A stretch of DNA of 64,000 nucleotides from Salinisphaera japonica YTM-1 (GCF_003788585.1 NZ_AYKG01000045.1:62001-126000); one strand, 5' to 3'; numbered from the stretch's first letter, positions 1 to 64,000 are shown. The notes: generated by a model from the letters alone, not told the origin. Numbers and translations: made by a program.

Positions 1-813
1 CCCGCCGAGACGCTAGCCGACAGCACGACTGTGATGTTTGCTCTGGACGATTCGTTCCACTTCGGGGTGCTATCGAGTCGCTTCCACGTGCTTTGGGCCG
101 TGCGTTCAGGCAGTCGCATGGGTGTCGGCAACGATCCTCGGTATACGAAATCGAATTGCTTTGACAATTACCCTTTCCCTGACGCCCAGCTTGAACGAGC
201 CGATGCAGTGAGGGCTGCAGTCGCACGCATGCAACAGCACCGCGAATCACGCCTCTCGCAGTATCCTAATCTGACGCTCACCGGCATCTACAACGTCATG
301 GAGAAACTGCGTGAGGGCAGTACGCTGACCACCACGGAGCGCACGATATACAGCCAGGGTGCGGTTCAAGTGTTGCTCGAATGTCACGACGAACTCGATG
401 CCGCTGTCGCATCGGCATACGGGTGGTCTGCTGATCTGAGCGATGATGACATTCTCGAGCGGCTTTTGACGCTGAATCTCGAGCGCGCTGCGGAGGAGCG
501 GAACGGCCACGTGCGCTGGCTGCGGCCGGGTTTTCAGAATCCGACTGGGAGCGATCAATCAACGCAGGCCGAGATCGCTGTCGCTGCGCAGCAAGACGCC
601 AAGCAGACGGGCCGGCCGAAATTGCCGGCGGATCTCCCGGAACGGTTTTCTGCTGTTCGCTCGGTGTTTTTCGACTTGCCCGAGGGCGCCGACACGGATG
701 GTGTGGCGAAACGTTTCAAGGGCGCAAAACGGAAAACTATCGACGAGATTCTCAAAACGCTCGTTGGCCTGGGTCAGCTCAGCCGCGATGAGGCCGGGGT
801 GTACCGCCGGTGA
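1..813 (+). CDS. Class I SAM-dependent DNA methyltransferase, C-terminal part (cut by window start)
   Basis: The frame is open from base 1, so the gene starts upstream and only about 270 C-terminal residues are visible. The piece FGVLSSRFHVLW followed by GVGNDPRYTKSNCFDNYPFP resembles the end of the target-recognition region of large single-chain DNA methyltransferases (MmeI-like type IIL/IIG enzymes and related defence methylases). So does the later block LNLERAAEERNGHVRWLRP. The last 60 residues look like a small winged-helix domain. The catalytic NPPY motif and any nuclease domain would be outside the window, so a lone methylase cannot be told from a full restriction or DISARM/BREX component. 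It lies inside the integrative element. Confidence 0.7.
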   Translation, partial: PAETLADSTTVMFALDDSFHFGVLSSRFHVLWAVRSGSRMGVGNDPRYTKSNCFDNYPFPDAQLERADAVRAAVARMQQHRESRLSQYPNLTLTGIYNVMEKLREGSTLTTTERTIYSQGAVQVLLECHDELDAAVASAYGWSADLSDDDILERLLTLNLERAAEERNGHVRWLRPGFQNPTGSDQSTQAEIAVAAQQDAKQTGRPKLPADLPERFSAVRSVFFDLPEGADTDGVAKRFKGAKRKTIDEILKTLVGLGQLSRDEAGVYRR

Positions 814-1200
814 TCAATTGGATACGCGCGGATTTCCCAAGGCCCGTTTTCTTGCGGGCATCAATCACGCTTAAGCAAAATATGACCAAAGTTGCCTAAC
901 CTCGATGCTTGTTTTGCAGCGCTGCGATGGAATGAGCGCGTTAGGCGGCCGAAGCCTGCCGTTTCGAAGGTCGAGCGACCGTCAGTAACAGATCGCACTC
1001 GTCGCTTATCGATCGCCGCCCGGCTTTGGCTCAAGATTGACGTGCTGTTCGATGGCCGGGTTGGTCAAAGCGAATGCGGATATCCGCGACCTTTCCCGAC
1101 TACCCTTCCGTCTCTACCTTAATGGGCATTCGGAAACCCTTGCGCCGAAACCGACAGGTGATCTGCGAAAATAAGGCTTCAAATGAATTCGGCAAGCTTA

Positions 1201-1220
1201 TGTCAAAACCGGTTGTGACA
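1201..1220. repeat. 20-bp palindromic site, copy 1
   Basis: TGTCAAAACCGGTTGTGACA is a palindrome with nine of ten pairs matched. It recurs at 1266-1285 with two differences and, more degenerate, at 1383-1402. It could be an operator for a dimeric repressor or a transposase-binding end repeat, since it begins with TGT. Confidence 0.65.
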
Positions 1221-1265
1221 TAGAAAGCGCTTTTATCGCCTCTCACGGCTTTAATAGTCGCCTAG

Positions 1266-1285
1266 TGTCTAAACCAGTTGTGACA
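1266..1285. repeat. 20-bp palindromic site, copy 2
   Basis: TGTCTAAACCAGTTGTGACA differs from the copy at 1201 at two positions and keeps the TGTC/TGACA arms. The centre-to-centre distance is 65 bp. Confidence 0.65.
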
Positions 1286-1382
1286 AATGACCGAAAAATT
1301 ATGCTACGTGAACCTGCGGTTTTTCAAAACTCAAACCGGGTCAACGCCGCCTTCGGCGAAGATTTTTTGGTATGAATGGATA

Positions 1383-1402
1383 AGTCTCAACTGGTTGCGA
1401 CG
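1383..1402. repeat. 20-bp palindromic site, degenerate copy 3
   Basis: AGTCTCAACTGGTTGCGACG keeps the layout of the two copies upstream (GTC, AAC, GGTTG and GAC blocks) with several changes. It could be chance resemblance. Confidence 0.4.
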
Positions 1403-1601
1403 GAAGGCTGTACGATCTTTGCTTAATGCAGAGTCGCGCCGGTTTCTTCAGTCAATAATAGTTCTCTCCTAAGAGTTTCGTTTAACAGATCGAAAATGGC
1501 ACGCGGTGGCGACTCCCTTTGCGTTACTAAGTCACATCGGCTCCATCACGAGTTCGTACGAACGGCAGCTTTCCATACGCTAGTCGAATAATCGCGCTTA
1601 A

Positions 1602-1763
1602 CCGGTCCATACAGGACATCAATTGGACCGGCATCAGATCCACTCTTTAAACCTGGTCCAAATTAGCCCAGCTTTGGACCGCAAAATTTTCACAATGGTT
1701 TTTCTGGTCTCCGGAAAGCCCACATCGGACCGGATAACACAGTTGGCGGATTGCGCCGGTCCG
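1602..1763. repeat. Cluster of six GGTCC-core sites forming three inverted pairs
   Basis: CCGGTCCA (1602-1609) pairs with TGGACCGG (1624-1631). GGTCCAAA (1655-1662) pairs with TTTGGACC (1673-1680). CGGACCGG (1726-1733) pairs with CCGGTCCG (1756-1763). The shared core is roughly CCGGTCCAA. Each pair could fold as a hairpin or be bound by a dimer. Six copies in about 160 bp is far above chance. The function is unknown. Confidence 0.65.
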
Positions 1764-2252
1764 TTTTGTACCTTCTTGAGACCATGAAAACAAACGATAG
1801 CTTTACCTGTAACGAAGAAGCGATTTGGCTGACAGTTATTAGTGAGTTCTCACTCGTTGATCTGGGCACCTCGAAGGAGGCACACCACAGAGACGGACAA
1901 GGGGTGTTTTGCCGCGATATGGCTAGTGCCCTGATTTCAAGGCTGAAGCCGTCGGTCTGGCGCGATGGTCATCCGGCAGCGCGCGCACGGTCGTCCGCGA
2001 TCTCTGGCTGAAATCGACGATGCGCAACCGTTAGTAAGTCAATGCCCAAAGTTGGTCGAAGCAAAGCGTTGAGGGCACCGACAGGCCGCTTGATCGGGAG
2101 CCGTCCAACTTTAGACGTGAGCAGGGACATGTCAGCCCGGACAGCTGGCGCGCCCTTCGCTAACAGGCTCGACAAGGGGATTTCATACTTGGACGAACCG
2201 ATTGTCCAGCGGCTAGGCGCGCATCAGCGCTTAATTGATCGAGAACATTTGC

Positions 2253-2990
2253 GTCTAACAGCGTGACAGCAACGACGTGTTCGATGTCCCGCGGCTCATC
2301 GAAGCGCTGCAGTTCGAAGGCGAGACCGTCAGCCGCTATCGGGTGGCTCGGCCAACGACCACCAGCGGCCTTCAAGGCATCCCGCAGCGTCGGCGCTGGC
2401 GAGCCAAGCCGTCTGGCGTTCGCGCGAGTCAACTCCGCAAATATTCAGAGCTCGGTTTCACGACACTTGAACCCAACACAAAATGGGGTATCGATATCGT
2501 CCGTGTACGAACCGCCGAAGCCTAGTAAAGCTTTTGTGTCGTCGTAGACCAGTGCAACACAGGCGTGGTGGGCTGATCGATAAGCGCGCACTTGACCCGT
2601 CGTGATCTCGTACTATAGGCCGAGCTGATGGCGCATTGACAACACCAAACGCACGACGAGCCGTGTGTGTTGCCCCCGGATCAAGGCGCGCAATTTACTA
2701 GCGACGACCATCAACGCTTCCTATGCGGTCATAACCTGAAGTGCAGCGTAGGTGTGATCGGCCGTTGCGGCGACTATGCCATGGCCGCAGCCTCCTTCGT
2801 TTTACTCGAGCGAGAGCGTGTAAATCGAAGCGGTTATCAGAGGCTAGCGAAGGTGCGTACCAATGTCTTCGATTACGTCAAACGCTTCTATAATCCGCGT
2901 ATCCGACACCGCATGCATGCCAAAAAATGCAATGCTCGCTTTTTGCCTTTTCTCAGCCGTCCGTGGAAGCGGTGTTGAATCCGATTTCCG
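2253..2990 (+). pseudogene. Decayed IS3-family transposase (OrfB)
   Basis: Reading one frame through stop codons gives a recognisable IS3-type OrfB. There is an HTH-like piece (VSRYRVARP, GLQGI, RRRWRAKPSG) near 2320-2420, then EPNTKWGIDIVRVRT with the first catalytic Asp, a stop at about 2523, and further in-frame stops around 2573-2636. Then come DQGAQFTSDDHQRF with the second Asp and VFDYVKRFYNPRIR near the end. The third catalytic residue is lost: the family has a Glu in the AESFF block, and here the block reads AAASF. The 5' part (OrfA) and terminal inverted repeats were not found. The copy cannot be active and is probably an old insertion within the island. Confidence 0.8.
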
Positions 2991-2998
2991 ACTGTCGC

Positions 2999-4117
2999 TT
3001 AAAGCCTCAACTTCGTCATCGCATCCATCGCATGCTGTTGCAAAAGATGGCCGTAGTGCTTCTCGATCATCGATAGACTCGTCCCGGCCATACGCGCCAC
3101 TGTCATCGTGTCAATGCCTCCTATAAGCATGTCGGTGATTACGCTATGACGGAAGGTATAAGCACAGGTCTCTCGTGGCAGGTCGGTTTCGACTACGGCC
3201 TTCTGAATCACGTCTCGCCAACGAAAGCGGGTCCAGGCCGATCCGTCGGTATATCCAACAAGCGGCTCATCGTTCGCTTTTTCTTTCGCTTGCTCGTCCA
3301 GAAGCCGTTTCGCATCCGTTGATAAGGCGATCGTGCGGCCGGAGGCCACCTTATCATGCTGTATGACGAGAGAACTGCCCTGCAAATCAGCTACTGTGCA
3401 TGCTGCCAGAGCGCCGGGGCGGAGCGGCAAGAGCGAAATACCTCTTACGAATGGTTGAGCGTGCGCGGCTAGGGCCTCTATCAACCTTCGACGTTGCCCT
3501 CGATCGAGGTACAAATCGCGGCGCGTGGTGACCGTAGCCGGCCTCACGGTTTTCCATTCAATCGCTTGCCCTCCATCGACGTATCGAGACGCAACTGCGT
3601 AATTGAGTGCGGCCTTCAGCGCAGAGAGGTAGCGATTAGCGCTTCCTGGTTGCATATTCAGCGCCGCCCGCCAGTTTTTAACGTGCGCTGTACGTAGTTT
3701 AGAGAGTTCGATTTCACCAATCGGATCGCCATAAACAGTTCGCCGAAATCGGCCGGCCGTGTCGGCCACGTTTGACTCGCCTTTTTCGCGGCGACGGTCC
3801 TTTACGTAATCTCGACATGCATCAGATACAGTCTTTATTCGCGTCGTATCGACGCCCGCTTCCAACGACCTCGCCCATGCCCGCGCAGCCTTAACCGCTT
3901 GGTCGTGAGTGATGGCATCTGAGTAGCCTAGAGATTTGTGTCTATGCTTTGCGCCTTCGCTGTGCAATCGCGCGATCCATGTGCCACCAGCAGCAAGCTT
4001 CCTGAATCCGAGATATAGACCTCGGTCGAGCGGTGCGCCCCAGTAGGGTTCTCTTCTTGGTGGCAATTTTTTACGCACACCTGCTTTGTCGATTTCGTAC
4101 CGAGCCACGATATCCAC
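2999..4117 (-). CDS. int: Tyrosine site-specific recombinase (phage/island integrase)
   Basis: The 372-aa protein has an N-terminal DNA-binding part, a SAM-like core-binding domain at about residues 95-185, and a catalytic domain from about 200. Visible catalytic residues are Arg233 in PLRPG, Lys256, Arg323 in YTFRHS and the nucleophile Tyr355 in KHYGHL. The usual His of HxxR is Tyr, and the usual LGH motif reads AGT, as in some island integrases. The gene starts with GTG. It faces away from the tRNA fragment 125 bp upstream, which it presumably recognises. A 12-bp perfect palindrome lies just before the start codon and could be its operator. Confidence 0.92.
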   Translation of the reverse strand: MDIVARYEIDKAGVRKKLPPRREPYWGAPLDRGLYLGFRKLAAGGTWIARLHSEGAKHRHKSLGYSDAITHDQAVKAARAWARSLEAGVDTTRIKTVSDACRDYVKDRRREKGESNVADTAGRFRRTVYGDPIGEIELSKLRTAHVKNWRAALNMQPGSANRYLSALKAALNYAVASRYVDGGQAIEWKTVRPATVTTRRDLYLDRGQRRRLIEALAAHAQPFVRGISLLPLRPGALAACTVADLQGSSLVIQHDKVASGRTIALSTDAKRLLDEQAKEKANDEPLVGYTDGSAWTRFRWRDVIQKAVVETDLPRETCAYTFRHSVITDMLIGGIDTMTVARMAGTSLSMIEKHYGHLLQQHAMDAMTKLRL

Positions 4118-4125
4118 TACTGACC

Positions 4126-4137
4126 GTCCGTACGGAC
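4126..4137. promoter_or_regulatory. 12-bp perfect palindrome in front of the integrase start
   Basis: GTCCGTACGGAC lies 9 bp upstream of the integrase GTG, where the ribosome binding site would be. A related half, GTACGGA, follows at about 4141. This is a candidate operator or recombinase/excisionase site. The role is inferred from position only. Confidence 0.4.
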
Positions 4138-4241
4138 ATGGTACGGATATATCGCTCAGAACGCACTCGGACTCTATCGGACTAAAATCATTTAATTCAG
4201 CCGCTTATCAATTCCGAGGCCGTCCGATGAAGTCCAGAATT

Positions 4242-4291
4242 CTGCCTTCACACGGCAGGGGTCACTAGTTCGAATCTAGTACCGCCCACCA
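4242..4291 (+). tRNA. Displaced 3' end of tRNA-Val(CAC): attachment-site remnant
   Basis: The segment folds as an anticodon arm (CTGCC/GGCAG around loop TTCACAC, anticodon CAC), a five-base variable region, a T-arm (ACTAG TTCGAAT CTAGT) and the 3' acceptor strand ACCGCCC with A and CCA. No D-arm or 5' acceptor strand (expected GGGCGGT) precedes it, so this is not a functional gene. It is the copy of the tRNA 3' end left at the far boundary when an element integrates in a tRNA, i.e. an att site. The intact tRNA should be at the left end of the element. Confidence 0.8.
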
Positions 4292-4389
4292 TTCTCAGGC
4301 ATCGACGACGCGATCTGTCTGCCTGGAGTTTCGGCGCAGCGTTTACCGAGCACGCGCGCTAATGCTTGACTTTCCCGTCTTTCGTTCCG

Positions 4390-5352
4390 CTATGTGAGTC
4401 GGGCGCGAAAGTCCTCGATCGTTAAGCGTAGTCCTTCATCCAGACCAATCGTCGGCGACCAGCCCAGCGCGTCCCGCGCACGTTCTATAACCGGGCATCG
4501 CCTGGCCGGGTCCCGATCTGGTAGTGGCTCGTGCACGAGCGCGGATCTGGATCCGGTCAGCGCGATAACGCGCTCGGCCAGTTCACGAATCGTGATTTCG
4601 TATGGATTACCGAGATTGATCGGCCCGGTAACCAAGGCGGGCGCATCCATCAGCGCGAGCAGCCCATCGATCATGTCGCTGACGTAACAAAAAGAGCGTG
4701 TCTGGTTGCCCTGGCCATAGAGCGTAATCGGCTCATCGGCCAATGCCTGGCGAATGAAGTTAGACACCACGCGCCCATCACCCGGATGCATGCGCGGGCC
4801 GTAGGTATTGAAGATCCGCGCAACCTTGATCTCGGTCGCGTGCTGGCGGTGATAGTCGAAGAACAGCGTCTCGGCGCACCGCTTGCCCTCGTCATAGCAG
4901 GCTCGGGCGCCTGTCACATCGACGTTCCCGCCGTAGGTTTCGGATTGCGGATGAACGCCCGGGTCGCCGTAGACCTCGCTGGTTGAGGCCTGAAGGATCC
5001 GCGCCCCGGTGCGCTTGGCCAGCCCCAACATGTTGATAGCCCCCTGCACGTTGGTCTTGGTTGTCTGGACCGGATCGCGCTGGTAGTGGATCGGCGAGGC
5101 CGGGCAGGCAAGATTGAAGATGGCATCGACTTCGACATAGAGCGGAAAATTGATGTCGTGCCGAATGACCTCGAAGCGCGGTTCGCGTCTGAGGTGTGCG
5201 ACGTTATCGGCATTGCCGGTATAAAAATTGTCGACGCAAATCACATCACAATGGGCCGCCAGCAGGCGCTCGCAAAGATACGACCCCAAAAACCCTGCCC
5301 CGCCGGTGACAAGTACGACGGGACGCGAACGCGTCGACGATCTTATTTGCAT
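4390..5352 (-). CDS. UDP-glucuronate decarboxylase (UDP-xylose synthase)
   Basis: Short-chain dehydrogenase fold of 320 aa: the NAD-binding motif [11 protein letters not shown] is near the N-terminus, STSEVYGDP gives the catalytic Ser region, and YDEGK gives the Tyr-Lys pair. [19 protein letters not shown] and [19 protein letters not shown] are characteristic of UDP-xylose synthases. These convert UDP-glucuronate to UDP-xylose in the cytoplasm. I chose the ATG at 5352, because an upstream in-frame start at 5445 would run into the divergent gene and add 31 unlike residues. It probably supplies a pentose donor for the neighbouring glycosyltransferases. UDP-glucose dehydrogenase is not in the window. 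Confidence 0.88.
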
Positions 5353-5381
5353 GTCGGCATGATACGTGATGACGCTCGCGC

Positions 5382-7022
5382 GTGGTTGTCTCGTATGCAA
5401 GGCTATGCGCCGTCTTGCCCCATCCGGCCGCCAATTTGTCGTCACGTATCACCGGCTTCCAGCTGATTAGCCCGTTGCTGCTCTTTGGCTCACTTGTCTT
5501 TTTTGTCGTCTGGTCCTGCGACGGCGTTATGAGTTGGGGCGGCGACAATGCGCTGTACCTGATGCACGCATCCAACCTGTTGACGAATCATGCGTACGCC
5601 GCAACCGGCTACGTGCAAAACCCGTGGGCGTATCTGTCGCCGCAGAGCTACCCGCCGGGACTGCCTTTGTTGATCGCCTGGGTCTGGTCGTGGACCGGGT
5701 TTGATGTATTGGCCTTCCAGTACGCCCTGAGTACGGTCTTTTGTCTGGCAATCGGTGCGTTTGCGGGCTTGATACATCGTGATCTGGTTACGGCCCGCGG
5801 TGGCGCGACTATTTGGAGCGCTCTCATCGCATGCGTCGGGTTCAATCCGGTCCTTGTCTCGATTGGCACCGACATACTCTCTGACGGGTTGTTTCTCGCC
5901 TGTGTATGCTGTGGCCTGTGGGCGCTAGAAAGTGCTTATCGCCGGCAAGATGCTCGCCATACACGGCTGTTGCTGGCAGCACTGGGCGGCATCGCAATCG
6001 GCTACGGCGTCAGCACCCGAGTATTCGGGTGGATGCTCTTGGTGGCCATCCCGGCCTTCGAAATGTTGCGTTTTCGACGGGCCACCAACACGGGGGCTAC
6101 GGCTGTTATGACGGCCCTTGTGGTCTATGCGGCGATGGAGGCTGTGACGATGCTGTCTGTCGTCGACGCGCCAACCGGCATGAGTGCGGCACCGGGTGAA
6201 GGTTACGGCGCGCTGTTTATTGCTGGCCTTTGGGAGCATCTAGGCGCCCTGCCTGGTCGGGTCCTGGGCGCGATCATGGCCTACGCCTCGGGCGCCGGGT
6301 CTTATCTTGTACTGGATTGGCCGGTGGGTCCCGGCTCACAAGAGCCCGGGATGTGGCGTTACGGGCTGACAGCGATCGCACTGATGGCGGGCCTGCACGG
6401 ATTCGTTCATAACGTACGCCGGCAACTACAGCTACGCGACGTATTCTGTGTTCTCTATCTTCTAGCACTGCTGCCGTGGGGCGCGCACACAGCGCGATAC
6501 CTCTTGCCAGTCATACCTTTCTTCTTTTTCTACATGTGTATCTCGCTACACGCGTTGGCCCGATATCTACCGTCTCGCATTGCAACGTGTGCTTCGCTCG
6601 TCATCGTGCTCGTCGTAGGCAGCGTGTATGCCGGGCAATATCACCGGCAATTCGAACACGAGGCTAGCCTGCGTTCTTTCGCGCCCAACTCGCCGGTCGC
6701 CCGCTCTCTGTTCACTTATATTCGTCGCCAGACGCCCGCCGATGCACTCATCGTGTTTCGAAAACCTCGGGTTGTGTCGCTATTTACCGATCGATATGCG
6801 GTTACGCTGACCGACACCGCCAATCCCGTGCCGAATGACACACGGGTCCTTGATTACATGAATCGGATTGACGCCGATTATCTACTCGAAAGCAGGCGCC
6901 TGGACGGCGACACGCTCTCTGGCCTGCTTGCACGACATGCACCGCGCTTTCGACCGGTCTATCGCAACCCACAGTTCATCTTGTATCAATACCGCGCCAA
7001 ACCGACATCCGCTAACCCATGA
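5382..7022 (+). CDS. GT-C membrane glycosyltransferase (GT39/ArnT-like)
   Basis: The 546-aa protein has about ten hydrophobic segments starting at residue 25. The first periplasmic loop has an acidic motif ([13 protein letters not shown]), followed by [15 protein letters not shown], the layout of polyprenyl-phosphate-sugar-dependent transferases. Such enzymes add sugars on the periplasmic side of the inner membrane. The GTG at 5382 is the only good start before the first membrane segment. The stop overlaps the next gene by 4 bp (ATGA), so the two are probably co-translated. The substrate is unknown. Confidence 0.7.
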
Positions 7023-8050
7023 CACATAGCGAACTCACAATCGATGTCGTCATCCCGGCGCATAACGCCCAGCGAGACATTGTTGCCTGTCTCGCCCCGC
7101 TGCTCGGCATGCGGCACCGAGGGGAAATCGCCCGGATCATTGTCGTGGACGATGCCTCTACCGATGCCACCGGGGGAGTCGCCACGTCGGCCGGTGCCGA
7201 TCGTGTGGTGGAGCATGCCATGTGCCAGGGCGCAGGCGGCGCCCGCAATTCCGGGGTCGCCGTTTCGAACGCCGCAATCATCTGGTTTGTGGATGCCGAT
7301 GTCGTCGTGCACGACAACGGGGCGCGTGTTCTCGCCCGGCGTCTATCAGACAACAAAAAAGTCGATGCGCTCTTCGGCTCTTACGGCCTAGAGCCGATTG
7401 CCGATAATTTTTTGTCGCAGTACAAAAACCTCATTCATCATCGCACCCATCAACGACACGCCGGCCCGGCACAGACATTCTGGACAGGGTGCGGCGCCGT
7501 CACGCGCGCGGCATTCGATGCAATCGACGGTTTCGATGCCGTTGGCTATCGCGATATCGGTATGGAAGATGTCGACTTCGGGTATCGCCTGCGTGCCGCC
7601 GGCTATGTCATCGAGCTTATCAGCGACTGGCAGTGCGAGCACCGCAAACGCTGGACGTTGTTCAACTTGCTGCGGGTAGAAGTCTTTCATCGCGCTCTAC
7701 CCTGGTCGCGCCTAATCCTCACGCATCCCAAGGCCCCGGCCGGGCTGAACGTTGACGCCGCCGAACGCGTGCGTGCGAGCATCGCAGGCTTGTTCGTGCT
7801 TTGCGTCCTACTTGTTCTAATCGGACTGATCAGCGCTGGCTGGCTTGCAGCGCCAAGCATTGCACTGGCGTATATCAACCGCGGCCTGTTTCGATTCTTC
7901 AATCGTCATCGCGGGCTTTGGTTCGCATTTCGGGCTGTGTTGTTCCATCAGGTCTATTACCTGTACAGCGCGGCGACGTTCGTCTATGTCTGGGCCGAGC
8001 ACCACGGCTACGGACTGGCTCGTCGTTTCAAACGCGATCGCTATGCGTGA
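7019..8050 (+). CDS. Family 2 glycosyltransferase with C-terminal membrane segments
   Basis: The N-terminal GT-A domain begins IDVVIPAHNAQRDI, followed by IIVVDDASTDAT, GAGGARNSGV and WFVDADVV (the DXD-type metal site). GMEDVDFGYRLRAAG is the usual ED acceptor-site motif. After residue 250 come hydrophobic stretches that would anchor it in the inner membrane. It overlaps the GT-C gene by 4 bp. The donor and acceptor cannot be read from sequence. Its 3' end overlaps the convergent gene that follows by 23 bp. Confidence 0.85.
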   Translation: MTHSELTIDVVIPAHNAQRDIVACLAPLLGMRHRGEIARIIVVDDASTDATGGVATSAGADRVVEHAMCQGAGGARNSGVAVSNAAIIWFVDADVVVHDNGARVLARRLSDNKKVDALFGSYGLEPIADNFLSQYKNLIHHRTHQRHAGPAQTFWTGCGAVTRAAFDAIDGFDAVGYRDIGMEDVDFGYRLRAAGYVIELISDWQCEHRKRWTLFNLLRVEVFHRALPWSRLILTHPKAPAGLNVDAAERVRASIAGLFVLCVLLVLIGLISAGWLAAPSIALAYINRGLFRFFNRHRGLWFAFRAVLFHQVYYLYSAATFVYVWAEHHGYGLARRFKRDRYA

Positions 8051-8930
8051 AGCGCTCGGCCAGGTAGCCGGCCGTGGTCGCGAGCTGCGACAACGTTAGC
8101 ATGACGGTCTGGCGCAAGGCCTGTGGCCGGCGCTCTCGCATCGGATAGATGATCAGATCGCCGTAAAACGACAGCCGCTCAAACGTTCGCCGGCCCCCCG
8201 AAGCGCTTCGAGCCTGACGCAGCGCGTGCACGCGGCGGGCCCCGCGCCCGTAATTGAAATGCTGGCGCCAGAACGCACGCGGCGTGAGTGCATGGAAATG
8301 CTCGATACGGGCTGCGGGCGCTTGCTCGATGATGCCGCCGCGCGCAATCCAGCGGTCACAGAAGTCTCGATCCTCGCCCGCGGCCAGCGGGAAATCGGTA
8401 TCGAAACCGCCTAGCGTTTCAAAAGCATTTCTTGAAAGCGCCATATTGTTGCTCGTGACGAAATCGAGCGCCCCGGCGCCGGCTTTCTGGGCGCTGGCAT
8501 AAAGATAATCGACAAGGGTCTGACTCGCGGCTGCACCGGCCATATCGGGGAAGCCATTGATCGTCATGCCGCCGATGAGCACGTCGTTGCGCGCATCCAG
8601 GCCGCGCGCGAGTTCGACCAGCCAGCGCGCGCTCGGCCGGCAGTCGTCATCGGTCAGCGCGATCCATCGACCACGGGCTAAAGCGACACCGGCGTTACGC
8701 GCACTTGCCGGACCGGCGTTTGCCTGTCGGTGCAGGATGAGCACCAGTCGTTCCCGAAACGGCTCGACGATAGCGTCGAGTGGCTGCGGGCTGCCGTCAT
8801 CGACGATGATCACTTCAAAGCCGCCGGCCGGCGGCACTTGTCGAGACAACGCCTCGAGCAGGCCCGGCAGCTGTGCCCCGCGGCCAAACGTTGGAATAAC
8901 GATGGACCAGACGGGCTCGGATTGGGCCAT
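8028..8930 (-). CDS. Family 2 glycosyltransferase
   Basis: A 300-aa GT-A enzyme: WSIVIPTFGRGAQLPGLL, VIIVDDGSPQP, GPASARNAGVALARG, ALTDDDCRP (metal-binding acidic cluster) and AAGEDRDFCDRWIARGG (acceptor-site ED). I chose the ATG at 8930, which shares one base with the stop of the upstream glycosyltransferase and has GGAGG just before it. The TTG at 8933 is less likely. It forms a two-gene unit with that GT4 gene. Confidence 0.85.
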   Translation of the reverse strand: MAQSEPVWSIVIPTFGRGAQLPGLLEALSRQVPPAGGFEVIIVDDGSPQPLDAIVEPFRERLVLILHRQANAGPASARNAGVALARGRWIALTDDDCRPSARWLVELARGLDARNDVLIGGMTINGFPDMAGAAASQTLVDYLYASAQKAGAGALDFVTSNNMALSRNAFETLGGFDTDFPLAAGEDRDFCDRWIARGGIIEQAPAARIEHFHALTPRAFWRQHFNYGRGARRVHALRQARSASGGRRTFERLSFYGDLIIYPMRERRPQALRQTVMLTLSQLATTAGYLAERFTHSDRV

Positions 8931-10210
8931 CAAAGCCTCCGTTGCGTCAGAACGTCGCTATAAAGCGCGTTGTAATCGGCGGCCAGCGCGCGCCAATCCG
9001 GCTGGGCTTGGATCCAGGCCCGCGCATTGGCGCCAAGCGCCTGGCGGCGCTCAGGATGCTGGGCTAAATACGCGATCGCCTCAGCCAGGCACGCGACATC
9101 GTCCGGCCTTACGGTCAAGCCGCGCTCATCGGCCAACAAATCCACAATATCGCCCAGGGCACTGCCAACACAGGCGAGCCCGCTGGCCATGGCCTCGACC
9201 AGCTTGATCGGGCTTGCAAATCGCGTGATCGCGGCATCCCGACGAGGCACGACAAACAAATCAAGCATGGCCAGATACCTCGGAATATCCTCGGCCGGCA
9301 CCTGATCGGTGAACGTGACCGGCAGCCCGCGCCGGGCCACCTCGCCGGCCAGCCATGCGTGCTGGGTTCCGGTGCCCACGAGCACGACATGCAGCGCAGG
9401 CAGGCGATCTCGCAAACGCTCGACGGCATCCAGCAACACGTCGAGGCCTTCGTAGCGGAGCATGTTCGTCGTCGAACCGATGACGAAATCGCCCTTGGCT
9501 ATCCCAAGCTCGCGACGCAATCCGCTTGTATCCGGCGTCGGACAAAAACGATGGCAGTCCACAGCATTGGGCATGGTCACGATCGGGGCGCGCAGCAAGG
9601 GTTGGCTCTTTGCGATCAGTCGCGCCAGTGAGTGACTCGCCGCGACCACGGCGTCGGCCCCCAGAAGATGACGCTCAAAACGCAGTCGGAGCAGATGCTC
9701 CAGGCCGGGAACACGCCGGCCGACGGTTTCGCTCATCACCGCGCCGGCCAGATCGAAGCGCACTTCGGCAATAAACGGAATATCCAGACGCTCGGCCGCC
9801 CGGCGGGCTGCCGAGCCGATACCGGACGACCAGTGACAATGGATAATATCGATCTGAGTGTCGCGGCAGGCGTGCACAATTTCGTTGGCCAATGACCCGA
9901 CGGCGATATGGTCGGAGCGATAACGGCCGAGCCATCGCTCGCTTGGCGCGTGGCGCGCGACGTAGGCCGTGCCGGCGCCCCGGCCCGACGGCATATTCGC
10001 CCCCTCGGCGCCCCGACGCGTCTGTCTCGAGCTGACCAGCACGTGCGCACGACAGGCGCCACTGACGGTCTGTGCCGCAACGATATGCCAGCCGCGGCTG
10101 GTGTAGCCGGTGGATAACGGCCGCCACGTCTCGACCACGTGTAGAACACGCGGCGCCTCGAACGATCGTCGATGCGGGCCAGATGGACGCAGTGATTGTG
10201 GAGCGGTCAT
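8930..10210 (-). CDS. Family 4 glycosyltransferase (GT-B)
   Basis: The 426-aa protein has an N-terminal VLHVVETWRPLSTGYTSR, the middle DIIHCHWSSGIGSAA, and a C-terminal donor domain with GSTTNMLRYEGLDVLLDAV, VLVGTG and FASPIKLVEAMASGLACV, where the conserved Glu sits. The LHVVETW...GYTSR start resembles that of the GT4 half of the fusion at 11686, so the two may act in related steps. It is divergent from the flippase gene, with 95 bp between them that should carry both promoters. Confidence 0.87.
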   Translation of the reverse strand: MTAPQSLRPSGPHRRSFEAPRVLHVVETWRPLSTGYTSRGWHIVAAQTVSGACRAHVLVSSRQTRRGAEGANMPSGRGAGTAYVARHAPSERWLGRYRSDHIAVGSLANEIVHACRDTQIDIIHCHWSSGIGSAARRAAERLDIPFIAEVRFDLAGAVMSETVGRRVPGLEHLLRLRFERHLLGADAVVAASHSLARLIAKSQPLLRAPIVTMPNAVDCHRFCPTPDTSGLRRELGIAKGDFVIGSTTNMLRYEGLDVLLDAVERLRDRLPALHVVLVGTGTQHAWLAGEVARRGLPVTFTDQVPAEDIPRYLAMLDLFVVPRRDAAITRFASPIKLVEAMASGLACVGSALGDIVDLLADERGLTVRPDDVACLAEAIAYLAQHPERRQALGANARAWIQAQPDWRALAADYNALYSDVLTQRRL

Positions 10211-10305
10211 GCGCGTCTTTTACGGCAGGTACCTATTCATACGCAATGCGCCTGCACAAGATCGTTACACTCTGGCGCCAGGGCAACGATCAGGAGCCGG
10301 CTCTC

Positions 10306-11622
10306 ATGACGCCGCTGCGTCGTATTTATAACGCCGCGCTTGGCGCTGCAGGCATCGAGGTGCTGGGCATGGCGATCGGCTATGCCGGGCAGATCCTCCT
10401 GGCGCGCTGGCTGGGCTCGTCGGGCTACGGCGTGTTTGCGTGGGTGAGCGCTCTGGTGATGTTTCTTGCCATTCCATGCCAGCTGGGCTTATCGATGCTG
10501 ATCCTGCGCGACGTGACCCCCACGCGCATTCGCACTGATGCCGGCGCTGTGCGCGGGCTATTGCGACGTGCCTATCAGATCGCGATCATAATCTCGGCGC
10601 TCGTCTGTATTGGCGGCGTTGGCCTCGATCGTCTCCTGGCCGAGGACATTGTTTATCGTGGCCCCTTGGCGACAGGGCTGATCGCCCTGCCTTTCGTCGT
10701 GGCCGGTGCGCTCCATGCCGGCACATCGCGGGCATTCGGCCGAATCGTGATGGTCAAACTGTTGGGCGATATCAGTCGTCCGTCGCTGCTGATCGTGGGT
10801 GCCAGCTCCGCGATTTATGTCGGCGGTCAAGCCAGCCCTTCGCTGGCGCTGGCACTATTCGCCGGTGCCGCTGCCTTGGCAGCACTTGCGCAGTACGCGG
10901 CCCTGCGCCGGATTAGGCCATCTACGCTGGACAAGACGGCCCCGCGCTATGCCAGTCGACAATGGATCAAAACCGCCGCGCCGTTCGCACTCGTCGCAGC
11001 GATCGATGTATGCATGCGCCAGATCGATCTGCTCATGTGCGGGTTGTTCTTGCCCGCCGCCGACGTGGGTCGTTATGCGGTCGCGGCCCGCCTGGCTACG
11101 CTCGTGACCCTATCGATGGTGGCCATCAACATGCTGGCCGCCCCGACGTACGCCGAGTTGTCGCAGCGCGGCGACCTTCAGAATCTGCAACGCACGGTGC
11201 GCCGGTTGGCACATGCGATGTTCTGGCCGGCACTGGCCGTATCCGCCGGGCTCGTGGTCGCCGGACCGATCATTCTGGCGGCCTTTGGGCCGGAATTCGG
11301 CACGGCCTATGCGCCGCTCGTCATGCTGGTCGCCGGCGCGCTGGTCAATGTCGGCGCCGGATCGGTCGGCTATCTGGCCAACATGACAGGGCATCAATGG
11401 TGGACGGTTCGTATTCAGGGGGCATCCGTGTTGCTCAACGTCGTGCTCAACGCCGTGCTCATTCCGACCTACGGGCTGATAGGTGCCGCCATGGCCACGA
11501 CGTTCAGCGTCTGCCTGGCCAACATCGGCCTGCATCTTGTGGTGACTCGGCGCGTCGGCGTGCATGCATCAATCATCCATGCATCTCTATGGCCTAAACA
11601 AGCGCGACAAACCGAAGCCTGA
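10306..11622 (+). CDS. Polysaccharide flippase, Wzx/MATE type
   Basis: A 438-aa hydrophobic protein with about 12 predicted membrane segments. The start YNAALGAAGIEVLGMAIGYAGQILLARWLGSSGYGVFAW and the later blocks are typical of O-antigen/teichoic-acid exporters of the MOP superfamily. It would move lipid-linked oligosaccharide across the inner membrane. I chose the ATG at 10306 because AGGAG sits nine bases upstream; the longer open frame starting at 10072 covers the divergent gene. It is the first gene of a plus-strand run to 16990. Confidence 0.83.
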   Translation: MTPLRRIYNAALGAAGIEVLGMAIGYAGQILLARWLGSSGYGVFAWVSALVMFLAIPCQLGLSMLILRDVTPTRIRTDAGAVRGLLRRAYQIAIIISALVCIGGVGLDRLLAEDIVYRGPLATGLIALPFVVAGALHAGTSRAFGRIVMVKLLGDISRPSLLIVGASSAIYVGGQASPSLALALFAGAAALAALAQYAALRRIRPSTLDKTAPRYASRQWIKTAAPFALVAAIDVCMRQIDLLMCGLFLPAADVGRYAVAARLATLVTLSMVAINMLAAPTYAELSQRGDLQNLQRTVRRLAHAMFWPALAVSAGLVVAGPIILAAFGPEFGTAYAPLVMLVAGALVNVGAGSVGYLANMTGHQWWTVRIQGASVLLNVVLNAVLIPTYGLIGAAMATTFSVCLANIGLHLVVTRRVGVHASIIHASLWPKQARQTEA

Positions 11623-11685
11623 CACTGCAAGGATCAGATAGGCGCGTCATACTGCTGCTGCCAATCCGCGATACGAGCCGTCTTG

Positions 11686-13746
11686 ATGTCGAAACCGCCG
11701 GTTAGTGCCGACGCCCCCGTGCAGCGCGTGCTGCATGTGCTCAACTACGGCTGGCCCCACATCGACGGTTATACGGTACGCAGCAGCGGCCTCATCACGG
11801 CCCAGGCCCAGCATCTAGGGCTGGACGTCACGGTCGCCACGTCGCCGTTCGCGCCGCTGACACGGGCCGCCGATCGGCAGTTTCAAACTGAGGCCTGGCA
11901 TCCGGGCGCTCAGATTCACGCCGCCCGGCATCGTAGTGACGATGATCGCGTGGCTGAGATCAAACGCTTCGAGCGGCCGGGCATCGGGCTTGCCCCCGCC
12001 ACGCAGCGTGAGTTTCGAGCCGAGCTCGCAAGCATTGTACGCCGGCTTTCGCCGGACCTGATCCATGTTCATCACCCGCACTATGTGGCTTCGGTGGCCA
12101 TCGACGTGGCGCGCGCGTTCGATTTGCCCTGTGTATACGAGCTGCGCTGTTTCAACGGCGACTATGACCTGGGCCTTGCCAGCCGTTATGCCAACCTTCG
12201 CGGGCAGTTGTTCAATCGTCACGAAGCCGCGGTCTGTCGCGCCGCCGATGCGGTGGTTACTATTTCGGATGGCCTCGCCGGGCGCATCATCAACACAGGC
12301 GTGGCGCGCGAGCGCGTGTTTGTTGTACGTAACAGCGTGGATACGCAGCGCTTCTCATCAGGTTCACGGCCCAGTCCTTACGGAACAAGCCGTGTTCGCA
12401 TGGGTTACGCCTGTACGTTTTCACCGATGGAAGGCCTGGATCTGCTGGTTGATGCCGCAGCGAATTTGTCGCCACAGCTACGGAACCGGCTGGAGATCGT
12501 GATCGCCGGTGACGGCGCCGATCGTGAGCGAATCGAGGCACGTATCGCCGAGCGCGGCTTGGAAGCCACAGTAAAGCTGCCAGGCTTCATCCCTTACGGC
12601 GATATGCCTGATTTCTACCGCGGGCTGGATCTATTCGTAGTGCCACGTCGCGACACGCCGGTAGCCGCGGCCACGACACCGCTCAAGCCGCTGGAGGCCC
12701 GAGCGGCGGGCGTGCCGATGCTGGTCTCGGATCTACCAGCGCTTCGCGAGTTGCTCGGCGACAACGCCCCCGATGTCCGGTTCGTTTCACCACAGGCCGA
12801 GGCGTTGGGCCGTGCACTTGCCGGCTTCATGCACGAGCCATGGTCCGGCGCTTCTGTGGGCGACCATGAGCGCAGCTGGTCACGCGAAGTCATGCGCTAC
12901 CGCACCGTCTACGCCACGGCACAGGCTATAAAATCGCCGAACGCTGATCGCACGACCCGGATCGAGCGTGCCAATACGACGCTTCGGCGTGTCGGCCGGC
13001 GTGCGGCCCGCCGCGTAGTGGATTCCCCCCTGCCCGGCACGACCCCATTAGCCTGTCATGCCGTGGTCTGCGGCTTTCCACGGACAGGATCGACGATGCT
13101 GCAGATGATGATTGCTGCCGCGGTTCCCGATGTCCGGGTGTTCGACGGCGAAATCGAAGCGGTTTGGGCGGCGCGACACGCGTTGCGTAATCATCGCTGG
13201 ATGCTCACGAAAAACCCGCGCGATATCGATACGATCGATGCCGTGCGCGAGTTCTACAGCCGCCGCTCGGCCAAAGCGCATTTCGTTGTCATGTTGCGCG
13301 ATCCACGCGCAGTCCTGACCTCCAAACACGCGGCTTATCCGAGTAGCCGTGGCTATTACGTGAGCTTCGAGCGCTGGCGCCGTATCTATCGCCGTTTCCG
13401 TGCGCTGGCGGCGGCCAAGGACATCACCACGCTTCGCTACGAGGATCTTGTCGTTGCCCCCGATCGTATTCAGGCACAGCTCGAGGCCGATATCGGCTGG
13501 GGACGCCGCGCTGAATTCGCCGACTATGATCGCGCCGTGCAAAAACAAGCGCTCGCGCGCGACTCGATGACCGAAGGCGCGCTTGGCGGCCTGCGTGCCG
13601 TCGAGTCCAGCCGTATCGAGCAATGGCGTCGCTCGGAGCACGCGCCGCGAATACGCGCCATGCTCGAGGCCATTCCTCAAATGCCCGATTACCTCATCGA
13701 GCTGGGATATGAAACCGACGACGCGTGGCGCCATGACATTGTCTGA
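11686..13746 (+). CDS. Fusion of a GT4 glycosyltransferase and a PAPS-dependent sulfotransferase
   Basis: A 686-aa protein with two enzymes in one chain. Residues 1-420 are a GT-B glycosyltransferase (VLHVLNYGWPHIDGYTVRS, DLIHVHHPHYVAS, YACTFSPMEGLDLLVDAA, TTPLKPLEARAAGVP). Residues 455-686 are a sulfotransferase: GFPRTGSTML at about 463-472 is the 5'-phosphosulfate-binding loop and LRDPRAVLTS at about 538-547 is the 3'-phosphate motif. A basic linker (430-450) joins them. The obvious inference is that one protein adds a sugar and sulfates it. The ATG at 11686 is preferred over the TTG just before. The next gene overlaps by 14 bp. PAPS synthesis genes are not in the window. Confidence 0.87.
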   Translation: MSKPPVSADAPVQRVLHVLNYGWPHIDGYTVRSSGLITAQAQHLGLDVTVATSPFAPLTRAADRQFQTEAWHPGAQIHAARHRSDDDRVAEIKRFERPGIGLAPATQREFRAELASIVRRLSPDLIHVHHPHYVASVAIDVARAFDLPCVYELRCFNGDYDLGLASRYANLRGQLFNRHEAAVCRAADAVVTISDGLAGRIINTGVARERVFVVRNSVDTQRFSSGSRPSPYGTSRVRMGYACTFSPMEGLDLLVDAAANLSPQLRNRLEIVIAGDGADRERIEARIAERGLEATVKLPGFIPYGDMPDFYRGLDLFVVPRRDTPVAAATTPLKPLEARAAGVPMLVSDLPALRELLGDNAPDVRFVSPQAEALGRALAGFMHEPWSGASVGDHERSWSREVMRYRTVYATAQAIKSPNADRTTRIERANTTLRRVGRRAARRVVDSPLPGTTPLACHAVVCGFPRTGSTMLQMMIAAAVPDVRVFDGEIEAVWAARHALRNHRWMLTKNPRDIDTIDAVREFYSRRSAKAHFVVMLRDPRAVLTSKHAAYPSSRGYYVSFERWRRIYRRFRALAAAKDITTLRYEDLVVAPDRIQAQLEADIGWGRRAEFADYDRAVQKQALARDSMTEGALGGLRAVESSRIEQWRRSEHAPRIRAMLEAIPQMPDYLIELGYETDDAWRHDIV

Positions 13747-14599
13747 CGGGCCGACCCGACCGACCGAGCCTCCATTGTTCCGGGAGAGTCCTGCTGATTG
13801 GCGGCCTGAACAGCTGTTCGACGTCCACGTGAATCTAGGCGTCACCGATGCCGATGGCATAGGCTACGGTCGGCTTCAGCCCGCCGAATACCAATCATTT
13901 ATGGATCGCAGCGGGATCACCAGAGCCTGTGTGTTCCCCCCGCTCATGGCTGATTACCACACGGCCAATCTCGAGCTGCGTGACTGGGCGCTGGACAACG
14001 AGCCCCGCGCTCTGGTCTTCGCACGCCTGGGCGGCGCCGACGGTCCACGGCCCGTTCGCCGGTTCTGGCAGGCACGGCAAGCGCTTGGTGCACGCCTTAA
14101 AGGCGTGGCAGCCAGCGTCCCGGATCTCGAGGGCTTCGCCGGTGTGAAAATGATCCCGCACTTAAGCGGCCTGCCGGACACTGAAACGATGACGGCCATC
14201 AATGCGGCCGAACTACCCGTGCTTATTCATGCCGGTGCGCACAGCACGCCGTCGTGGATCGAGAAAACCGTACTCCCGCGCCTGCGCGGCCCGGTGATTC
14301 TCGCGCATCTCGGCGCCTACCCTACCGAAGCCGGTTTGCTAACAGACGCCGTGGATCTGGCACGTCGCAACGCGCGGGTTTACCTGGATACCTCCGGGGT
14401 GTGGGTATCCGAGTTTTTGCGCTACGCGGCGCAACGTGTACCGGGAAAGATGCTGTTCGGCTCGGATGCGCCTCTGGCCCATCCCGACGTGGCCTGGCTG
14501 CAGCTGGCCAGCGCAATCCGATGCGACAAGACACTCGAAACTATTGGCTGGACCAACGCCGCCGCCTTGTTCAACTTGCCGGGTCAATTCGACCGATGA
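13733..14599 (+). CDS. Amidohydrolase-2 family protein, divergent metal site
   Basis: A 288-aa TIM-barrel amidohydrolase: FDVHVNLG near residue 30, GITRACVFPPL, GVKMIPHLSG, LIHAGAH, VILAHLGAYP and LFGSDAPLAHP. The first strand normally has His-X-His for metal binding. Here it reads HVN, so the second His is Asn, while the tandem copy that follows has the intact HVH. It begins inside the end of the fusion gene and ends ATGA-overlapping its paralogue. Members of the family hydrolyse or decarboxylate small molecules. Its role in a glycan cluster is unknown. Confidence 0.8.
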   Translation: MTLSDGPTRPTEPPLFRESPADWRPEQLFDVHVNLGVTDADGIGYGRLQPAEYQSFMDRSGITRACVFPPLMADYHTANLELRDWALDNEPRALVFARLGGADGPRPVRRFWQARQALGARLKGVAASVPDLEGFAGVKMIPHLSGLPDTETMTAINAAELPVLIHAGAHSTPSWIEKTVLPRLRGPVILAHLGAYPTEAGLLTDAVDLARRNARVYLDTSGVWVSEFLRYAAQRVPGKMLFGSDAPLAHPDVAWLQLASAIRCDKTLETIGWTNAAALFNLPGQFDR

Positions 14600-15447
14600 G
14601 CACGTCTATCTTTGCGCCAAGAAGCGAATTCGACGATATACCGCTGACCGACTGCCACGTTCATATCGGCGAAAGCGACACGAACGAAATTTATTATCCG
14701 CATCTGGCATTGGACGAATATCGTCGACTGATGGCGCCTGCCGGTATCACGCGTGCCTGTGTCTTTGCCCCGCTTCGCAAGGACGGCTATCGCCAGATCA
14801 ACGCGCGGCTGCGAACCGCCGCGGCCGATCCGCGCCGCTCGATACTTGTGTTTGCTCGGCTTGCCAGCCGCGATATTCCCTTGACCGAACCCGCTCCCTG
14901 GCTTGTGCGCTACAAGCTGCATCGTCATCTGACCGGGTTTTTTCACGAGCAGGCCACGCCGGATGATCTGGTCGGCTTCGACGGGGTCAAGCTATTGCCG
15001 CATCTCGATGGCTGCCCGTCACGCGATGTATTAGCCGCCATCGACGAGCTCGGCCTGCCGCTGCTTGTACACGGCGGGGATTTCTGCAGCCCGCGATGGA
15101 TCGAGCGTCACCTGATTCGACATACGCGCGCGCCGGTAATCATCGCGCATCTGGGCAGTTTTCCCTGCGCCGAGCGTCATTTAAAGGATGCCGTGGCTAT
15201 CGCCGCGCGGCACGAGCAGGTTTATCTCGATACGTCCGGCGCCTGGCATCACGAATATTTGCGTTATGCCGTTCGACGTATTCCAAAAAAAATCATATTC
15301 GGTTCTGACGCGCCGCTCATGCACCCGCTTGTGGCTTGGCGTCACGTCAGCCATGCGGTGGCGGACGATATAACGCTCGAGTGGATCGCACATGGTGCGG
15401 CCGACGAAATCTTTGGCTGCGTTGACCGTTCGGGGGGCGTGTCGTAG
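14596..15447 (+). CDS. Amidohydrolase-2 family protein
   Basis: A 283-aa paralogue of the gene before it, with the same blocks: TDCHVHIGE (complete HxH), GITRACVFAPLRKDGY, GVKLLPHLDG, LLVHGGDF, VIIAHLGSFP and IFGSDAPLMHP. The pair clearly arose by tandem duplication. The ATG at 14596 overlaps the preceding stop by 4 bp. It may work with the sulfotransferase and glycosyltransferase genes upstream, for example as a deacylase or lactonase acting on a sugar substituent. That is only inference. Confidence 0.83.
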   Translation: MSTSIFAPRSEFDDIPLTDCHVHIGESDTNEIYYPHLALDEYRRLMAPAGITRACVFAPLRKDGYRQINARLRTAAADPRRSILVFARLASRDIPLTEPAPWLVRYKLHRHLTGFFHEQATPDDLVGFDGVKLLPHLDGCPSRDVLAAIDELGLPLLVHGGDFCSPRWIERHLIRHTRAPVIIAHLGSFPCAERHLKDAVAIAARHEQVYLDTSGAWHHEYLRYAVRRIPKKIIFGSDAPLMHPLVAWRHVSHAVADDITLEWIAHGAADEIFGCVDRSGGVS

Positions 15448-15511
15448 CCTGCGGGCGCGCGGCGGCCGCGGCGCTCGTACAAAGCGATTCTTTATTCTTC
15501 GAGCAGCCAGA

Positions 15512-16990
15512 ATGAGTGATCCATCCTCCGAAGCACGTCATGTCGTCGTTCTGGGCGCCGGCCCGGCCGGCCTGGCCACAGCCCACGAGCTGAGCCGTCT
15601 TGGGGCGCAGGTGACGGTGCTCGAGCGTAACGCTTACGTCGGCGGATTATGCCGTACGGTTGATTACAAGGGTTATCGTTTCGATCTGGGCGGGCATCGT
15701 TGGTTTTCCAAGAACGAAGACCTGAATCGCTGGTTTCGACGGTTGATGGACGGCGAGCTGGTAGACGTCGATCGCATCAGCCGGATCTTTCACGACGGCA
15801 CCTATTATCAGTACCCAATTCAGATCGCAGACGTGGCACGTAAGACGCCGCCGCTCGTCATGGCGCGTGCGGCACTGAGTTATGCCAAGGCGACGGTGCA
15901 GTACGATCTGCTGGATCGCGATATCCGGCATATCGAGGATGCGTTCAAGGCGCAGTTCGGCGGCCGGCTTTTCGAGATGTTCTTTCGCCAGTACACCGAG
16001 AAAGTCTGGGGCCGGCCCTGTCATCAGTTATCGGCCGACTGGGTGAGCCAGCGCAGCAAGGGGCTATCGATCACCGGCGTGCTCAAGGACGCGCTCAAGC
16101 GCGGCTCGACGGCCAGCAGCAGCCTGATCGAGCAGTTCATGTATCCGCGTGATGGCTATATGCGGATTGCCGAGCGCCTGGCAGAAGACGTAAGTGCGGC
16201 TGGCAACACCGTGCAGCTGGGCGCGTCGGTCACCGGAATCGATTACCACGGGCCGAATCAATTCACCGTGCGTTACGAGGACGAAAACAAGACACCGGGC
16301 GAGCAGGCCGCCACCGACGTGGTTTCCACGCTGCCGCTGGGCGGCTTGGCACGCATGCTCACTCCCGGCTGCGACGAGGCCGTGCATGAGGCGGCCGCGG
16401 CGCTTACGTTTCGGGATCTGATCACTGTGAATCTGATCATCGACCGGCCACAGGTCTCGACCGATACGTGGCTGTATGTCCAGAATCGCGATATCGTATT
16501 CGGTCGCATCCACGAGCCGAAAAACTGGAGCCCGGCCCTGGTGCCCGAGTCGAATCGGACATCGCTGGTTTTGGAGTGTTTCTGTTTTCGCGATGACGCG
16601 CTCTGGCAGTCTGACGACGATACGATCGCGCGGCGCTGTATTGCCGATCTGGCCGACCATCTGGGCCTGATCGAGCCGCACGAAGCCGTCGACTGGTGCG
16701 TGGTACGCACGCCCAATGCCTACCCGATCTACGATCTGGATTACGCGGATCGAATCGCGACGATCCGGGGCTACCTCGACGGCTTCGAGGGCCTGGAGAT
16801 CGCAGGCCGCGGGGGCACATTTCGTTATAACAACGCCGATCATTCGATCGAGATGGGCTTGTTACTGGCCCGCTCGATGCTGGGTTACGGCGGCGATCAC
16901 ATGGCGGTCAACACCGAAACCACCTATCAAGAAACCATCGACGAGGCCGATAGCCAGGCCCAGCATCGTCGCGCGGCCGACGCCGCGTAG
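15512..16990 (+). CDS. FAD-dependent oxidoreductase, UDP-galactopyranose-mutase-like
   Basis: A 492-aa flavoprotein. VVVLGAGPAGLATAHELSR with LERNAYVGGLCRT is the dinucleotide-binding fold, and FDLGGHRWFSK and FRYNNADHSIEMGL are seen in amine-oxidase/UDP-galactopyranose-mutase-like proteins of polysaccharide clusters. It may make a furanose nucleotide sugar such as UDP-Galf, which fits galE nearby. A desaturase or carotenoid-type oxidase is the alternative. The ATG at 15512 follows a weak GAGCAG site. Its stop abuts the stop of the convergent gene with no bases between them. Confidence 0.68.
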   Translation: MSDPSSEARHVVVLGAGPAGLATAHELSRLGAQVTVLERNAYVGGLCRTVDYKGYRFDLGGHRWFSKNEDLNRWFRRLMDGELVDVDRISRIFHDGTYYQYPIQIADVARKTPPLVMARAALSYAKATVQYDLLDRDIRHIEDAFKAQFGGRLFEMFFRQYTEKVWGRPCHQLSADWVSQRSKGLSITGVLKDALKRGSTASSSLIEQFMYPRDGYMRIAERLAEDVSAAGNTVQLGASVTGIDYHGPNQFTVRYEDENKTPGEQAATDVVSTLPLGGLARMLTPGCDEAVHEAAAALTFRDLITVNLIIDRPQVSTDTWLYVQNRDIVFGRIHEPKNWSPALVPESNRTSLVLECFCFRDDALWQSDDDTIARRCIADLADHLGLIEPHEAVDWCVVRTPNAYPIYDLDYADRIATIRGYLDGFEGLEIAGRGGTFRYNNADHSIEMGLLLARSMLGYGGDHMAVNTETTYQETIDEADSQAQHRRAADAA

Positions 16991-18181
16991 TCAGCCGCTG
17001 TGGCCGGCGTGGCTCGCCGGCCAGATGGTGCCGGCGACATCGTCGCGTGCCATGGCTGCATCCATGAAGAACTTGGCAGCCCAGTTCGGATACACCCCAC
17101 GCATATAGCCGCCGCGGCGCGGGAACGACCCGGCAACCGCCCCGCGGATACCCGGCAAGGCATGTGCCGTCGCCTGCGCGGCGGCCACGAAACGAATCGC
17201 GCGATCGGCCGTTTCGAACAATTCTACGTCCCTGTCATGTTCGGCCAGCAGCAGCCAGGCGTGGGCAAGCTGAACGGTGCCGGTCAGGCAATCCCAGCGG
17301 GCTGCGGGCCGCCAGTCGGCATCGAAACGACCGGCTAAACCACCGTCCAGACGTTGTGCGCGAGCCAAGTGCCTGAGCGCGCGCCGCGCGCCGGCAAGCG
17401 CCACATCATCTTCGAAATACAGGGCCTGCTCGACCAGCGCGTGGAGCGAATAGCCTAATGTGTGTGTGAGTGGCCGGCGATTATCTTCGAGATCGTTATC
17501 CTCGAGCCAGCCGTTGGCGTGCATGCGCGTGAGCGCCCAATGAATGTTGGCCCGCGCCGCGACGCGATAGGCCGGCTCGTCCAGGACATCGGCCGCGCGT
17601 AGCAAGCCAAGCGCACTGCGCAGGTTGTAGGTATTGACCGAATACGTCGCGAACGGCGAGGCGTGGCGGCGCCAGGCCCCGTCAGCGTCCTGGACGGCAA
17701 CGAGCCACGCAGCCGCGCGCGACAAGCTCTCAGCGAAACGCGGCTCATGACTGGCCTGCCAGGCCGCGGCCCACCCGAACAGCACCTGGCCGGTATTGAA
17801 GATGGTGGGCACCGTGACCGGCGCGTCCATGTGCCCGGCGCGCACGGCCCCGCTGGCGAGCTGGATATCACATTCCCAATACGCCATGGCCAGCGCACGC
17901 CGGTGGAACTCGTCACGCCTCGTACGCTGGGCGTAGGTCAGACAGGTCGGGATCAGATAGCCCGTCGTTTCAGGATAATCTGCCGCCCATCGTTTGCGCG
18001 GCGCGTCGTAATAAGCGGCGACCCCGCCGCCGGGATGTGCGTCCTGGGCACGGGCCACCCAATCGGCTGCCGCGTCGACATGCGCCGCCAGCGGCTGCTG
18101 ACTGGCGCGCGGCGGCGCCAGGCGCGCCTCCAGGCCACACGTCGCGTTATAAATCTGACGACGTAGCGTATTCAGCGACAT
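16991..18181 (-). CDS. Alpha/alpha-toroid protein of the polysaccharide cluster
   Basis: A 396-aa soluble protein. Repeating helical blocks (WVARAQDAHPGGGVAAYYD, WLVAVQDADGAW, HLARAQRLDGGLAGR, GTVQLAHAWLLLAEHD) suggest a six-hairpin or terpene-cyclase-like toroid as in polysaccharide lyases, hydrolases and C5-epimerases. No catalytic signature is clear to me. I chose the ATG at 18181 because upstream residues in the same frame belong to the wecB shadow. It is the last gene of a minus-strand run starting at hldE, 40 bp after the wecB-type gene. It may trim or modify the polymer. Confidence 0.6.
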   Translation of the reverse strand: MSLNTLRRQIYNATCGLEARLAPPRASQQPLAAHVDAAADWVARAQDAHPGGGVAAYYDAPRKRWAADYPETTGYLIPTCLTYAQRTRRDEFHRRALAMAYWECDIQLASGAVRAGHMDAPVTVPTIFNTGQVLFGWAAAWQASHEPRFAESLSRAAAWLVAVQDADGAWRRHASPFATYSVNTYNLRSALGLLRAADVLDEPAYRVAARANIHWALTRMHANGWLEDNDLEDNRRPLTHTLGYSLHALVEQALYFEDDVALAGARRALRHLARAQRLDGGLAGRFDADWRPAARWDCLTGTVQLAHAWLLLAEHDRDVELFETADRAIRFVAAAQATAHALPGIRGAVAGSFPRRGGYMRGVYPNWAAKFFMDAAMARDDVAGTIWPASHAGHSG

Positions 18182-18221
18182 CGGACCCTCAACGGTTCGC
18201 GGACTACACGCCGGTGATGCA

Positions 18222-19352
18222 TCAAACAGCATCCAGCCGTTTAAGCAGGCTATGTACCACACGCTCGGCCGTTCGCCCGTCCCAGAGCGGGATCGCGCCA
18301 CGCCTGGCATCGGGTGGTGCGGCCAGGCGAATCGCATCGGCCACCTCATCGATCCGCACGAGTCGATTGGTGCCCAGTGTGACCGTGATCGGGCGCTCGG
18401 TGTTCGCTCGCACGGTAAAACAGGCGATACCCAGATGGCTGGTCTCTTCCTGCAGGCCGCCGGAATCGGTAACCACCGCATGGGCATGACGTATCAAGGC
18501 CATGAACGGCGTATACGCCAGCGGCTCGATCACTTGTAGTCGCGGCATTACGCTCAAGGTCTCCAGCAACTCAAAGCGGGCCAGCTGGGCTCGGGTGCGC
18601 GGATGCAGGGGCCATACGACGTCGCGCTCGCGGGTCATCGTTTCAAGCGCGGCAACCAGTGCGAGGCACCACGCGTAATCCTCCACGTTGGCCGGGCGAT
18701 GAAACGTGGCCATGACGTAGCCGCGGCGTGTCAGGCCCAACCGGTCGACGGTCGTATCCTGCTCGATCGCGGTGCGCCGGTGCTCGAACGTATCGATCAT
18801 GATATTGCCCACCCGTTCGATCCGGCTCGCCGGGATGCCTTCCTCAGCCAAGTGGGCATCGGCGTCTTCCGACGGCGTCCAGAGCAGATCGCTGATGGCG
18901 TCTGTCACCACGCGATTGATTTCTTCGGGCATCGATCGGTCGAAGCTGCGCAAGCCGGCTTCCAGATGGGCCACCCGCACACCCAGCTTGGTGGCCGCCA
19001 GCGCACAGCCGACGGTGGCATTCACATCGCCCACCACGATCGTCCAGGCCGGCCGCTCCGCTTGGCAGATCTGTTCGTAAGCCATCATCGTGTGCCCGGT
19101 CTGCTCGGCGTGCGAGCCGCTGCCGATCCCCAGCCGCACGTCAGGCACCGGCAGGCCGAACTCATCGAAAAAGGCCTGCGAAAGATTGGCATCGTAATGC
19201 TGGCCGGTATGAACCAGACGCACCCGGCACTCACCACTCGCAACAAGCTGTGGATACAGCCGCGCGATTTTGACGAAATTCGGGCGCGTGGCGGCCACGA
19301 TGTCCACAAGCGGTTTGGACTGCACCGCGTGCATGGTGTCGGTATCACCCAT
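18222..19352 (-). CDS. wecB: UDP-N-acetylglucosamine 2-epimerase (non-hydrolysing, WecB type)
   Basis: A 376-aa GT-B-like epimerase: IVAATRPNFVKIARL, LVHTGQHYD, VVGDVNATVGCA, HLEAGLRSFDRSMPEEINR, TFHRPANVED and VVTDSGGLQEE. It interconverts UDP-GlcNAc and UDP-ManNAc in the cytoplasm. The ATG at 19352 has GGAGGG seven bases upstream and overlaps the end of galE by 8 bp; the longer frame start at 19391 has no such site. UDP-ManNAc or ManNAcA could be a residue in the polymer. The hydrolysing NeuC type is less likely. Confidence 0.88.
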   Translation of the reverse strand: MGDTDTMHAVQSKPLVDIVAATRPNFVKIARLYPQLVASGECRVRLVHTGQHYDANLSQAFFDEFGLPVPDVRLGIGSGSHAEQTGHTMMAYEQICQAERPAWTIVVGDVNATVGCALAATKLGVRVAHLEAGLRSFDRSMPEEINRVVTDAISDLLWTPSEDADAHLAEEGIPASRIERVGNIMIDTFEHRRTAIEQDTTVDRLGLTRRGYVMATFHRPANVEDYAWCLALVAALETMTRERDVVWPLHPRTRAQLARFELLETLSVMPRLQVIEPLAYTPFMALIRHAHAVVTDSGGLQEETSHLGIACFTVRANTERPITVTLGTNRLVRIDEVADAIRLAAPPDARRGAIPLWDGRTAERVVHSLLKRLDAV

Positions 19353-20361
19353 CGTAGCCCTCCGGATTGCGTGACTGCCAGCGCCAGGCATCGGCGGCGA
19401 TGGTGTCGATATCGCGCGTGGCCTGCCAGTTCAGGTCACGCGCGGCGGCCGAGGTGTCTGCCCAGTAGTAGGCAAGGTCTCCGGCGCGGCGCGGCGCCGG
19501 GCATGTCGGTATGACTTTTCCGGATTGACGCTCGAAGGCGGCAACGATTTCGTAGACCGAATGCCCGCAGCCGCTGCCGAGGTTCCATGTATGCGAGCCG
19601 GGCCGGGTGCTGACCTGTTCGAGTGCGGCCAGGTGGCCGTGGGCCAGATCCATCACGTGGATATAGTCGCGCACGCCGGTGCCATCGCGCGTTGGGTAAT
19701 CGATGCCCAAGACCGAAAGCGATGCCCGCCGGCCCACCGCCACTTGGCAGATATACGGCAGCAGATTGTTCGGGTGACCTTTCGGGTCTTCGCCGATCAG
19801 GCCGCTTTCGTGCGCCCCCACGGGATTGAAATAACGCAGCACCGCGACAGCCCAACGCGCATCGGCCGCACATAAATCGCCCAATACCCATTCCGCCACG
19901 AGTTTCGTGCTGCCGTAGGCGTTGACCGCCCGCCCGGTGGCGGCCTGCTCGGTCAAGGGCATGGCGTCGCTGGCGCGATAGACGGTGGCCGATGAGCTGA
20001 ACACCAGCGTGAAAACACCGGCACGTGCCATGGCCTGCGTCAGGGCCACGATGCCGCCAACGTTGTGGGCGTAGTAGTCCAGCGGCTGTTCAAGACTTTC
20101 GGCCACGGACTTCAGCCCGGCGAGGTGGATCACGGCGTCGACGGTATGGCGCGCAAACACATCGTCGAGGACGTGTGTGTCACAGACATCACCATACTCG
20201 AAAACCAGCCCCCGGCCGGTCAGGCGCTCGACGCGGTCGAGTGCGACGCGTGAGCCGTTCGAGAGGTTATCGAAGACGATCACGTCGTGCCCGGCGTTCA
20301 GCAGGACAAGTGCCACGTGTGCCCCGATATAGCCCGCGCCGCCGGTCAATAGAATCTGCAT
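19345..20361 (-). CDS. galE: UDP-glucose 4-epimerase
   Basis: A 338-aa extended SDR starting MQILLTGGAGYIGAHVALVL. VFDNLSNGSRVALDRVE, the HLAGLKSVAESL block, the YGSTK catalytic pair, NLLPYICQVAVGRR and HTWNLGSGCGHSVYEIV are typical of GalE. It interconverts UDP-glucose and UDP-galactose. One oddity is that the usual SSSATVYG reads SSSATVYR. The ATG at 20361 is the standard start of the family. It is separated by 19 bp from the gene upstream and overlaps wecB. Confidence 0.9.
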   Translation of the reverse strand: MQILLTGGAGYIGAHVALVLLNAGHDVIVFDNLSNGSRVALDRVERLTGRGLVFEYGDVCDTHVLDDVFARHTVDAVIHLAGLKSVAESLEQPLDYYAHNVGGIVALTQAMARAGVFTLVFSSSATVYRASDAMPLTEQAATGRAVNAYGSTKLVAEWVLGDLCAADARWAVAVLRYFNPVGAHESGLIGEDPKGHPNNLLPYICQVAVGRRASLSVLGIDYPTRDGTGVRDYIHVMDLAHGHLAALEQVSTRPGSHTWNLGSGCGHSVYEIVAAFERQSGKVIPTCPAPRRAGDLAYYWADTSAAARDLNWQATRDIDTIAADAWRWQSRNPEGYDG

Positions 20362-20380
20362 CGGCCTGATTCTACGCAAC

Positions 20381-21385
20381 TCAGCGCGCCTGCGGCCGCG
20401 TGATCGGCCGACAGCCGGCCACGAGATCCGCCAGCGAATCACAGGCCAGGCAATGATCGATAGCGCCCGGCGAGACGATGCGCTGGATTTTCAAGCCGCG
20501 AACACGCCGAGCCGTACGTCGGTCGAGTAGGACACCATCTTTCACTGCCGTCTGTAACGACCGGGCGAGTGCGGCAGCGGCCAGGGTCCGGCGCGTCTTG
20601 TCCATGTCCCGTGCCGGTATACGCCGCGTAAGCCCGCCGTGATTCAAGCGCTTGTCGAACGCCCGAGCGATTCGTGTCACGGCATCGACGGTCTGGCAGC
20701 GCATGGCCGCCTCAAGCGCGCTGTCCAATGCTCGGCCTGTGCGAAGCTCAAAAACCGTTTCTTTCGTGGTGTCATCACACGTTGCCAGCGCGCTGTCGAT
20801 CTGACGGGCGGCGATATCCCACCAGGCCGGCCGATCCAGTGCCTGGCCGGCGAGCAGGAGGCCGCGCGCCGCCTCGGCGGCGGGTAGAAAATCAGGCACG
20901 ACGACGCCGTGGCGTGCACAGGCACGCGCCGGGTCGTGGGCCAGCAGATCGGCCAGCGCCGTGGCACTGCGTGTGATCGCCCGGGCGATGCGGGAATCAT
21001 CGTGCTCTCGCTGCCAGTCACACCAGGCACTCAGCGCATTGCCAGTGGCAACCAGGCCACCGCGCCGGCTGGGCGAAGCGAGTGTGGTGTCCTGGATGAG
21101 CCCATCCGCGCGCTGCACACCGGCCAGCCAGTGCAACAGCTGCTGCAAACGCGCCGGCCACGGTTCATCGAGGGCGGGCTCGCGCAGCAGAACACGCGCC
21201 ACATAAGCACTGACCGGCGGCGAGAGTGGCCCCCAGCGTGCCCGCGCGCTATCGAAAGTCGCCGGTAATCCGGCCCCGATGGCGCCGTCCTGGGCGCTAG
21301 CCAGAACCGACAACGCTTGATCGGCCAACGCGCGCCGGGCCGTCTCGGCGCGATTGTTTCGTCCGACACCCCACCCGGCACTCAC
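20381..21385 (-). CDS. Helical-repeat (toroid-like) protein of unknown function
   Basis: The 334-aa protein is rich in Ala and helical throughout (ADQALSVLASAQDGAIGAGL, LHWLAGVQRADGLIQD, SRRGGLVATGNALSAWCDW, VVVPDFLPAAEAARGLLLAG). The pattern resembles the toroid protein at 16991, though I cannot show homology by eye. It starts with GTG that overlaps the waaA stop by 4 bp (GTGA), so it is translationally coupled to waaA. It lacks a signal peptide. A role in modifying or sensing glycan is only a guess. Confidence 0.55.
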   Translation of the reverse strand: MSAGWGVGRNNRAETARRALADQALSVLASAQDGAIGAGLPATFDSARARWGPLSPPVSAYVARVLLREPALDEPWPARLQQLLHWLAGVQRADGLIQDTTLASPSRRGGLVATGNALSAWCDWQREHDDSRIARAITRSATALADLLAHDPARACARHGVVVPDFLPAAEAARGLLLAGQALDRPAWWDIAARQIDSALATCDDTTKETVFELRTGRALDSALEAAMRCQTVDAVTRIARAFDKRLNHGGLTRRIPARDMDKTRRTLAAAALARSLQTAVKDGVLLDRRTARRVRGLKIQRIVSPGAIDHCLACDSLADLVAGCRPITRPQAR

Positions 21386-22704
21386 ACGCGCCTCGGCTGG
21401 CTGGGCTCTGACGGCGTATCCAATACCAGAAACCCGGCGGCCACGAGCGCATCAACGCTTGCCGCCGACGCGCCGCGTGCGCCAGCCACCTGATCGGCAT
21501 TGGCCTGGCCCAGGGCCCGGCAGCCCGGCCGATCGGCCAACCAGCTGATCACTTGGCTAACGAGCGCGGCCTCATCATCAACGATCGCGCCGCGCCCTTC
21601 GCGACACCAGGGGGCCATCACGTCGGCCCAACTATCCACATGCGGGCCGGTGACGACCACGCAGCCGGCCGCGGCCGGCTCGATGACGTTATGCCCGCCG
21701 ATCCCGGGCACGAGCGTGCCGCCGATGAAGGCGATATCGGCCCGGTAATAGAGCTGACCCAGCGCGCCCAGCGTATCGACCAGTACGATATCGGCGGTCG
21801 CGTCGAAGCCGTGCTGGCTGAAGCGCGCCCAGTGCCACGGGCCGGCCGCCAGTTGCCGGGCGACGCTGTCAAAGCGTTGCGGATGGCGCGGTGCGATAAC
21901 AAGCAACGCCTCGGGATACTGCGCCCGTATTTCGGCAAAGCATGAAAGCCAGCGTGTCTCTTCATCATCATGCGTGCTGCCCGCCACGATGACCGGACGC
22001 GCCAACGATTGCCGGCCGTGTGTCGCCGCCGCGCGGTCGAGTGTGTCGTCCGCGGCCAGATCATATTTCAGCTGGCCCAGTGTTTTTAATGCCGCGCCCG
22101 TCGCACCGAGTGTTTCAAAACGCGTCTTGTCGGCCGCGCCGGCCGCCGCGATGAGATCGATGCCCTGCAGCGTGTATCGCACCAGCCCTCGCAGCATGGG
22201 CGAGTCATAGCGGCTTGCCGAGCGCGGTGATACCGAGGCGTTAACGAGCGCGATCGGGATCGCCGCGCGGGCCAGCGTATCGAGCAGGTTGGGCCAGAGT
22301 TCGGTCTCGATGAAAATGGCGCACCGCGGACGTACCCGCGTGACGAAACGCTGCGTGGCGGCCCGGGTGTCCAGCGCCAGATACATGACGTCGACCGTCT
22401 CGCCGAGCGCATGACGCGCTGTTTCGCGGCCCGTGGGCGTCATCGTGGTCAATAGAATCGGGGCATCCGAACGCCCGCGCAGCCGGTGGATCAGCGCGAT
22501 TGCCAGCCGGACCTCGCCCACCGAGGCGGCGTGCAGCCAGACCGGGCGATCGGTGCGGGTCGCGATCCAGGCCAGCCGCTCGGCCAGATGCTGGCGATAG
22601 GCCGGCTCCCGGCGCGAGCGCCAGACGAAATAGAGCAGCGCCAGAGGCAACAGGCCAACAACGACAGCCCGATAGACCGCCAGCATCAACGGGGCAGCGC
22701 GCAT
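21382..22704 (-). CDS. waaA: 3-deoxy-D-manno-octulosonic acid (Kdo) transferase
   Basis: A 440-aa GT30 enzyme with an N-terminal membrane anchor (LLPLALLYFVW). VWLHAASVGEVRLA holds the catalytic Glu; IETELWPNLL, ARPVIVAGSTHDDEE, VIAPRHPQRF and GGTLVPGIGGHNVIEPAA form the donor domain. It adds Kdo to the lipid A precursor at the cytoplasmic face of the inner membrane. I take the ATG at 22704, four bases after the hldE stop; an ATG at 22686 is possible. It lies in an operon with hldE. Confidence 0.95.
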   Translation of the reverse strand: MRAAPLMLAVYRAVVVGLLPLALLYFVWRSRREPAYRQHLAERLAWIATRTDRPVWLHAASVGEVRLAIALIHRLRGRSDAPILLTTMTPTGRETARHALGETVDVMYLALDTRAATQRFVTRVRPRCAIFIETELWPNLLDTLARAAIPIALVNASVSPRSASRYDSPMLRGLVRYTLQGIDLIAAAGAADKTRFETLGATGAALKTLGQLKYDLAADDTLDRAAATHGRQSLARPVIVAGSTHDDEETRWLSCFAEIRAQYPEALLVIAPRHPQRFDSVARQLAAGPWHWARFSQHGFDATADIVLVDTLGALGQLYYRADIAFIGGTLVPGIGGHNVIEPAAAGCVVVTGPHVDSWADVMAPWCREGRGAIVDDEAALVSQVISWLADRPGCRALGQANADQVAGARGASAASVDALVAAGFLVLDTPSEPSQPRRV

Positions 22705-22708
22705 GGGC

Positions 22709-24163
22709 TCAGTCGCCCGCGCGCTCGCGGATACGCGCCGCGATTGCGGACGTGGAATGGCCGTCCACAAATTCCAGAATCCGGACCCCACCGCCCGCCG
22801 CGATCACACAATCCGCGCCGGCCACCTGAGCGGCGTCGTAGTCGCCGCCCTTGACCAGCACGTCCGGCAAGAGCCGACAGATCAAACGCTCGGGCGTGTC
22901 CTCGCCAAAGGCCACCACCCAGTCCACGGCCCCCAGACCGCGCAGCACCTGCATGCGATGGGCCAGCGGGTTGATCGGCCGCGCCGGGCCTTTCAAACGG
23001 GCGACCGAGGCATCATCGTTGACCGCCACAATCAAGTGGTCGCCCAGTGCGCGGGCGGCTTCGAGATACGCGACGTGGCCGGGATGCAACAAGTCGAAAC
23101 AGCCGTTGGTCATCACCACTCGCTCACCGCGGGCCTTCGCACCCGTCATCCAATCAGCCAGCGCGGCTTCGTCGGTGACGCCGCGACCGCCTTCAGGTGC
23201 CGCATGTAGCGCGGCCAGCAGCTCGTCGCGGCTGACGGTCGCCGTGCCCAGCTTGGCCACGACGATACCCGCGGCCAGGTTGGCAAGCTCGGCGGCCTGC
23301 GCGCGCGTCAGACCGGCCGCAAGCCCGGCTGCCATCATCGCAATGACTGTGTCCCCAGCCCCGGTTACATCAAAGACCTCGCGGGCCCGGGCGGGCAGAT
23401 GCTGAGCGCCGCCGCGCTCGAACAGGCTCATGCCCTTCTCGCTGCGTGTGATCAACAGCGCGGTGAGATCCAGCTGCGAGAGTGCGTGTTCGGCGCCGCG
23501 GGCCAGGGTCGTATCGTCCTGCCAGTCGTCGGCCGTGGCAAAACCTTCGGCATAGGCGCCAAATTCCGCCACATTGGGCGTGATCAGGCTGGCCCCCGCA
23601 TAGCGTGCCCAGTCACGCCCCTTGGGGTCGATGAGAACCGCCACGCCGGCGGCTCTGGCCATCGCGATGATCGCGGCGACATCAGCCAATGTGCCCTTGC
23701 CGTAATCCGAGCAGACGATGATGTCCGTATCGGCCAGCGCGGCACGAACCCGAGCCAGCAACTCGGCCCGCTCGAATGCCCCGTCCATGGCAAAGGATTT
23801 CTCGAAATCCAATCGTATGAGCTGCTGGTTGCGGCTCATGACGCGCAGCTTGGCGATCGTCGGGTGACTGTTGCTGATCAGCAGATCGCTGACCACCCCG
23901 GCCTCTTGCAGCAAGCCCTCGGCGGCTTGTCCAGGCTCGTCGTTACCAACCACACCGATGAGCCGGGTTCGAGCGCCGATACGGGCCAGATTCAGCGCCA
24001 CGTTCGCCCCGCCGCCCAGCCGGCGCTCCTCGTCACCGATACGCACGACCGGCACCGGCGCCTCGGGCGAGATCCGGCCGGTATCGCCGTACCAATAACG
24101 GTCGAGCATTACATCGCCGATGACCAGCACACGTGCGTCAGCGAATACGGGCAAAGTGGGCAT
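22709..24163 (-). CDS. hldE: Bifunctional heptose-7-phosphate kinase / heptose-1-phosphate adenylyltransferase
   Basis: A 484-aa protein of the expected E. coli length. The N-terminal PfkB-type kinase (VLVIGDVMLDRYWYGD, RRLGGGANVALNLARIG, DVTGAGDTVIAMMAAGLA) spans residues 1-320. The C-terminal nucleotidyltransferase (NGCFDLLHPGHVAYLEAA, DVLVKGGDY) spans 345-484. It makes ADP-heptose for the LPS inner core. It begins the minus-strand run and is divergent from the acyltransferase gene, with 112 bp between them. Confidence 0.96.
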   Translation of the reverse strand: MPTLPVFADARVLVIGDVMLDRYWYGDTGRISPEAPVPVVRIGDEERRLGGGANVALNLARIGARTRLIGVVGNDEPGQAAEGLLQEAGVVSDLLISNSHPTIAKLRVMSRNQQLIRLDFEKSFAMDGAFERAELLARVRAALADTDIIVCSDYGKGTLADVAAIIAMARAAGVAVLIDPKGRDWARYAGASLITPNVAEFGAYAEGFATADDWQDDTTLARGAEHALSQLDLTALLITRSEKGMSLFERGGAQHLPARAREVFDVTGAGDTVIAMMAAGLAAGLTRAQAAELANLAAGIVVAKLGTATVSRDELLAALHAAPEGGRGVTDEAALADWMTGAKARGERVVMTNGCFDLLHPGHVAYLEAARALGDHLIVAVNDDASVARLKGPARPINPLAHRMQVLRGLGAVDWVVAFGEDTPERLICRLLPDVLVKGGDYDAAQVAGADCVIAAGGGVRILEFVDGHSTSAIAARIRERAGD

Positions 24164-24275
24164 CGATCTTTCGTCGCTCGGCTGAATCGGCCATCATACA
24201 AACGCTCACGCCCCATTTACAGCACGCCCCGAACGCCGAGCGATTCGCGATCTGTGTGTGCGAGTCCGATATGTC

Positions 24276-25241
24276 ATGAGCCAGCCCGCCCCGTCCCGCG
24301 CCGATGCGCCCTCGCTTTCTCATCCGCGGCACTGGCCGAGCTGGCTGCTGGTGGGCCTGGGCCGGCTGCTGGCGCGTCTGCCCTGGCGCGCCCAGATGCG
24401 GCTGGGGGCTCGGCTCGGGCGCTTCGCGCGGCATATCGTGCGCGACCGCGCCCGGGTCGCGGCCATCAACCTATCGCTGTGCTATCCCGGTCGCACGCCG
24501 GCCGAGCGCGAGGCCCTGCTCGATGCACACTTCGCTTATGTCGGCCAGGGCGCGCTGGAAACCGTGTTCTGCTGGTGGGGCCGCCAGGACGAGATCGACG
24601 GCCTGGCCGAAATCGAGGGCCTGCATCACCTGGAGGATGCCGCCATGCGCGGGCGTGGCATCATTCTGCTGTCGGCCCACACCACGTCGCTAGAGCTCGG
24701 GGTGCGCATGGCCCGGCCGTATATGCAGGCGCTGGGCTACACGACGACCGCGATGTACAAACCCCCGCATGATCTTGTCATCGATCACGTCATGCGCACC
24801 CGCCGCGAGGCACACATCGGCGGCGCGACGATCGCCGACAACGATATCGGCGGGCTCATGGCCGCTCTGCGCCGGGGCGAGGCCGTCTGGTACGCCGCCG
24901 ATCAGAAGGCCGGCAAGCGTGTGAGCGTCACCGTCGACTTCTTCGGCCAGCCGGCGCGTACCCATGTCGCCATCAGCCGCGTGGCCAAGATGACGCGCGC
25001 CACCGTGGTCCCGTTCTTTACCCTGCGCCGGGCCGACGGGCGCGGGTATCGCCTGATCGTCAAACCCGCGCTTACCGACTTTCCCAGCGGCGATGAAGCC
25101 GCTGATGCCCAGCGCATCAACCACATCATCGAAGACGTCGTGAACGAGGACCCAGCCCAGTATTTCTGGCTGCACCAGCGCTTCAAGCGCCGGAAGTTCG
25201 ATCCCTACAAACCGGATGCCTCGAAAAAAGCCGCCTCGTAA
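24276..25241 (+). CDS. Lipid A acyltransferase (LpxL/HtrB family)
   Basis: A 321-aa protein with an N-terminal hydrophobic stretch (WLLVGLGRLLARLP). The catalytic HX4(D/E) motif is in LLSAHTTSLELG, followed by MYKPPHDLVIDHVM and YAADQKAGKRVSVTVDFFG, as in lauroyl/myristoyl transferases. It adds a secondary acyl chain to Kdo-lipid A. I prefer the ATG at 24276 over the GTG at 24258. Its 3' end overlaps the convergent kdkA-like gene by 37 bp. LpxL and LpxM types cannot be told apart by eye. Confidence 0.9.
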   Translation: MSQPAPSRADAPSLSHPRHWPSWLLVGLGRLLARLPWRAQMRLGARLGRFARHIVRDRARVAAINLSLCYPGRTPAEREALLDAHFAYVGQGALETVFCWWGRQDEIDGLAEIEGLHHLEDAAMRGRGIILLSAHTTSLELGVRMARPYMQALGYTTTAMYKPPHDLVIDHVMRTRREAHIGGATIADNDIGGLMAALRRGEAVWYAADQKAGKRVSVTVDFFGQPARTHVAISRVAKMTRATVVPFFTLRRADGRGYRLIVKPALTDFPSGDEAADAQRINHIIEDVVNEDPAQYFWLHQRFKRRKFDPYKPDASKKAAS

Positions 25242-25990
25242 CCCGCCCGCAGCGCGGCCCAATCGGCCGAACGAAAATGAAAGACCGGCTCGCGGGCGGC
25301 GAACTTGTCCAGCGAGCGCTTCAAGCGCGCCAGATTGTTCTCTCGCCAGCGCCGGCGCGGATACCTGTATCGCGCCCGGTCGAAATCGATCAGCCAGGGC
25401 TGGTCCGCCTCGTCGAGCAGGATATTGCGCGCGTTTAAATCTGCGTGCCAGACACCGTGGGCATGAAGCCCGGCGATCTCGCGACCGATGGCCTGCCAGG
25501 TCGCTATAGAAACAGATTCGAGACAGGCCCGATCGGCCAGCGGGCAAGCCCCCTGAATTCCCTCGGTAATCAGATCCGCTTCGTAGTACAGCCCGTGTCT
25601 TATGCTTTGAGCCGCAACCGGCCTGGGCACGCCAAGGCCCAGGCGCGCCAGATCAAGCATGATTTGAAACTCCCGGTAGGCCCGCGTGCGGCGCGCGCCG
25701 GTCCACAGATAACGGTCTGCGCTGAGGCGCGCTGCGAAACCGCCGCGTCGAAAATGACGCAACACCCAGTAGGAGCCGTCGTCGCGGCGGAGAAAACAGG
25801 CCTGGCCGCGGCCCTGGGCATGGCCGAGCAGCCCGTTTCGCCGCTGCCATTCGGCGATGTCGAACAGCCCGTCGCACGGCGCTGTATCAGCGAAAAAAAC
25901 CGGATTCCAGACCCGAAAACGCGCGGTCGTTGCTGACTCGGCCTGTCCATGGCAGCCGTGCGGGGCCAGTTTGATCGGGGCTTGTGTCAT
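25205..25990 (-). CDS. kdkA: 3-deoxy-D-manno-octulosonic acid kinase (KdkA-like)
   Basis: A 261-aa member of the WaaP/KdkA lipopolysaccharide-kinase family: YWVLRHFRRGGFAARL, then the catalytic loop HGVWHADLNARNILLD and the metal-binding LIDFDRARYR. It would phosphorylate Kdo of the inner core at the inner membrane. The start ATG at 25990 fits the family. The 161-bp gap to the divergent gene at 26152 should hold promoters for both. Confidence 0.87.
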   Translation of the reverse strand: MTQAPIKLAPHGCHGQAESATTARFRVWNPVFFADTAPCDGLFDIAEWQRRNGLLGHAQGRGQACFLRRDDGSYWVLRHFRRGGFAARLSADRYLWTGARRTRAYREFQIMLDLARLGLGVPRPVAAQSIRHGLYYEADLITEGIQGACPLADRACLESVSIATWQAIGREIAGLHAHGVWHADLNARNILLDEADQPWLIDFDRARYRYPRRRWRENNLARLKRSLDKFAAREPVFHFRSADWAALRAGYEAAFFEASGL

Positions 25991-26151
25991 GGGCGTGCTG
26001 CTGTCGCGGGGCGAAACCTATCGGGCGCGTCGTGTCGCGCCATTCTGTTGATCGACGCCACGCCCGGTTTTCTAATCGCGTAGTCTGACATGCAGATTTT
26101 TACCGACGCCGATGTATTAATCATGGCTCGACGGCGGATATCGAGAGGCTC

Positions 26152-27669
26152 ATGAATCAAGGCACCGTATTTTGCGCTGACTTTGCCGATTATCCGTTCA
26201 TGCAGGAGGCTGCCATGCGTCTTGCCGATGACACGCGCCTGATCATCGGCGGCCAAGGGCGCCTGCCGCCGTCCTCGGGCGATGCCTCACTGGATCGATA
26301 CGAATACTTCGACTGGCGAAATTATTTTCGATTCGCTGACTTTGAGCCGCGCCTGGACGCACGCTCCGTCATCCCGCTCGATCGTGTGTCGTATTACGAG
26401 CCGGCCAAGCAGCGATTCATGCGCTCACTGGATCGTGTGTTTCTCGAACCGGCGTCTTACGCCCAGCAAGAACAACTGTTCTATGGCCTGATTCGCGCTT
26501 TCGAAGCGTGGATCACCCGTACGCCGCGTCCGCTGACCGTGTTTTTTGCGCATACCCCGCATTTTCCCTGGCACATCGTGTTTCACCAGGTGTGCAAGAC
26601 ACACGATGTTCCGGTATTCATTTGCCGCACCACACAAATCGCGGATGCCGTGCTGCTTGATGCCGATCTGAGCGAGCACGGCCAGCGCTGGGTTCGCCCG
26701 GCGCAGCCGATCGATCCGACGTGGGTCACCGACCAAGCCTGGGCCCGCTCGCCGCGCATGGCCAACTCGGTGTCGATCAACGTACGAGCAGAGCGGCATG
26801 CCCGCAAGCGCGTCGGGCTTGCTCGCTGGATAGCCATTGCTTGGCGTTATTTCCGAGATCGGCAATACCTGGCCCATCGTCATTACCATCGTTTGCCCTG
26901 GCGCCGGGTGATGGCCGTTGCCCGACAGCGTCAACGCCAGCGCCGCGCAGATCTGGCTTATCTGGATGCCAACGCAAGGCGTCACGCGCCCGATCAACCG
27001 TTTGTCTATTTTGGCCTGCACTATCAGCCGGAGCGTACGACCGTTCCTGAAGCGGGTTATTTTCATGACCAGATTCAGGCGATCCGGCTGTTGGCGGCGG
27101 CGCTGCCCGAGGGCATGGTCCTGGCGGTCAAAGAACACCCGCGACAGCTCGGTGATCGACGCCCGTCGCTACGCCGATTCCATACGCAGCGCACACCGTT
27201 GTATCGCGCGATTCAGCGGATTCCGAACGCGGTTCTGATCCATGCGTTCGTCGATTCGGCTTCACTGATCGGCCGTGCGCGCATGACCGCATCATGTACC
27301 GGTTCCGCTGTTTTCGAGGGCTTGCAGGCCGGAATTCCGGGCGTCACATTTGCCGCGACGTGGCACTCGGCCTGCCCGAGTGGGCCACTCTGTAGCCAGG
27401 CCGAGGCGCTGCCGGCCCTGATCGAGCGCCTGCTTGCCAAACCAACCGACGAAGTACGCGCCGATTACGTACGCTTTCTCGACGACAACGCAGAATGGTG
27501 GTTTCTCGGGGCCAACGACGATCGTGCGGTCAAACGCTCGGCGTTTTCACGTCAAACGCTGCGGGACTCCGTGGCCGAGATGCTGTACGACACCGCGATT
27601 GGTTCGCACGAGCCCAGGCGCCACGTGCGCCTGGCACGCGATAACAGCCCGACCCAGGAATCGGCCTGA
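26152..27669 (+). CDS. Capsule-polysaccharide-synthesis-like protein (copy 1)
   Basis: The 505-aa protein resembles capsule-synthesis proteins with a GT-B-like C-terminal half: FGLHYQPERTTVPEAGYF, LAVKEHPRQLGDRRP and ASCTGSAVFEGLQAGIPG. The N-terminal part has CADFADYPFMQEA and FFAHTPHFPWHIVFH. It is a clear paralogue of the gene at 38806-40293. A ribosome binding site GAGAGG precedes the ATG. Members of this family transfer sugars, often Kdo or glycerol-phosphate-linked units, to capsule or LPS. The substrate here is unknown. Confidence 0.68.
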   Translation: MNQGTVFCADFADYPFMQEAAMRLADDTRLIIGGQGRLPPSSGDASLDRYEYFDWRNYFRFADFEPRLDARSVIPLDRVSYYEPAKQRFMRSLDRVFLEPASYAQQEQLFYGLIRAFEAWITRTPRPLTVFFAHTPHFPWHIVFHQVCKTHDVPVFICRTTQIADAVLLDADLSEHGQRWVRPAQPIDPTWVTDQAWARSPRMANSVSINVRAERHARKRVGLARWIAIAWRYFRDRQYLAHRHYHRLPWRRVMAVARQRQRQRRADLAYLDANARRHAPDQPFVYFGLHYQPERTTVPEAGYFHDQIQAIRLLAAALPEGMVLAVKEHPRQLGDRRPSLRRFHTQRTPLYRAIQRIPNAVLIHAFVDSASLIGRARMTASCTGSAVFEGLQAGIPGVTFAATWHSACPSGPLCSQAEALPALIERLLAKPTDEVRADYVRFLDDNAEWWFLGANDDRAVKRSAFSRQTLRDSVAEMLYDTAIGSHEPRRHVRLARDNSPTQESA

Positions 27670-27690
27670 CCCTCACCCGCGGCCGGGCCA

Positions 27691-28746
27691 TTAACGGACT
27701 GCGTTGTTCATTTCGTTAACCACGAACGCGCCGTATTTCTTGAAATCGAACGTCGACTCGAACAATTGCCGACCGGCACGCGCAATCTCGCGGCGCTCGT
27801 CCTCGGCTGTGGCGTAATGGCGAATTTTGTCGATCAGATCATCGAGATCGTCGAAACAGACAAAATGCTCGTTTTCTCGTGCACCGCCCGGCAATGCCAG
27901 ATCCCGAATCGATGGGCTGCTCAGGCAGAAGGCCGACAACAGCCATAGCTCCCAGTGGCGATGGGTAAACTCGCCCAGACCGTCCAGCGCCAGATTCACG
28001 CGCGAGTCGCGAATGGCCTGCACGTACCGATCCGTATCGAGCGCGGGTGCGGCGACGTCGGGGGCGACATCTGTGTCGATATCGTGCGGCTGAATACCGC
28101 CGATGGCCGTTATCTCCGGCGCGGCCAGCACCCGTCGCCAGACCTCGGGGCGCAACGGCGAACTTTGCGTGCCGTAGAAACAGGCGTCATACAACGCCGT
28201 CTCGCTGGGCTTGTCGAAACCGAAGGTCTGCGGCACCAACCGGGCCACGTTATGACGCCGCGCCGGAATCAACGGACAATCAAGCCAGGCAAGACGAATC
28301 TTGTCTCGGTTGTGGTTCGTGATCGAATATCGCGCCAAGTTGGCGTAATGCTCGCGCTTGAACACCACATCGAATCGATCCAAGCACTGATCGTCAACCA
28401 TGAAACCGGCTTGGGGATTACTGATGAAAAACGCTTTCGCCAGCCCCTCGATCCCGCTGACGAAATCAAACTCGCGAACGTTGGTGCCTTCACCCGATGA
28501 GTCAGCCTTGCTACAGATAATTAGATAATCGAAGCGTTGACCGATCTCCCGCCGGTGTCGATAGAGCCAGGCAAGACTGGCCTCGGTGACGTCGAAACTG
28601 GCGTGCAGCGCTGAGCGCATGAAACCGCACTGGCCACGCAGCTTGCGATAGCGGTTCTTCTTGCGTCGCAGGCGCGTAATCAATCCAGCGCCGATATCGG
28701 GATAGTGACGGCCGATATACAACACACGCACCGCGTCGTTATTCAT
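27691..28746 (-). CDS. Glycosyltransferase-like protein (GT-B, group 1-like C-terminus)
   Basis: The 351-aa protein starts VRVLYIGRHYPDIGAGLI. It has DYLIICSKADSSG, the central ACFYGTQSSPLRPEVW and a C-terminal HWELWLLSAFCLSSPS followed by HFVCFDDLDDLIDKIRHYA. The end matches the pattern of glycosyltransferases that scan a donor site, but the usual EX7E motif is not plain. It is convergent with the capsule-like gene (21 bp apart). I call it a probable surface-glycan transferase with low certainty about activity. Confidence 0.55.
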   Translation of the reverse strand: MNNDAVRVLYIGRHYPDIGAGLITRLRRKKNRYRKLRGQCGFMRSALHASFDVTEASLAWLYRHRREIGQRFDYLIICSKADSSGEGTNVREFDFVSGIEGLAKAFFISNPQAGFMVDDQCLDRFDVVFKREHYANLARYSITNHNRDKIRLAWLDCPLIPARRHNVARLVPQTFGFDKPSETALYDACFYGTQSSPLRPEVWRRVLAAPEITAIGGIQPHDIDTDVAPDVAAPALDTDRYVQAIRDSRVNLALDGLGEFTHRHWELWLLSAFCLSSPSIRDLALPGGARENEHFVCFDDLDDLIDKIRHYATAEDERREIARAGRQLFESTFDFKKYGAFVVNEMNNAVR

Positions 28747-28825
28747 GGATCATGCCTTGTCGCCGATTATGATTTTCGAATACAGGTATCGGGCGCGCTG
28801 ATCGCGCCAGCGCGTGGCGCGTGCA

Positions 28826-29680
28826 TCACAAGCCAACCGCGTGTCGCACATGATCCCACGCCGTGCCGTCGGCCAGCTCGTGGCGCTGCCATTGTTTCCA
28901 GGCCAGGTCGTGGGCCCACACGCCTCGATCCGGTCGCACTATCGATGCCTCGATATCATGACCGCCCATCGGCCATGCCATCGACACATCGCTTTCCACG
29001 ATGATCGGCACGCCGGCCAGAACCGCCTCGATACCGGTGTTCGAACTGTACGTGATCACGCAGTCGACCGCGGCCATATCCTCGGCCAGAGAATGCGCCG
29101 AGGCCACGGCGTGTGCCGGACATTCGGTGAAACCAAGCGGATGCGGTCGATAAATGACCTGGCGGCCCATCGCATGAAGCCGAGCGGCACGCTCGGCCGC
29201 CCATTCGTCAACTTGCACGCCGTTGAGCGATATATCGCCGGGGACCTGGCCAATCAGAAGCACACGGCCGGTATCCCGATGCTGCCACTCACGCCATAGA
29301 TGACCGAAGTGCTGCTCGAAGCGCACGCCGTTATCGCCGGCCGGCCCATACCGACCGTGATTGTTGAGCCCGTCGAAGGCCAGACTTGCCCAGCCGCGAC
29401 GCGGCGGCAAGAACCCGCGCTCGAGAATCAGCGCGTGCTGGCCCTCACTTTGCGCCAGGCGATCGAACATCGCGGGTTCATGCCAGCCCCAGAACACATG
29501 CACATCAGCGTCCAAGGGGCGGCCCGGCCGATACAGTCTGGTTTTGATGTCGTGTCGACGAAACCCCTGGCGTAGGGCGACCGACCAGTCGATCTTTTCG
29601 CGTTTGCGCCGGACACGACGCCGGGCCCGCCGTGTCCACGGCCAGCCCGGCGGATAGGTATGAAAACAAACGTCGATCAT
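28826..29680 (-). CDS. Capsule-synthesis-like or GT-B-like protein
   Basis: A 284-aa protein: VHVFWGWHEPAMFDRLA, HALILERGFLPPRRGWASLAFDGLNNHG, VLLIGQVPGDISLNG, RQVIYRPHPLG and VITYSSNTGIEAVLAGVPIIVE. The RPHP and SSNTGIEAVLAG blocks are seen in capsule-export/capsule-synthesis proteins that recognise a nucleotide donor. Its ATG overlaps the stop of the GT29-like gene (ATGA), so the two are coupled. The acceptor is unknown. Confidence 0.62.
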   Translation of the reverse strand: MIDVCFHTYPPGWPWTRRARRRVRRKREKIDWSVALRQGFRRHDIKTRLYRPGRPLDADVHVFWGWHEPAMFDRLAQSEGQHALILERGFLPPRRGWASLAFDGLNNHGRYGPAGDNGVRFEQHFGHLWREWQHRDTGRVLLIGQVPGDISLNGVQVDEWAAERAARLHAMGRQVIYRPHPLGFTECPAHAVASAHSLAEDMAAVDCVITYSSNTGIEAVLAGVPIIVESDVSMAWPMGGHDIEASIVRPDRGVWAHDLAWKQWQRHELADGTAWDHVRHAVGL

Positions 29681-30780
29681 GTGTGTAGATGGAGGCGAGG
29701 ATCGGACTCGATGAGATATCGCGCATAGCGACGTTCGGCATCAAAGTCATGATCGGTCGACATGGGCCGTGTCGGCTGGCTGTCGGAGCGTGTATCGCCG
29801 AAATCGAAACCGTAGATATCAAGCCGGGCGCAGGGTGACGCGGCCAATAGGTCGAGGGCTTTCATGCCGGTCGAGGCTGTTTTTCCCAGCCGCTGCGCCA
29901 GTGCGCGATCTCGTCGTTTCGATAATATGTGCAGTCGTCGTGTCGCAAACATCCAGGCCGGGATGTTACGCATCATTTTTGGTCGTCGGCTGACCCAGAC
30001 CAGGCGCTCGACGCCCCGTCGCTCGGCGGTCGTGCGGCTCATCGGCAGCGCGGTGATGAGCCAATCGGTGCGCCGACCGTGCGAACGCTCGCTTACGAGC
30101 ACGCCGCGGTTGCAACGTATCACGCAGTCGGCGGCGTCAATGGCCGGGCCGTAGGCCTGCTTCGCCAGGGACGCTGCGCCGCCAACCAGCGCGACACGTT
30201 GGCCGGCCAGCTCTCGCAACAGCTTGTCTTGTGAGCGCGGTCTTCTGACAAGCCGCCAGAGACGCCCGAGCAGACGTTGACGACGACGGGACCAAACGGC
30301 GTGCCGCCGCTGGCGTGCCGACAGCACGGCCATCTCGCCTGCAAGCGCCGGACTGATCGGTGCGGTGACGATCACGCAGTACTCGTGCGGTGTATCCGCG
30401 ACCAATGCCGCGTGGCCGAACACGCTCGCGATCCGCTCACACCACCACGTGCTGTCATGAACACTCGCGAATTCGTTATGCCCGTCGACTAACGGACGGC
30501 TGGAATATCGTGTCGAAATACGAAAGACACCGTGGCGACCAACACGGCGCGCCGCATCCAGCGCCCGCGCCAGCGCGTCCGCATCCAGGTATTGCAGCAC
30601 GCGGTCACTGGCGACCAGCGTGTCGTTGGCGTCGCTCGCGGCCGTATCGTCATCGACGCCGTTGGCGGCATCGTCGAGATGCTGGGCTACCAGCCGCGAG
30701 AGACCGAGGGCACTCGCAGTCGCCTGCACCCATGCCGGCGCCGTATCGAGCGGCTGCTGTGACAGACACGGATCAAGCAT
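29677..30780 (-). CDS. GT29-like sialyltransferase with methyltransferase-like N-terminus (copy 1)
   Basis: A 367-aa two-part protein. Residues 1-140 look like a truncated SAM-methyltransferase fold (DTLVASDRVLQYLDADALAR, FRISTRYSSRPLVDGHN). Residues 190-367 carry sialyltransferase-type motifs: RVALVGGAASLAKQAYGPAI with DCVIRCNRG (motif L), STGMKALDLLAASPC with LDIYGFDFG (motif S), and HX4E in HDFDAE near the end. GT29 enzymes use CMP-sialic acid, which fits the CMP-sugar module at 33.9-38.1 kb. The ATG at 30780 is preferred; a GTG lies at 30786. It overlaps the GT4 gene upstream. A paralogue is at 42257. Confidence 0.75.
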   Translation of the reverse strand: MLDPCLSQQPLDTAPAWVQATASALGLSRLVAQHLDDAANGVDDDTAASDANDTLVASDRVLQYLDADALARALDAARRVGRHGVFRISTRYSSRPLVDGHNEFASVHDSTWWCERIASVFGHAALVADTPHEYCVIVTAPISPALAGEMAVLSARQRRHAVWSRRRQRLLGRLWRLVRRPRSQDKLLRELAGQRVALVGGAASLAKQAYGPAIDAADCVIRCNRGVLVSERSHGRRTDWLITALPMSRTTAERRGVERLVWVSRRPKMMRNIPAWMFATRRLHILSKRRDRALAQRLGKTASTGMKALDLLAASPCARLDIYGFDFGDTRSDSQPTRPMSTDHDFDAERRYARYLIESDPRLHLHT

Positions 30781-31822
30781 CGCCACGCGTTATGTCTTGA
30801 TAGATCGTTTGATAAGCATCAGCCATTCGGTCGACGTTGAACGCCCGGGCGGTCTCCTGCCCGGCCACAGCCATGCGATGTGCCCATTCCGGCGCCTCGA
30901 ATAAGCGAAGCAAAGCTTGTTCAAGCGCGCGCGAGTCGCCCGCCGGCACCAGCAAACCGTTGACGTCATGCTCGATGAACTCGGGCAGGCCGTCGACCGC
31001 CGACGCGATGACGGGCAAGCCAGCCCGCATGGCGTCCAGCGCAGCGCCGCCGATACCCTCGTGGCGTGAGGGTAGAACGAACGCGTCGGCCGCGGCCAGA
31101 TAATCGCCGACGTTATCAACAAAGCCGGCGAACTCGATGCTGGCTTTGCCGTCCCGTGCCTGGCGCTCGAATCGTTCGCGGTCTCGTCCAGCGCCGACGA
31201 GCACGAAATGCATGCCACTCTGGCGGGCGGCGAGGCCGTGCGCTGCCTCGATCAGACACGACTGGCCTTTCTGCGCATCCACAAGCGCCGCCACGTTGAC
31301 CACCACATAAGACGACCCCCAGCGTGCCCGCAGACGGTCTCGTATCTCGGGGTTCACCGCCAGATCACTGAGCGCACTGTAAACCGTCGTCGTCGGCCGC
31401 CCTGCATATGCCGCGATGACCGCGGATACCGACTTGGCAACCCCTACACACGCCGCCGCGTTCGCATACACCGCACGCGTCAGCGCGCTGTTACTCGGCC
31501 GCTTGCCCAAACGACGGGTAACAAGATAGGGCAAGCCCGAAACACGCCAGCGCAGCCAAGCCAGTTGCGCGCCTCGCGTGTCGTGCGCATGCACGACATC
31601 CCCCTGGACACACCGCAGTTTGGTCGGAAACGGTCGTGCGATGGCTTGAATATCCAGACCGGGAACATCAGCCAGGCGCTGGCCCAGGGGCTGGCCAGCA
31701 CGAACGACAGCACGCTGGGTCAAGCCACGCTGGGACAGCGCACGAATCAAGAGCTCGGTCTGTCGTTCGCCGCCGCGATACCCCCGCGAGAGATTCAGAT
31801 GACAGACGTGCGCCATAGACAT
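30773..31822 (-). CDS. Family 4 glycosyltransferase
   Basis: The 349-aa GT-B protein begins AHVCHLNLSRGYRGGERQTELL. It then shows VVHAHDTRGAQLAWL, TVYSALSDLAVNPEIRD, VVVNVAALVDAQKGQSCLIEA, HFVLVGAGRDRERFE, ADAFVLPSRHEGIGGAALDAMRAGLPV and GLPEFIEHDVNGLLVPAGD. The RHEGIGGAALDAM stretch is the donor-site EX7E region. It is the first gene of a tightly overlapping minus-strand run with the GT29-like and capsule-like genes. Confidence 0.88.
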   Translation of the reverse strand: MSMAHVCHLNLSRGYRGGERQTELLIRALSQRGLTQRAVVRAGQPLGQRLADVPGLDIQAIARPFPTKLRCVQGDVVHAHDTRGAQLAWLRWRVSGLPYLVTRRLGKRPSNSALTRAVYANAAACVGVAKSVSAVIAAYAGRPTTTVYSALSDLAVNPEIRDRLRARWGSSYVVVNVAALVDAQKGQSCLIEAAHGLAARQSGMHFVLVGAGRDRERFERQARDGKASIEFAGFVDNVGDYLAAADAFVLPSRHEGIGGAALDAMRAGLPVIASAVDGLPEFIEHDVNGLLVPAGDSRALEQALLRLFEAPEWAHRMAVAGQETARAFNVDRMADAYQTIYQDITRGDA

Positions 31823-31888
31823 GCCCGAGACGAGACAATGCGCGCGCCGATCGACCCCACGCCGCTATCGACTCGACGATTCACGTGA

Positions 31889-32815
31889 TTAAGCCCCGCC
31901 CAGCACCAGTCGCTGCAATTCGCTGTGCTGTGTGCCGGCCATATGTCGATACGGCGCGGCGTCCTGATAACCGGACGGCGGGAACAGAAAACTCGTTGGG
32001 GTGACGAACTGGTAAAACCCGACGACCCTCGGCTTGCCGCCGGATTGAACCCGGCTGCCAAAATGAAAGCAGCGACTGGTATCGGCAAACACAGCGGTGC
32101 CGGCCGGGCCGGTTATTTCATGTTGGCTGGCTGTTCCCACCGTCTTGTTGGCCGTGTCGTCGCTGACGCGATAGCCCTTGCGGCCATAGGTATAGCCGAT
32201 ATTCGAGCGCAGCGTATCCGAGGCCTGGGCCTCCATGAGCGTCAGCGGACCACTGGCGGCGTCGACATCGCTGGCATAGACGAACACCTTGAGTTGGGTC
32301 GTATCATCCCAGTCACAGTGATAGAGCTGACTGGCGTGATGCTGCGACGGCGAATTGTCGGATTTCCAGACATCCATCTTCGCCAGCACCGGCACGACGC
32401 CTAGATAGGCCGATACCGCCGCGATCACGTCCTCGCGCAGTGGGAAACGCAAAAACGGCGAGTCGTCAGGCAGACAAGCCGTATCCAGATAACCCTGCTG
32501 CAAGAAATCCTTGTTGCCCGGGGCCATGCCCGACTCACGCTCGGCCACGATCTGGCCAGCGGCGGTGACGATCTCGCCAATCTCATCGAACGTTCCGGGC
32601 GCGAACAAGGCAAAGCCTTTATCGCGAGCGATTGCATGCGCCAGATCCGTCTGTTGGAACTCGGCGGCAAGCTGTTCTCGCCGGGTCAATGATGCTCCCT
32701 GGCGTGCCCCGAGGCGCTTGGCATACCACTGACGCCGGCGCGGCGTCCCTTTGACGAAATAATCCCACAACGCCTTGTTATGGCCTTGTTTATTCGTGCG
32801 AAAGAGGTTTTTCAT
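31889..32815 (-). CDS. Phytanoyl-CoA dioxygenase (PhyH)-like oxygenase
   Basis: A 308-aa double-stranded beta-helix protein: QLYHCDWDDTTQLKVFVY holds the HxD iron ligands, GPLTLMEAQASDTLRSN follows, and AVFADTSRCFHFGSRV supplies the distal His. The family uses Fe(II) and 2-oxoglutarate for hydroxylation. In a glycan cluster it may hydroxylate a sugar, fatty acid or other substituent, but the substrate is unknown. It stands alone on the minus strand, with 66 bp to the GT4 gene downstream and 117 bp upstream. Confidence 0.72.
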   Translation of the reverse strand: MKNLFRTNKQGHNKALWDYFVKGTPRRRQWYAKRLGARQGASLTRREQLAAEFQQTDLAHAIARDKGFALFAPGTFDEIGEIVTAAGQIVAERESGMAPGNKDFLQQGYLDTACLPDDSPFLRFPLREDVIAAVSAYLGVVPVLAKMDVWKSDNSPSQHHASQLYHCDWDDTTQLKVFVYASDVDAASGPLTLMEAQASDTLRSNIGYTYGRKGYRVSDDTANKTVGTASQHEITGPAGTAVFADTSRCFHFGSRVQSGGKPRVVGFYQFVTPTSFLFPPSGYQDAAPYRHMAGTQHSELQRLVLGGA

Positions 32816-32932
32816 AACAGCACTTCAAACCGTTCGGTGATGGACCAAACCCGTCCCTGGCAGTGCCCCGGAGTATAGAAGATCAGCCCGATCTATGCTG
32901 ACAAGCGATCACCACGAAACGCCAGCGCTCAT

Positions 32933-33775
32933 TCAGATTCGCCATCCCACGGCCATCGCGACGCGCTTGAGGCTTTGCCCGAAGCGCTTGGACGCCGGGT
33001 CATCGAACCGCTGCGCGCTGTAGGCGAACGCACCGGTGTGATCATCGTAGTGACAGTCACGATGATCGACGATCTGGCTTTGCCAGGCTTCAGCGGCAAC
33101 ACGCCAGTGATGGTTCGGCTTGCGGCGGCCTTTTTCAGCCGCGACCTGGCGCACAGCCAGCCGGGCCTTGAGTTGCTCCGGGTCCCGCGCGCGAAAATGC
33201 TGCATCAGAATCCGCCGCCGGGCGAGCGGCCCGCGTGGTGTGGGCCAGTGTTCACTGCCCTGCCAATGCAGGTGCGGGTGATGACGCATGAAACGCAACT
33301 CTTCATAGGTTGCCCGGTAATACCGGCGACGCTCGGTGATGGGCCGGTCGCGGTCGGCCAGGCTTTCCTGACCGGCTTGCCAGGCCGCCCAATCGAGATC
33401 GGTGTACTCATAAAACAGGTTGATGGCGTTGACACGACAATCCAGCGGCGACACGGCACGCAGAAATGCGCGCGGGTCTTGCGGATAGTGCTCATCGCCG
33501 TCGAGACGGCACCACCAGTCCCCGGACGAGGCCTCTTCTCGCAGACGATAGAACGGAATCATGCGCAGATCGTTGTGAAAGGCGCCGGTATAACGGCCGA
33601 TGCAATCAATGCGCCCCGGGTATGCCCGCGCCACGCGCTCAATGACATCGACCGTATCGTCGTCGCTGTCGTTGTCCAGAATCGCGATGCGATCACACCA
33701 GGCCAGGGCCGCTTCAAGGGTCTGCCCGACGATATCGCCCTCGTTTTTCAAAACCATCAGACCGAAAATCTTCAT
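32933..33775 (-). CDS. Family 2-like glycosyltransferase
   Basis: A 280-aa protein beginning MKIFGLMVLKNEGDIVGQ, with IAILDNDSDDDTVDVIERVA, the metal-binding WWCRLDGDEHYPQDPR, and INLFYEYTDLDWAAW. This is the short GT2 type that starts with a lone N-terminal KNE motif. I chose the ATG at 33775 (GAGGTGG upstream); the longer frame to 33853 adds unlike Arg-rich residues. It is divergent from the oxidoreductase gene, with 99 bp between. Confidence 0.8.
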   Translation of the reverse strand: MKIFGLMVLKNEGDIVGQTLEAALAWCDRIAILDNDSDDDTVDVIERVARAYPGRIDCIGRYTGAFHNDLRMIPFYRLREEASSGDWWCRLDGDEHYPQDPRAFLRAVSPLDCRVNAINLFYEYTDLDWAAWQAGQESLADRDRPITERRRYYRATYEELRFMRHHPHLHWQGSEHWPTPRGPLARRRILMQHFRARDPEQLKARLAVRQVAAEKGRRKPNHHWRVAAEAWQSQIVDHRDCHYDDHTGAFAYSAQRFDDPASKRFGQSLKRVAMAVGWRI

Positions 33776-33874
33776 CACCACCACCTCATTCCTGACCCGC
33801 ACCGCGGACACTGCTACCCTTCCCGGCACGTTCGGCCGACGCCGTACCCTCATTCATGGATGCCAGCGGACGCA

Positions 33875-34969
33875 ATGATAGATAAAGTCAAGATTTTTGG
33901 CGCCGGCTCGATCGGCAATCATATGGCCCACGCCGCGCGCACGCTGGGTTGGTCGGTAGATATCTGTGACGTGGATTCCGACGCCCTGGCGCGTACGCGC
34001 GATCAGATCTATCCCTCACGCTATGGCAGCTGGGACGACTCGATCGGCTTGTACGATACGGCTACGGTGCCCGCCGGCGGCTATGATCTGATCGTGATCG
34101 GCACGCCGCCCGATCTACACATGCCACTTGCGCTCACCGCACTCGAGGAACGCCCCGCCGCGATCCTGATCGAAAAGCCCGCCAGCACGCCGCTCTCCGA
34201 TCTGGATCAGCAGGTGCATGACCGCGCGCTGGAACTGGGCGTGCGGGTGTTTGTCGGCTATGACCACGTCGTCGGCCAGGCCAGTCATCGATTCGGTGAG
34301 TACGTCGCCACAGGCGATACCGGCACGACACGTACGCTGGACGTGGAATTCCGCGAATACTGGGGCGGCATCTTCGCTGCCCATCCCTGGCTGGCCGGCC
34401 CGGCCGACAGCTATCTGGGCTACTGGAAGCGTGGTGGCGGCGCGCTCGGCGAGCACTCTCATGCGCTCAACATGTGGCAGCACATGGCGCATCTCGTGGG
34501 CGCCGGCCGCGTGGTCCAGGTATCCGCGATGCTGGATATCGTATCCGACGGCCAAGCCGAATATGATCGCCTGGCCGCACTACATCTGGTTACCGAAAAC
34601 GGGTTGTGCGGCCGCGTGGTTCAGGACGTTGTCACCCAGCCAACGAGAAAATGGGCACGGCTTCAGGGCGAGCACGGCCATGTGGAATGGATCGCCGGCC
34701 ACGAGCCCGGTGCCGATGCGGTCATACATGCCACCGGCAGCGCCCCGGGTGAAACCGAGCTATTTCACAAGACGCGGCCCGATGATTTCATCGCCGAGCT
34801 CGAGCACATCGAGCGTCATGTGGCCGAGGCGACACCATCGCCGCTGGATCTGTCCCGCGGGCTGGACACGATGTTGGTCATTGCCGCGGCCCATCGCTCG
34901 CATCGCGAGCAGCGCGCGGTACGCATCGATCATCAACAGGGCTACAACATAAAAAGCCTAACCGCCTGA
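33875..34969 (+). CDS. Gfo/Idh/MocA-family oxidoreductase of the nonulosonate module
   Basis: A 364-aa protein: N-terminal Rossmann fold (KVKIFGAGSIGNHMAHAARTLG, VDICDVDSDALARTRD), the diagnostic EKP motif in ILIEKPASTPLSDLD, and the central EYWGGIFAAHPWLAG followed by GGGALGEHSHALNMWQHM. The family reduces or oxidises sugars or nucleotide sugars with NAD(P). It starts the plus-strand module and lies 67 bp before the NeuB-type gene, so it may prepare or modify the sugar precursor. An ATG at 33860 is an alternative start. Confidence 0.78.
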   Translation: MIDKVKIFGAGSIGNHMAHAARTLGWSVDICDVDSDALARTRDQIYPSRYGSWDDSIGLYDTATVPAGGYDLIVIGTPPDLHMPLALTALEERPAAILIEKPASTPLSDLDQQVHDRALELGVRVFVGYDHVVGQASHRFGEYVATGDTGTTRTLDVEFREYWGGIFAAHPWLAGPADSYLGYWKRGGGALGEHSHALNMWQHMAHLVGAGRVVQVSAMLDIVSDGQAEYDRLAALHLVTENGLCGRVVQDVVTQPTRKWARLQGEHGHVEWIAGHEPGADAVIHATGSAPGETELFHKTRPDDFIAELEHIERHVAEATPSPLDLSRGLDTMLVIAAAHRSHREQRAVRIDHQQGYNIKSLTA

Positions 34970-35036
34970 ACCCAATTAAAAGACGCCCGGTTCGCTTGCG
35001 ACAGCCGAGCGGTTGCATATCGAGGAGACTACAACA

Positions 35037-36677
35037 ATGCGTCAGTCGTACGATTTCAACGATCTGTTCATCTTCGAGATGGCCAATAATCATCAGGGCG
35101 ATGTACAGCACGGGCTGAAGATCATTCGCGAGATGGGCTCGGCCGCGCGCGACCACGGGGTTCGCGCCGCCGTGAAGTTCCAGTTTCGAGATCTGGACAG
35201 CTTTATCCACCCGGATTTCCGTGATGCATCCGAGCCCAAACACATCCAGCGCTTCCTCTCGACCGAATTGACGCTCGATGCGTTCGGCGTGATGTTCGAC
35301 GAGGTCCGGGCTCAAGGCATGCTGACCATGTGCACGCCTTTCGACGAGCGCTCGGTCGACCATATCGAGGCGATGGGTTTCGATATCATCAAGGTCGCCA
35401 GCGCGTCGTGTCAGGACTGGCCGCTGCTTGAACGGATCAGCGAAGCCAACCTGCCGGTGATCGTATCCACCGGCGGTCAGGACATCGCCTCGATCGATAA
35501 TATATCGAGCTTCTGTCATCACCGCGGCATCGATCATGCGCTCATGCATTGTGTCGCGCTGTATCCCACGCCGGACGCGCACTGCCAGCTCAACCAGATC
35601 GACCGGCTCAGTGAGCGCTATCGCGACACCACGATCGGCTGGTCGACCCATGAGGCGCCAGACGATACGGACGTCGTGATCGCCGCGTACGCCAAAGGCG
35701 CACGCATCTTTGAAAAACACGTCGGCGTGATTGATGGCCCCGTGACCGCGCTAAACGCGTATTCGGCCACCCCCGAGCAGGTTCGTGCATGGCTGGCCGC
35801 CTATCAGAAGGCTGTCGCGCTGTGCGGTAACGATATCCACGACACGCACCACACGCAGGCCGAACGAGACGCGCTGGCGGCACTGCAGCGCGGTGTTTAC
35901 GCTCGTGCCCCGCTGACCGCCGGCCAGGAGATCGGCCTCGACGATGTCTTTTTCGCAATGCCACTGCACGACGGCCAGCTGATTTCCGGGCGCTTCAAGG
36001 CCGGCACGGTGGTCAATCAAGAGGTGGAGGCACAAGGCGTAATCGATGAGGGCGCCACCGATATACCCAGCGATCCGGATCGCAAGGTCATTCAATCATC
36101 GCTGCACCAGATCAAGGCGATGCTCAACGAAGCACGAATCCCGCTGAATTCCGACTTTAAGGTCGAGTATTCGCATCATCACGGCGTCGAAAATTTCCGT
36201 GAGATCGGCGCCGTGTTGATCGACGTCGTCAATCGCAGCTATTGCAAGAAGATCGTGGCGCAGCTGCCCGGCCAGTATCACCCGGCCCACTTTCACAAGC
36301 TCAAGGATGAAACGTTCATTGTGGTCTACGGCACACTTCATCTGGAGGTCGACGGCCATCACAAGATTCTCTCGCCGGGCGAGACGGCCGTGGTTCAGCC
36401 GGGCGTGTGGCACCACTTCTGGACCGAGACCGGCGTGATTTTCGAAGAGATATCGTCGACGCATAAAAACGACGACTCCTTCTACAAGGACAAACGCATC
36501 AATCGCATGCCGCGTGCTGATCGCAAGACCATCGTCGATCACTGGGGCCGCTTCACGCTGGGCGACAAAAACGATTCGCGCGACGAGATCTGGACGCCGC
36601 GCCGCCCCGCCGCCGATGAGCCGGCGCCCAGTGACGCCGAGGATGAGGAAACCGGCGCAGCCACAGTCGATCCTTGA
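35037..36677 (+). CDS. neuB: NeuB-type nonulosonic-acid synthase with SAF and cupin domains
   Basis: A 546-aa protein. Residues 1-265 are the NeuB TIM barrel: FIFEMANNHQGD, AAVKFQFRDLDSFI, TMCTPFDERSVDHIEAMGFD, PVIVSTGGQDIASI, CVALYPTPDAHCQLNQI, GWSTHE and ARIFEKHVGV. Residues 275-345 are a SAF (antifreeze-like) domain (RGVYARAPLTAGQEIGLDD). From about 350 there is a long tail with a cupin: GQYHPAHFHKLKDETFIVVY with GETAVVQPGVWHHFW, resembling lyxose/mannose-isomerase cupins. NeuB enzymes condense PEP with a hexosamine or mannose (phosphate). Start ATG 35037 follows GAGGAG. Confidence 0.88.
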   Translation: MRQSYDFNDLFIFEMANNHQGDVQHGLKIIREMGSAARDHGVRAAVKFQFRDLDSFIHPDFRDASEPKHIQRFLSTELTLDAFGVMFDEVRAQGMLTMCTPFDERSVDHIEAMGFDIIKVASASCQDWPLLERISEANLPVIVSTGGQDIASIDNISSFCHHRGIDHALMHCVALYPTPDAHCQLNQIDRLSERYRDTTIGWSTHEAPDDTDVVIAAYAKGARIFEKHVGVIDGPVTALNAYSATPEQVRAWLAAYQKAVALCGNDIHDTHHTQAERDALAALQRGVYARAPLTAGQEIGLDDVFFAMPLHDGQLISGRFKAGTVVNQEVEAQGVIDEGATDIPSDPDRKVIQSSLHQIKAMLNEARIPLNSDFKVEYSHHHGVENFREIGAVLIDVVNRSYCKKIVAQLPGQYHPAHFHKLKDETFIVVYGTLHLEVDGHHKILSPGETAVVQPGVWHHFWTETGVIFEEISSTHKNDDSFYKDKRINRMPRADRKTIVDHWGRFTLGDKNDSRDEIWTPRRPAADEPAPSDAEDEETGAATVDP

Positions 36678-36678
36678 T

Positions 36679-37371
36679 ATGACGATCCAGGCGGCGGTGT
36701 TCGACTTCGACGGCACGCTGGTTCGATCCAATGCCATCAAGGCTGAGGCGTTTTCGCAAACCGCCGCGGCCCACGGTATTGACGTATCCCGACTGGATGC
36801 CATACGTGCAGGCCACCCGCACGCCGATCGCTACGAGATATTCGAGCGGCTGGTCGCTGATCTCGGGCCGGCGTGTGCCGGGTCGGCCGAACGACTGGTC
36901 GAAAGCTACGGCGCGATCGTTCAGAACGCGATCGCCCGGTGCGAGTGGGTACCGGGCGCGCTCGACGCGCTTGCAACCCTGGCCGAGCGCGGTATCGCGC
37001 TCTACGTGAACTCGGCCACGCCCACCGTCCCGCTCGTCGACGCCGTCGCCAGCCGTATGGCCACCGATCGATTCGTGGCGATCTACGGCGGCCCCGCGTC
37101 CAAACAGGACAACCTGGCCCATATCGCAGCAACGGCGGATCTGCTGGCCAGCCAGATCGTGATGATCGGCGACGGCGAGGATGATCGTCTGGGCGCGGCT
37201 GAATTCGGCTGTCATTTCATCGGCGTGGTGGCTGATACTTCAGCCTACGGGCTTCCAGCCCGTCGTTTCAGCCATGTCCCTGATGTGGCGGTGTCTGATC
37301 TGACGACCATCGCCGATTGCATCGCGCGGATGGAATCCGGGGACACCCAACGGAGCAGCGTCAATGTATGA
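36679..37371 (+). CDS. HAD-superfamily phosphatase of the nonulosonate module
   Basis: A 230-aa HAD hydrolase: FDFDGTLVRSN (motif I with both Asp), LYVNSATPT (motif II), SKQDNL (Lys) and MIGDGEDDRLGAAEFG (motif IV). It starts one base after the NeuB stop and overlaps the CMP-sugar synthetase by 8 bp. In 9-phosphate pathways such an enzyme removes the phosphate from the nine-carbon acid (as with Neu5Ac-9-P or Kdn-9-P). That role is inferred from position. The ATG at 36679 is the start. Confidence 0.83.
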   Translation: MTIQAAVFDFDGTLVRSNAIKAEAFSQTAAAHGIDVSRLDAIRAGHPHADRYEIFERLVADLGPACAGSAERLVESYGAIVQNAIARCEWVPGALDALATLAERGIALYVNSATPTVPLVDAVASRMATDRFVAIYGGPASKQDNLAHIAATADLLASQIVMIGDGEDDRLGAAEFGCHFIGVVADTSAYGLPARRFSHVPDVAVSDLTTIADCIARMESGDTQRSSVNV

Positions 37372-38080
37372 CAGTCAACGTATTCTGGCGGTAGTGCCTG
37401 CCCGCGGCGGCAGCAAGGGCGTGCCGAAAAAGAATATTCAGCCGATACAGGGCGTGCCGATCGTGGCCCGGGTCGGTCATCTGATACAGCAGCTGCCCGA
37501 GATCGACCGCGCGGTTGTTTCGACCGACGATCCCGTGATCGCCGAAACCGCAGAACAAAGCGGGCTGGCGGCACCCTGGATGCGCCCGGAGTCGTTGTCG
37601 GGTGATCGAATCGGCGATCTCGATGTCCTCACCCACGCTTTGCAGGCCTGCGAAACCGCTGACGCCACGCGTTACGACATCGTGCTCATGTTGCAGCCAA
37701 CCTCTCCGATGCGCACCGCGGCCCACGTCCGCCAGACTTATCAAACGCTTGTCGATGAGAATCGAGATGCGGTGTGGACCGTCTCCGCCACAGATCCGAA
37801 ATATCACCCGCGCAAGCAGCTTGAGTGGGACGAGACCACCCTGCGCTATCACAGCCAGGACGGCGGCCAGGTTATCGCGCGCCAGCAGCTCGACACGCTG
37901 TACCACCGTAACGGCGCGGCCTATGCCTTCACGCGGGACTGTCTTGTCGAACAGCGCGCTATTCTCGGTCACAACAGCGGCGCGGTCGTCACTGAGGATA
38001 TGGTCAGCATCGACACCTGGTTTGATTTTCGTCTCGTCGAATTCCTGCTCGAGGATCGACGCACAAGCCAAACGCTCTGA
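37364..38080 (+). CDS. neuA: CMP-nonulosonate/acylneuraminate cytidylyltransferase
   Basis: A 238-aa enzyme: ILAVVPARGGSKGVPKKNI at the N-terminus (CTP-binding P-loop), VVSTDDPVIAETAEQ, VLMLQPTSPMRTAAHV and LYHRNGAAYAFTRD. It activates a sialic-acid-like sugar as its CMP derivative. With the upstream NeuB-cupin and HAD genes it forms an operon-like set in the order synthase, phosphatase, activase. The product (Neu5Ac, Kdn, or a legionaminic/pseudaminic-type acid) cannot be read from sequence. Confidence 0.88.
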   Translation: MYDSQRILAVVPARGGSKGVPKKNIQPIQGVPIVARVGHLIQQLPEIDRAVVSTDDPVIAETAEQSGLAAPWMRPESLSGDRIGDLDVLTHALQACETADATRYDIVLMLQPTSPMRTAAHVRQTYQTLVDENRDAVWTVSATDPKYHPRKQLEWDETTLRYHSQDGGQVIARQQLDTLYHRNGAAYAFTRDCLVEQRAILGHNSGAVVTEDMVSIDTWFDFRLVEFLLEDRRTSQTL

Positions 38081-38102
38081 GCGCGGACTCAGGACGACTT
38101 TC

Positions 38103-38786
38103 ATGGCTCTGCTGGGTCGCGCTGTTCGCTGGATCGTGCGTTACAAAGTACCGGCCATGGCGCCCACGCCGCGGCACGTCTTGCGTGATGATCTGCTCAT
38201 CGGGCACGGCTCGCAGCGCTCGTGCTACGTACATCCCGCCGATCGACAACGGTGTATCAAGGTGCCGAAGCACCCCGCCCACCCGGAGGCCCAGCAAGCC
38301 AATCTGGTCGACTCGCACTATGCGCGATCGCTCGACCGGCGCGGCGTGTCGCACGCGCACCGCGCGCGTATCTACGGCTGGGCACCCACGACTCAGGCCG
38401 ATGGGCTGGTTGTCGAGCGCATTTGCAACGACGACGGCACGCCGGCGATCAAACTCCAGCACGCCCTGAAATACGGCATCGTGCAGCGCGATGAGGCCGA
38501 GGCATTGCTCGGCGAGCTCAGGCATTGGGTGCTGACGAACCACATCGCGGTGCACGATCTCAGCCCGGGCAATCTACTCGTAAAGCAGACCAGCGCCGGC
38601 AATACCCTGGTCCTGATCGATGGTATCGGCGGGCAGAAGATAAAGCTCAAATTTTTGCTCTATCTCTACAGTCCCCGTTTTGCGCGCGCGATCACGCGTC
38701 GGCGCTGGCCGGCTTTCGAGAAGAAAATCCAGGCCCGGCTGGATCGGGTGACGCCCGTGCAGCCGTCTCAGAACCTCGACGAATAG
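38103..38786 (+). CDS. YrbL-type putative kinase
   Basis: The 227-aa protein has the YrbL/PhoP-network layout: HVLRDDLLIGHGSQRSCYVHP, then CIKVPKHPAHPEAQQANL, the catalytic-loop-like HDLSPGNLLVKQ and LIDGIGGQKIKLKFLLYLY. These proteins resemble LPS kinases. It lies 22 bp after the CMP-sugar synthetase, so it probably belongs to the same transcript and may phosphorylate a core sugar. Alternatives are a sugar kinase or an inactive kinase-like protein. The start is the ATG at 38103. Confidence 0.75.
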   Translation: MALLGRAVRWIVRYKVPAMAPTPRHVLRDDLLIGHGSQRSCYVHPADRQRCIKVPKHPAHPEAQQANLVDSHYARSLDRRGVSHAHRARIYGWAPTTQADGLVVERICNDDGTPAIKLQHALKYGIVQRDEAEALLGELRHWVLTNHIAVHDLSPGNLLVKQTSAGNTLVLIDGIGGQKIKLKFLLYLYSPRFARAITRRRWPAFEKKIQARLDRVTPVQPSQNLDE

Positions 38787-38805
38787 CCCGGCCGACGTCC
38801 TTGAA

Positions 38806-40293
38806 TCAAGACTTCGCCGAGGTTTCGGACAAGCCGGGGCCTGAATCGTCGATCAAACCCGCCAGCTCGGCGCGCATGGCGCCCACCAGTTCAGCGCGCG
38901 TGCGCTGCGACAAAGCGGCCGCGCGATCGTCGTTGGCGCCGATGAACCAATGCCGGGCCTGTGTTTGGATAAAACACTCGAAGTCGGCCCGCACATCCGC
39001 CGGGCTCTTCTTTGTCAGTGTTTGCACCACGGCCTTGAGCGAGTCGAGCGTATGGACCGCCGGGCTACTGGGACAGGCGGAATGCCATGTCGGCACGAAC
39101 GTTAGACCCGGGATGTTCTGTTGCAGGCCTTCAAACACCGATGAGCCGTTGCACGAGGCCACAAGTCGCGCACCGGCAAGCAGTGGCGCCGACGGCGTGA
39201 ACGCATGAACAAGACGCACGTTGTTCAGCGCGCCAATATCGGTGTACAAGCTCCGCCGTGCGTAGTGAAGACAGCGTAGATCCGGGCGCCGGTCGCCGAG
39301 CTGGCGGGGATGCTCTTTAACGGCCAGCACCCAGCCGGCGGGTAATGCGGCGGCCAGCGCGCGAATCGCCAACCGCTGATCCTGATAGATTCCGGCTTCG
39401 GGAACGGTCGTACGTTCGGGTTGATAATGCAGCGCGAAGTAGACATACGGCTGTGTCGGCGCCTGGCTATCGGCGTGGTTATTGAGATAGGTGATATCCG
39501 CGCGGCGATCCCGATCCCGTCGCAACGTATATAAAAACAGGCGCCACCAGGGTTCTCGATAATAATGGTCTTCGAGAAAGATTCGGCGGCGCTTGAATAA
39601 CCGTCGCAGAATCTTGAGCGACAAGCGCAGGCCCATTGGTTGCATGGCCGTTTTCTCTGCGGCCTGATTGATCTCTCTCGACCGCGCCAGCCGCCCCGAA
39701 ACCTGGGATATCGCATCCAGCACCTCGGCCGGATCGACGGGATGCCTGGCCTCGATGCAGGGGGCCTGACGCGCCATCAGTTCCGTATCGAAGAACATGC
39801 CGTCGGGCGTCTGCGTACGTTTGAAGATATAGCACGGTATGCCGAGGCGCCGGCATACGTGGAAAAACACGATATGCCAGGGAAAATGCGGCGTATGCGC
39901 GAATAAGACGACCAAACCGTGACTTGCCGACACAAAACGCGTTTCCAGCCGCTCGACCAGATTCCAGAAATAGTGCTCGATCTCGCGTGCTGTCAACGGC
40001 GTTAGAAACACGCGATCAAGCGAGCGCTCGAACGCCCAGCGTGCCTCGTTATAAAACGCCTCATCGGCCGCGCCGACGGGCCGCCGATCCGGCGCGGCGC
40101 GAGCTGCTCGCTGGTAGGGTTGCCAATCAAAATAAGTGACGGCCCGCAGCGCCTCGTCATGATCAACGCGTGCCAGCCCCGAACGTCCGCCAACCCAGAG
40201 CGTATCGGCGCCTGCCAGCCCCATCAGCATTTCCTGCATGATCGGATAGTCGGCGAAATCCGCACCGAAAACCGTCAGCGGCCGCTGTGTCAC
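38806..40293 (-). CDS. Capsule-polysaccharide-synthesis-like protein (copy 2)
   Basis: A 495-aa paralogue of 26152-27669: GADFADYPIMQEMLMGLAG, VLFAHTPHFPWHIVFFHVC, FALHYQPERTTVPEAGIY, LAVKEHPRQLGDRRP and ASCNGSSVFEGLQQNIPG. The two are alike along their length, so they arose by duplication, yet lie about 12 kb apart on opposite strands. It has a GTG start that overlaps the hldD stop by 4 bp, and it is convergent with the YrbL-type gene, 19 bp away. Probably a transferase acting on a related acceptor. Confidence 0.7.
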   Translation of the reverse strand: MTQRPLTVFGADFADYPIMQEMLMGLAGADTLWVGGRSGLARVDHDEALRAVTYFDWQPYQRAARAAPDRRPVGAADEAFYNEARWAFERSLDRVFLTPLTAREIEHYFWNLVERLETRFVSASHGLVVLFAHTPHFPWHIVFFHVCRRLGIPCYIFKRTQTPDGMFFDTELMARQAPCIEARHPVDPAEVLDAISQVSGRLARSREINQAAEKTAMQPMGLRLSLKILRRLFKRRRIFLEDHYYREPWWRLFLYTLRRDRDRRADITYLNNHADSQAPTQPYVYFALHYQPERTTVPEAGIYQDQRLAIRALAAALPAGWVLAVKEHPRQLGDRRPDLRCLHYARRSLYTDIGALNNVRLVHAFTPSAPLLAGARLVASCNGSSVFEGLQQNIPGLTFVPTWHSACPSSPAVHTLDSLKAVVQTLTKKSPADVRADFECFIQTQARHWFIGANDDRAAALSQRTRAELVGAMRAELAGLIDDSGPGLSETSAKS

Positions 40294-41237
40294 GATTCGC
40301 GGGTCTTGGCTATCGCGTCGAGATAACGTGGCACGCCCACCTCGACCGGCATGAATGCTGCGGTATATCCGGCACGACGAAGTGCGGCGATATCGGCTTC
40401 TGTAAAGCTTTGATACCGACCCTGCAGATGCGCCGGGAACGCCACGTAGTGTTTATTGCCCTGCCCGTGCCAGCCGATCACGGCATCGGCCACGTCGTTG
40501 AATGTTTGAGACCGGCCGGTGCCGCAGTTGAATATGCCCGACACCTGCGGGTTATCCATTAGCCACAGGTTGACGGCGACGACGTCATCGACGTGGATGA
40601 AGTCACGTCGCTGCTCCCCGTTTGCGTAACCGTCGGTGCCTTCGAAGAGCTTGCACTGCCCCGTGGTTTCGATCTGGGCCGAGAAATGACGCGCGACGCT
40701 GGCCATGCCGTCCTTGTGGCCTTCACGCGGGCCATAGACGTTGAAATAGCGTAGCCCGGCAACCTGTGACGCGCTCGTGCGTGCACGGACGTACTGATCG
40801 AACACGAACTTTGAAAACGCATACATATTGAGCGGGTGCTCGGCCTCGCGTGTCTCCACGAAATCCGGGCCCATGCCGTAGACCGAGGCCGAGGAGGCAT
40901 AGATCAAGGGCACGCTTCGAGCGGTCGTCCACTCATACAGCGAGCGCGAATATTCAAAATTGCGGGCCATGACGAAGCGCCCGTCCCACTCAGTGGTATC
41001 CGAACAGGCGCCTTGATGGAAAACGGCTTCTACCGGCCCGAAATCATGACCACGGCGCACAAGATCGATGAAATCGTCGTACTCGCGATAATCGGTGAAA
41101 TCACAATCCGACAGATTGAGGCATTTCCGGCCTTCATAGAGATCGTCAACGACCAGAATATCGGTCATGCCTCGCGCGTTGAGGGCGGCAACCAGGTTGC
41201 TACCAATGAAGCCGGCGCCGCCGGTAACTATGATCAT
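40290..41237 (-). CDS. hldD: ADP-L-glycero-D-manno-heptose 6-epimerase
   Basis: A 315-aa SDR: MIIVTGGAGFIGSNLVAAL, VDDLYEGRKCLNLSDC, VFHQGACSDTTEWDG, the catalytic SSASVYG and YAFSK, LRYFNVYGPREGHKDGMAS and DFIHVDDVVAVNLW are all HldD-specific blocks. It finishes ADP-heptose synthesis for the LPS inner core, after HldE at 22.7 kb. The ATG at 41237 gives the canonical MIIVTGG start; an open frame to 41339 adds 34 residues that do not fit. Confidence 0.95.
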   Translation of the reverse strand: MIIVTGGAGFIGSNLVAALNARGMTDILVVDDLYEGRKCLNLSDCDFTDYREYDDFIDLVRRGHDFGPVEAVFHQGACSDTTEWDGRFVMARNFEYSRSLYEWTTARSVPLIYASSASVYGMGPDFVETREAEHPLNMYAFSKFVFDQYVRARTSASQVAGLRYFNVYGPREGHKDGMASVARHFSAQIETTGQCKLFEGTDGYANGEQRRDFIHVDDVVAVNLWLMDNPQVSGIFNCGTGRSQTFNDVADAVIGWHGQGNKHYVAFPAHLQGRYQSFTEADIAALRRAGYTAAFMPVEVGVPRYLDAIAKTRES

Positions 41238-41359
41238 ATCGTTCCCATGTCTTTCAAATACAGCGTCAGTGGCCCAGCGTTGCGTGCCGCGACGGCCGAT
41301 GGCTCGGCGCCGCCCGTGCGCGTCGTACGGACACAACAAGAAGGCGCGCCGCCATGCGC

Positions 41360-42238
41360 TCAGCCGGCACGCAGTTCGACGAGCTCAAACTCCGGGCGCT
41401 CGAACAAGGGCCCGAGCTTGCGATCGAATTCTGGCGGATCGAATCGGCCGGCCCCGCCGGTGTGGCAATTCGTCAGTTCACCGACCCGTATTTCCTCGCC
41501 GTTGGAATACAGATCAATCCGGATAGGCGACAGATTCTCGGCTAAGCGCTCGGCCACCGCGATCATCTCATCCAGATTTTCCGGCGGCGGCTGAACGGGC
41601 GCAAGCGGGTGCTGGTTCTGGGTGAAATCAAAGGGCTGCCAATCCGGCGAGTAGATACGGCGTTGATGAAGATCAAACCGCCCGACGTCGACCTGGATCA
41701 TCTTAACCCGGCCGAAAAAACAGAAAAGTTTGTAATCGGTCGGGCCCTCGTCGCCATAGTCGACGAACTGCTCGACGATCAGACGCTGCTGTAATCCGAG
41801 ATAATTACGCTCGCGGCTATGCCGGTAATAATCCAGTGCCAGCCATGCCTCAAGCTGCTGCATCGGCACCGGATCGCGCGCTGACCTTCGAATGAAGACC
41901 TGCCCGCTGGCATGGGCGGGCTTGACCACGCAGCACGCAGGAAAATCGAATTCGTGCAAGGCGGCGACGGTATCGATGATACCGAGGGTGGGAATCACGT
42001 ATCGCGATCCGACCGTTTCTGCAACAAATGTCTTGAGCTGGATCTTGTCGCTGACATAACGTCTTTTCTCGTCACCGAGGTGATCGATGCGCAGCCGCAG
42101 CAGATGCTCGTTGAACGTGCGCGGGCCGCGGAGTCGAGGCCAGTAGTGATGCCGGCGGCGAAAGTTGACAATGTCATGGTATTTATCGCCCCACGGACTG
42201 TAAGGCAGAAGACCGGCAAGTGTTCGACGCAACCCCAT
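41360..42238 (-). CDS. TupA-like ATP-grasp protein
   Basis: A 292-aa protein of the polysaccharide-associated ATP-grasp family: RGPRTFNEHLLRLRIDHLG, DKIQLKTFVAETVGSRYVIPTLG, CCVVKPAHASGQVFIRR, VEQFVDYGDEGPTDYKLFCFFGRVKM and IRIDLYSNGEEIRVGELTNCHTGG. These enzymes probably add an amino acid or similar group to a glycan through an acyl-phosphate. It lies 122 bp upstream of hldD and 18 bp downstream of the second GT29-like gene. Confidence 0.8.
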   Translation of the reverse strand: MGLRRTLAGLLPYSPWGDKYHDIVNFRRRHHYWPRLRGPRTFNEHLLRLRIDHLGDEKRRYVSDKIQLKTFVAETVGSRYVIPTLGIIDTVAALHEFDFPACCVVKPAHASGQVFIRRSARDPVPMQQLEAWLALDYYRHSRERNYLGLQQRLIVEQFVDYGDEGPTDYKLFCFFGRVKMIQVDVGRFDLHQRRIYSPDWQPFDFTQNQHPLAPVQPPPENLDEMIAVAERLAENLSPIRIDLYSNGEEIRVGELTNCHTGGAGRFDPPEFDRKLGPLFERPEFELVELRAG

Positions 42239-42256
42239 GGCTAGTCCGATCCGCGC

Positions 42257-43423
42257 TTATTCATGGAGGGTCAATCTCTTGTCCTGGCTGGCCCACTGGC
42301 GAACGATTTTCGCTTCCGCGATGAAGTCGTGATCGGCCGACATGGAACCCGTCGGTTCGCTGGCTGAAGCGCTCTGCGCGAAATCAAACCCATAGACATC
42401 AAGTTGTCGACAGTCGGCTGCCAGCAACAAATCAATCGCTTTTATGCCGGTTGAGGGTACCTTACCGATCATTTGTCGCAAACGCGCGATCCGACGGTCA
42501 GCGTACAACAGCAGACATCCGGCAAATGCCGGCCAGGCCGGCAGATTCCGCATCGTGCGCTTACTTCGACTGGACCAGATTACAAGTTCGATGCCGCGGG
42601 CGCGGGCCGAGGCATGCGTTAGCGGTAGCCCCGTGACCAGCCAGTCGGTGCGATAGCCGTGCGATGCCGCGTTCACAACGATAGCGCGGTTGCACCGAAC
42701 GACCACATCAGCGGCATCGATCATCGTGCCGTAGCGACGATCAATCAGCGATTGGGCATTGCCGACGAGTGCAATTCGTTTGCCGGCCAGCCGGGCCAAC
42801 GCGGCGCGTTCACTTATCGGCGGGCGCAGAAAACGTGCGACAGCGCCGATCGCGCGGGTCAGACGGCGCTGGCGAACCCGGCGGTTTCTATAACCTGTCT
42901 TGATGGCATCGAACGTCCGTATAAACGCTGGACTCGGGCACCAGCTCACGAATAGACACAGCCCCTGCATACCGCAGGCCAACGGCCAGATCGCGCCGTA
43001 TGCGCCAGCCAGATCTTGGCGCCACGCCGCCTCGTTGCGAAGCGCGCGATGGGCATCTTCACCGTCGACAACCTCGCCGGCATAACGGGTGCGCACGAGC
43101 AGCAGCGCATGCGACGACAACCGCGCCAGAGCGTCGATAGTGTCCGGAATTTGCTTCAACGACTGTCTTTCCAGCACACAGTTGCACACCACGAGCGCGG
43201 ATGGGTCTGTTTCGACGGCGCCCGGCAGGCTGGCGCCATGCCCCGCCACCGGCACCGTCAACCCGGCCAGCGTGTCTTCCAAACGACCCTGATCCGCATC
43301 CGGTGAAAACAGAATCACACGTTGGGCACCAGTTTCATCAACGCTGGCCTGCACCAAACGAACCAGACTCGCCTGGCGTGCGCGCTGTGCCCCCGTGCTC
43401 GTATGTTTAATACGTTTGATCAT
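42257..43423 (-). CDS. GT29-like sialyltransferase with methyltransferase-like N-terminus (copy 2)
   Basis: A 388-aa paralogue of 29677-30780. The N-terminal 180 residues look like a degraded methyltransferase fold (ALVVCNCVLERQSLKQIPDT, LLLVRTRYAGEVVDG). The C-terminal half has RIALVGNAQSLIDRRYGTMI with VVRCNRAI (motif L, about 217-247), STGIKAIDLLLAADC with LDVYGFDFA (motif S, about 324-348) and HDFIAE (HX4E, 365-370). Both copies also share RNLPAW/RNIPAW before motif S. It may use the CMP-activated sugar from the 35-38 kb module. It lies 18 bp upstream of the ATP-grasp gene. Confidence 0.75.
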   Translation of the reverse strand: MIKRIKHTSTGAQRARQASLVRLVQASVDETGAQRVILFSPDADQGRLEDTLAGLTVPVAGHGASLPGAVETDPSALVVCNCVLERQSLKQIPDTIDALARLSSHALLLVRTRYAGEVVDGEDAHRALRNEAAWRQDLAGAYGAIWPLACGMQGLCLFVSWCPSPAFIRTFDAIKTGYRNRRVRQRRLTRAIGAVARFLRPPISERAALARLAGKRIALVGNAQSLIDRRYGTMIDAADVVVRCNRAIVVNAASHGYRTDWLVTGLPLTHASARARGIELVIWSSRSKRTMRNLPAWPAFAGCLLLYADRRIARLRQMIGKVPSTGIKAIDLLLAADCRQLDVYGFDFAQSASASEPTGSMSADHDFIAEAKIVRQWASQDKRLTLHE

Positions 43424-43568
43424 CGGTACTGAAAACGGACGTTATCGTTTTAATCTGGAGATCGACGCATTCTGAATTCATCATCGTCGACACCCATAGG
43501 CTGTCTCGCCCCGGCGGCCCTGTCGCGAAAACCATTGATACCCGCTGACACGCGCATCCCCCTCGGAA

Positions 43569-46361
43569 TCAGGCCTTCGGGGTCTCGTCCGGGGCAGCAA
43601 CATGCTCGATACAACGCGCCCAGATCGCTGCGATATGACGGCGCGCGTCTGCCATGTCGTGCGCATCGATCATCGCGCGACGTTCTTGTAGTGCCGCGCG
43701 ATGAGCGATCCCGCGATAGTCGCGATACGCGTTGGTCAGGCGCGTGACGTCTGCCGTCGGCCACAACCCGGCCGATTCCATACTCTCAAGGATACGGATC
43801 GCGTCCGTGAACCGCGAGATCTCGACGTGTCTCTTCGTCTGCGACAAGGCCGCGTACTGCGCCAGGAATTCGATATCGATCAGTCCGCCGGCCATCTGTT
43901 TGACGTCCAACTCACCGTCGGCGCTTTCGTCTTTATAATCGCGCATGCGCCGGCGCATCGCCTGTACCTCGACCGCCAGCTCAGCCGGATCGCGCGGGCG
44001 AGCCAGAATCGCCTGGCGGATGTCGCAAAACCGTGTTGCAAGGCGCGTATCGCCTGCCACGGGGCGCGCTCTTACCAACGCTTGATGCTCCCAGGTCCAT
44101 GCCTTGTTGTGCTGATAGTCAGCAAACGCATCGATATGCGACACCATCAATCCCGCATTTCCTGACGGTCTCAGGCGCATGTCGATCTCGTAAGCGCGCC
44201 CTGCCATGGTCTGTGTGGACAGCACATGGATAAGCCGCTGTGCCAGACGCGTAAAAAAGACTTGATGCGTCAGGTGTCGCTCACCACCGACTGTTTCTCG
44301 CTCGACCGGGCCATCGTAGACGAAGACCAGATCCAGATCCGAGGCATAGCCAAGCTCCAAGCCACCCAGTTTGCCGTAGGCCACGATCGTGAAACCGCAG
44401 GGCCGCTCGTCGTCGCCTATGGGCCGGCCGAAGCGGGCGGTCATCTGTGACCAGGCGATGTCGAGTGCCGCTTCCAGTACGACTTCGGCCACTTCGGTCA
44501 GCTTGTCAGAGACGATCATCAAAGGCATCGCATCGGTCACGTCGGCCGCCGCCACGCGCAGAACGGCACGCTTTTGAAAACGCCGCAGTGCGTTCATCCG
44601 GGCTTCCAGATCGAATTCGGTGAGCGCTGTCTGATCGTTGGCTAACGTCGCGGCGAGTTCATCCCGGCTTGGCGGCCGATAGAGCTGACGCCTATCGAGC
44701 AGCGTATCCAGCAGCGCGGGTTGTTCGGCGATATGACTGGTAATCCAGCTGCTGGCGCCACAAAGCCGCATGAGCGTACGTAGCGCATCGGGGTGCTCCA
44801 CCAACAGCGCGATGTAGTTGCTGCGCCCGATGACAGCCCCGACGACACTCAACGTGCGGATGACGGCGATATCCCGATCCGCCTGATCCACGGGCTCGGC
44901 CAGAAGCAGCGGTATCAGCCGAGCGATCCAGCGCCGGCTGCGATCCCCCAGAACCCGGTACAGCCGTTGATCACGCAGATCCTCGAGCGCGGCGATGATC
45001 TCGTCGACACGCGTCAGGCCGATGTCGGTGAGCGTGGCTCGGGCCTTGTCCGGCTCGAGCGCCCCTGACCACAGGCGTTCGAGGGCCTTGTTCTCAGGCT
45101 CGGCTGTATCGGCGTCGGGATCAACAAATACGTCATCGAATATTCGATGCACGCGCTGACGAAGCGTGGCGATATCGTTATCGAAAACCACCAGATCGTC
45201 ATAGCCCATGGCCGCGGCAATGCGGGTGCGCGCCTCATCGTCGTCGGGCAGCTCGTGAGTTTGCTGATCGTTGACCATCTGGAGCCGGTTTTCCAGGCGA
45301 CGGAGCGTGACGTAGTCCGCGTCCAGCGTATCGACGGTCTCACCCAAAAGATGGCCCGCCTCGGCAAGCTGGGCCAATACAGGGCGTAGCCGCGGCTCCT
45401 GCAGATTGGGTTCCTGACCGCCGCGAATCAACTGAAACGCCTGGGCGATGAACTCGATCTCGCGGATGCCCCCCAAGCCCAGCTTGATGTCGTTGGCCGC
45501 ATCGGCACGCACGACCTGGGCATCGATCATCGCCTTCATCTCACGGATCGACTCAAACGTGCCGAAATCAAGATAACGGCGATAAACGAACGGCCGCAGC
45601 AGGCGAATGAGCGCATATCCCGCGGCCCTATCGCCGGCGACCGGGCGCGCCTTGACCCAGGCATAGCGCTCCCATTCGCGCCCATGGTTTTGATAATACG
45701 ATTCCATGGCCGACAGGCTGGCCACCAACGCGCCCGAATCGCCGAACGGCCGCAGGCGCGTATCCACGCGATAGACGAAGCCGTCGGACGTCGTTTCAGA
45801 CAGTATCTGAACCGTTTTCTGGGCCACTTTCCGGAAATAGCCCGACACGTCGATATTGCTGTCGCCGCCGACCTCGGCGTCGTTGCCGTAAGCAAAGATC
45901 AGGTCGACGTCGGAGGAGAAATTGAGCTCGCCGCCACCGAGCTTGCCCATGCCGATCACGACCGGACGGACCACGGCGCCAGCGCTATCGACCGGCGCCG
46001 AATAACGCGCTGCCACCGTTGATTCAGCCGCGGTCAGTGCGGCCTCGATACAGTCATCAGCCAGACACGACAGCGCCGCCAGCGTATCGTCCAGTGCATC
46101 CAGGGCAACCAGATCACGCACGGCGATGACGGCGAGATTTTCGTTACGGTGATGGCGTAGCGTGCGCATGAAACCGTCGATATCATTGCCGTTCAAGCGC
46201 GGCGGCGCGGACACGACCGTTTCGCAGTTTTCACAAAAGCGGCGCTCATCGATCACGCGAGCGGCGGCCTCGGGACAACGCGCGATCCAGTCGATAACGA
46301 AACTACTGTAGGCGCTCACGCGATTGGAGAGCTCGGTGACGGCGGTGATGTTTAAAGACAT
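43569..46361 (-). CDS. glnE: Bifunctional glutamine synthetase adenylyltransferase/adenylyl-removing enzyme
   Basis: A 930-aa protein (E. coli GlnE has 946). The N-terminal nucleotidyltransferase half has MGKLGGGELNFSSDVDLIFAYG, and the C-terminal half has AYGKLGGLELGYASDLDLVFVYDG. Both carry the G-S-X-DXD catalytic site. It adenylylates and deadenylylates glutamine synthetase in response to PII, so it controls nitrogen assimilation. It is a core gene sitting between glycan genes. The 181 bp to the divergent glycosyltransferase gene hold both promoters. Confidence 0.97.
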   Translation of the reverse strand: MSLNITAVTELSNRVSAYSSFVIDWIARCPEAAARVIDERRFCENCETVVSAPPRLNGNDIDGFMRTLRHHRNENLAVIAVRDLVALDALDDTLAALSCLADDCIEAALTAAESTVAARYSAPVDSAGAVVRPVVIGMGKLGGGELNFSSDVDLIFAYGNDAEVGGDSNIDVSGYFRKVAQKTVQILSETTSDGFVYRVDTRLRPFGDSGALVASLSAMESYYQNHGREWERYAWVKARPVAGDRAAGYALIRLLRPFVYRRYLDFGTFESIREMKAMIDAQVVRADAANDIKLGLGGIREIEFIAQAFQLIRGGQEPNLQEPRLRPVLAQLAEAGHLLGETVDTLDADYVTLRRLENRLQMVNDQQTHELPDDDEARTRIAAAMGYDDLVVFDNDIATLRQRVHRIFDDVFVDPDADTAEPENKALERLWSGALEPDKARATLTDIGLTRVDEIIAALEDLRDQRLYRVLGDRSRRWIARLIPLLLAEPVDQADRDIAVIRTLSVVGAVIGRSNYIALLVEHPDALRTLMRLCGASSWITSHIAEQPALLDTLLDRRQLYRPPSRDELAATLANDQTALTEFDLEARMNALRRFQKRAVLRVAAADVTDAMPLMIVSDKLTEVAEVVLEAALDIAWSQMTARFGRPIGDDERPCGFTIVAYGKLGGLELGYASDLDLVFVYDGPVERETVGGERHLTHQVFFTRLAQRLIHVLSTQTMAGRAYEIDMRLRPSGNAGLMVSHIDAFADYQHNKAWTWEHQALVRARPVAGDTRLATRFCDIRQAILARPRDPAELAVEVQAMRRRMRDYKDESADGELDVKQMAGGLIDIEFLAQYAALSQTKRHVEISRFTDAIRILESMESAGLWPTADVTRLTNAYRDYRGIAHRAALQERRAMIDAHDMADARRHIAAIWARCIEHVAAPDETPKA

Positions 46362-46542
46362 GCGCGATTCACGACGAGGCCTATTCGGGCGGTGCAGAGC
46401 TTTGAGGCTAAACCATGAGCGCTGCTATTTGTTTGTTCCAAAACAATAAAAGAATCGATCGATGGAAGCCGTGCCTATCGCCGGCCGCGAGGGTGTTTAG
46501 TAAGGCCGGCGACAATCGCCGCCGGACGACGCGAGCCAGGCC

Positions 46543-47853
46543 ATGAAAATCGTGTTCATTTCCGATGCCTGTCTGCCATCGCCCTCGGCCGAAGCGTTGT
46601 TCGTGGTGCGCATGGCTCAGGCGCTGTCCGAGCACGGCCACGACGTCATCCTGCTCGTGCCGGACGGCAAGCATGAACGCCGCACGGATACGCCGACTGT
46701 CGCCGCTTACTACGGCATCATCCCGGCTTTTACCACGCAGCCGGTGGCATGGCCGGGCGGCGCTAAGGCGATTCGTCTATGGGCCTGGCGCAGCGCGCGT
46801 GCAGCACGCCACTGGGCGCCGGACCTGGTTTATGCGCGTCATGTCGCGGCCGGATGGGCCGCGCTGGAGGCCGGGCTGCGATGTATCGTCGAACTCCACC
46901 AAGGCATCCAGGCCCGCCCCGGGCAAACCGGCCCGGCGATGGATTATCTGGACGATCGCCTGCGACAGACGGGGGGGCGCTGGCAGGCCGTGGCCTCGAC
47001 CCGGCACGCGCCGGCCGAGGCCCGGGATCGGCGCGCGCTGGCAAGTCGCGGCGGCTATGTGCAGAACATCACGCTGTTACGCCGCTTGGCGGCCTATCCC
47101 AACCTGGTGCGCGTCGTCGTGATCACGCACGCGCTTGCACGAGATCTTTGTGAAGCCGCGCCCCGCCTGGCCAGCCGGATTCTCGTGGCCCCCGACGGCG
47201 CGCTACTGCCGACGCGGCCCCCCGGCCCCGCACCGTTCGAGCGTGGCAAGACACTGTGTGTTGGCTACTGTGGGCATCTGTATGCCGGCAAGGGTGTCGA
47301 GATCATCGAGGCCATTGCGCGCCGTTGTCCTTGGGCTCAGTTCCACGTATTGGGCGGCCTGACAGCAGATCGCGAGCGTTGGCGTGCCCGGACCGCGGAT
47401 TGTTCGAATCTTGTCTTCCATGACCACGTCGAGCCGCATCGCGTGGGTGACTGGCTGGCTGCGTTCGATGTGTGCCTGCTGCCGAATCAACCAACAGTCG
47501 CCACCTACCAGGCCAGTCGACGTGGCGACACAGGCACCAATATCGGGGCCTATACATCGCCCATGAAAATGTTCGAATACATGGCCGCTGGCAAGCCGAT
47601 CGTGGCCTCGGATCTCGCCGTGCTGCGAGAAATACTGGTCGACGACACGAACGCGCTGTTATGTGGTCATGACGATGTTTCGGCGTGGGCGGCCGCCCTG
47701 TCTCGGCTGGCCGACGACCCCGCACTGCGTCAACGACTGGCCGCGGCCGCCCGCACGGATCTGGAAGCCCACTACACCTGGTCGGCCCGCGCGAGCCGCG
47801 TCGTCGCTGGCCTGGCCACCACACAACCTCTAACGAGCCCCGAACGCCTATGA
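46543..47853 (+). CDS. Family 4 glycosyltransferase (copy A of a pair)
   Basis: A 436-aa GT-B enzyme: MKIVFISDACLPSPSAEALF, DLVYARHVAAGWAALEAG, TLCVGYCGHLYAGKGVEII, FHVLGGLTADRERW, IGAYTSPMKMFEYMAAGKPIVASDLAVLREIL. It is closely similar to the gene at 48843 (shared GYCGHLYAGKG and TSPxKMFxYMAAG). It ends ATGA-overlapping the sulfotransferase gene. The three genes look like one operon that assembles and sulfates a glycan. Confidence 0.88.
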   Translation: MKIVFISDACLPSPSAEALFVVRMAQALSEHGHDVILLVPDGKHERRTDTPTVAAYYGIIPAFTTQPVAWPGGAKAIRLWAWRSARAARHWAPDLVYARHVAAGWAALEAGLRCIVELHQGIQARPGQTGPAMDYLDDRLRQTGGRWQAVASTRHAPAEARDRRALASRGGYVQNITLLRRLAAYPNLVRVVVITHALARDLCEAAPRLASRILVAPDGALLPTRPPGPAPFERGKTLCVGYCGHLYAGKGVEIIEAIARRCPWAQFHVLGGLTADRERWRARTADCSNLVFHDHVEPHRVGDWLAAFDVCLLPNQPTVATYQASRRGDTGTNIGAYTSPMKMFEYMAAGKPIVASDLAVLREILVDDTNALLCGHDDVSAWAAALSRLADDPALRQRLAAAARTDLEAHYTWSARASRVVAGLATTQPLTSPERL

Positions 47854-48830
47854 CGCGACGCGCCACGCACTCCATCCCCGCCTTCGACGGACACGCCTCG
47901 CGTCGACACGAATCCGTGTCCATCCGACGGCTCAACGCACGCGGCGCCTTCGAGGCACTACGTCATCGTCGTCGGCTGGCCGGTATTCAAAGTATCGTCC
48001 ACTTCGCGGGGTTTCCGCGCTCGGGCCACTCGCTGATCGGCTCGATCATCGATGCCCATCCCAACGCGCGCATCGCTCACGAGCTCGACGCCATCGGCCT
48101 GCTGGAGGCCGGCCTGCCGCTATCGCGTATCGCAGCTCTCATGGATCATGCCTCGCGCGTGTTCACGCGCCACGGACGTTACTGGAACGGCTACTGCTAT
48201 TACGTCGAGGGGGCGAGTCATCATCGCGGCGATACGCTATCGGTCATCGGCGACAAGAAAGGCGACATGGCGGTCAAGCGCATACAGGCCCGGCCCGACC
48301 TGCTTGAGCAACTCAACCGCGACACCCGCTGGCGCAAGCCCTGGATCTGTGTCACCCGCAACCCCTTCGATAATATCGCGACCATGTCGCTGCGCGCCGG
48401 ACGGGCGTACGACGCGCTTCGTACACGCACCCCCGAGCCGGCTGCCTTCGCCGCTGCTCTGCGCCAGAGCCAGGCCGACGGACATATCGCCGATACGGTC
48501 TCCGACGAGCAGATCGATATCTACGCCGCGCTGTGTGAAACGGTCGAGCGTATCCGGTCGCACACGGCCGAAACCGACTGGCACACCCTGTGTCACAGCG
48601 CACTGGCCGCCGCTCCGCACGGTGTTCTGAGCCGCCTGATGGCGTTTCTTGGCTTGCCGATCGACCCGGATCACATCGCCCGATCCGCTGCGCTGATTCA
48701 TACCCGGCCGTCAGCCACACGAGAGCTGGTGGCCTGGCCGGCGGCGGCGCGTGAGCGCGTGGCCGGCCTGATCGAGCGCTATCCGTTCCTCGCCCATTAT
48801 CGCGACGAGCGTGGTCATGCCGTCGATTAG
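47850..48830 (+). CDS. PAPS-dependent sulfotransferase
   Basis: The 326-aa protein has IVHFAGFPRSGHSLIGSIID at about residues 49-68 (5'-phosphosulfate-binding loop) and WICVTRNPFDNIATMS at about 165-180 (3'-phosphate-binding region). Between two glycosyltransferase genes and overlapping the first, it probably sulfates a sugar of the polysaccharide. A second sulfotransferase domain is in the fusion at 11686. The ATG at 47850 overlaps the preceding stop. Confidence 0.83.
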   Translation: MTRRATHSIPAFDGHASRRHESVSIRRLNARGAFEALRHRRRLAGIQSIVHFAGFPRSGHSLIGSIIDAHPNARIAHELDAIGLLEAGLPLSRIAALMDHASRVFTRHGRYWNGYCYYVEGASHHRGDTLSVIGDKKGDMAVKRIQARPDLLEQLNRDTRWRKPWICVTRNPFDNIATMSLRAGRAYDALRTRTPEPAAFAAALRQSQADGHIADTVSDEQIDIYAALCETVERIRSHTAETDWHTLCHSALAAAPHGVLSRLMAFLGLPIDPDHIARSAALIHTRPSATRELVAWPAAARERVAGLIERYPFLAHYRDERGHAVD

Positions 48831-48842
48831 ACGATCGACACG

Positions 48843-50141
48843 ATGACCACATCCGCCCCACGCTCAGTTGCCGTAATCGCCGCCACGCGGTTGCCGGCGC
48901 GTTCGGCGAACAGCCTCCAGGTCATACGCATGTGCGAAGCGCTGGCCGAAACCGATTGGCACGTCGTGCTGTTCGCCCCGACTTATACCGATATGCCGTC
49001 GTCGGGCGAATCGATCCGCGACTACTACGGCCTGCAGGCAGACATCGAAATCAAATTGATCGACTGGCCGGCGATCACCAAGCCCGATGCCTTCTGGGCC
49101 ATGGCCTGCCTGGACGCGGCGGCCCGGGCCGGATGTCGGCTGATTTTCACTCGGCATCTGCCCAGCGCAGCACTGGCCGGGGATCGTCACTGGCCGGTGG
49201 TCTACGAAGCACACAAGCCCGCCGGCACGGGCGCGGGCCGGGCCGCCCGGGGCTATTCGTTCACACGCGCGGTCAAGGCCCTGCGTATCGCAGGCCGGCT
49301 TGTAATGGGCCGATGGCGCGGCCAGCGTCACCTGCCGAGCCTTGGCAGGCTGGTCTCGCTCGTCGGCTATCGCGGGCTGGTTTCAAACGCCGATTTCGAG
49401 GCACGCCTGGCGCGCCCCGATCCACGACGGCATCTGATCGCGATCACCCACCGCCTGGCCGACGATATCGTGGCGCGCTACCCGGCCTTATCGGGCCATA
49501 TCAGCGTTCTGGCCGACGGCGCACGCCGCGCGGACAGCAACGTGACGCGGGTTTCGCTGCCGGGCCGGCCCGACTGCGGACGCGTTGGCTATTGCGGGCA
49601 TCTTTATGCCGGCAAAGGCATGTCGCTGATCGCCCAGCTAGTCACGCGCTGCCCAACGATCGATTTTCACGTCGTCGGCGGCGAACCCGACGATATCGCA
49701 GCCTGGCAGGCCCGGATCGGGCCCTGCGAAAATCTCTATTTTCACGGCCACGTTGCGCCGCAGCAGGTACCGGGTTATCTGGCGGCGCTGGATATCGCGC
49801 TCCTGCCCAACCAGGCTCGCGTGGCGACCGCCGGCGATGCGCATGGCGATATCGGCCGCTATACGTCACCGCTGAAGATGTTCGATTACATGGCCGCCGG
49901 CCGGGCGATCGTGGCCTCGGATCTGGCGGTTCTGCGCGAGGTGCTGATCGATGAGCACAACGCACGCCTGTGCCCGCCCGACGCGCCCGAGGCATGGGCG
50001 GCGACGCTGGTGTCGCTGATCGATGACCCGGCCGCGCGACGCCGCCTGGGCGACCAGGCACGCCACGATCTGGAAAGCCACTACACCTGGGCCGCCCGGG
50101 CACGCGCGTTGTCGTGTGTTTTCCATCGTCTATCGGCGTAA
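48843..50141 (+). CDS. Family 4 glycosyltransferase (copy B of a pair)
   Basis: A 432-aa GT-B enzyme: SVAVIAATRLPARSANSLQV, RLIFTRHLPSAALAG, VGYCGHLYAGKGMSLIAQL, FHVVGGEPDDIAAWQ, GRYTSPLKMFDYMAAGRAIVASDLAVLREVLIDEHNA. It is a paralogue of 46543-47853 in structure and motifs. It lies 12 bp after the sulfotransferase and convergent with the GT4 gene that follows (16 bp apart). Confidence 0.87.
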   Translation: MTTSAPRSVAVIAATRLPARSANSLQVIRMCEALAETDWHVVLFAPTYTDMPSSGESIRDYYGLQADIEIKLIDWPAITKPDAFWAMACLDAAARAGCRLIFTRHLPSAALAGDRHWPVVYEAHKPAGTGAGRAARGYSFTRAVKALRIAGRLVMGRWRGQRHLPSLGRLVSLVGYRGLVSNADFEARLARPDPRRHLIAITHRLADDIVARYPALSGHISVLADGARRADSNVTRVSLPGRPDCGRVGYCGHLYAGKGMSLIAQLVTRCPTIDFHVVGGEPDDIAAWQARIGPCENLYFHGHVAPQQVPGYLAALDIALLPNQARVATAGDAHGDIGRYTSPLKMFDYMAAGRAIVASDLAVLREVLIDEHNARLCPPDAPEAWAATLVSLIDDPAARRRLGDQARHDLESHYTWAARARALSCVFHRLSA

Positions 50142-50157
50142 TGCCCGGTGCAGCGTT

Positions 50158-51423
50158 TCAGCGCGTCGCCAAATCCTCGATGAGCCGCTCGAAACGCTCG
50201 GTCGATGTCGCGATCGAAAAATCGCTCGCCCGGGCGAGCAACTGCTCGCGCGCCACGGGCTGATCGAGGCTGGCCTGCATCGCGTCGGCCAGTGCTTGCA
50301 CGTCACCCACCGGCACCAAGGGGCCGTAGCGCCCGTCGAGCAGTATTTCCCGTGGGCCGCTGGGGCAGTCGGTCGCCACCACCGGGCAGCCACAGCCCAT
50401 CGCCTCGATAAGCACGCCGGGCAAGCCCTCGTACAGCGAGCTGAGCACGAACAGACTGGCTCGATGCATGAGCACCGCCGGCGCATCGACCCAGCCGACG
50501 AGATGCACCACGTTGCCCAAGCCCAGCCGCTTGATTTCCAACGTCAGTGCCGCGCGCATCACGCCTTCGCCCGCAATCACGAGATGTACCGGCCGCGCCC
50601 GCCATAGCCGGGCGACCGCGTGGATCAGTGTGGAAAAATCCTTCTGTGGCTCGAGACGCCCGACCGCCAGAATCACCGGCGTCGTATCCGTCGCACTCAC
50701 CGGCCATATCCCCTCGGGCAGCGGCGCCCGCCCGGCTGCGGCCAGATCCGGGCCGACGACCGGGTTGTAGAGTGTTTGAATCGTATCGCGCGATAGTCGC
50801 GTGCTTGCCGCCAGATCGTCGGCCACGCCGCGCGAGACCCCGGCGATCGCGTCGGCCCAGGGGTAACAGGCGTTGACCAGCCCGATCAGCGATGCCCATC
50901 CGGCGGTGTTGTCGCCCTGCGTCCGACGTTCGGCCAGCTCCGCGCTCAGATGATTACGCTCGGTGACCAAGATGCGTGATTTGACCCCGGCCAGCCGGTG
51001 AGCCAGCAGCGCGGCCAGATTCGCCCGTGTCAGCGCGCTGATCAAGACGTCCGGCCGGGATTCGGCCAATACGGCGGTCAGCGGCGCGATATAGGCCAGT
51101 TTGATGATCGGCCGCCGCATGCCGGCCAGGCGCAATAGTGCCGCGCGCGCATCGCGCGCGCCGGAGGCCAGGCGCAGGAGCGCCAGGCGTCCGGACAGCT
51201 TGCTGGCCCGCTCAAGCACGACCAGCCGCACGGATGCCGCCACCCGTGATCGATACGGGCCAGCCGCCTGATTGACGATCAGCTCGACGCGATGGCCGCG
51301 CTCGGCCAGCGCCTGGCTCAGACGCAGGATCGAGCGCTCGGCCCCGCCCCCGGCCAGATTTGGCAGATAGAAGACAACATGGCGCGGGGCGGAAGACCGC
51401 GTTTCGCAGGCGGTTCCGGTCAC
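50158..51423 (-). CDS. Family 4 glycosyltransferase
   Basis: A 421-aa GT-B enzyme: HVVFYLPNLAGGGAERSILRLSQALAERGHRVEL, LISALTRANLAALLAHRL, LVTERNHLSAEL, VILAVGRLEPQKDFSTLIHAV, LVIAGEGVMRAAL, LFVLSSLYEGLPGVLIEAMGCGCPVVATDCPSGPREIL. The SLYEGLPGVLIEAM segment carries the EX7E donor-site pair. It is typical of lipid-linked sugar transferases. The GTG at 51423 overlaps the upstream stop (GTGA), so it is the last of a three-gene coupled run. Confidence 0.88.
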   Translation of the reverse strand: MTGTACETRSSAPRHVVFYLPNLAGGGAERSILRLSQALAERGHRVELIVNQAAGPYRSRVAASVRLVVLERASKLSGRLALLRLASGARDARAALLRLAGMRRPIIKLAYIAPLTAVLAESRPDVLISALTRANLAALLAHRLAGVKSRILVTERNHLSAELAERRTQGDNTAGWASLIGLVNACYPWADAIAGVSRGVADDLAASTRLSRDTIQTLYNPVVGPDLAAAGRAPLPEGIWPVSATDTTPVILAVGRLEPQKDFSTLIHAVARLWRARPVHLVIAGEGVMRAALTLEIKRLGLGNVVHLVGWVDAPAVLMHRASLFVLSSLYEGLPGVLIEAMGCGCPVVATDCPSGPREILLDGRYGPLVPVGDVQALADAMQASLDQPVAREQLLARASDFSIATSTERFERLIEDLATR

Positions 51424-52598
51424 GCCGTCTTGCGTAGCAGATAAACCTGGCGCGCGCCGTCGTCGAGCGAGGTCACCACGATCTTGTTGGCATCCGGACT
51501 CGGGCACGGATGCAGGTCACAGCGATACTGCCCGCGGGCCGGCCGGTGGTTGTCGAAATGGGCAATAGTCTGGGTCGCCTCGGACTGCTCATCGTGAATC
51601 AGAACATCGATCGACTCGCGATACGGGGTATCGAAAACCATGCGATGCGTCGATCCCGGCAGATAGCGCAGATGCACGTTGTAGTCGATGACCTCGGGCG
51701 CGATCGGCCGCAGATAGCGCCCTTTCGGTGTTTCGTCGGCATAGAGACAGACACCGTCGCGTTTTCGCCAGAAATACAGTGTTTGGTTATCGGCCCAGAT
51801 CACGTGCGATGTGGCGTCGGTCATCAGCGCCAGGACCTCACCATCCGTGCCACAGGTCAGGCTCACCCCCATACGATCGCTCCAGCCTTTTTTGGCATCC
51901 CGGGAGCGAAAACGCAGTTTGACGGTAAACCGGTTGCCGTCGGGCGCGATCTTGACGTGATTGAACCAGTATCGATAGCGCTTGACCCGGTGATCCAGAA
52001 CGTCGCGCCAGCCGAGCTGCGAATATAGAAATCGTACGGCCCGATCAAGCGATAGAATCAACGTCGGCGCGCTGCCGTCCAGCGGCTGTTTCCAGACCCC
52101 GTCTTCTCGCGGCCGACGTTGATCCAGCCGGGCGCCTGCCCCGCCGCAGTAGCCATAGCCGGGGCGCAGCGTATCCAGACGCGCCATGTTCACGCCAAGC
52201 GTGAACCGGGCCCGAGGATCGACGACATAGCTGGCAATGGGCAGCGTGCGGCGCGTCTGATTGACCGTATCGAGCACGCGCGTGACGAACGTCGCATCGT
52301 CGCGGTCGTTCCAGAGCACGAGCGATGTACCCGGCACCCATTGGGCCATCGGGCCCTGTTGCCAGCTCCAGGCGCTGCTCTGGCCGATCTCCGTCCAAGC
52401 GCCGTCTGCCTCGGTGTCGATCAACCCGATCGTGATTCGATCATCGGGCCGTAGCGCACGCTCGGCGACACCGTGCATGCGATGCGCCACGATACGACGA
52501 CTTTCGGCGTCGAATACGTTCAGATCGTAATAGCTGTGTGCGTGATAAAGCCCGGCATCCGTGCCGTGGGTGAGTTGTTCGACCTGCCATCCGTTCAC
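51420..52598 (-). CDS. Beta-propeller-like protein of unknown function
   Basis: A 392-aa protein with repeated beta-rich blocks (ADGAWTEIGQSSAWSWQQG, TSLVLWNDRDDATFVTRVL, LDTLRPGYGYCGGAGARLDQ, APDGNRFTVKLRFRSRD, DATSHVIWADNQTLYFWRKR, CDLHPCPSPDANKIVVTSLD). The pattern recalls TolB/oligogalacturonate-lyase-type propellers. No signal peptide is visible. A GTG at 52598 overlaps the stop of the upstream gene (GTGA). Coupled to a glycosyltransferase on each side, it may bind or process the polymer. I do not recognise the family with certainty. Confidence 0.6.
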   Translation of the reverse strand: MNGWQVEQLTHGTDAGLYHAHSYYDLNVFDAESRRIVAHRMHGVAERALRPDDRITIGLIDTEADGAWTEIGQSSAWSWQQGPMAQWVPGTSLVLWNDRDDATFVTRVLDTVNQTRRTLPIASYVVDPRARFTLGVNMARLDTLRPGYGYCGGAGARLDQRRPREDGVWKQPLDGSAPTLILSLDRAVRFLYSQLGWRDVLDHRVKRYRYWFNHVKIAPDGNRFTVKLRFRSRDAKKGWSDRMGVSLTCGTDGEVLALMTDATSHVIWADNQTLYFWRKRDGVCLYADETPKGRYLRPIAPEVIDYNVHLRYLPGSTHRMVFDTPYRESIDVLIHDEQSEATQTIAHFDNHRPARGQYRCDLHPCPSPDANKIVVTSLDDGARQVYLLRKTA

Positions 52599-53572
52599 GA
52601 TGCCCTGCTCCCGAGCCAGCGTTTGAGTTTCTTGCGCGGTTTTCTTGTTGCCACCAGCCAGCGCGCCTGACGTGCGCGGCGCCGAATCGCGGCCGGCCAG
52701 CGGTGCGTGATTGGCGCCAGTCCCGGTTCGGCAACCGCCACCTCGGCCAGTGCGATGCCGTCGTGGCGATGCAGATGATCCAGCAGCTTCTGGCCGTATT
52801 CGGCGCCTGCCGGGCTGACGCCCGGCGTGGCCAGACGACGCTCCAGCGTCTCGCGCAGGCCGGCCGTCCATTTGTAGTGGTGCACCCGCAGCGGCAGCGA
52901 CCAGCGAAAGACGGGCCGGTCCAGCATCGGGAAACGATCCAGATCGTGGCCAAATGCGAACCGGATCGGCGGATTGTCCGGCGCAGGCCGATGCCCGCCG
53001 CGGTTTAAAAACACGTCCCCTTGATGGGCCATGACCTTGACCGAGCCGCCGGGTTTTTGGTGAATAGATGGCTGGCCGAGCGCGCACTGTACTTCGGCGG
53101 CGAGCGGAAACTGCACGCTCATGGCCGGCTCGCCAGCAATCGGTTTCAACTGGCCGTGCGGCGCCAGACGATCGATGAAGACGCCTTGAGCGACGTTGAT
53201 CCGGCGCTTGTCACACCAGTCCAGAAACGTCTCAAGAGTCGCCGGATACTCGTGAAATTCATCCACGTCGGCATTAACGACCCAATCATTGGCCGCCACA
53301 CGGGCCTGCTGTAACGCACGACGCCGCGCCCACATCGCGTCACTGGTATACGGCGCGATCCAGACATCGGCATCCGCGATGCCGTGCTCGTGCAGTATCG
53401 CCCGTGCCGTCGCCAGATTCGGCGAGTCTGGATCCAATGTATTGAGAATAAGCTGCATCGCATCGGGCGCTATCCCGATGCTGCGGTAGTGGCCGAGAAA
53501 ATGAGGCAACAATGCCAGCTCGCTATCGACGCCGATGCAGCTGATCAGATGAATACGGCGGGTGTCGAGCAT
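52595..53572 (-). CDS. GT2/GT92-like glycosyltransferase
   Basis: A 325-aa protein beginning MLDTRRIHLISCIGVDSELA. HFLGHYRSIGIAPDAMQLIL and ANDWVVNADVDEFHEYPATL (DxDEF metal site) are characteristic of glycosyltransferases that start HxxxHYxxLGI. The ATG at 53572 is a better start than the long upstream frame, whose residues do not fit. It heads the three-gene run to 50158. Confidence 0.8.
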   Translation of the reverse strand: MLDTRRIHLISCIGVDSELALLPHFLGHYRSIGIAPDAMQLILNTLDPDSPNLATARAILHEHGIADADVWIAPYTSDAMWARRRALQQARVAANDWVVNADVDEFHEYPATLETFLDWCDKRRINVAQGVFIDRLAPHGQLKPIAGEPAMSVQFPLAAEVQCALGQPSIHQKPGGSVKVMAHQGDVFLNRGGHRPAPDNPPIRFAFGHDLDRFPMLDRPVFRWSLPLRVHHYKWTAGLRETLERRLATPGVSPAGAEYGQKLLDHLHRHDGIALAEVAVAEPGLAPITHRWPAAIRRRARQARWLVATRKPRKKLKRWLGSRAS

Positions 53573-53721
53573 GGCGGACAAGCACTTTGTAACGAAACAG
53601 GCACAACGATCATGCCGGTCGCGGCGCATCGCGGCGCCAGCATAGCAATGCCCGAGACATGGGCGAAACCGATCATGTGGCACACGCCATCCGGCGTCGC
53701 GCGTACGGCCTACAAGGGCAC

Positions 53722-53756
53722 AAAAAAATCCGGTTTCCCAGAAAGAAAACCGGATT
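53722..53756 (-). terminator. Rho-independent terminator downstream of groEL
   Basis: On the minus strand AATCCGGTTT and AAACCGGATT (53747-53756 and 53727-53736) make a 10-bp stem with a 10-base loop, followed directly by seven T. It lies about 110 bp past the groEL stop. Confidence 0.88.
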
Positions 53757-53867
53757 CTGCGAAAAGACCGGGCCACCGTGAGGCCTTGCAACATGCAACG
53801 CCGTTCACGGGGCCTGGTGTCTTGTCGTCCCAGGAGAGAACAGTCTCCTGCGGGCGCTGGGCGTGAT

Positions 53868-55523
<1,656 letters not shown>

Positions 55524-55570
55524 TTAATCCTTTATTGCGGTTATCGAACGTCGCTAGCGTGGCGTGGGCG

Positions 55571-55858
55571 TTAGCCCAGCACCGCCAGGATGTCGTCTTC
55601 GCGCATCACGACGACTTCTTCACCGTCGATCTTGATTTCCGTGCCCGAGAACTTGCCGAACATGACCTTGTCACCCACGGCGACTTCCGGCTTGCGCACG
55701 TCACCGTTTTCCAGCGCCTTGCCGTTGCCCACGGCAACCACTTCACCGCGCTGGGGCTTCTCGGCCGCCGAATCGGGGATCACGATTCCGCCGGGCGTTT
55801 TCTGCTCTTCTTCGAGCCGCTTGATGACGACGCGATCATGTAGAGGACGGATATTCAT
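55571..55858 (-). CDS. groS: 10-kDa co-chaperonin GroES
   Basis: A 95-aa protein with the canonical start [18 protein letters not shown], the mobile-loop region [16 protein letters not shown], and the end [13 protein letters not shown]. The ATG at 55858 has the strong GAGGAGAAGG before it; a GTG at 55864 would add two residues. First gene of the groESL operon. Confidence 0.98.
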
Positions 55859-55957
55859 TGCCACCCTTCTCCTCGAAAGTTCAAAGGTTGTTGATTAAAA
55901 AGCATCGCGGGAGTCCCCCGCACCAGATCGCCGATTGGCAATCTTGATCAACGCCAT

Positions 55958-55985
55958 TCATGCGGCCTACAGCAGGGCTTTCAAG
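55958..55985 (-). promoter_or_regulatory. Sigma-32 (heat-shock) type promoter of groESL
   Basis: On the minus strand, CTTGAAA (55979-55985) is a perfect -35 and CCGCATGA (55958-55965) is close to the CCCCATNT -10, with a 13-bp spacer. It lies 100 bp upstream of groES. No CIRCE-type inverted repeat was seen. Confidence 0.75.
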
Positions 55986-56140
55986 AGTTGAGCCGGTTTT
56001 TTTTGGCTGACGCGTCGTGTACTCGAGAGGCTTCGGATGCACCCAAAAACTGAAACGATTCCTTGTCACATTAGCACGAGCGCAGTATCTTCCGACGATA
56101 GTTACACGCCGACGACACGCTCGGCATTCAAGGAGGAGTC

Positions 56141-57436
56141 ATGGCTGAATTCACCCCGCGCCGAGTCGCCATCGTCGGCGGCGCCCGTATCCCGTTCTGT
56201 CGCTCGAACACCGAGTACTCGCATCAGTCGAACCAGGACTTGCTGACTGCGGCCTTCAAGGCGCTGTCAACCAAGTACAAGCTGGCCGGCGAGCGTATCG
56301 GCGAAGTCTCGGCGGGCGCCGTGCTCAAGCACAGCAGCGATTTCAATCTCACCCGCGAGGCCGTGCTCGGCACCGATCTGGATCCGCACACCCCGGCGTT
56401 TGACGTACAGGCCGCCTGTGGCACCTCCCTGCAGACCGCGGTACTGCTGGCCAACAAGATCGCGATGGGCCAGATCGATTCGGCCATCGCCGGCGGCTCG
56501 GACACCACCTCGGATGCCCCAATCGCCGTCAATGAAGAACTGCGCAAGATCCTGCTCGACGTCAACCGAGCCAAGACCGGCGGTCAACGGGCCAAGCTGT
56601 TGGCCAAGATCCGCCCGCGGCATCTGGCACCCAACCTGCCTTCGGTGACCGAGCCGCGTACCGGCATGTCCATGGGCGAGCACTGTGAGCTGATGGCCAA
56701 GGAATGGAAGATCAGTCGGCGCGCCCAGGACGAGCTGGCCATGGCCAGTCACAAGAACGCCGCCCAGGCCTATGTCGACGGCTTCTATGATGATCTGGTC
56801 TTCCCGTATCTGGGCGTGGAGCGCGATAACAACATGCGCCCGGATTCCAGCCTGGAGAAGCTGTCCAAGCTCAAGCCCTCCTTCGATCGCGAGAACGGCA
56901 CGCTGACCGCGGCCAACTCCACGCCGCTCACCGACGGCGCCTCGTCCGTGTTGTTGGCCAGCGAGGAATGGGCCAAGGCGCGCGGCCTGCCGATTCTGGC
57001 TTATCTGACGCCGTACTCGCGCACCGCGGCCGTGGATTACGTCGACGGCGGCGAAGGGCTGCTGATGTCGCCGACCTATGCCGTGGCGGATATGCTCGAT
57101 GCGGCGGGCCTCACGCTTCAGGACTTCGATTTCTACGAGATTCACGAGGCCTTCGCGGCTCAGGTGCTGTGCACCCTCAAGGCGTGGGAGTCGAAGAAAT
57201 ACTGCGAGGAGAAGCTGGGTCGGTCTGAGCCGCTGGGCTCGATCGATACCACCAAGCTCAACGTCAAGGGCTCGTCGCTGGGTGTGGGGCATCCGTTCGC
57301 GGCCACCGGCGCGCGCATCGTGGGCACGCTGGCCAAGATCCTGCATCAGGCCGGGCCCAACAAGCGCGGGCTGATCTCGGTCTGTGCCGCCGGCGGCCAG
57401 GGCATCACCGCGATTCTGGAATCCGCGGACAGCTGA
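56141..57436 (+). CDS. Acetyl-CoA C-acyltransferase (thiolase, FadI-like)
   Basis: A 431-aa thiolase: VAIVGGARIPFCRS, FDVQAACGTSLQTA (active-site Cys93), NSTPLTDGASSVLLAS, FDFYEIHEAFAAQVL, SSLGVGHPFAATGARI and SVCAAGGQGITAILE. The length and the insertion after ALAGGSDTTSDAP match the FadI type rather than the short PhaA type. It acts in beta-oxidation or acetoacetyl-CoA metabolism. It has AAGGAGG before the ATG and stands alone, divergent from groES, with its own terminator. Confidence 0.9.
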   Translation: MAEFTPRRVAIVGGARIPFCRSNTEYSHQSNQDLLTAAFKALSTKYKLAGERIGEVSAGAVLKHSSDFNLTREAVLGTDLDPHTPAFDVQAACGTSLQTAVLLANKIAMGQIDSAIAGGSDTTSDAPIAVNEELRKILLDVNRAKTGGQRAKLLAKIRPRHLAPNLPSVTEPRTGMSMGEHCELMAKEWKISRRAQDELAMASHKNAAQAYVDGFYDDLVFPYLGVERDNNMRPDSSLEKLSKLKPSFDRENGTLTAANSTPLTDGASSVLLASEEWAKARGLPILAYLTPYSRTAAVDYVDGGEGLLMSPTYAVADMLDAAGLTLQDFDFYEIHEAFAAQVLCTLKAWESKKYCEEKLGRSEPLGSIDTTKLNVKGSSLGVGHPFAATGARIVGTLAKILHQAGPNKRGLISVCAAGGQGITAILESADS

Positions 57437-57465
57437 TCCGCCGGATGACAATTAAATGACCAGAT

Positions 57466-57492
57466 GACGGGCTTTCGGGCCCGTCTTTTTTT
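57466..57492 (+). terminator. Rho-independent terminator of the thiolase gene
   Basis: GACGGGC (57466-57472) and GCCCGTC (57479-57485) form a 7-bp GC-rich stem with a six-base loop, and eight T follow (57484-57491). It begins 29 bp after the stop. Confidence 0.9.
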
Positions 57493-57514
57493 CTCGGGCG
57501 GCGGACTCGTCTAG

Positions 57515-57794
57515 GGCCTGTTGCCGTTTCATACGAGTCCGCGCCAAGCGCTGTTTTGCGGCAAGACGAGGCGTAGCCCGCGCCGCGCAGTCATTCTGCG
57601 CTAGTGGGCTAGAACGCTGTATTGCCGCAAAACAGCGCTTGTCCCGAAGGGTTGGGCCGCCCATAAAAATTGAAGATGGGCGCCCTGCGGCGTTGCGAGT
57701 CTTGATCGTGGCACGCCACGACGCGGCAACTCGCGCCTTGCAGGACACGATTTGCGGACGCCAACGCGGCGCTCGCATGAAACGGCAACAGGCC
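57515..57794. mobile_element. MITE-like 280-bp element with 18-bp terminal inverted repeats
   Basis: The ends GGCCTGTTGCCGTTTCAT and its exact reverse complement (57777-57794) are perfect inverted repeats, and both are flanked by CTAG (57511-57514, 57795-57798). A 4-bp CTAG duplication and a GGCCTGTTG end resemble IS5-group elements. Inside, a 20-bp perfect inverted repeat (57545-57564 and 57622-57641, AAGCGCTGTTTTGCGGCAA) plus smaller nested hairpins would fold into long stems. There is no transposase gene, so it would need one in trans. It lies between the thiolase terminator and the transporter start. Confidence 0.82.
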
Positions 57795-57830
57795 CTAGGC
57801 TATCGCGGGTCTTTCGCCCTGGCCTGCTCG

Positions 57831-59162
57831 ATGCAACGCGACCACTGGACCTCTCGTTTCGGCTTCATCATGGCCACTGCCGGGTCGGCCGTGGGCCTGG
57901 GCAATATCTGGAAGTTTCCGTACATGGCCGGGGCTCATGGCGGCGGCGCCTTTCTGGTGCTGTACCTGGTCTGTGTGTTGGGCTTTGGCCTGTCGCTGGT
58001 CATTGCCGAGCTGCTCGTCGGCCGCATGAGCCGGCTCAACCCGGTGGGCGCCTATCGCAAGGTGGCCGGCGGTGCCTGGCCGGCCGTGGGTGCACTGGGC
58101 GTGTTCACGGCGATCATCATCCTGTCGTTCTATTGCGTGGTGGCCGGCTGGACCATCGCGTATCTGGTCTATGCCGTGGAGGGGACGCTCACCCCGACTC
58201 GAGCCGGCGGGCTGGATGCCCTGTTCGATAACCTCATCGGCAGCGGGTTGACGCCATTGCTGTATGCCTTTGGCTTCGTCATCGCCACGATTCTCATCGT
58301 GGCTCGTGGCGTGGGCCGCGGCATCGAGCGCGCCTCAAAACTGTTCATGCCGCTGCTGGTGGTTCTGTTGCTGGTGATGGCTATCCGCGCGCTTACCCTG
58401 CCCGGAGCCACCGACGGCCTGTGGTTTTTCCTCAAGCCCGATTTCAGTGCGCTCGACGGTGCAACCGCTTCGGCGGCACTCGGCCAGGCGTTCTTTTCGT
58501 TATCGCTGGGACTGGGCGGCCTGATCACCTACGGCTCGTATATGTCGTCACAGCAGCATCTGGGGCGTGACGCGCTGGCGGTTGTGCTGCTGGATACGGG
58601 TATCGCCATTCTGGCCGGCTTGATGATCATCCCCACGATGTTCGCGGCCGGCATGACACCCGATCAGGGCGGGCCTGGCACCACGTTCAAGGTGCTGCCG
58701 GCGGTGTTCGCCAGCCTGCCCGGCGGGCACTGGATCGCGATCGGGTTTTTCGCCCTTCTGGTGCTGGCGGCCCTGACCTCGTCGATCTCGATGCTCGAGC
58801 CGGTGGTGGCGTATCTGGTGGACGAGCGCCGCGTGTCTCGTACCAAAGCCGCGTGGCTTGCCGGGGCCGTTTGCATGATGCTGGCCGTGCCGGTATCGCT
58901 GTCTTTTGGTGCCTGGCAGGGCGTGACGCTGTTCGGGATGACGCTGTTCGGGCTGTTCGATTATTTCGCCAGCAACCTGTCGCTGCCCTTCGGCGGCCTG
59001 ATGATTGCGATCGTGGTGGGCTGGATTCTCGGGCCGAAAGCGATCGCCGCGATCGGCCCGGCGGGCAGCACGCCGGGCCTGTGGGCGCAGGGCTGGCTGT
59101 TCGTGGTGCGCTTCATCGCCCCCGCGGGCATCGTCTGGATCCTGGTACAGGGGCTGCTCTAG
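57831..59162 (+). CDS. Na+:neurotransmitter symporter-family transporter (copy 1)
   Basis: A 443-aa protein with about 12 membrane segments. It starts MQRDHWTSRFGFIMATAGSA, followed by VGLGNIWKFPYMAGAHGGGA, the signature of TM1/TM2 in the NSS (LeuT) family with the unwound GLGNIWKFPY Na+ site. It would import an amino acid or similar solute with Na+. The ATG at 57831 is chosen; the longer frame from 57639 runs through the MITE-like element. The next gene is a close paralogue. Confidence 0.9.
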   Translation: MQRDHWTSRFGFIMATAGSAVGLGNIWKFPYMAGAHGGGAFLVLYLVCVLGFGLSLVIAELLVGRMSRLNPVGAYRKVAGGAWPAVGALGVFTAIIILSFYCVVAGWTIAYLVYAVEGTLTPTRAGGLDALFDNLIGSGLTPLLYAFGFVIATILIVARGVGRGIERASKLFMPLLVVLLLVMAIRALTLPGATDGLWFFLKPDFSALDGATASAALGQAFFSLSLGLGGLITYGSYMSSQQHLGRDALAVVLLDTGIAILAGLMIIPTMFAAGMTPDQGGPGTTFKVLPAVFASLPGGHWIAIGFFALLVLAALTSSISMLEPVVAYLVDERRVSRTKAAWLAGAVCMMLAVPVSLSFGAWQGVTLFGMTLFGLFDYFASNLSLPFGGLMIAIVVGWILGPKAIAAIGPAGSTPGLWAQGWLFVVRFIAPAGIVWILVQGLL

Positions 59163-59263
59163 GTCACATCGAGGGCAAACACCGAAAACACACGCGACAA
59201 CGAGCGCGTGTGCACGCCAATTGCATGACGCTACAAACCAAGCACGACAAGGATGACGGATTG

Positions 59264-60604
59264 ATGACACAACAACGGGGGCAATGGGGCACGCGGCTCG
59301 GCTTCATCATGGCGGCGGCCGGCTCGGCCGTGGGCCTGGGCAATATCTGGAAGTTCCCCTACATGACGGGCGAGAACGGCGGGGGCGCGTTTCTCGTCAT
59401 CTATATGGTCTGCATCGTGGTCTTCGGCTTTTCGCTGGTCATGGCCGAGCTGGTGCTCGGGCGCATGGCCCAGAAGACGCCGGTGGCCGCGTTTCGCGAG
59501 ATCGCCGGGCGGCGCTGGTCGCCGGTGGGCGGGCTGGCCGTGCTCACCGCGTTCGTGATCGATTCGTTCTATGTCGTGGTGGCCGGCTGGACGCTGGCCT
59601 ATATCGGCTTTGAGGCCTCGGGGGCGCTGGCCACGACCAACAGCGAAACACTCTCGGCCACTTTCAATGACCTGATCGGCAGTCCGATCCAGCCGATCCT
59701 TTATGCCGGGGCGTTCACCATCGCCTGTGCGGCGGTGGTCATCGGCGGCGTGGGTTCAGGCATCGAGCGGGCATCCAAGCTGTTGATGCCGGTGCTGTTC
59801 GTGCTGCTGGTCGCGCTGGTGGTGCGCGCGGTGACGTTGCCGGGCGCGGCCGAAGGGCTCGAATTCTTCTTCGTGCCGGACTTCTCCAAGGTAACGGGCG
59901 AGACGCTGACCGCGGCGATCGGCCAGGCGTTTTTCTCGTTGTCACTGGGCATGGCGGCGATGGTGACCTATGGCTCGTACATACCACGCGAGCGCAATCT
60001 GCCGGCCGATGCGTTTGCCGTGGTCTCGTTGGATACGCTGATCGCCGTGTTGGCCGGTTGCATGGTGCTGCCGGCGATGTTCGCGGCCGGCCTGTCGCCG
60101 GGCGACGGCGGCGCCGGAGCGACGTTTCTCGTGTTGCCGGCGGTCTTTGATGCCATGCCCGGCGGCGCGCTGTTCGGCGTGGCTTTCTTCTCCCTTCTGG
60201 CAGTGGCGGCACTCACCTCGGCCGTGTCGCTGCTCGAGGCGGTGGTCTGTTACCTGTTCGATGAATACGGGCTCAGCCGGGCGAAAGCCACGATCGGCTC
60301 GTCCGTGGCATTGTTCTTGCTGGCCATTCCCTCCTCGCTGTCGTTCGGGCTGTTGGCCGGCGCCAAGCTGTTCGGCATGAGCTTCTTCGACCTGCTGGAT
60401 TACGTGACCAGCTCGATCGCCCTGCCGCTGGGCGGCTTGCTGACCGCGCTGTGCATGGGCTGGGTCGTGGGGCCAAGAGCGGCCCAAGCACTGTCGCCGG
60501 CCGGCCGCTCCGCACCGCGCTGGGCCGCATTCTGGTTGTTCGTGCTGCGGTTCGTGGCACCGCTGGGTATCGGCTGGATTCTGGTACAAGGACTGATCGG
60601 CTAG
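59264..60604 (+). CDS. Na+:neurotransmitter symporter-family transporter (copy 2)
   Basis: A 446-aa protein: GTRLGFIMAAAGSAVGLGNI followed by WKFPYMTGENGGGAF, TM1 and TM2 of the NSS family, with about 12 membrane segments. It is closely related to the gene upstream (101 bp away), so the two are tandem duplicates that may differ in substrate. The ATG at 59264 or at 59225 are both possible starts. A hairpin (CACACGCG at 59189 with CGCGTGTG at 59205) sits in the gap before it. Confidence 0.9.
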   Translation: MTQQRGQWGTRLGFIMAAAGSAVGLGNIWKFPYMTGENGGGAFLVIYMVCIVVFGFSLVMAELVLGRMAQKTPVAAFREIAGRRWSPVGGLAVLTAFVIDSFYVVVAGWTLAYIGFEASGALATTNSETLSATFNDLIGSPIQPILYAGAFTIACAAVVIGGVGSGIERASKLLMPVLFVLLVALVVRAVTLPGAAEGLEFFFVPDFSKVTGETLTAAIGQAFFSLSLGMAAMVTYGSYIPRERNLPADAFAVVSLDTLIAVLAGCMVLPAMFAAGLSPGDGGAGATFLVLPAVFDAMPGGALFGVAFFSLLAVAALTSAVSLLEAVVCYLFDEYGLSRAKATIGSSVALFLLAIPSSLSFGLLAGAKLFGMSFFDLLDYVTSSIALPLGGLLTALCMGWVVGPRAAQALSPAGRSAPRWAAFWLFVLRFVAPLGIGWILVQGLIG

Positions 60605-60657
60605 CTACCGCGCGGGCCGTATTCGGCCCGTGATCGTATTCAAACCAAGGGGGCTTT

Positions 60658-61995
60658 ATGGACACGATAACGACGCTGTTATCCACGATTTCGGGCTGGG
60701 TATGGGGCCCGGTCATGCTCGCACTGCTGCTGGGCACGGGCATTTATCTCACGTTGGGCTTGCGCGGTATTCCGCAGCGCAAGCTGTTCTACGGTTTTTC
60801 CATGCTGTTCGCCGGGCGACGACAGACCAGCCAGCCGGGCGACATTACGCCCTTCCAGGCGCTGGCCACTGCGCTATCGGCCACGGTGGGCACGGGCAAT
60901 ATCGCCGGCGTGGCCACGGCGATCCATCTGGGTGGGCCGGGGGCCGTGTTCTGGATGTGGGTCACCGCGCTGGTGGGCATGGCCACCAAGTACGGCGAGG
61001 CCGTTCTGGCCGTGAATTATCGCCAGACCAATGCAACAGGCCAGTACGTGGGCGGGCCGATGTATTACATTCGCAACGGGTTGGGCGATAACTGGCGCTG
61101 GCTGGCGTTTCTGTTCGCGCTGTTCGCCACGATTGCCGCTTTTGGTATCGGCAATACCGTGCAATCGAATTCGGTATCGCAGGTATTGGCCGAATCGTCT
61201 CTTGCCGTGCCGACCTGGTTGACCGGGCTGGTGCTGGCCGCCGGCGTGGCCATGGTGGTGCTCGGCGGCGTGCAACGCCTGGCCCGAGTGACCGAAAAGC
61301 TCGTGCCGTTCATGGCCGTGGTCTATGTCATCGGTGCGCTCGCGGTGCTGGCCTTCAATATCGAAGGCGTGCCGGGGGCCTTCTCGCTGATCGTGACCGA
61401 TGCGTTCACGGGCACGGCCGCGGCCGGCGGGTTTGCCGGGGCCGGCGTGCTGATGGCCATACGTTTTGGCGTGGCCCGCGGTATCTTTTCCAACGAGGCC
61501 GGGCTGGGCAGCGCGCCCATCGCCCATGCCGCGGCCCGCACCGACAGCCCGGTGCGTCAGGGCGTGGTGGCGATGCTGGGTACGTTTATCGATACCATCA
61601 TCGTGTGCAGCCTGACCGCGCTGGTCATCATCGCTACCGGCGCTTGGGACAGCAGCTCGACCGGGGCCACACTCTCCGCCGAGGCCTTCACCAGCGGTCT
61701 GCCCGGCCCGGGCGGGGCGATCGTGTCTTTTGGTCTGGTGGTGTTCGCGTTCTCGACCATGCTGGCCTGGAGCTATTACGGCGAGCGCACGGCGGAATAT
61801 CTGCTGGGCAGCTGGGTGATCACGCCGTATCGCGTGCTCTGGGTGATCGCGGTGTTTGTCGGCGCGATCGCACAGCTCGATCTCGTCTGGCTGGTCGCCG
61901 ACGTCATGAACGCACTGATGGCCATCCCCAACCTGATCGCTCTGCTGTTGCTGTCACCGGTCGTTTTCCGGCTCACGCGGCGGTATTTCGGCTAG
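60658..61995 (+). CDS. Alanine/glycine:cation symporter family (AGCS)
   Basis: A 445-aa transporter: GTGIYLTLGLRGIPQRKLFYGFSMLF, the diagnostic ATALSATVGTGNIAGVATAIHLGGPGAVFWMW, TNATGQYVGGPMYYIRNGLG and IFSNEAGLGSAPIAHAAA. AGCS proteins import alanine or glycine with Na+. AAGGGGGC lies just upstream of the ATG. With the two NSS genes before it, it makes a run of three Na+-driven amino-acid uptake genes. Confidence 0.92.
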   Translation: MDTITTLLSTISGWVWGPVMLALLLGTGIYLTLGLRGIPQRKLFYGFSMLFAGRRQTSQPGDITPFQALATALSATVGTGNIAGVATAIHLGGPGAVFWMWVTALVGMATKYGEAVLAVNYRQTNATGQYVGGPMYYIRNGLGDNWRWLAFLFALFATIAAFGIGNTVQSNSVSQVLAESSLAVPTWLTGLVLAAGVAMVVLGGVQRLARVTEKLVPFMAVVYVIGALAVLAFNIEGVPGAFSLIVTDAFTGTAAAGGFAGAGVLMAIRFGVARGIFSNEAGLGSAPIAHAAARTDSPVRQGVVAMLGTFIDTIIVCSLTALVIIATGAWDSSSTGATLSAEAFTSGLPGPGGAIVSFGLVVFAFSTMLAWSYYGERTAEYLLGSWVITPYRVLWVIAVFVGAIAQLDLVWLVADVMNALMAIPNLIALLLLSPVVFRLTRRYFG

Positions 61996-62105
61996 CCCCG
62001 TGGCCAACAGGTTGTTGATCCATCCGCCTTGCATCCGCGGCGCGACAACCCAAGTATGAGGATTGCGCATTGATGTCGCCCAACCAATAGCAAGGATTGA
62101 TCGAG

Positions 62106-63107
62106 ATGAGCCGCCAGGATCAAACGCCGGTCGGCGTGCTGTTCACCAACCTGGGCAGCCCGGACGATACGTCCACGCCGGCCGTGCGCCGGTATCTGCG
62201 CGAGTTTCTATCCGACTCGCGCGTGATCGATCTCAACCGCGCGGTCTGGCTGCCGCTGCTTTACGGGGTGATTCTGACCTTTCGTCCGAGGAAGTCGGCC
62301 GAAGCGTATCGCACGGTCTGGATGGATGAAGGCTCGCCGCTGATCATCTATGCCCGGCGCCAGGTGGCCGGCATCCAGGCCAAGCTCGATGCACAGCTGG
62401 AAACGCCGGTGGTCGTGGCGCTGGGCATGCGCTATGGCAATCCCTCGATCGAGGCCGGCCTGGAAGAGCTGCACGCGGCCGGCTGCAAGAAGGTGCTGGT
62501 TTTTCCAGCCTATCCACAGTATTCGGCGACCACCGTGGCCACGACCTTCGACAAGGTCAGCGAAGTGCTCGAGGACTGGCCCGAGCCGCCCCGGCTGCGC
62601 CAGATCAACCGTTATCGCCAGGATTCCGGCTATATCGGGGCGCTGGCGAACTCGGTGCGCGAACACTGGGAGGCGCACGGGCGCGCCGACAAACTCGTGA
62701 TGAGCTTTCACGGCATTCCCAAGCGCTATGTCAAACAGGGTGATCCCTACCCGCGTGACTGTGGCGAGACCGCGCGTCTGCTGGCCGCCGAGCTGGGCCT
62801 GGGGCGTAACGACTACAAGGTCTGCTTTCAAAGCCGTTTCGGCCGCGAGCCCTGGCTACAGCCTTATCTCGACGAGACCATGAAGGCCTGGGGCAAATCC
62901 GACGATATTCATACCGTGGATGTCATGTGTCCCGGTTTTTCCTCCGACTGTCTGGAGACGCTCGAAGAGATCAAGGAAGAAAACCGCGAGTACTTCGAGG
63001 ACAACGGCGGTGAGGCCCTGCGCTATATCCCCGCCCTCAATGATCGCGATGATCATATCGAGATGTTCACGCGCCTCATTCGGGAAGAACTGGCGGGCTG
63101 GGTCTGA
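62106..63107 (+). CDS. hemH: Ferrochelatase
   Basis: A 333-aa protein: GVLFTNLGSPDDTSTPAVRR, YLREFLSDSRVIDL, DEGSPLIIYARRQVAGIQA, VFPAYPQYSATTVATTFD, VMSFHGIPKRYVKQGDPY (with the metal-binding His of SFHGIP) and MCPGFSSDCLETLEEI. It inserts Fe(II) into protoporphyrin IX, the last step of haem synthesis. The ATG at 62106 has AAGGA nine bases upstream. Its stop overlaps the sohB start by one base (TGATG). Confidence 0.95.
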   Translation: MSRQDQTPVGVLFTNLGSPDDTSTPAVRRYLREFLSDSRVIDLNRAVWLPLLYGVILTFRPRKSAEAYRTVWMDEGSPLIIYARRQVAGIQAKLDAQLETPVVVALGMRYGNPSIEAGLEELHAAGCKKVLVFPAYPQYSATTVATTFDKVSEVLEDWPEPPRLRQINRYRQDSGYIGALANSVREHWEAHGRADKLVMSFHGIPKRYVKQGDPYPRDCGETARLLAAELGLGRNDYKVCFQSRFGREPWLQPYLDETMKAWGKSDDIHTVDVMCPGFSSDCLETLEEIKEENREYFEDNGGEALRYIPALNDRDDHIEMFTRLIREELAGWV

Positions 63108-64000
63108 TGGATATATTGATCGATCTCGCGGCCGACTACGGCCTGTTTCTGGCCAAGACCGCGACGCTCGTCGTCGCGGCCCTGCTGATCATAGGCACTC
63201 TTGTCTCGACCATCGCCGCTGCCCGCGTCGAGAAGAAATCCTCGCTCCGGATCGAGCGCGTCAACGAGCGCCTGACCCAGCTGGCCGATACCCTGGCCGG
63301 GGCGATGGATTCCAAGGCCGAGGCCAAGGCGCGTGCCAAAAAACGCAAGGCCCAGGCCAAGAAACGCGCGAAGGAACAACAGCCCGACGACACCTCGCGC
63401 CTGTTCGTGCTGGATTTCGACGGCGATATCCGAGCCTCGGCGGTTGAGCAGCTGCGCGAGTCGATCAACGGGCTGGTGCAGATCGCCGGCGAGCACGACG
63501 AAGTGTTGCTGCGCCTGGAGTCCGGCGGCGGGCTCGTGCACAGCTACGGTCTGGCCGCCTCACAGCTTGATCGCCTGCGCCAAGCGGGCATCAAACTTAC
63601 CGTGTCGGTCGATCGCGTGGCGGCCTCGGGCGGCTATATGATGGCCTGCGTGGGCGACCGGATCGTGGCGGCGCCGTTCGCCATCATCGGCTCGATCGGC
63701 GTGGTGGCCCAGCTGCCGAATTTTCATCGCTGGCTGGACGAGCGTCATATAGACGTCGAACTGCATACCGCGGGTGATCACAAACGCACGCTGACAATGT
63801 TCGGCAACAACAGTGATGCCGATCGCGAGAAGTTTCGCCAGGAACTCGATGATACCCATGGCCTGTTCAAGACCTTCGTGGCCGAGCATCGGCCCGGTCT
63901 GGATATCGATGCCGTGGCCACCGGCGAGCACTGGTATGGCCGCCAGGCGATCGACCGGCATCTGGTGGATGACATCGCCACCGGCGACGACCTGATGCTG
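63107..64000 (+). CDS. sohB: SohB inner-membrane serine peptidase (cut by window end)
   Basis: 298 residues are visible, open to the window end. A hydrophobic N-terminal segment (about 13-38) anchors it, followed by a charged Lys/Ala-rich linker (65-92). The S49 peptidase domain has RLFVLDFDGDIRASAVEQL, LLRLESGGGLVHSYGLAAS, RVAASGGYMMAC (catalytic Ser174) and AGDHKRTLTMFGNN (catalytic Lys226). SohB resembles SppA and acts at the periplasmic face of the inner membrane. Coupled to hemH by a 1-bp overlap. Confidence 0.94.
   Translation, partial: MDILIDLAADYGLFLAKTATLVVAALLIIGTLVSTIAAARVEKKSSLRIERVNERLTQLADTLAGAMDSKAEAKARAKKRKAQAKKRAKEQQPDDTSRLFVLDFDGDIRASAVEQLRESINGLVQIAGEHDEVLLRLESGGGLVHSYGLAASQLDRLRQAGIKLTVSVDRVAASGGYMMACVGDRIVAAPFAIIGSIGVVAQLPNFHRWLDERHIDVELHTAGDHKRTLTMFGNNSDADREKFRQELDDTHGLFKTFVAEHRPGLDIDAVATGEHWYGRQAIDRHLVDDIATGDDLML

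Follow-up and report, generated by a model that had tools for sequence, protein, structure and literature searches.

A NeuB-cupin fusion enzyme in a nonulosonate-type module of Salinisphaera: a putative ManNAc-free route to a Kdn-type surface sugar

The phosphatase BT1713 and the CMP-Kdn synthetase BT1715 of Bacteroides thetaiotaomicron belong to the described pathway that comes closest to the locus presented here. The sequence of Kdn-9-P synthase (BT1714 in this bacterium), phosphatase and CMP-Kdn synthetase is an established route both there and in Prymnesium parvum, and it includes no ManNAc-making enzyme (PMC6200933). In the related NeuB (SiaC; 1xuu) of Neisseria meningitidis, Arg314 positions the N-acetyl group of ManNAc (PMC6795526). 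D-lyxose isomerases with a cupin fold have been solved from Bacillus subtilis (2y0o), Escherichia coli (z5688; 3kmh/3mpb) and Thermofilum (7nzo); the Thermofilum enzyme, TsLI, strongly prefers lyxose over mannose and contacts its sugar and metal through K62, H75, H77, K86, E88, H143, E156 and D163 (PMC8378251). Bacterial GT29 proteins are likewise known and have been proposed as ancestors of the human sialyltransferases (PMC5811610). Here we describe a four-gene kit that, judging from its sequence, probably starts from a common sugar phosphate and makes a surface sugar resembling sialic acid, with no use of ManNAc, by means of a sialic acid synthase that is fused to a sugar-isomerase domain.

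A nonulosonate-type module in an LPS-core locus

The host is a salt-loving bacterium of the genus Salinisphaera (genome of 3.26 Mb, 99.93% complete), and its nearest relative is S. hydrothermalis, with 85% identity across the NeuB-cupin enzyme. The window, that is, the whole stretch of 64,000 nucleotides that was analysed, is part of contig C45 and holds, at 33875-38080 on the plus strand, genes for a Gfo/Idh oxidoreductase, a NeuB-SAF-cupin fusion, a HAD phosphatase and a CMP-nonulosonate synthetase (Table 1). An earlier note on this DNA had proposed these four genes, in this order, as a nonulosonate-type module with its last three members tightly packed. Pfam and TIGRFAM matches and the coordinates bear out the order, the NeuB-cupin and HAD genes are separated by 1 nt and the HAD and synthetase genes overlap by 8 nt, and the assignment of the module is well supported by its gene families and by its recurrence in related loci. 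The module sits within an LPS-core locus, marked by the ADP-heptose epimerase HldD; many glycosyltransferase genes flank it, and from our reading of the ORFs we take hldE and waaA to lie in the surroundings. Its synthase, HAD phosphatase and CMP synthetase follow the logic of the B. thetaiotaomicron and P. parvum pathways, from which it differs by the cupin on the synthase, the HAD-IA type of the phosphatase and the extra Gfo/Idh gene. A scan for promoters and terminators yielded no more sites than shuffles did.

Table 1. Genes of the module and its surroundings, with positions counted in the window
Feature	Position	Strand	Family evidence
KpsC-like paralogue, with 45% identity to the gene at 38806..40293	26152..27669	+	
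Glycosyltransferase-like protein	27691..28746	-	PF13524 E 4e-12
Putative glycosyltransferase	28826..29680	-	no Pfam match over cut-off
GT29 (sialyltransferase-family) glycosyltransferase a, candidate acid transferase	29677..30786	-	PF00777 E 4e-10
GT4 glycosyltransferase, divergent operon	30773..31822	-	PF13692 E 1e-35
Distantly PhyH (Fe/2-oxoglutarate dioxygenase)-like protein	31889..32815	-	no Pfam match of its own
GT2-type glycosyltransferase, divergent from module	32933..33853	-	PF13704 E 3e-8
Gfo/Idh/MocA-family oxidoreductase (NAD-binding), first module gene	33875..34969	+	PF01408 E 3.8e-9, PF22725, PF02894
NeuB-SAF-cupin fusion	35037 (ATG)..36677 (stop)	+	PF03102, PF07883, PF07385
HAD-IA phosphatase, proposed nonulosonate-9-phosphate phosphatase	36679..37371	+	PF00702 E 2e-14; TIGR01549 over cut-off
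CMP-nonulosonate (putative CMP-Kdn-type) synthetase	37364..38080	+	PF02348 E 1e-18
YrbL-type (PhoP-network) kinase-like protein, downstream; tie to module uncertain	38103..38786	+	PF10707 E 5e-33
KpsC-like (Capsule_synth, beta-Kdo-transferase-type) candidate transferase	38806..40293	-	family profile A3 vs 8fuw/6mgc E 2e-9
HldD (RfaD) ADP-heptose epimerase, LPS-core marker	40290..41339	-	TIGR02197 403 bits, over cut-off
TupA-like ATP-grasp protein	41360..42238	-	PF14305 E 3e-37
GT29 glycosyltransferase b	42257..43423	-	PF00777 E 3e-10

The fused synthase and its cupin

The synthase part of the fused enzyme (PEP-dependent sialic acid synthase, NeuB plus SAF) covers approximately residues 1-335 (PF03102, E 1e-40). 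Its closest match in the PDB is 3g8r, the uncharacterised "probable SpsE" of Chromobacterium violaceum (E 1.5e-85, 42% identity), whose deposited chain of 350 aa, unlike the enzyme here, lacks a cupin. The AlphaFold model of NeuB-cupin (pLDDT 86.7) fits 3g8r with a TM score of 0.95 to the target over 336 columns (Foldseek), and this fit supports the presence of a SAF domain, for which Pfam gave no match. Alignment with standard NeuBs reveals an intact catalytic core: the fold and the PEP-site residues E14, K47, Q49, K119, H205 and H228 are shared with the meningococcal enzyme. In contrast to that enzyme, however, the position of Arg314 is occupied by Met308, and throughout the NeuB-cupin family (33-sequence alignment) it is Met or Phe. 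The arginine is retained in most NeuB/PseI-type homologues and is absent also from the phospho-sugar-type (NANS-like) ones. The models for Neu5Ac synthase (NnaB, TIGR03569; 132 bits against a cut-off of 400) and for the pseudaminic acid synthase PseI (117 against 340) both fall short, and a maximum-likelihood tree places a branch with 100/100 support between NeuB-cupin, grouped with two cupin-less relatives, and the sampled enzymes of the NeuB, PseI and NANS-like types.

Residues of approximately 345-497 form a complete cupin domain of the D-lyxose/D-mannose isomerase type (matching PF07883 at E 1e-11 and PF07385, the D-lyxose isomerase family, at E 1e-9), which matches 2y0o, 3kmh and 7nzo by sequence and, in the AlphaFold model, 2y0o (TM 0.69 to the target), 7nzo and 3kmh/3mpb by fold (Foldseek). 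Both the family search and the structure prediction thus agree with the earlier suggestion that this tail resembles sugar isomerases. Under closer inspection, seven of the eight TsLI contacts are retained as K405, H418, H420, K423, E425, H459 and E471 (K62, H75, H77, K86, E88, H143 and E156 of TsLI), and across 33 relatives each of them is either unchanged or conserved to 90% or more. The metal ligands (H, H, E, H) and the catalytic Lys/Glu of a D-lyxose/D-mannose isomerase are therefore all in place, while the NCBIfam equivalog for this activity, NF051472, scores 31 bits against a cut-off of 350. The eighth contact, D163, is replaced by Asn at a position that varies across the family. Such conservation is what a functional enzyme, and not a degenerate tail, would be expected to show, without amounting to proof of activity. 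Compared with the solved D-lyxose isomerases, the cupin has the same fold, keeps every metal ligand and the majority of the sugar contacts, and differs in its fusion to a synthase, in the loss of D163 and in a substrate that may be a phosphate.

Recurrence of the fusion and a probable phosphate route

Relatives of the fused enzyme are encoded in 154 stretches of the genome collection and are present in at least eight phyla; the best 80 of these loci were read for gene context. Three layouts recur. The first, as in Salinisphaera, is Gfo/Idh, NeuB-cupin, HAD and CMP synthetase; the second is Gfo/Idh, a CMP-synthetase-HAD fusion and NeuB-cupin (Nitrosomonas, Wenzhouxiangella and Myxococcota); and in the third, which has no Gfo/Idh gene, the CMP-synthetase-HAD fusion lies immediately 5' of NeuB-cupin (Bacteroidota, Verrucomicrobiota and Lachnospiraceae). 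In Lachnospiraceae and other Bacillota, NeuB-cupin often has genes for flagellin and for MptE/Maf-type proteins as neighbours, each of the two kinds in 15 loci overall. Plasmid and phage collections contained no NeuB-cupin match, and an origin from mobile elements was rejected on this ground. Family models name the enzyme only loosely, as a NeuB-family synthase. In the literature covered, which takes in few subscription journals, we found no link between NeuB or N-acetylneuraminate synthase and a cupin, and the function of the fused enzyme has apparently never been assigned before.

Among the best 80 of the 154 loci, a phosphatase accompanies the CMP synthetase in 56 of the 68 that have one, counting separate HAD proteins, HAD domains C-terminal on the synthetase and fusions to NeuB-cupin; all 12 loci without the synthetase lack it. 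The C-terminal HAD fusion occurs in 43 of these loci, and 41 of the 43 proteins retain the DxDG and DD motifs; in a Gemmatimonadales locus (L007), NeuB, cupin and HAD even form a single protein of 760 aa. This distribution argues strongly that the product of the synthase is phosphorylated, and the HAD gene at 36679 supplies a candidate partner phosphatase for a 9-phosphate-type nonulosonate synthase. The CTP_transf_3 enzyme that follows lies nearer to PseF/NeuA than to KdsB, as befits a CMP-nonulosonate synthetase: it reaches 126 bits with TIGR03584 (PseF), under the cut-off of 206, and its best match in the PDB is 6ifd, a CMP-Neu5Ac synthetase (E 6e-30). We regard it as very probable that a CMP-activated ulosonate is made by a phosphate route. 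The 9-phosphate route anticipated in the earlier note is well supported, and the comparison with related loci strengthens it.

Sugar substrate, alternative readings and candidate transferases

That no NeuC lies near the module, as noted earlier, holds for the entire 99.93%-complete genome, where the one Epimerase_2 protein (at approximately 18.2-19.2 kb of the window) is a non-hydrolysing WecB (260 bits against a cut-off of 210; NeuC model 57 bits). NanE is likewise missing from the Salinisphaera genome, and its sole AGE-family protein is nearest to D-mannose isomerase (522 bits against a cut-off of 600; AGE model 20 bits). Since WecB and this D-mannose-isomerase-like protein are all that the genome shows, the NeuC/ManNAc pathway was rejected; a Pse/Leg pathway was rejected as well, because the module has no partner genes (PseB/C/G/H) and the scores stay under the cut-offs. 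We also surveyed 50 genomes with the fused enzyme, of unstated completeness, by the NeuC and NanE models: 12 of them had a NeuC over the cut-off, no NanE reached its own, and 38 had neither. The lack of Arg314, the absence of NeuC and NanE here and the 38 relatives with neither all argue against ManNAc, although the first is not specific to Kdn, since ManNAc-6-P is the substrate of NANS-type enzymes and these too have no Arg314. The cupin points the same way. The reactions of lyxose isomerases run between 2-hydroxy aldoses and ketoses, and they need the free 2-OH that is present in Man-6-P and missing in ManNAc-6-P. Given this substrate evidence and the published Kdn-9-P/phosphatase/CMP-Kdn route, Kdn is the most economical product, and we lean, with modest confidence, toward Kdn or a close relative. 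The Kdn-like deaminated acid of the earlier note likewise stands as a well-supported best guess.

From the gene identities, folds, conserved residues, recurrent associations and fusions and the absence of NeuC and NanE, we infer the following substrates and reactions. The cupin, as a metal-dependent isomerase of the D-lyxose/D-mannose type, would interconvert Fru-6-P and Man-6-P (a ketose and a manno-aldose phosphate) and pass its product on; the NeuB domain would condense Man-6-P with PEP to Kdn-9-P; the HAD enzyme would remove the phosphate; the PseF/NeuA-like enzyme would form CMP-Kdn; the Gfo/Idh enzyme, in some relatives only, might introduce a redox or epimerising change; and a GT29 and/or KpsC-like transferase would add the acid to the LPS core. 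In outline, the reading we consider moderately likely is that the module makes a nine-carbon acid without an N-acetyl group (Kdn or something close to it) in CMP-activated form, by a 9-phosphate route, for use by LPS-core or surface-glycan transferases. That the cupin is active and supplies the synthase is quite conceivable, falling somewhat short of probable. More tentatively still, the fused enzyme could combine isomerase and synthase activities and take a ketose phosphate straight to a nonulosonic acid phosphate (from Fru-6-P and PEP). Two genes with four catalytic domains (NeuB-cupin and CMP-synthetase-HAD) would then constitute, in many bacteria, a complete ManNAc-free route that starts in central metabolism and ends at a CMP-activated acid, which Lachnospiraceae would place on flagellin and Salinisphaera on LPS. 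Several points speak against the Kdn scheme as a whole: Man-6-P is usually supplied by PMI, which would make a fused isomerase superfluous; Kdn synthesis needs no Gfo/Idh gene; D163 is replaced by Asn; and, to our knowledge, the substrates of lyxose isomerases are free sugars and not phosphates. If the scheme is true, a compact route to a Kdn-type sugar exists in bacteria of at least eight phyla, and surface Kdn is predicted in the LPS of Salinisphaera, as is a nonulosonate on the flagellins of Lachnospiraceae, gut isolates included. The fused enzyme would then be useful for the enzymatic making of Kdn, and the locus would offer a natural setting in which to test Kdn transfer by bacterial GT29 enzymes.

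The Gfo/Idh gene bears on the first alternative, in which this enzyme would modify the acid, either as such or in its CMP form, and the surface sugar would be an oxidised or epimerised Kdn derivative, that is, a keto or epimer variant; for an oxidised acid, the linked gene is the one piece of positive evidence. Its relatives, most of them scoring 330-430 bits, adjoin NeuB-cupin in 20 of the best 80 of 154 loci, in several phyla and often directly upstream of the module, a recurrence which implies that the gene set, Gfo/Idh included, is not a product of chance; moreover, the Gfo/Idh enzyme NanOx reportedly acts on sialic acid. However, most relatives lack the gene, no aminotransferase follows it, and no PDB relative of the protein was found at E<=0.001, and we consider this alternative unlikely. 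About as unlikely, though still a serious rival, is a C8 acid, for which the cupin would convert D-xylulose-5-P to D-lyxose-5-P and NeuB would make an epimer of Kdo in the form of a 3-deoxy-octulosonate-8-phosphate, to be dephosphorylated and CMP-activated in turn. Lyxose has the manno-type configuration at C2-C4, the nearest solved cupins are named D-lyxose isomerases, TsLI has its strong preference for lyxose over mannose, and KpsC-like and GT29 enzymes could accept Kdo-like donors; yet the products otherwise made by the NeuB fold are nonulosonates, the CMP enzyme scores lower with KdsB than with PseF/NeuA, and D-lyxose-5-P is an uncommon metabolite. A Neu5Ac-9-phosphate route, leading from ManNAc-6-P to CMP-Neu5Ac and giving the cupin a purely structural or regulatory part, seems similarly improbable: human-type NANS also does without Arg314 and also needs a phosphatase, and NANS-like homologues with C or S at this position were found in the class, but the genome has no NeuC, NanE or AGE-type N-acylglucosamine epimerase, the survey of relatives gave the low NeuC and nil NanE counts above, and the conservation of an intact isomerase active site would be left without a reason. 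Finally, a drift of the genes to a role other than a surface acid, such as the making of a small metabolite by NeuB-cupin, is suggested by four related loci where NeuB-cupin lies beside a TPP enzyme without a CMP synthetase, but is highly improbable for the window, whose LPS-core locus has a CMP synthetase, a phosphatase and CMP-sugar-type transferases.

The two GT29 and two KpsC-like genes had escaped the earlier note, as had the wide spread of the fused enzyme. Both GT29 proteins (PF00777, 40 bits against a cut-off of 23) retain the sialylmotifs L, S and VS (H-x4-E), like the bacterial GT29 proteins already described (PMC5811610), from which they differ in lying beside a nonulosonate module and in an additional N-terminal region that is modelled poorly. 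In GT29 a, the part modelled at the C-terminus has mammalian ST3Gal1, ST8SiaIII and ST6GalNAc2 as its top Foldseek matches, in a weak model (mean pLDDT 61) whose N-terminal 148 residues are unreliable. These two are the only GT29 proteins in the whole genome, and the family is rare among gammaproteobacteria (5 of 369). Within the genus, both genomes with NeuB-cupin carry GT29, and in the only other carrier (G375) the contig ends exactly at the position where the module would start. In an unrelated genome (G272, locus L110), GT29 lies directly beside an apparently full Pse operon, while none of the seven other GT29 genes of the phylum sample whose surroundings were read lies beside such an operon. 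As a general marker of nonulosonate loci GT29 therefore held only in part, and we used it as supporting evidence only, since most sampled GT29 genes of other Proteobacteria are not beside nonulosonate genes.

The KpsC-like candidates share part of their C-terminal half with the beta-Kdo transferase KpsC (6mgc, 8fuw), of which they are only distant relatives. PF05159 was found in four of the eight members of their family, and members adjoin NeuB-cupin in two loci of Patescibacteria (L015 and L066) and in one further locus (L019). Relatives of the gene at 31889-32815 occur near NeuB-cupin in 7 of the best 80 of 154 loci; its assignment as a dioxygenase was set aside, the sole lead being a relative in L014 with 19.5 bits for PF05721, under the cut-off. 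In the S. hydrothermalis locus (L002), the YrbL-type gene is absent and transposase-like ORFs stand in its place.

NeuB-cupin genes in flagellin and TPP-enzyme loci

In Lachnospiraceae, loci including L022, L027, L033, L044, L062 and L072 carry genes for NeuB-cupin (a sialic acid synthase domain fused to a cupin) and a CMP synthetase in flagellin/Maf (PF01973) surroundings, and this placement suggests that flagellin in this family is glycosylated with the NeuB-cupin-derived acid. A separate branch of the NeuB(-cupin) family adjoins a TPP-dependent, acetolactate-synthase-like enzyme (L067, L069, L078, L079, L113, L114 and L116), and CMP synthetase is absent from these loci. Two of them, L113 and L116, also hold genes that by appearance resemble glucose-1-phosphate cytidylyltransferase and CDP-glucose dehydratase.

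GT29 proteins and the Salinisphaera hydrothermalis locus

Both GT29 proteins of the window have an additional N-terminal stretch of 150-190 residues, which looks like a degenerate methyltransferase domain; this region has no family match, and the structure model is of low confidence there. In an unrelated gammaproteobacterium (G272), a 514-aa protein with a GT29 domain is the immediate neighbour of pse genes, which we read as a full pseudaminic acid set (pseB, pseC, pseF, pseG, pseH and pseI). At the S. hydrothermalis locus, transposase-like ORFs take the position of the YrbL gene 3' of the module, and neither TupA nor the second GT29 could be identified there.

Two families adjoining NeuB-cupin

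A KpsC-like family, whose window members score under the Pfam thresholds, repeatedly adjoins NeuB-cupin in Patescibacteria and Salinisphaera (the window, L015, L019 and L066). In Bacteroidota and others, the gene after NeuB-cupin frequently belongs to a second family, whose proteins are about 500 aa long and have no Pfam match (L025, L029, L030, L031, L039 and L058); profile comparison shows weak similarity between the two families.

Coordinates of the features discussed
Locus	Position	Strand	Feature
Window	26152-27669	+	KpsC-like
Window	38806-40293	-	KpsC-like
Window	29677-30786	-	GT29
Window	42257-43423	-	GT29
L002	11138-11940		transposase-like ORFs
L030	11490-13004		second family
L110	7142-14387		GT29 beside pse genes
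L113	677-8491		TPP-enzyme type
L116	5460-12307		TPP-enzyme type
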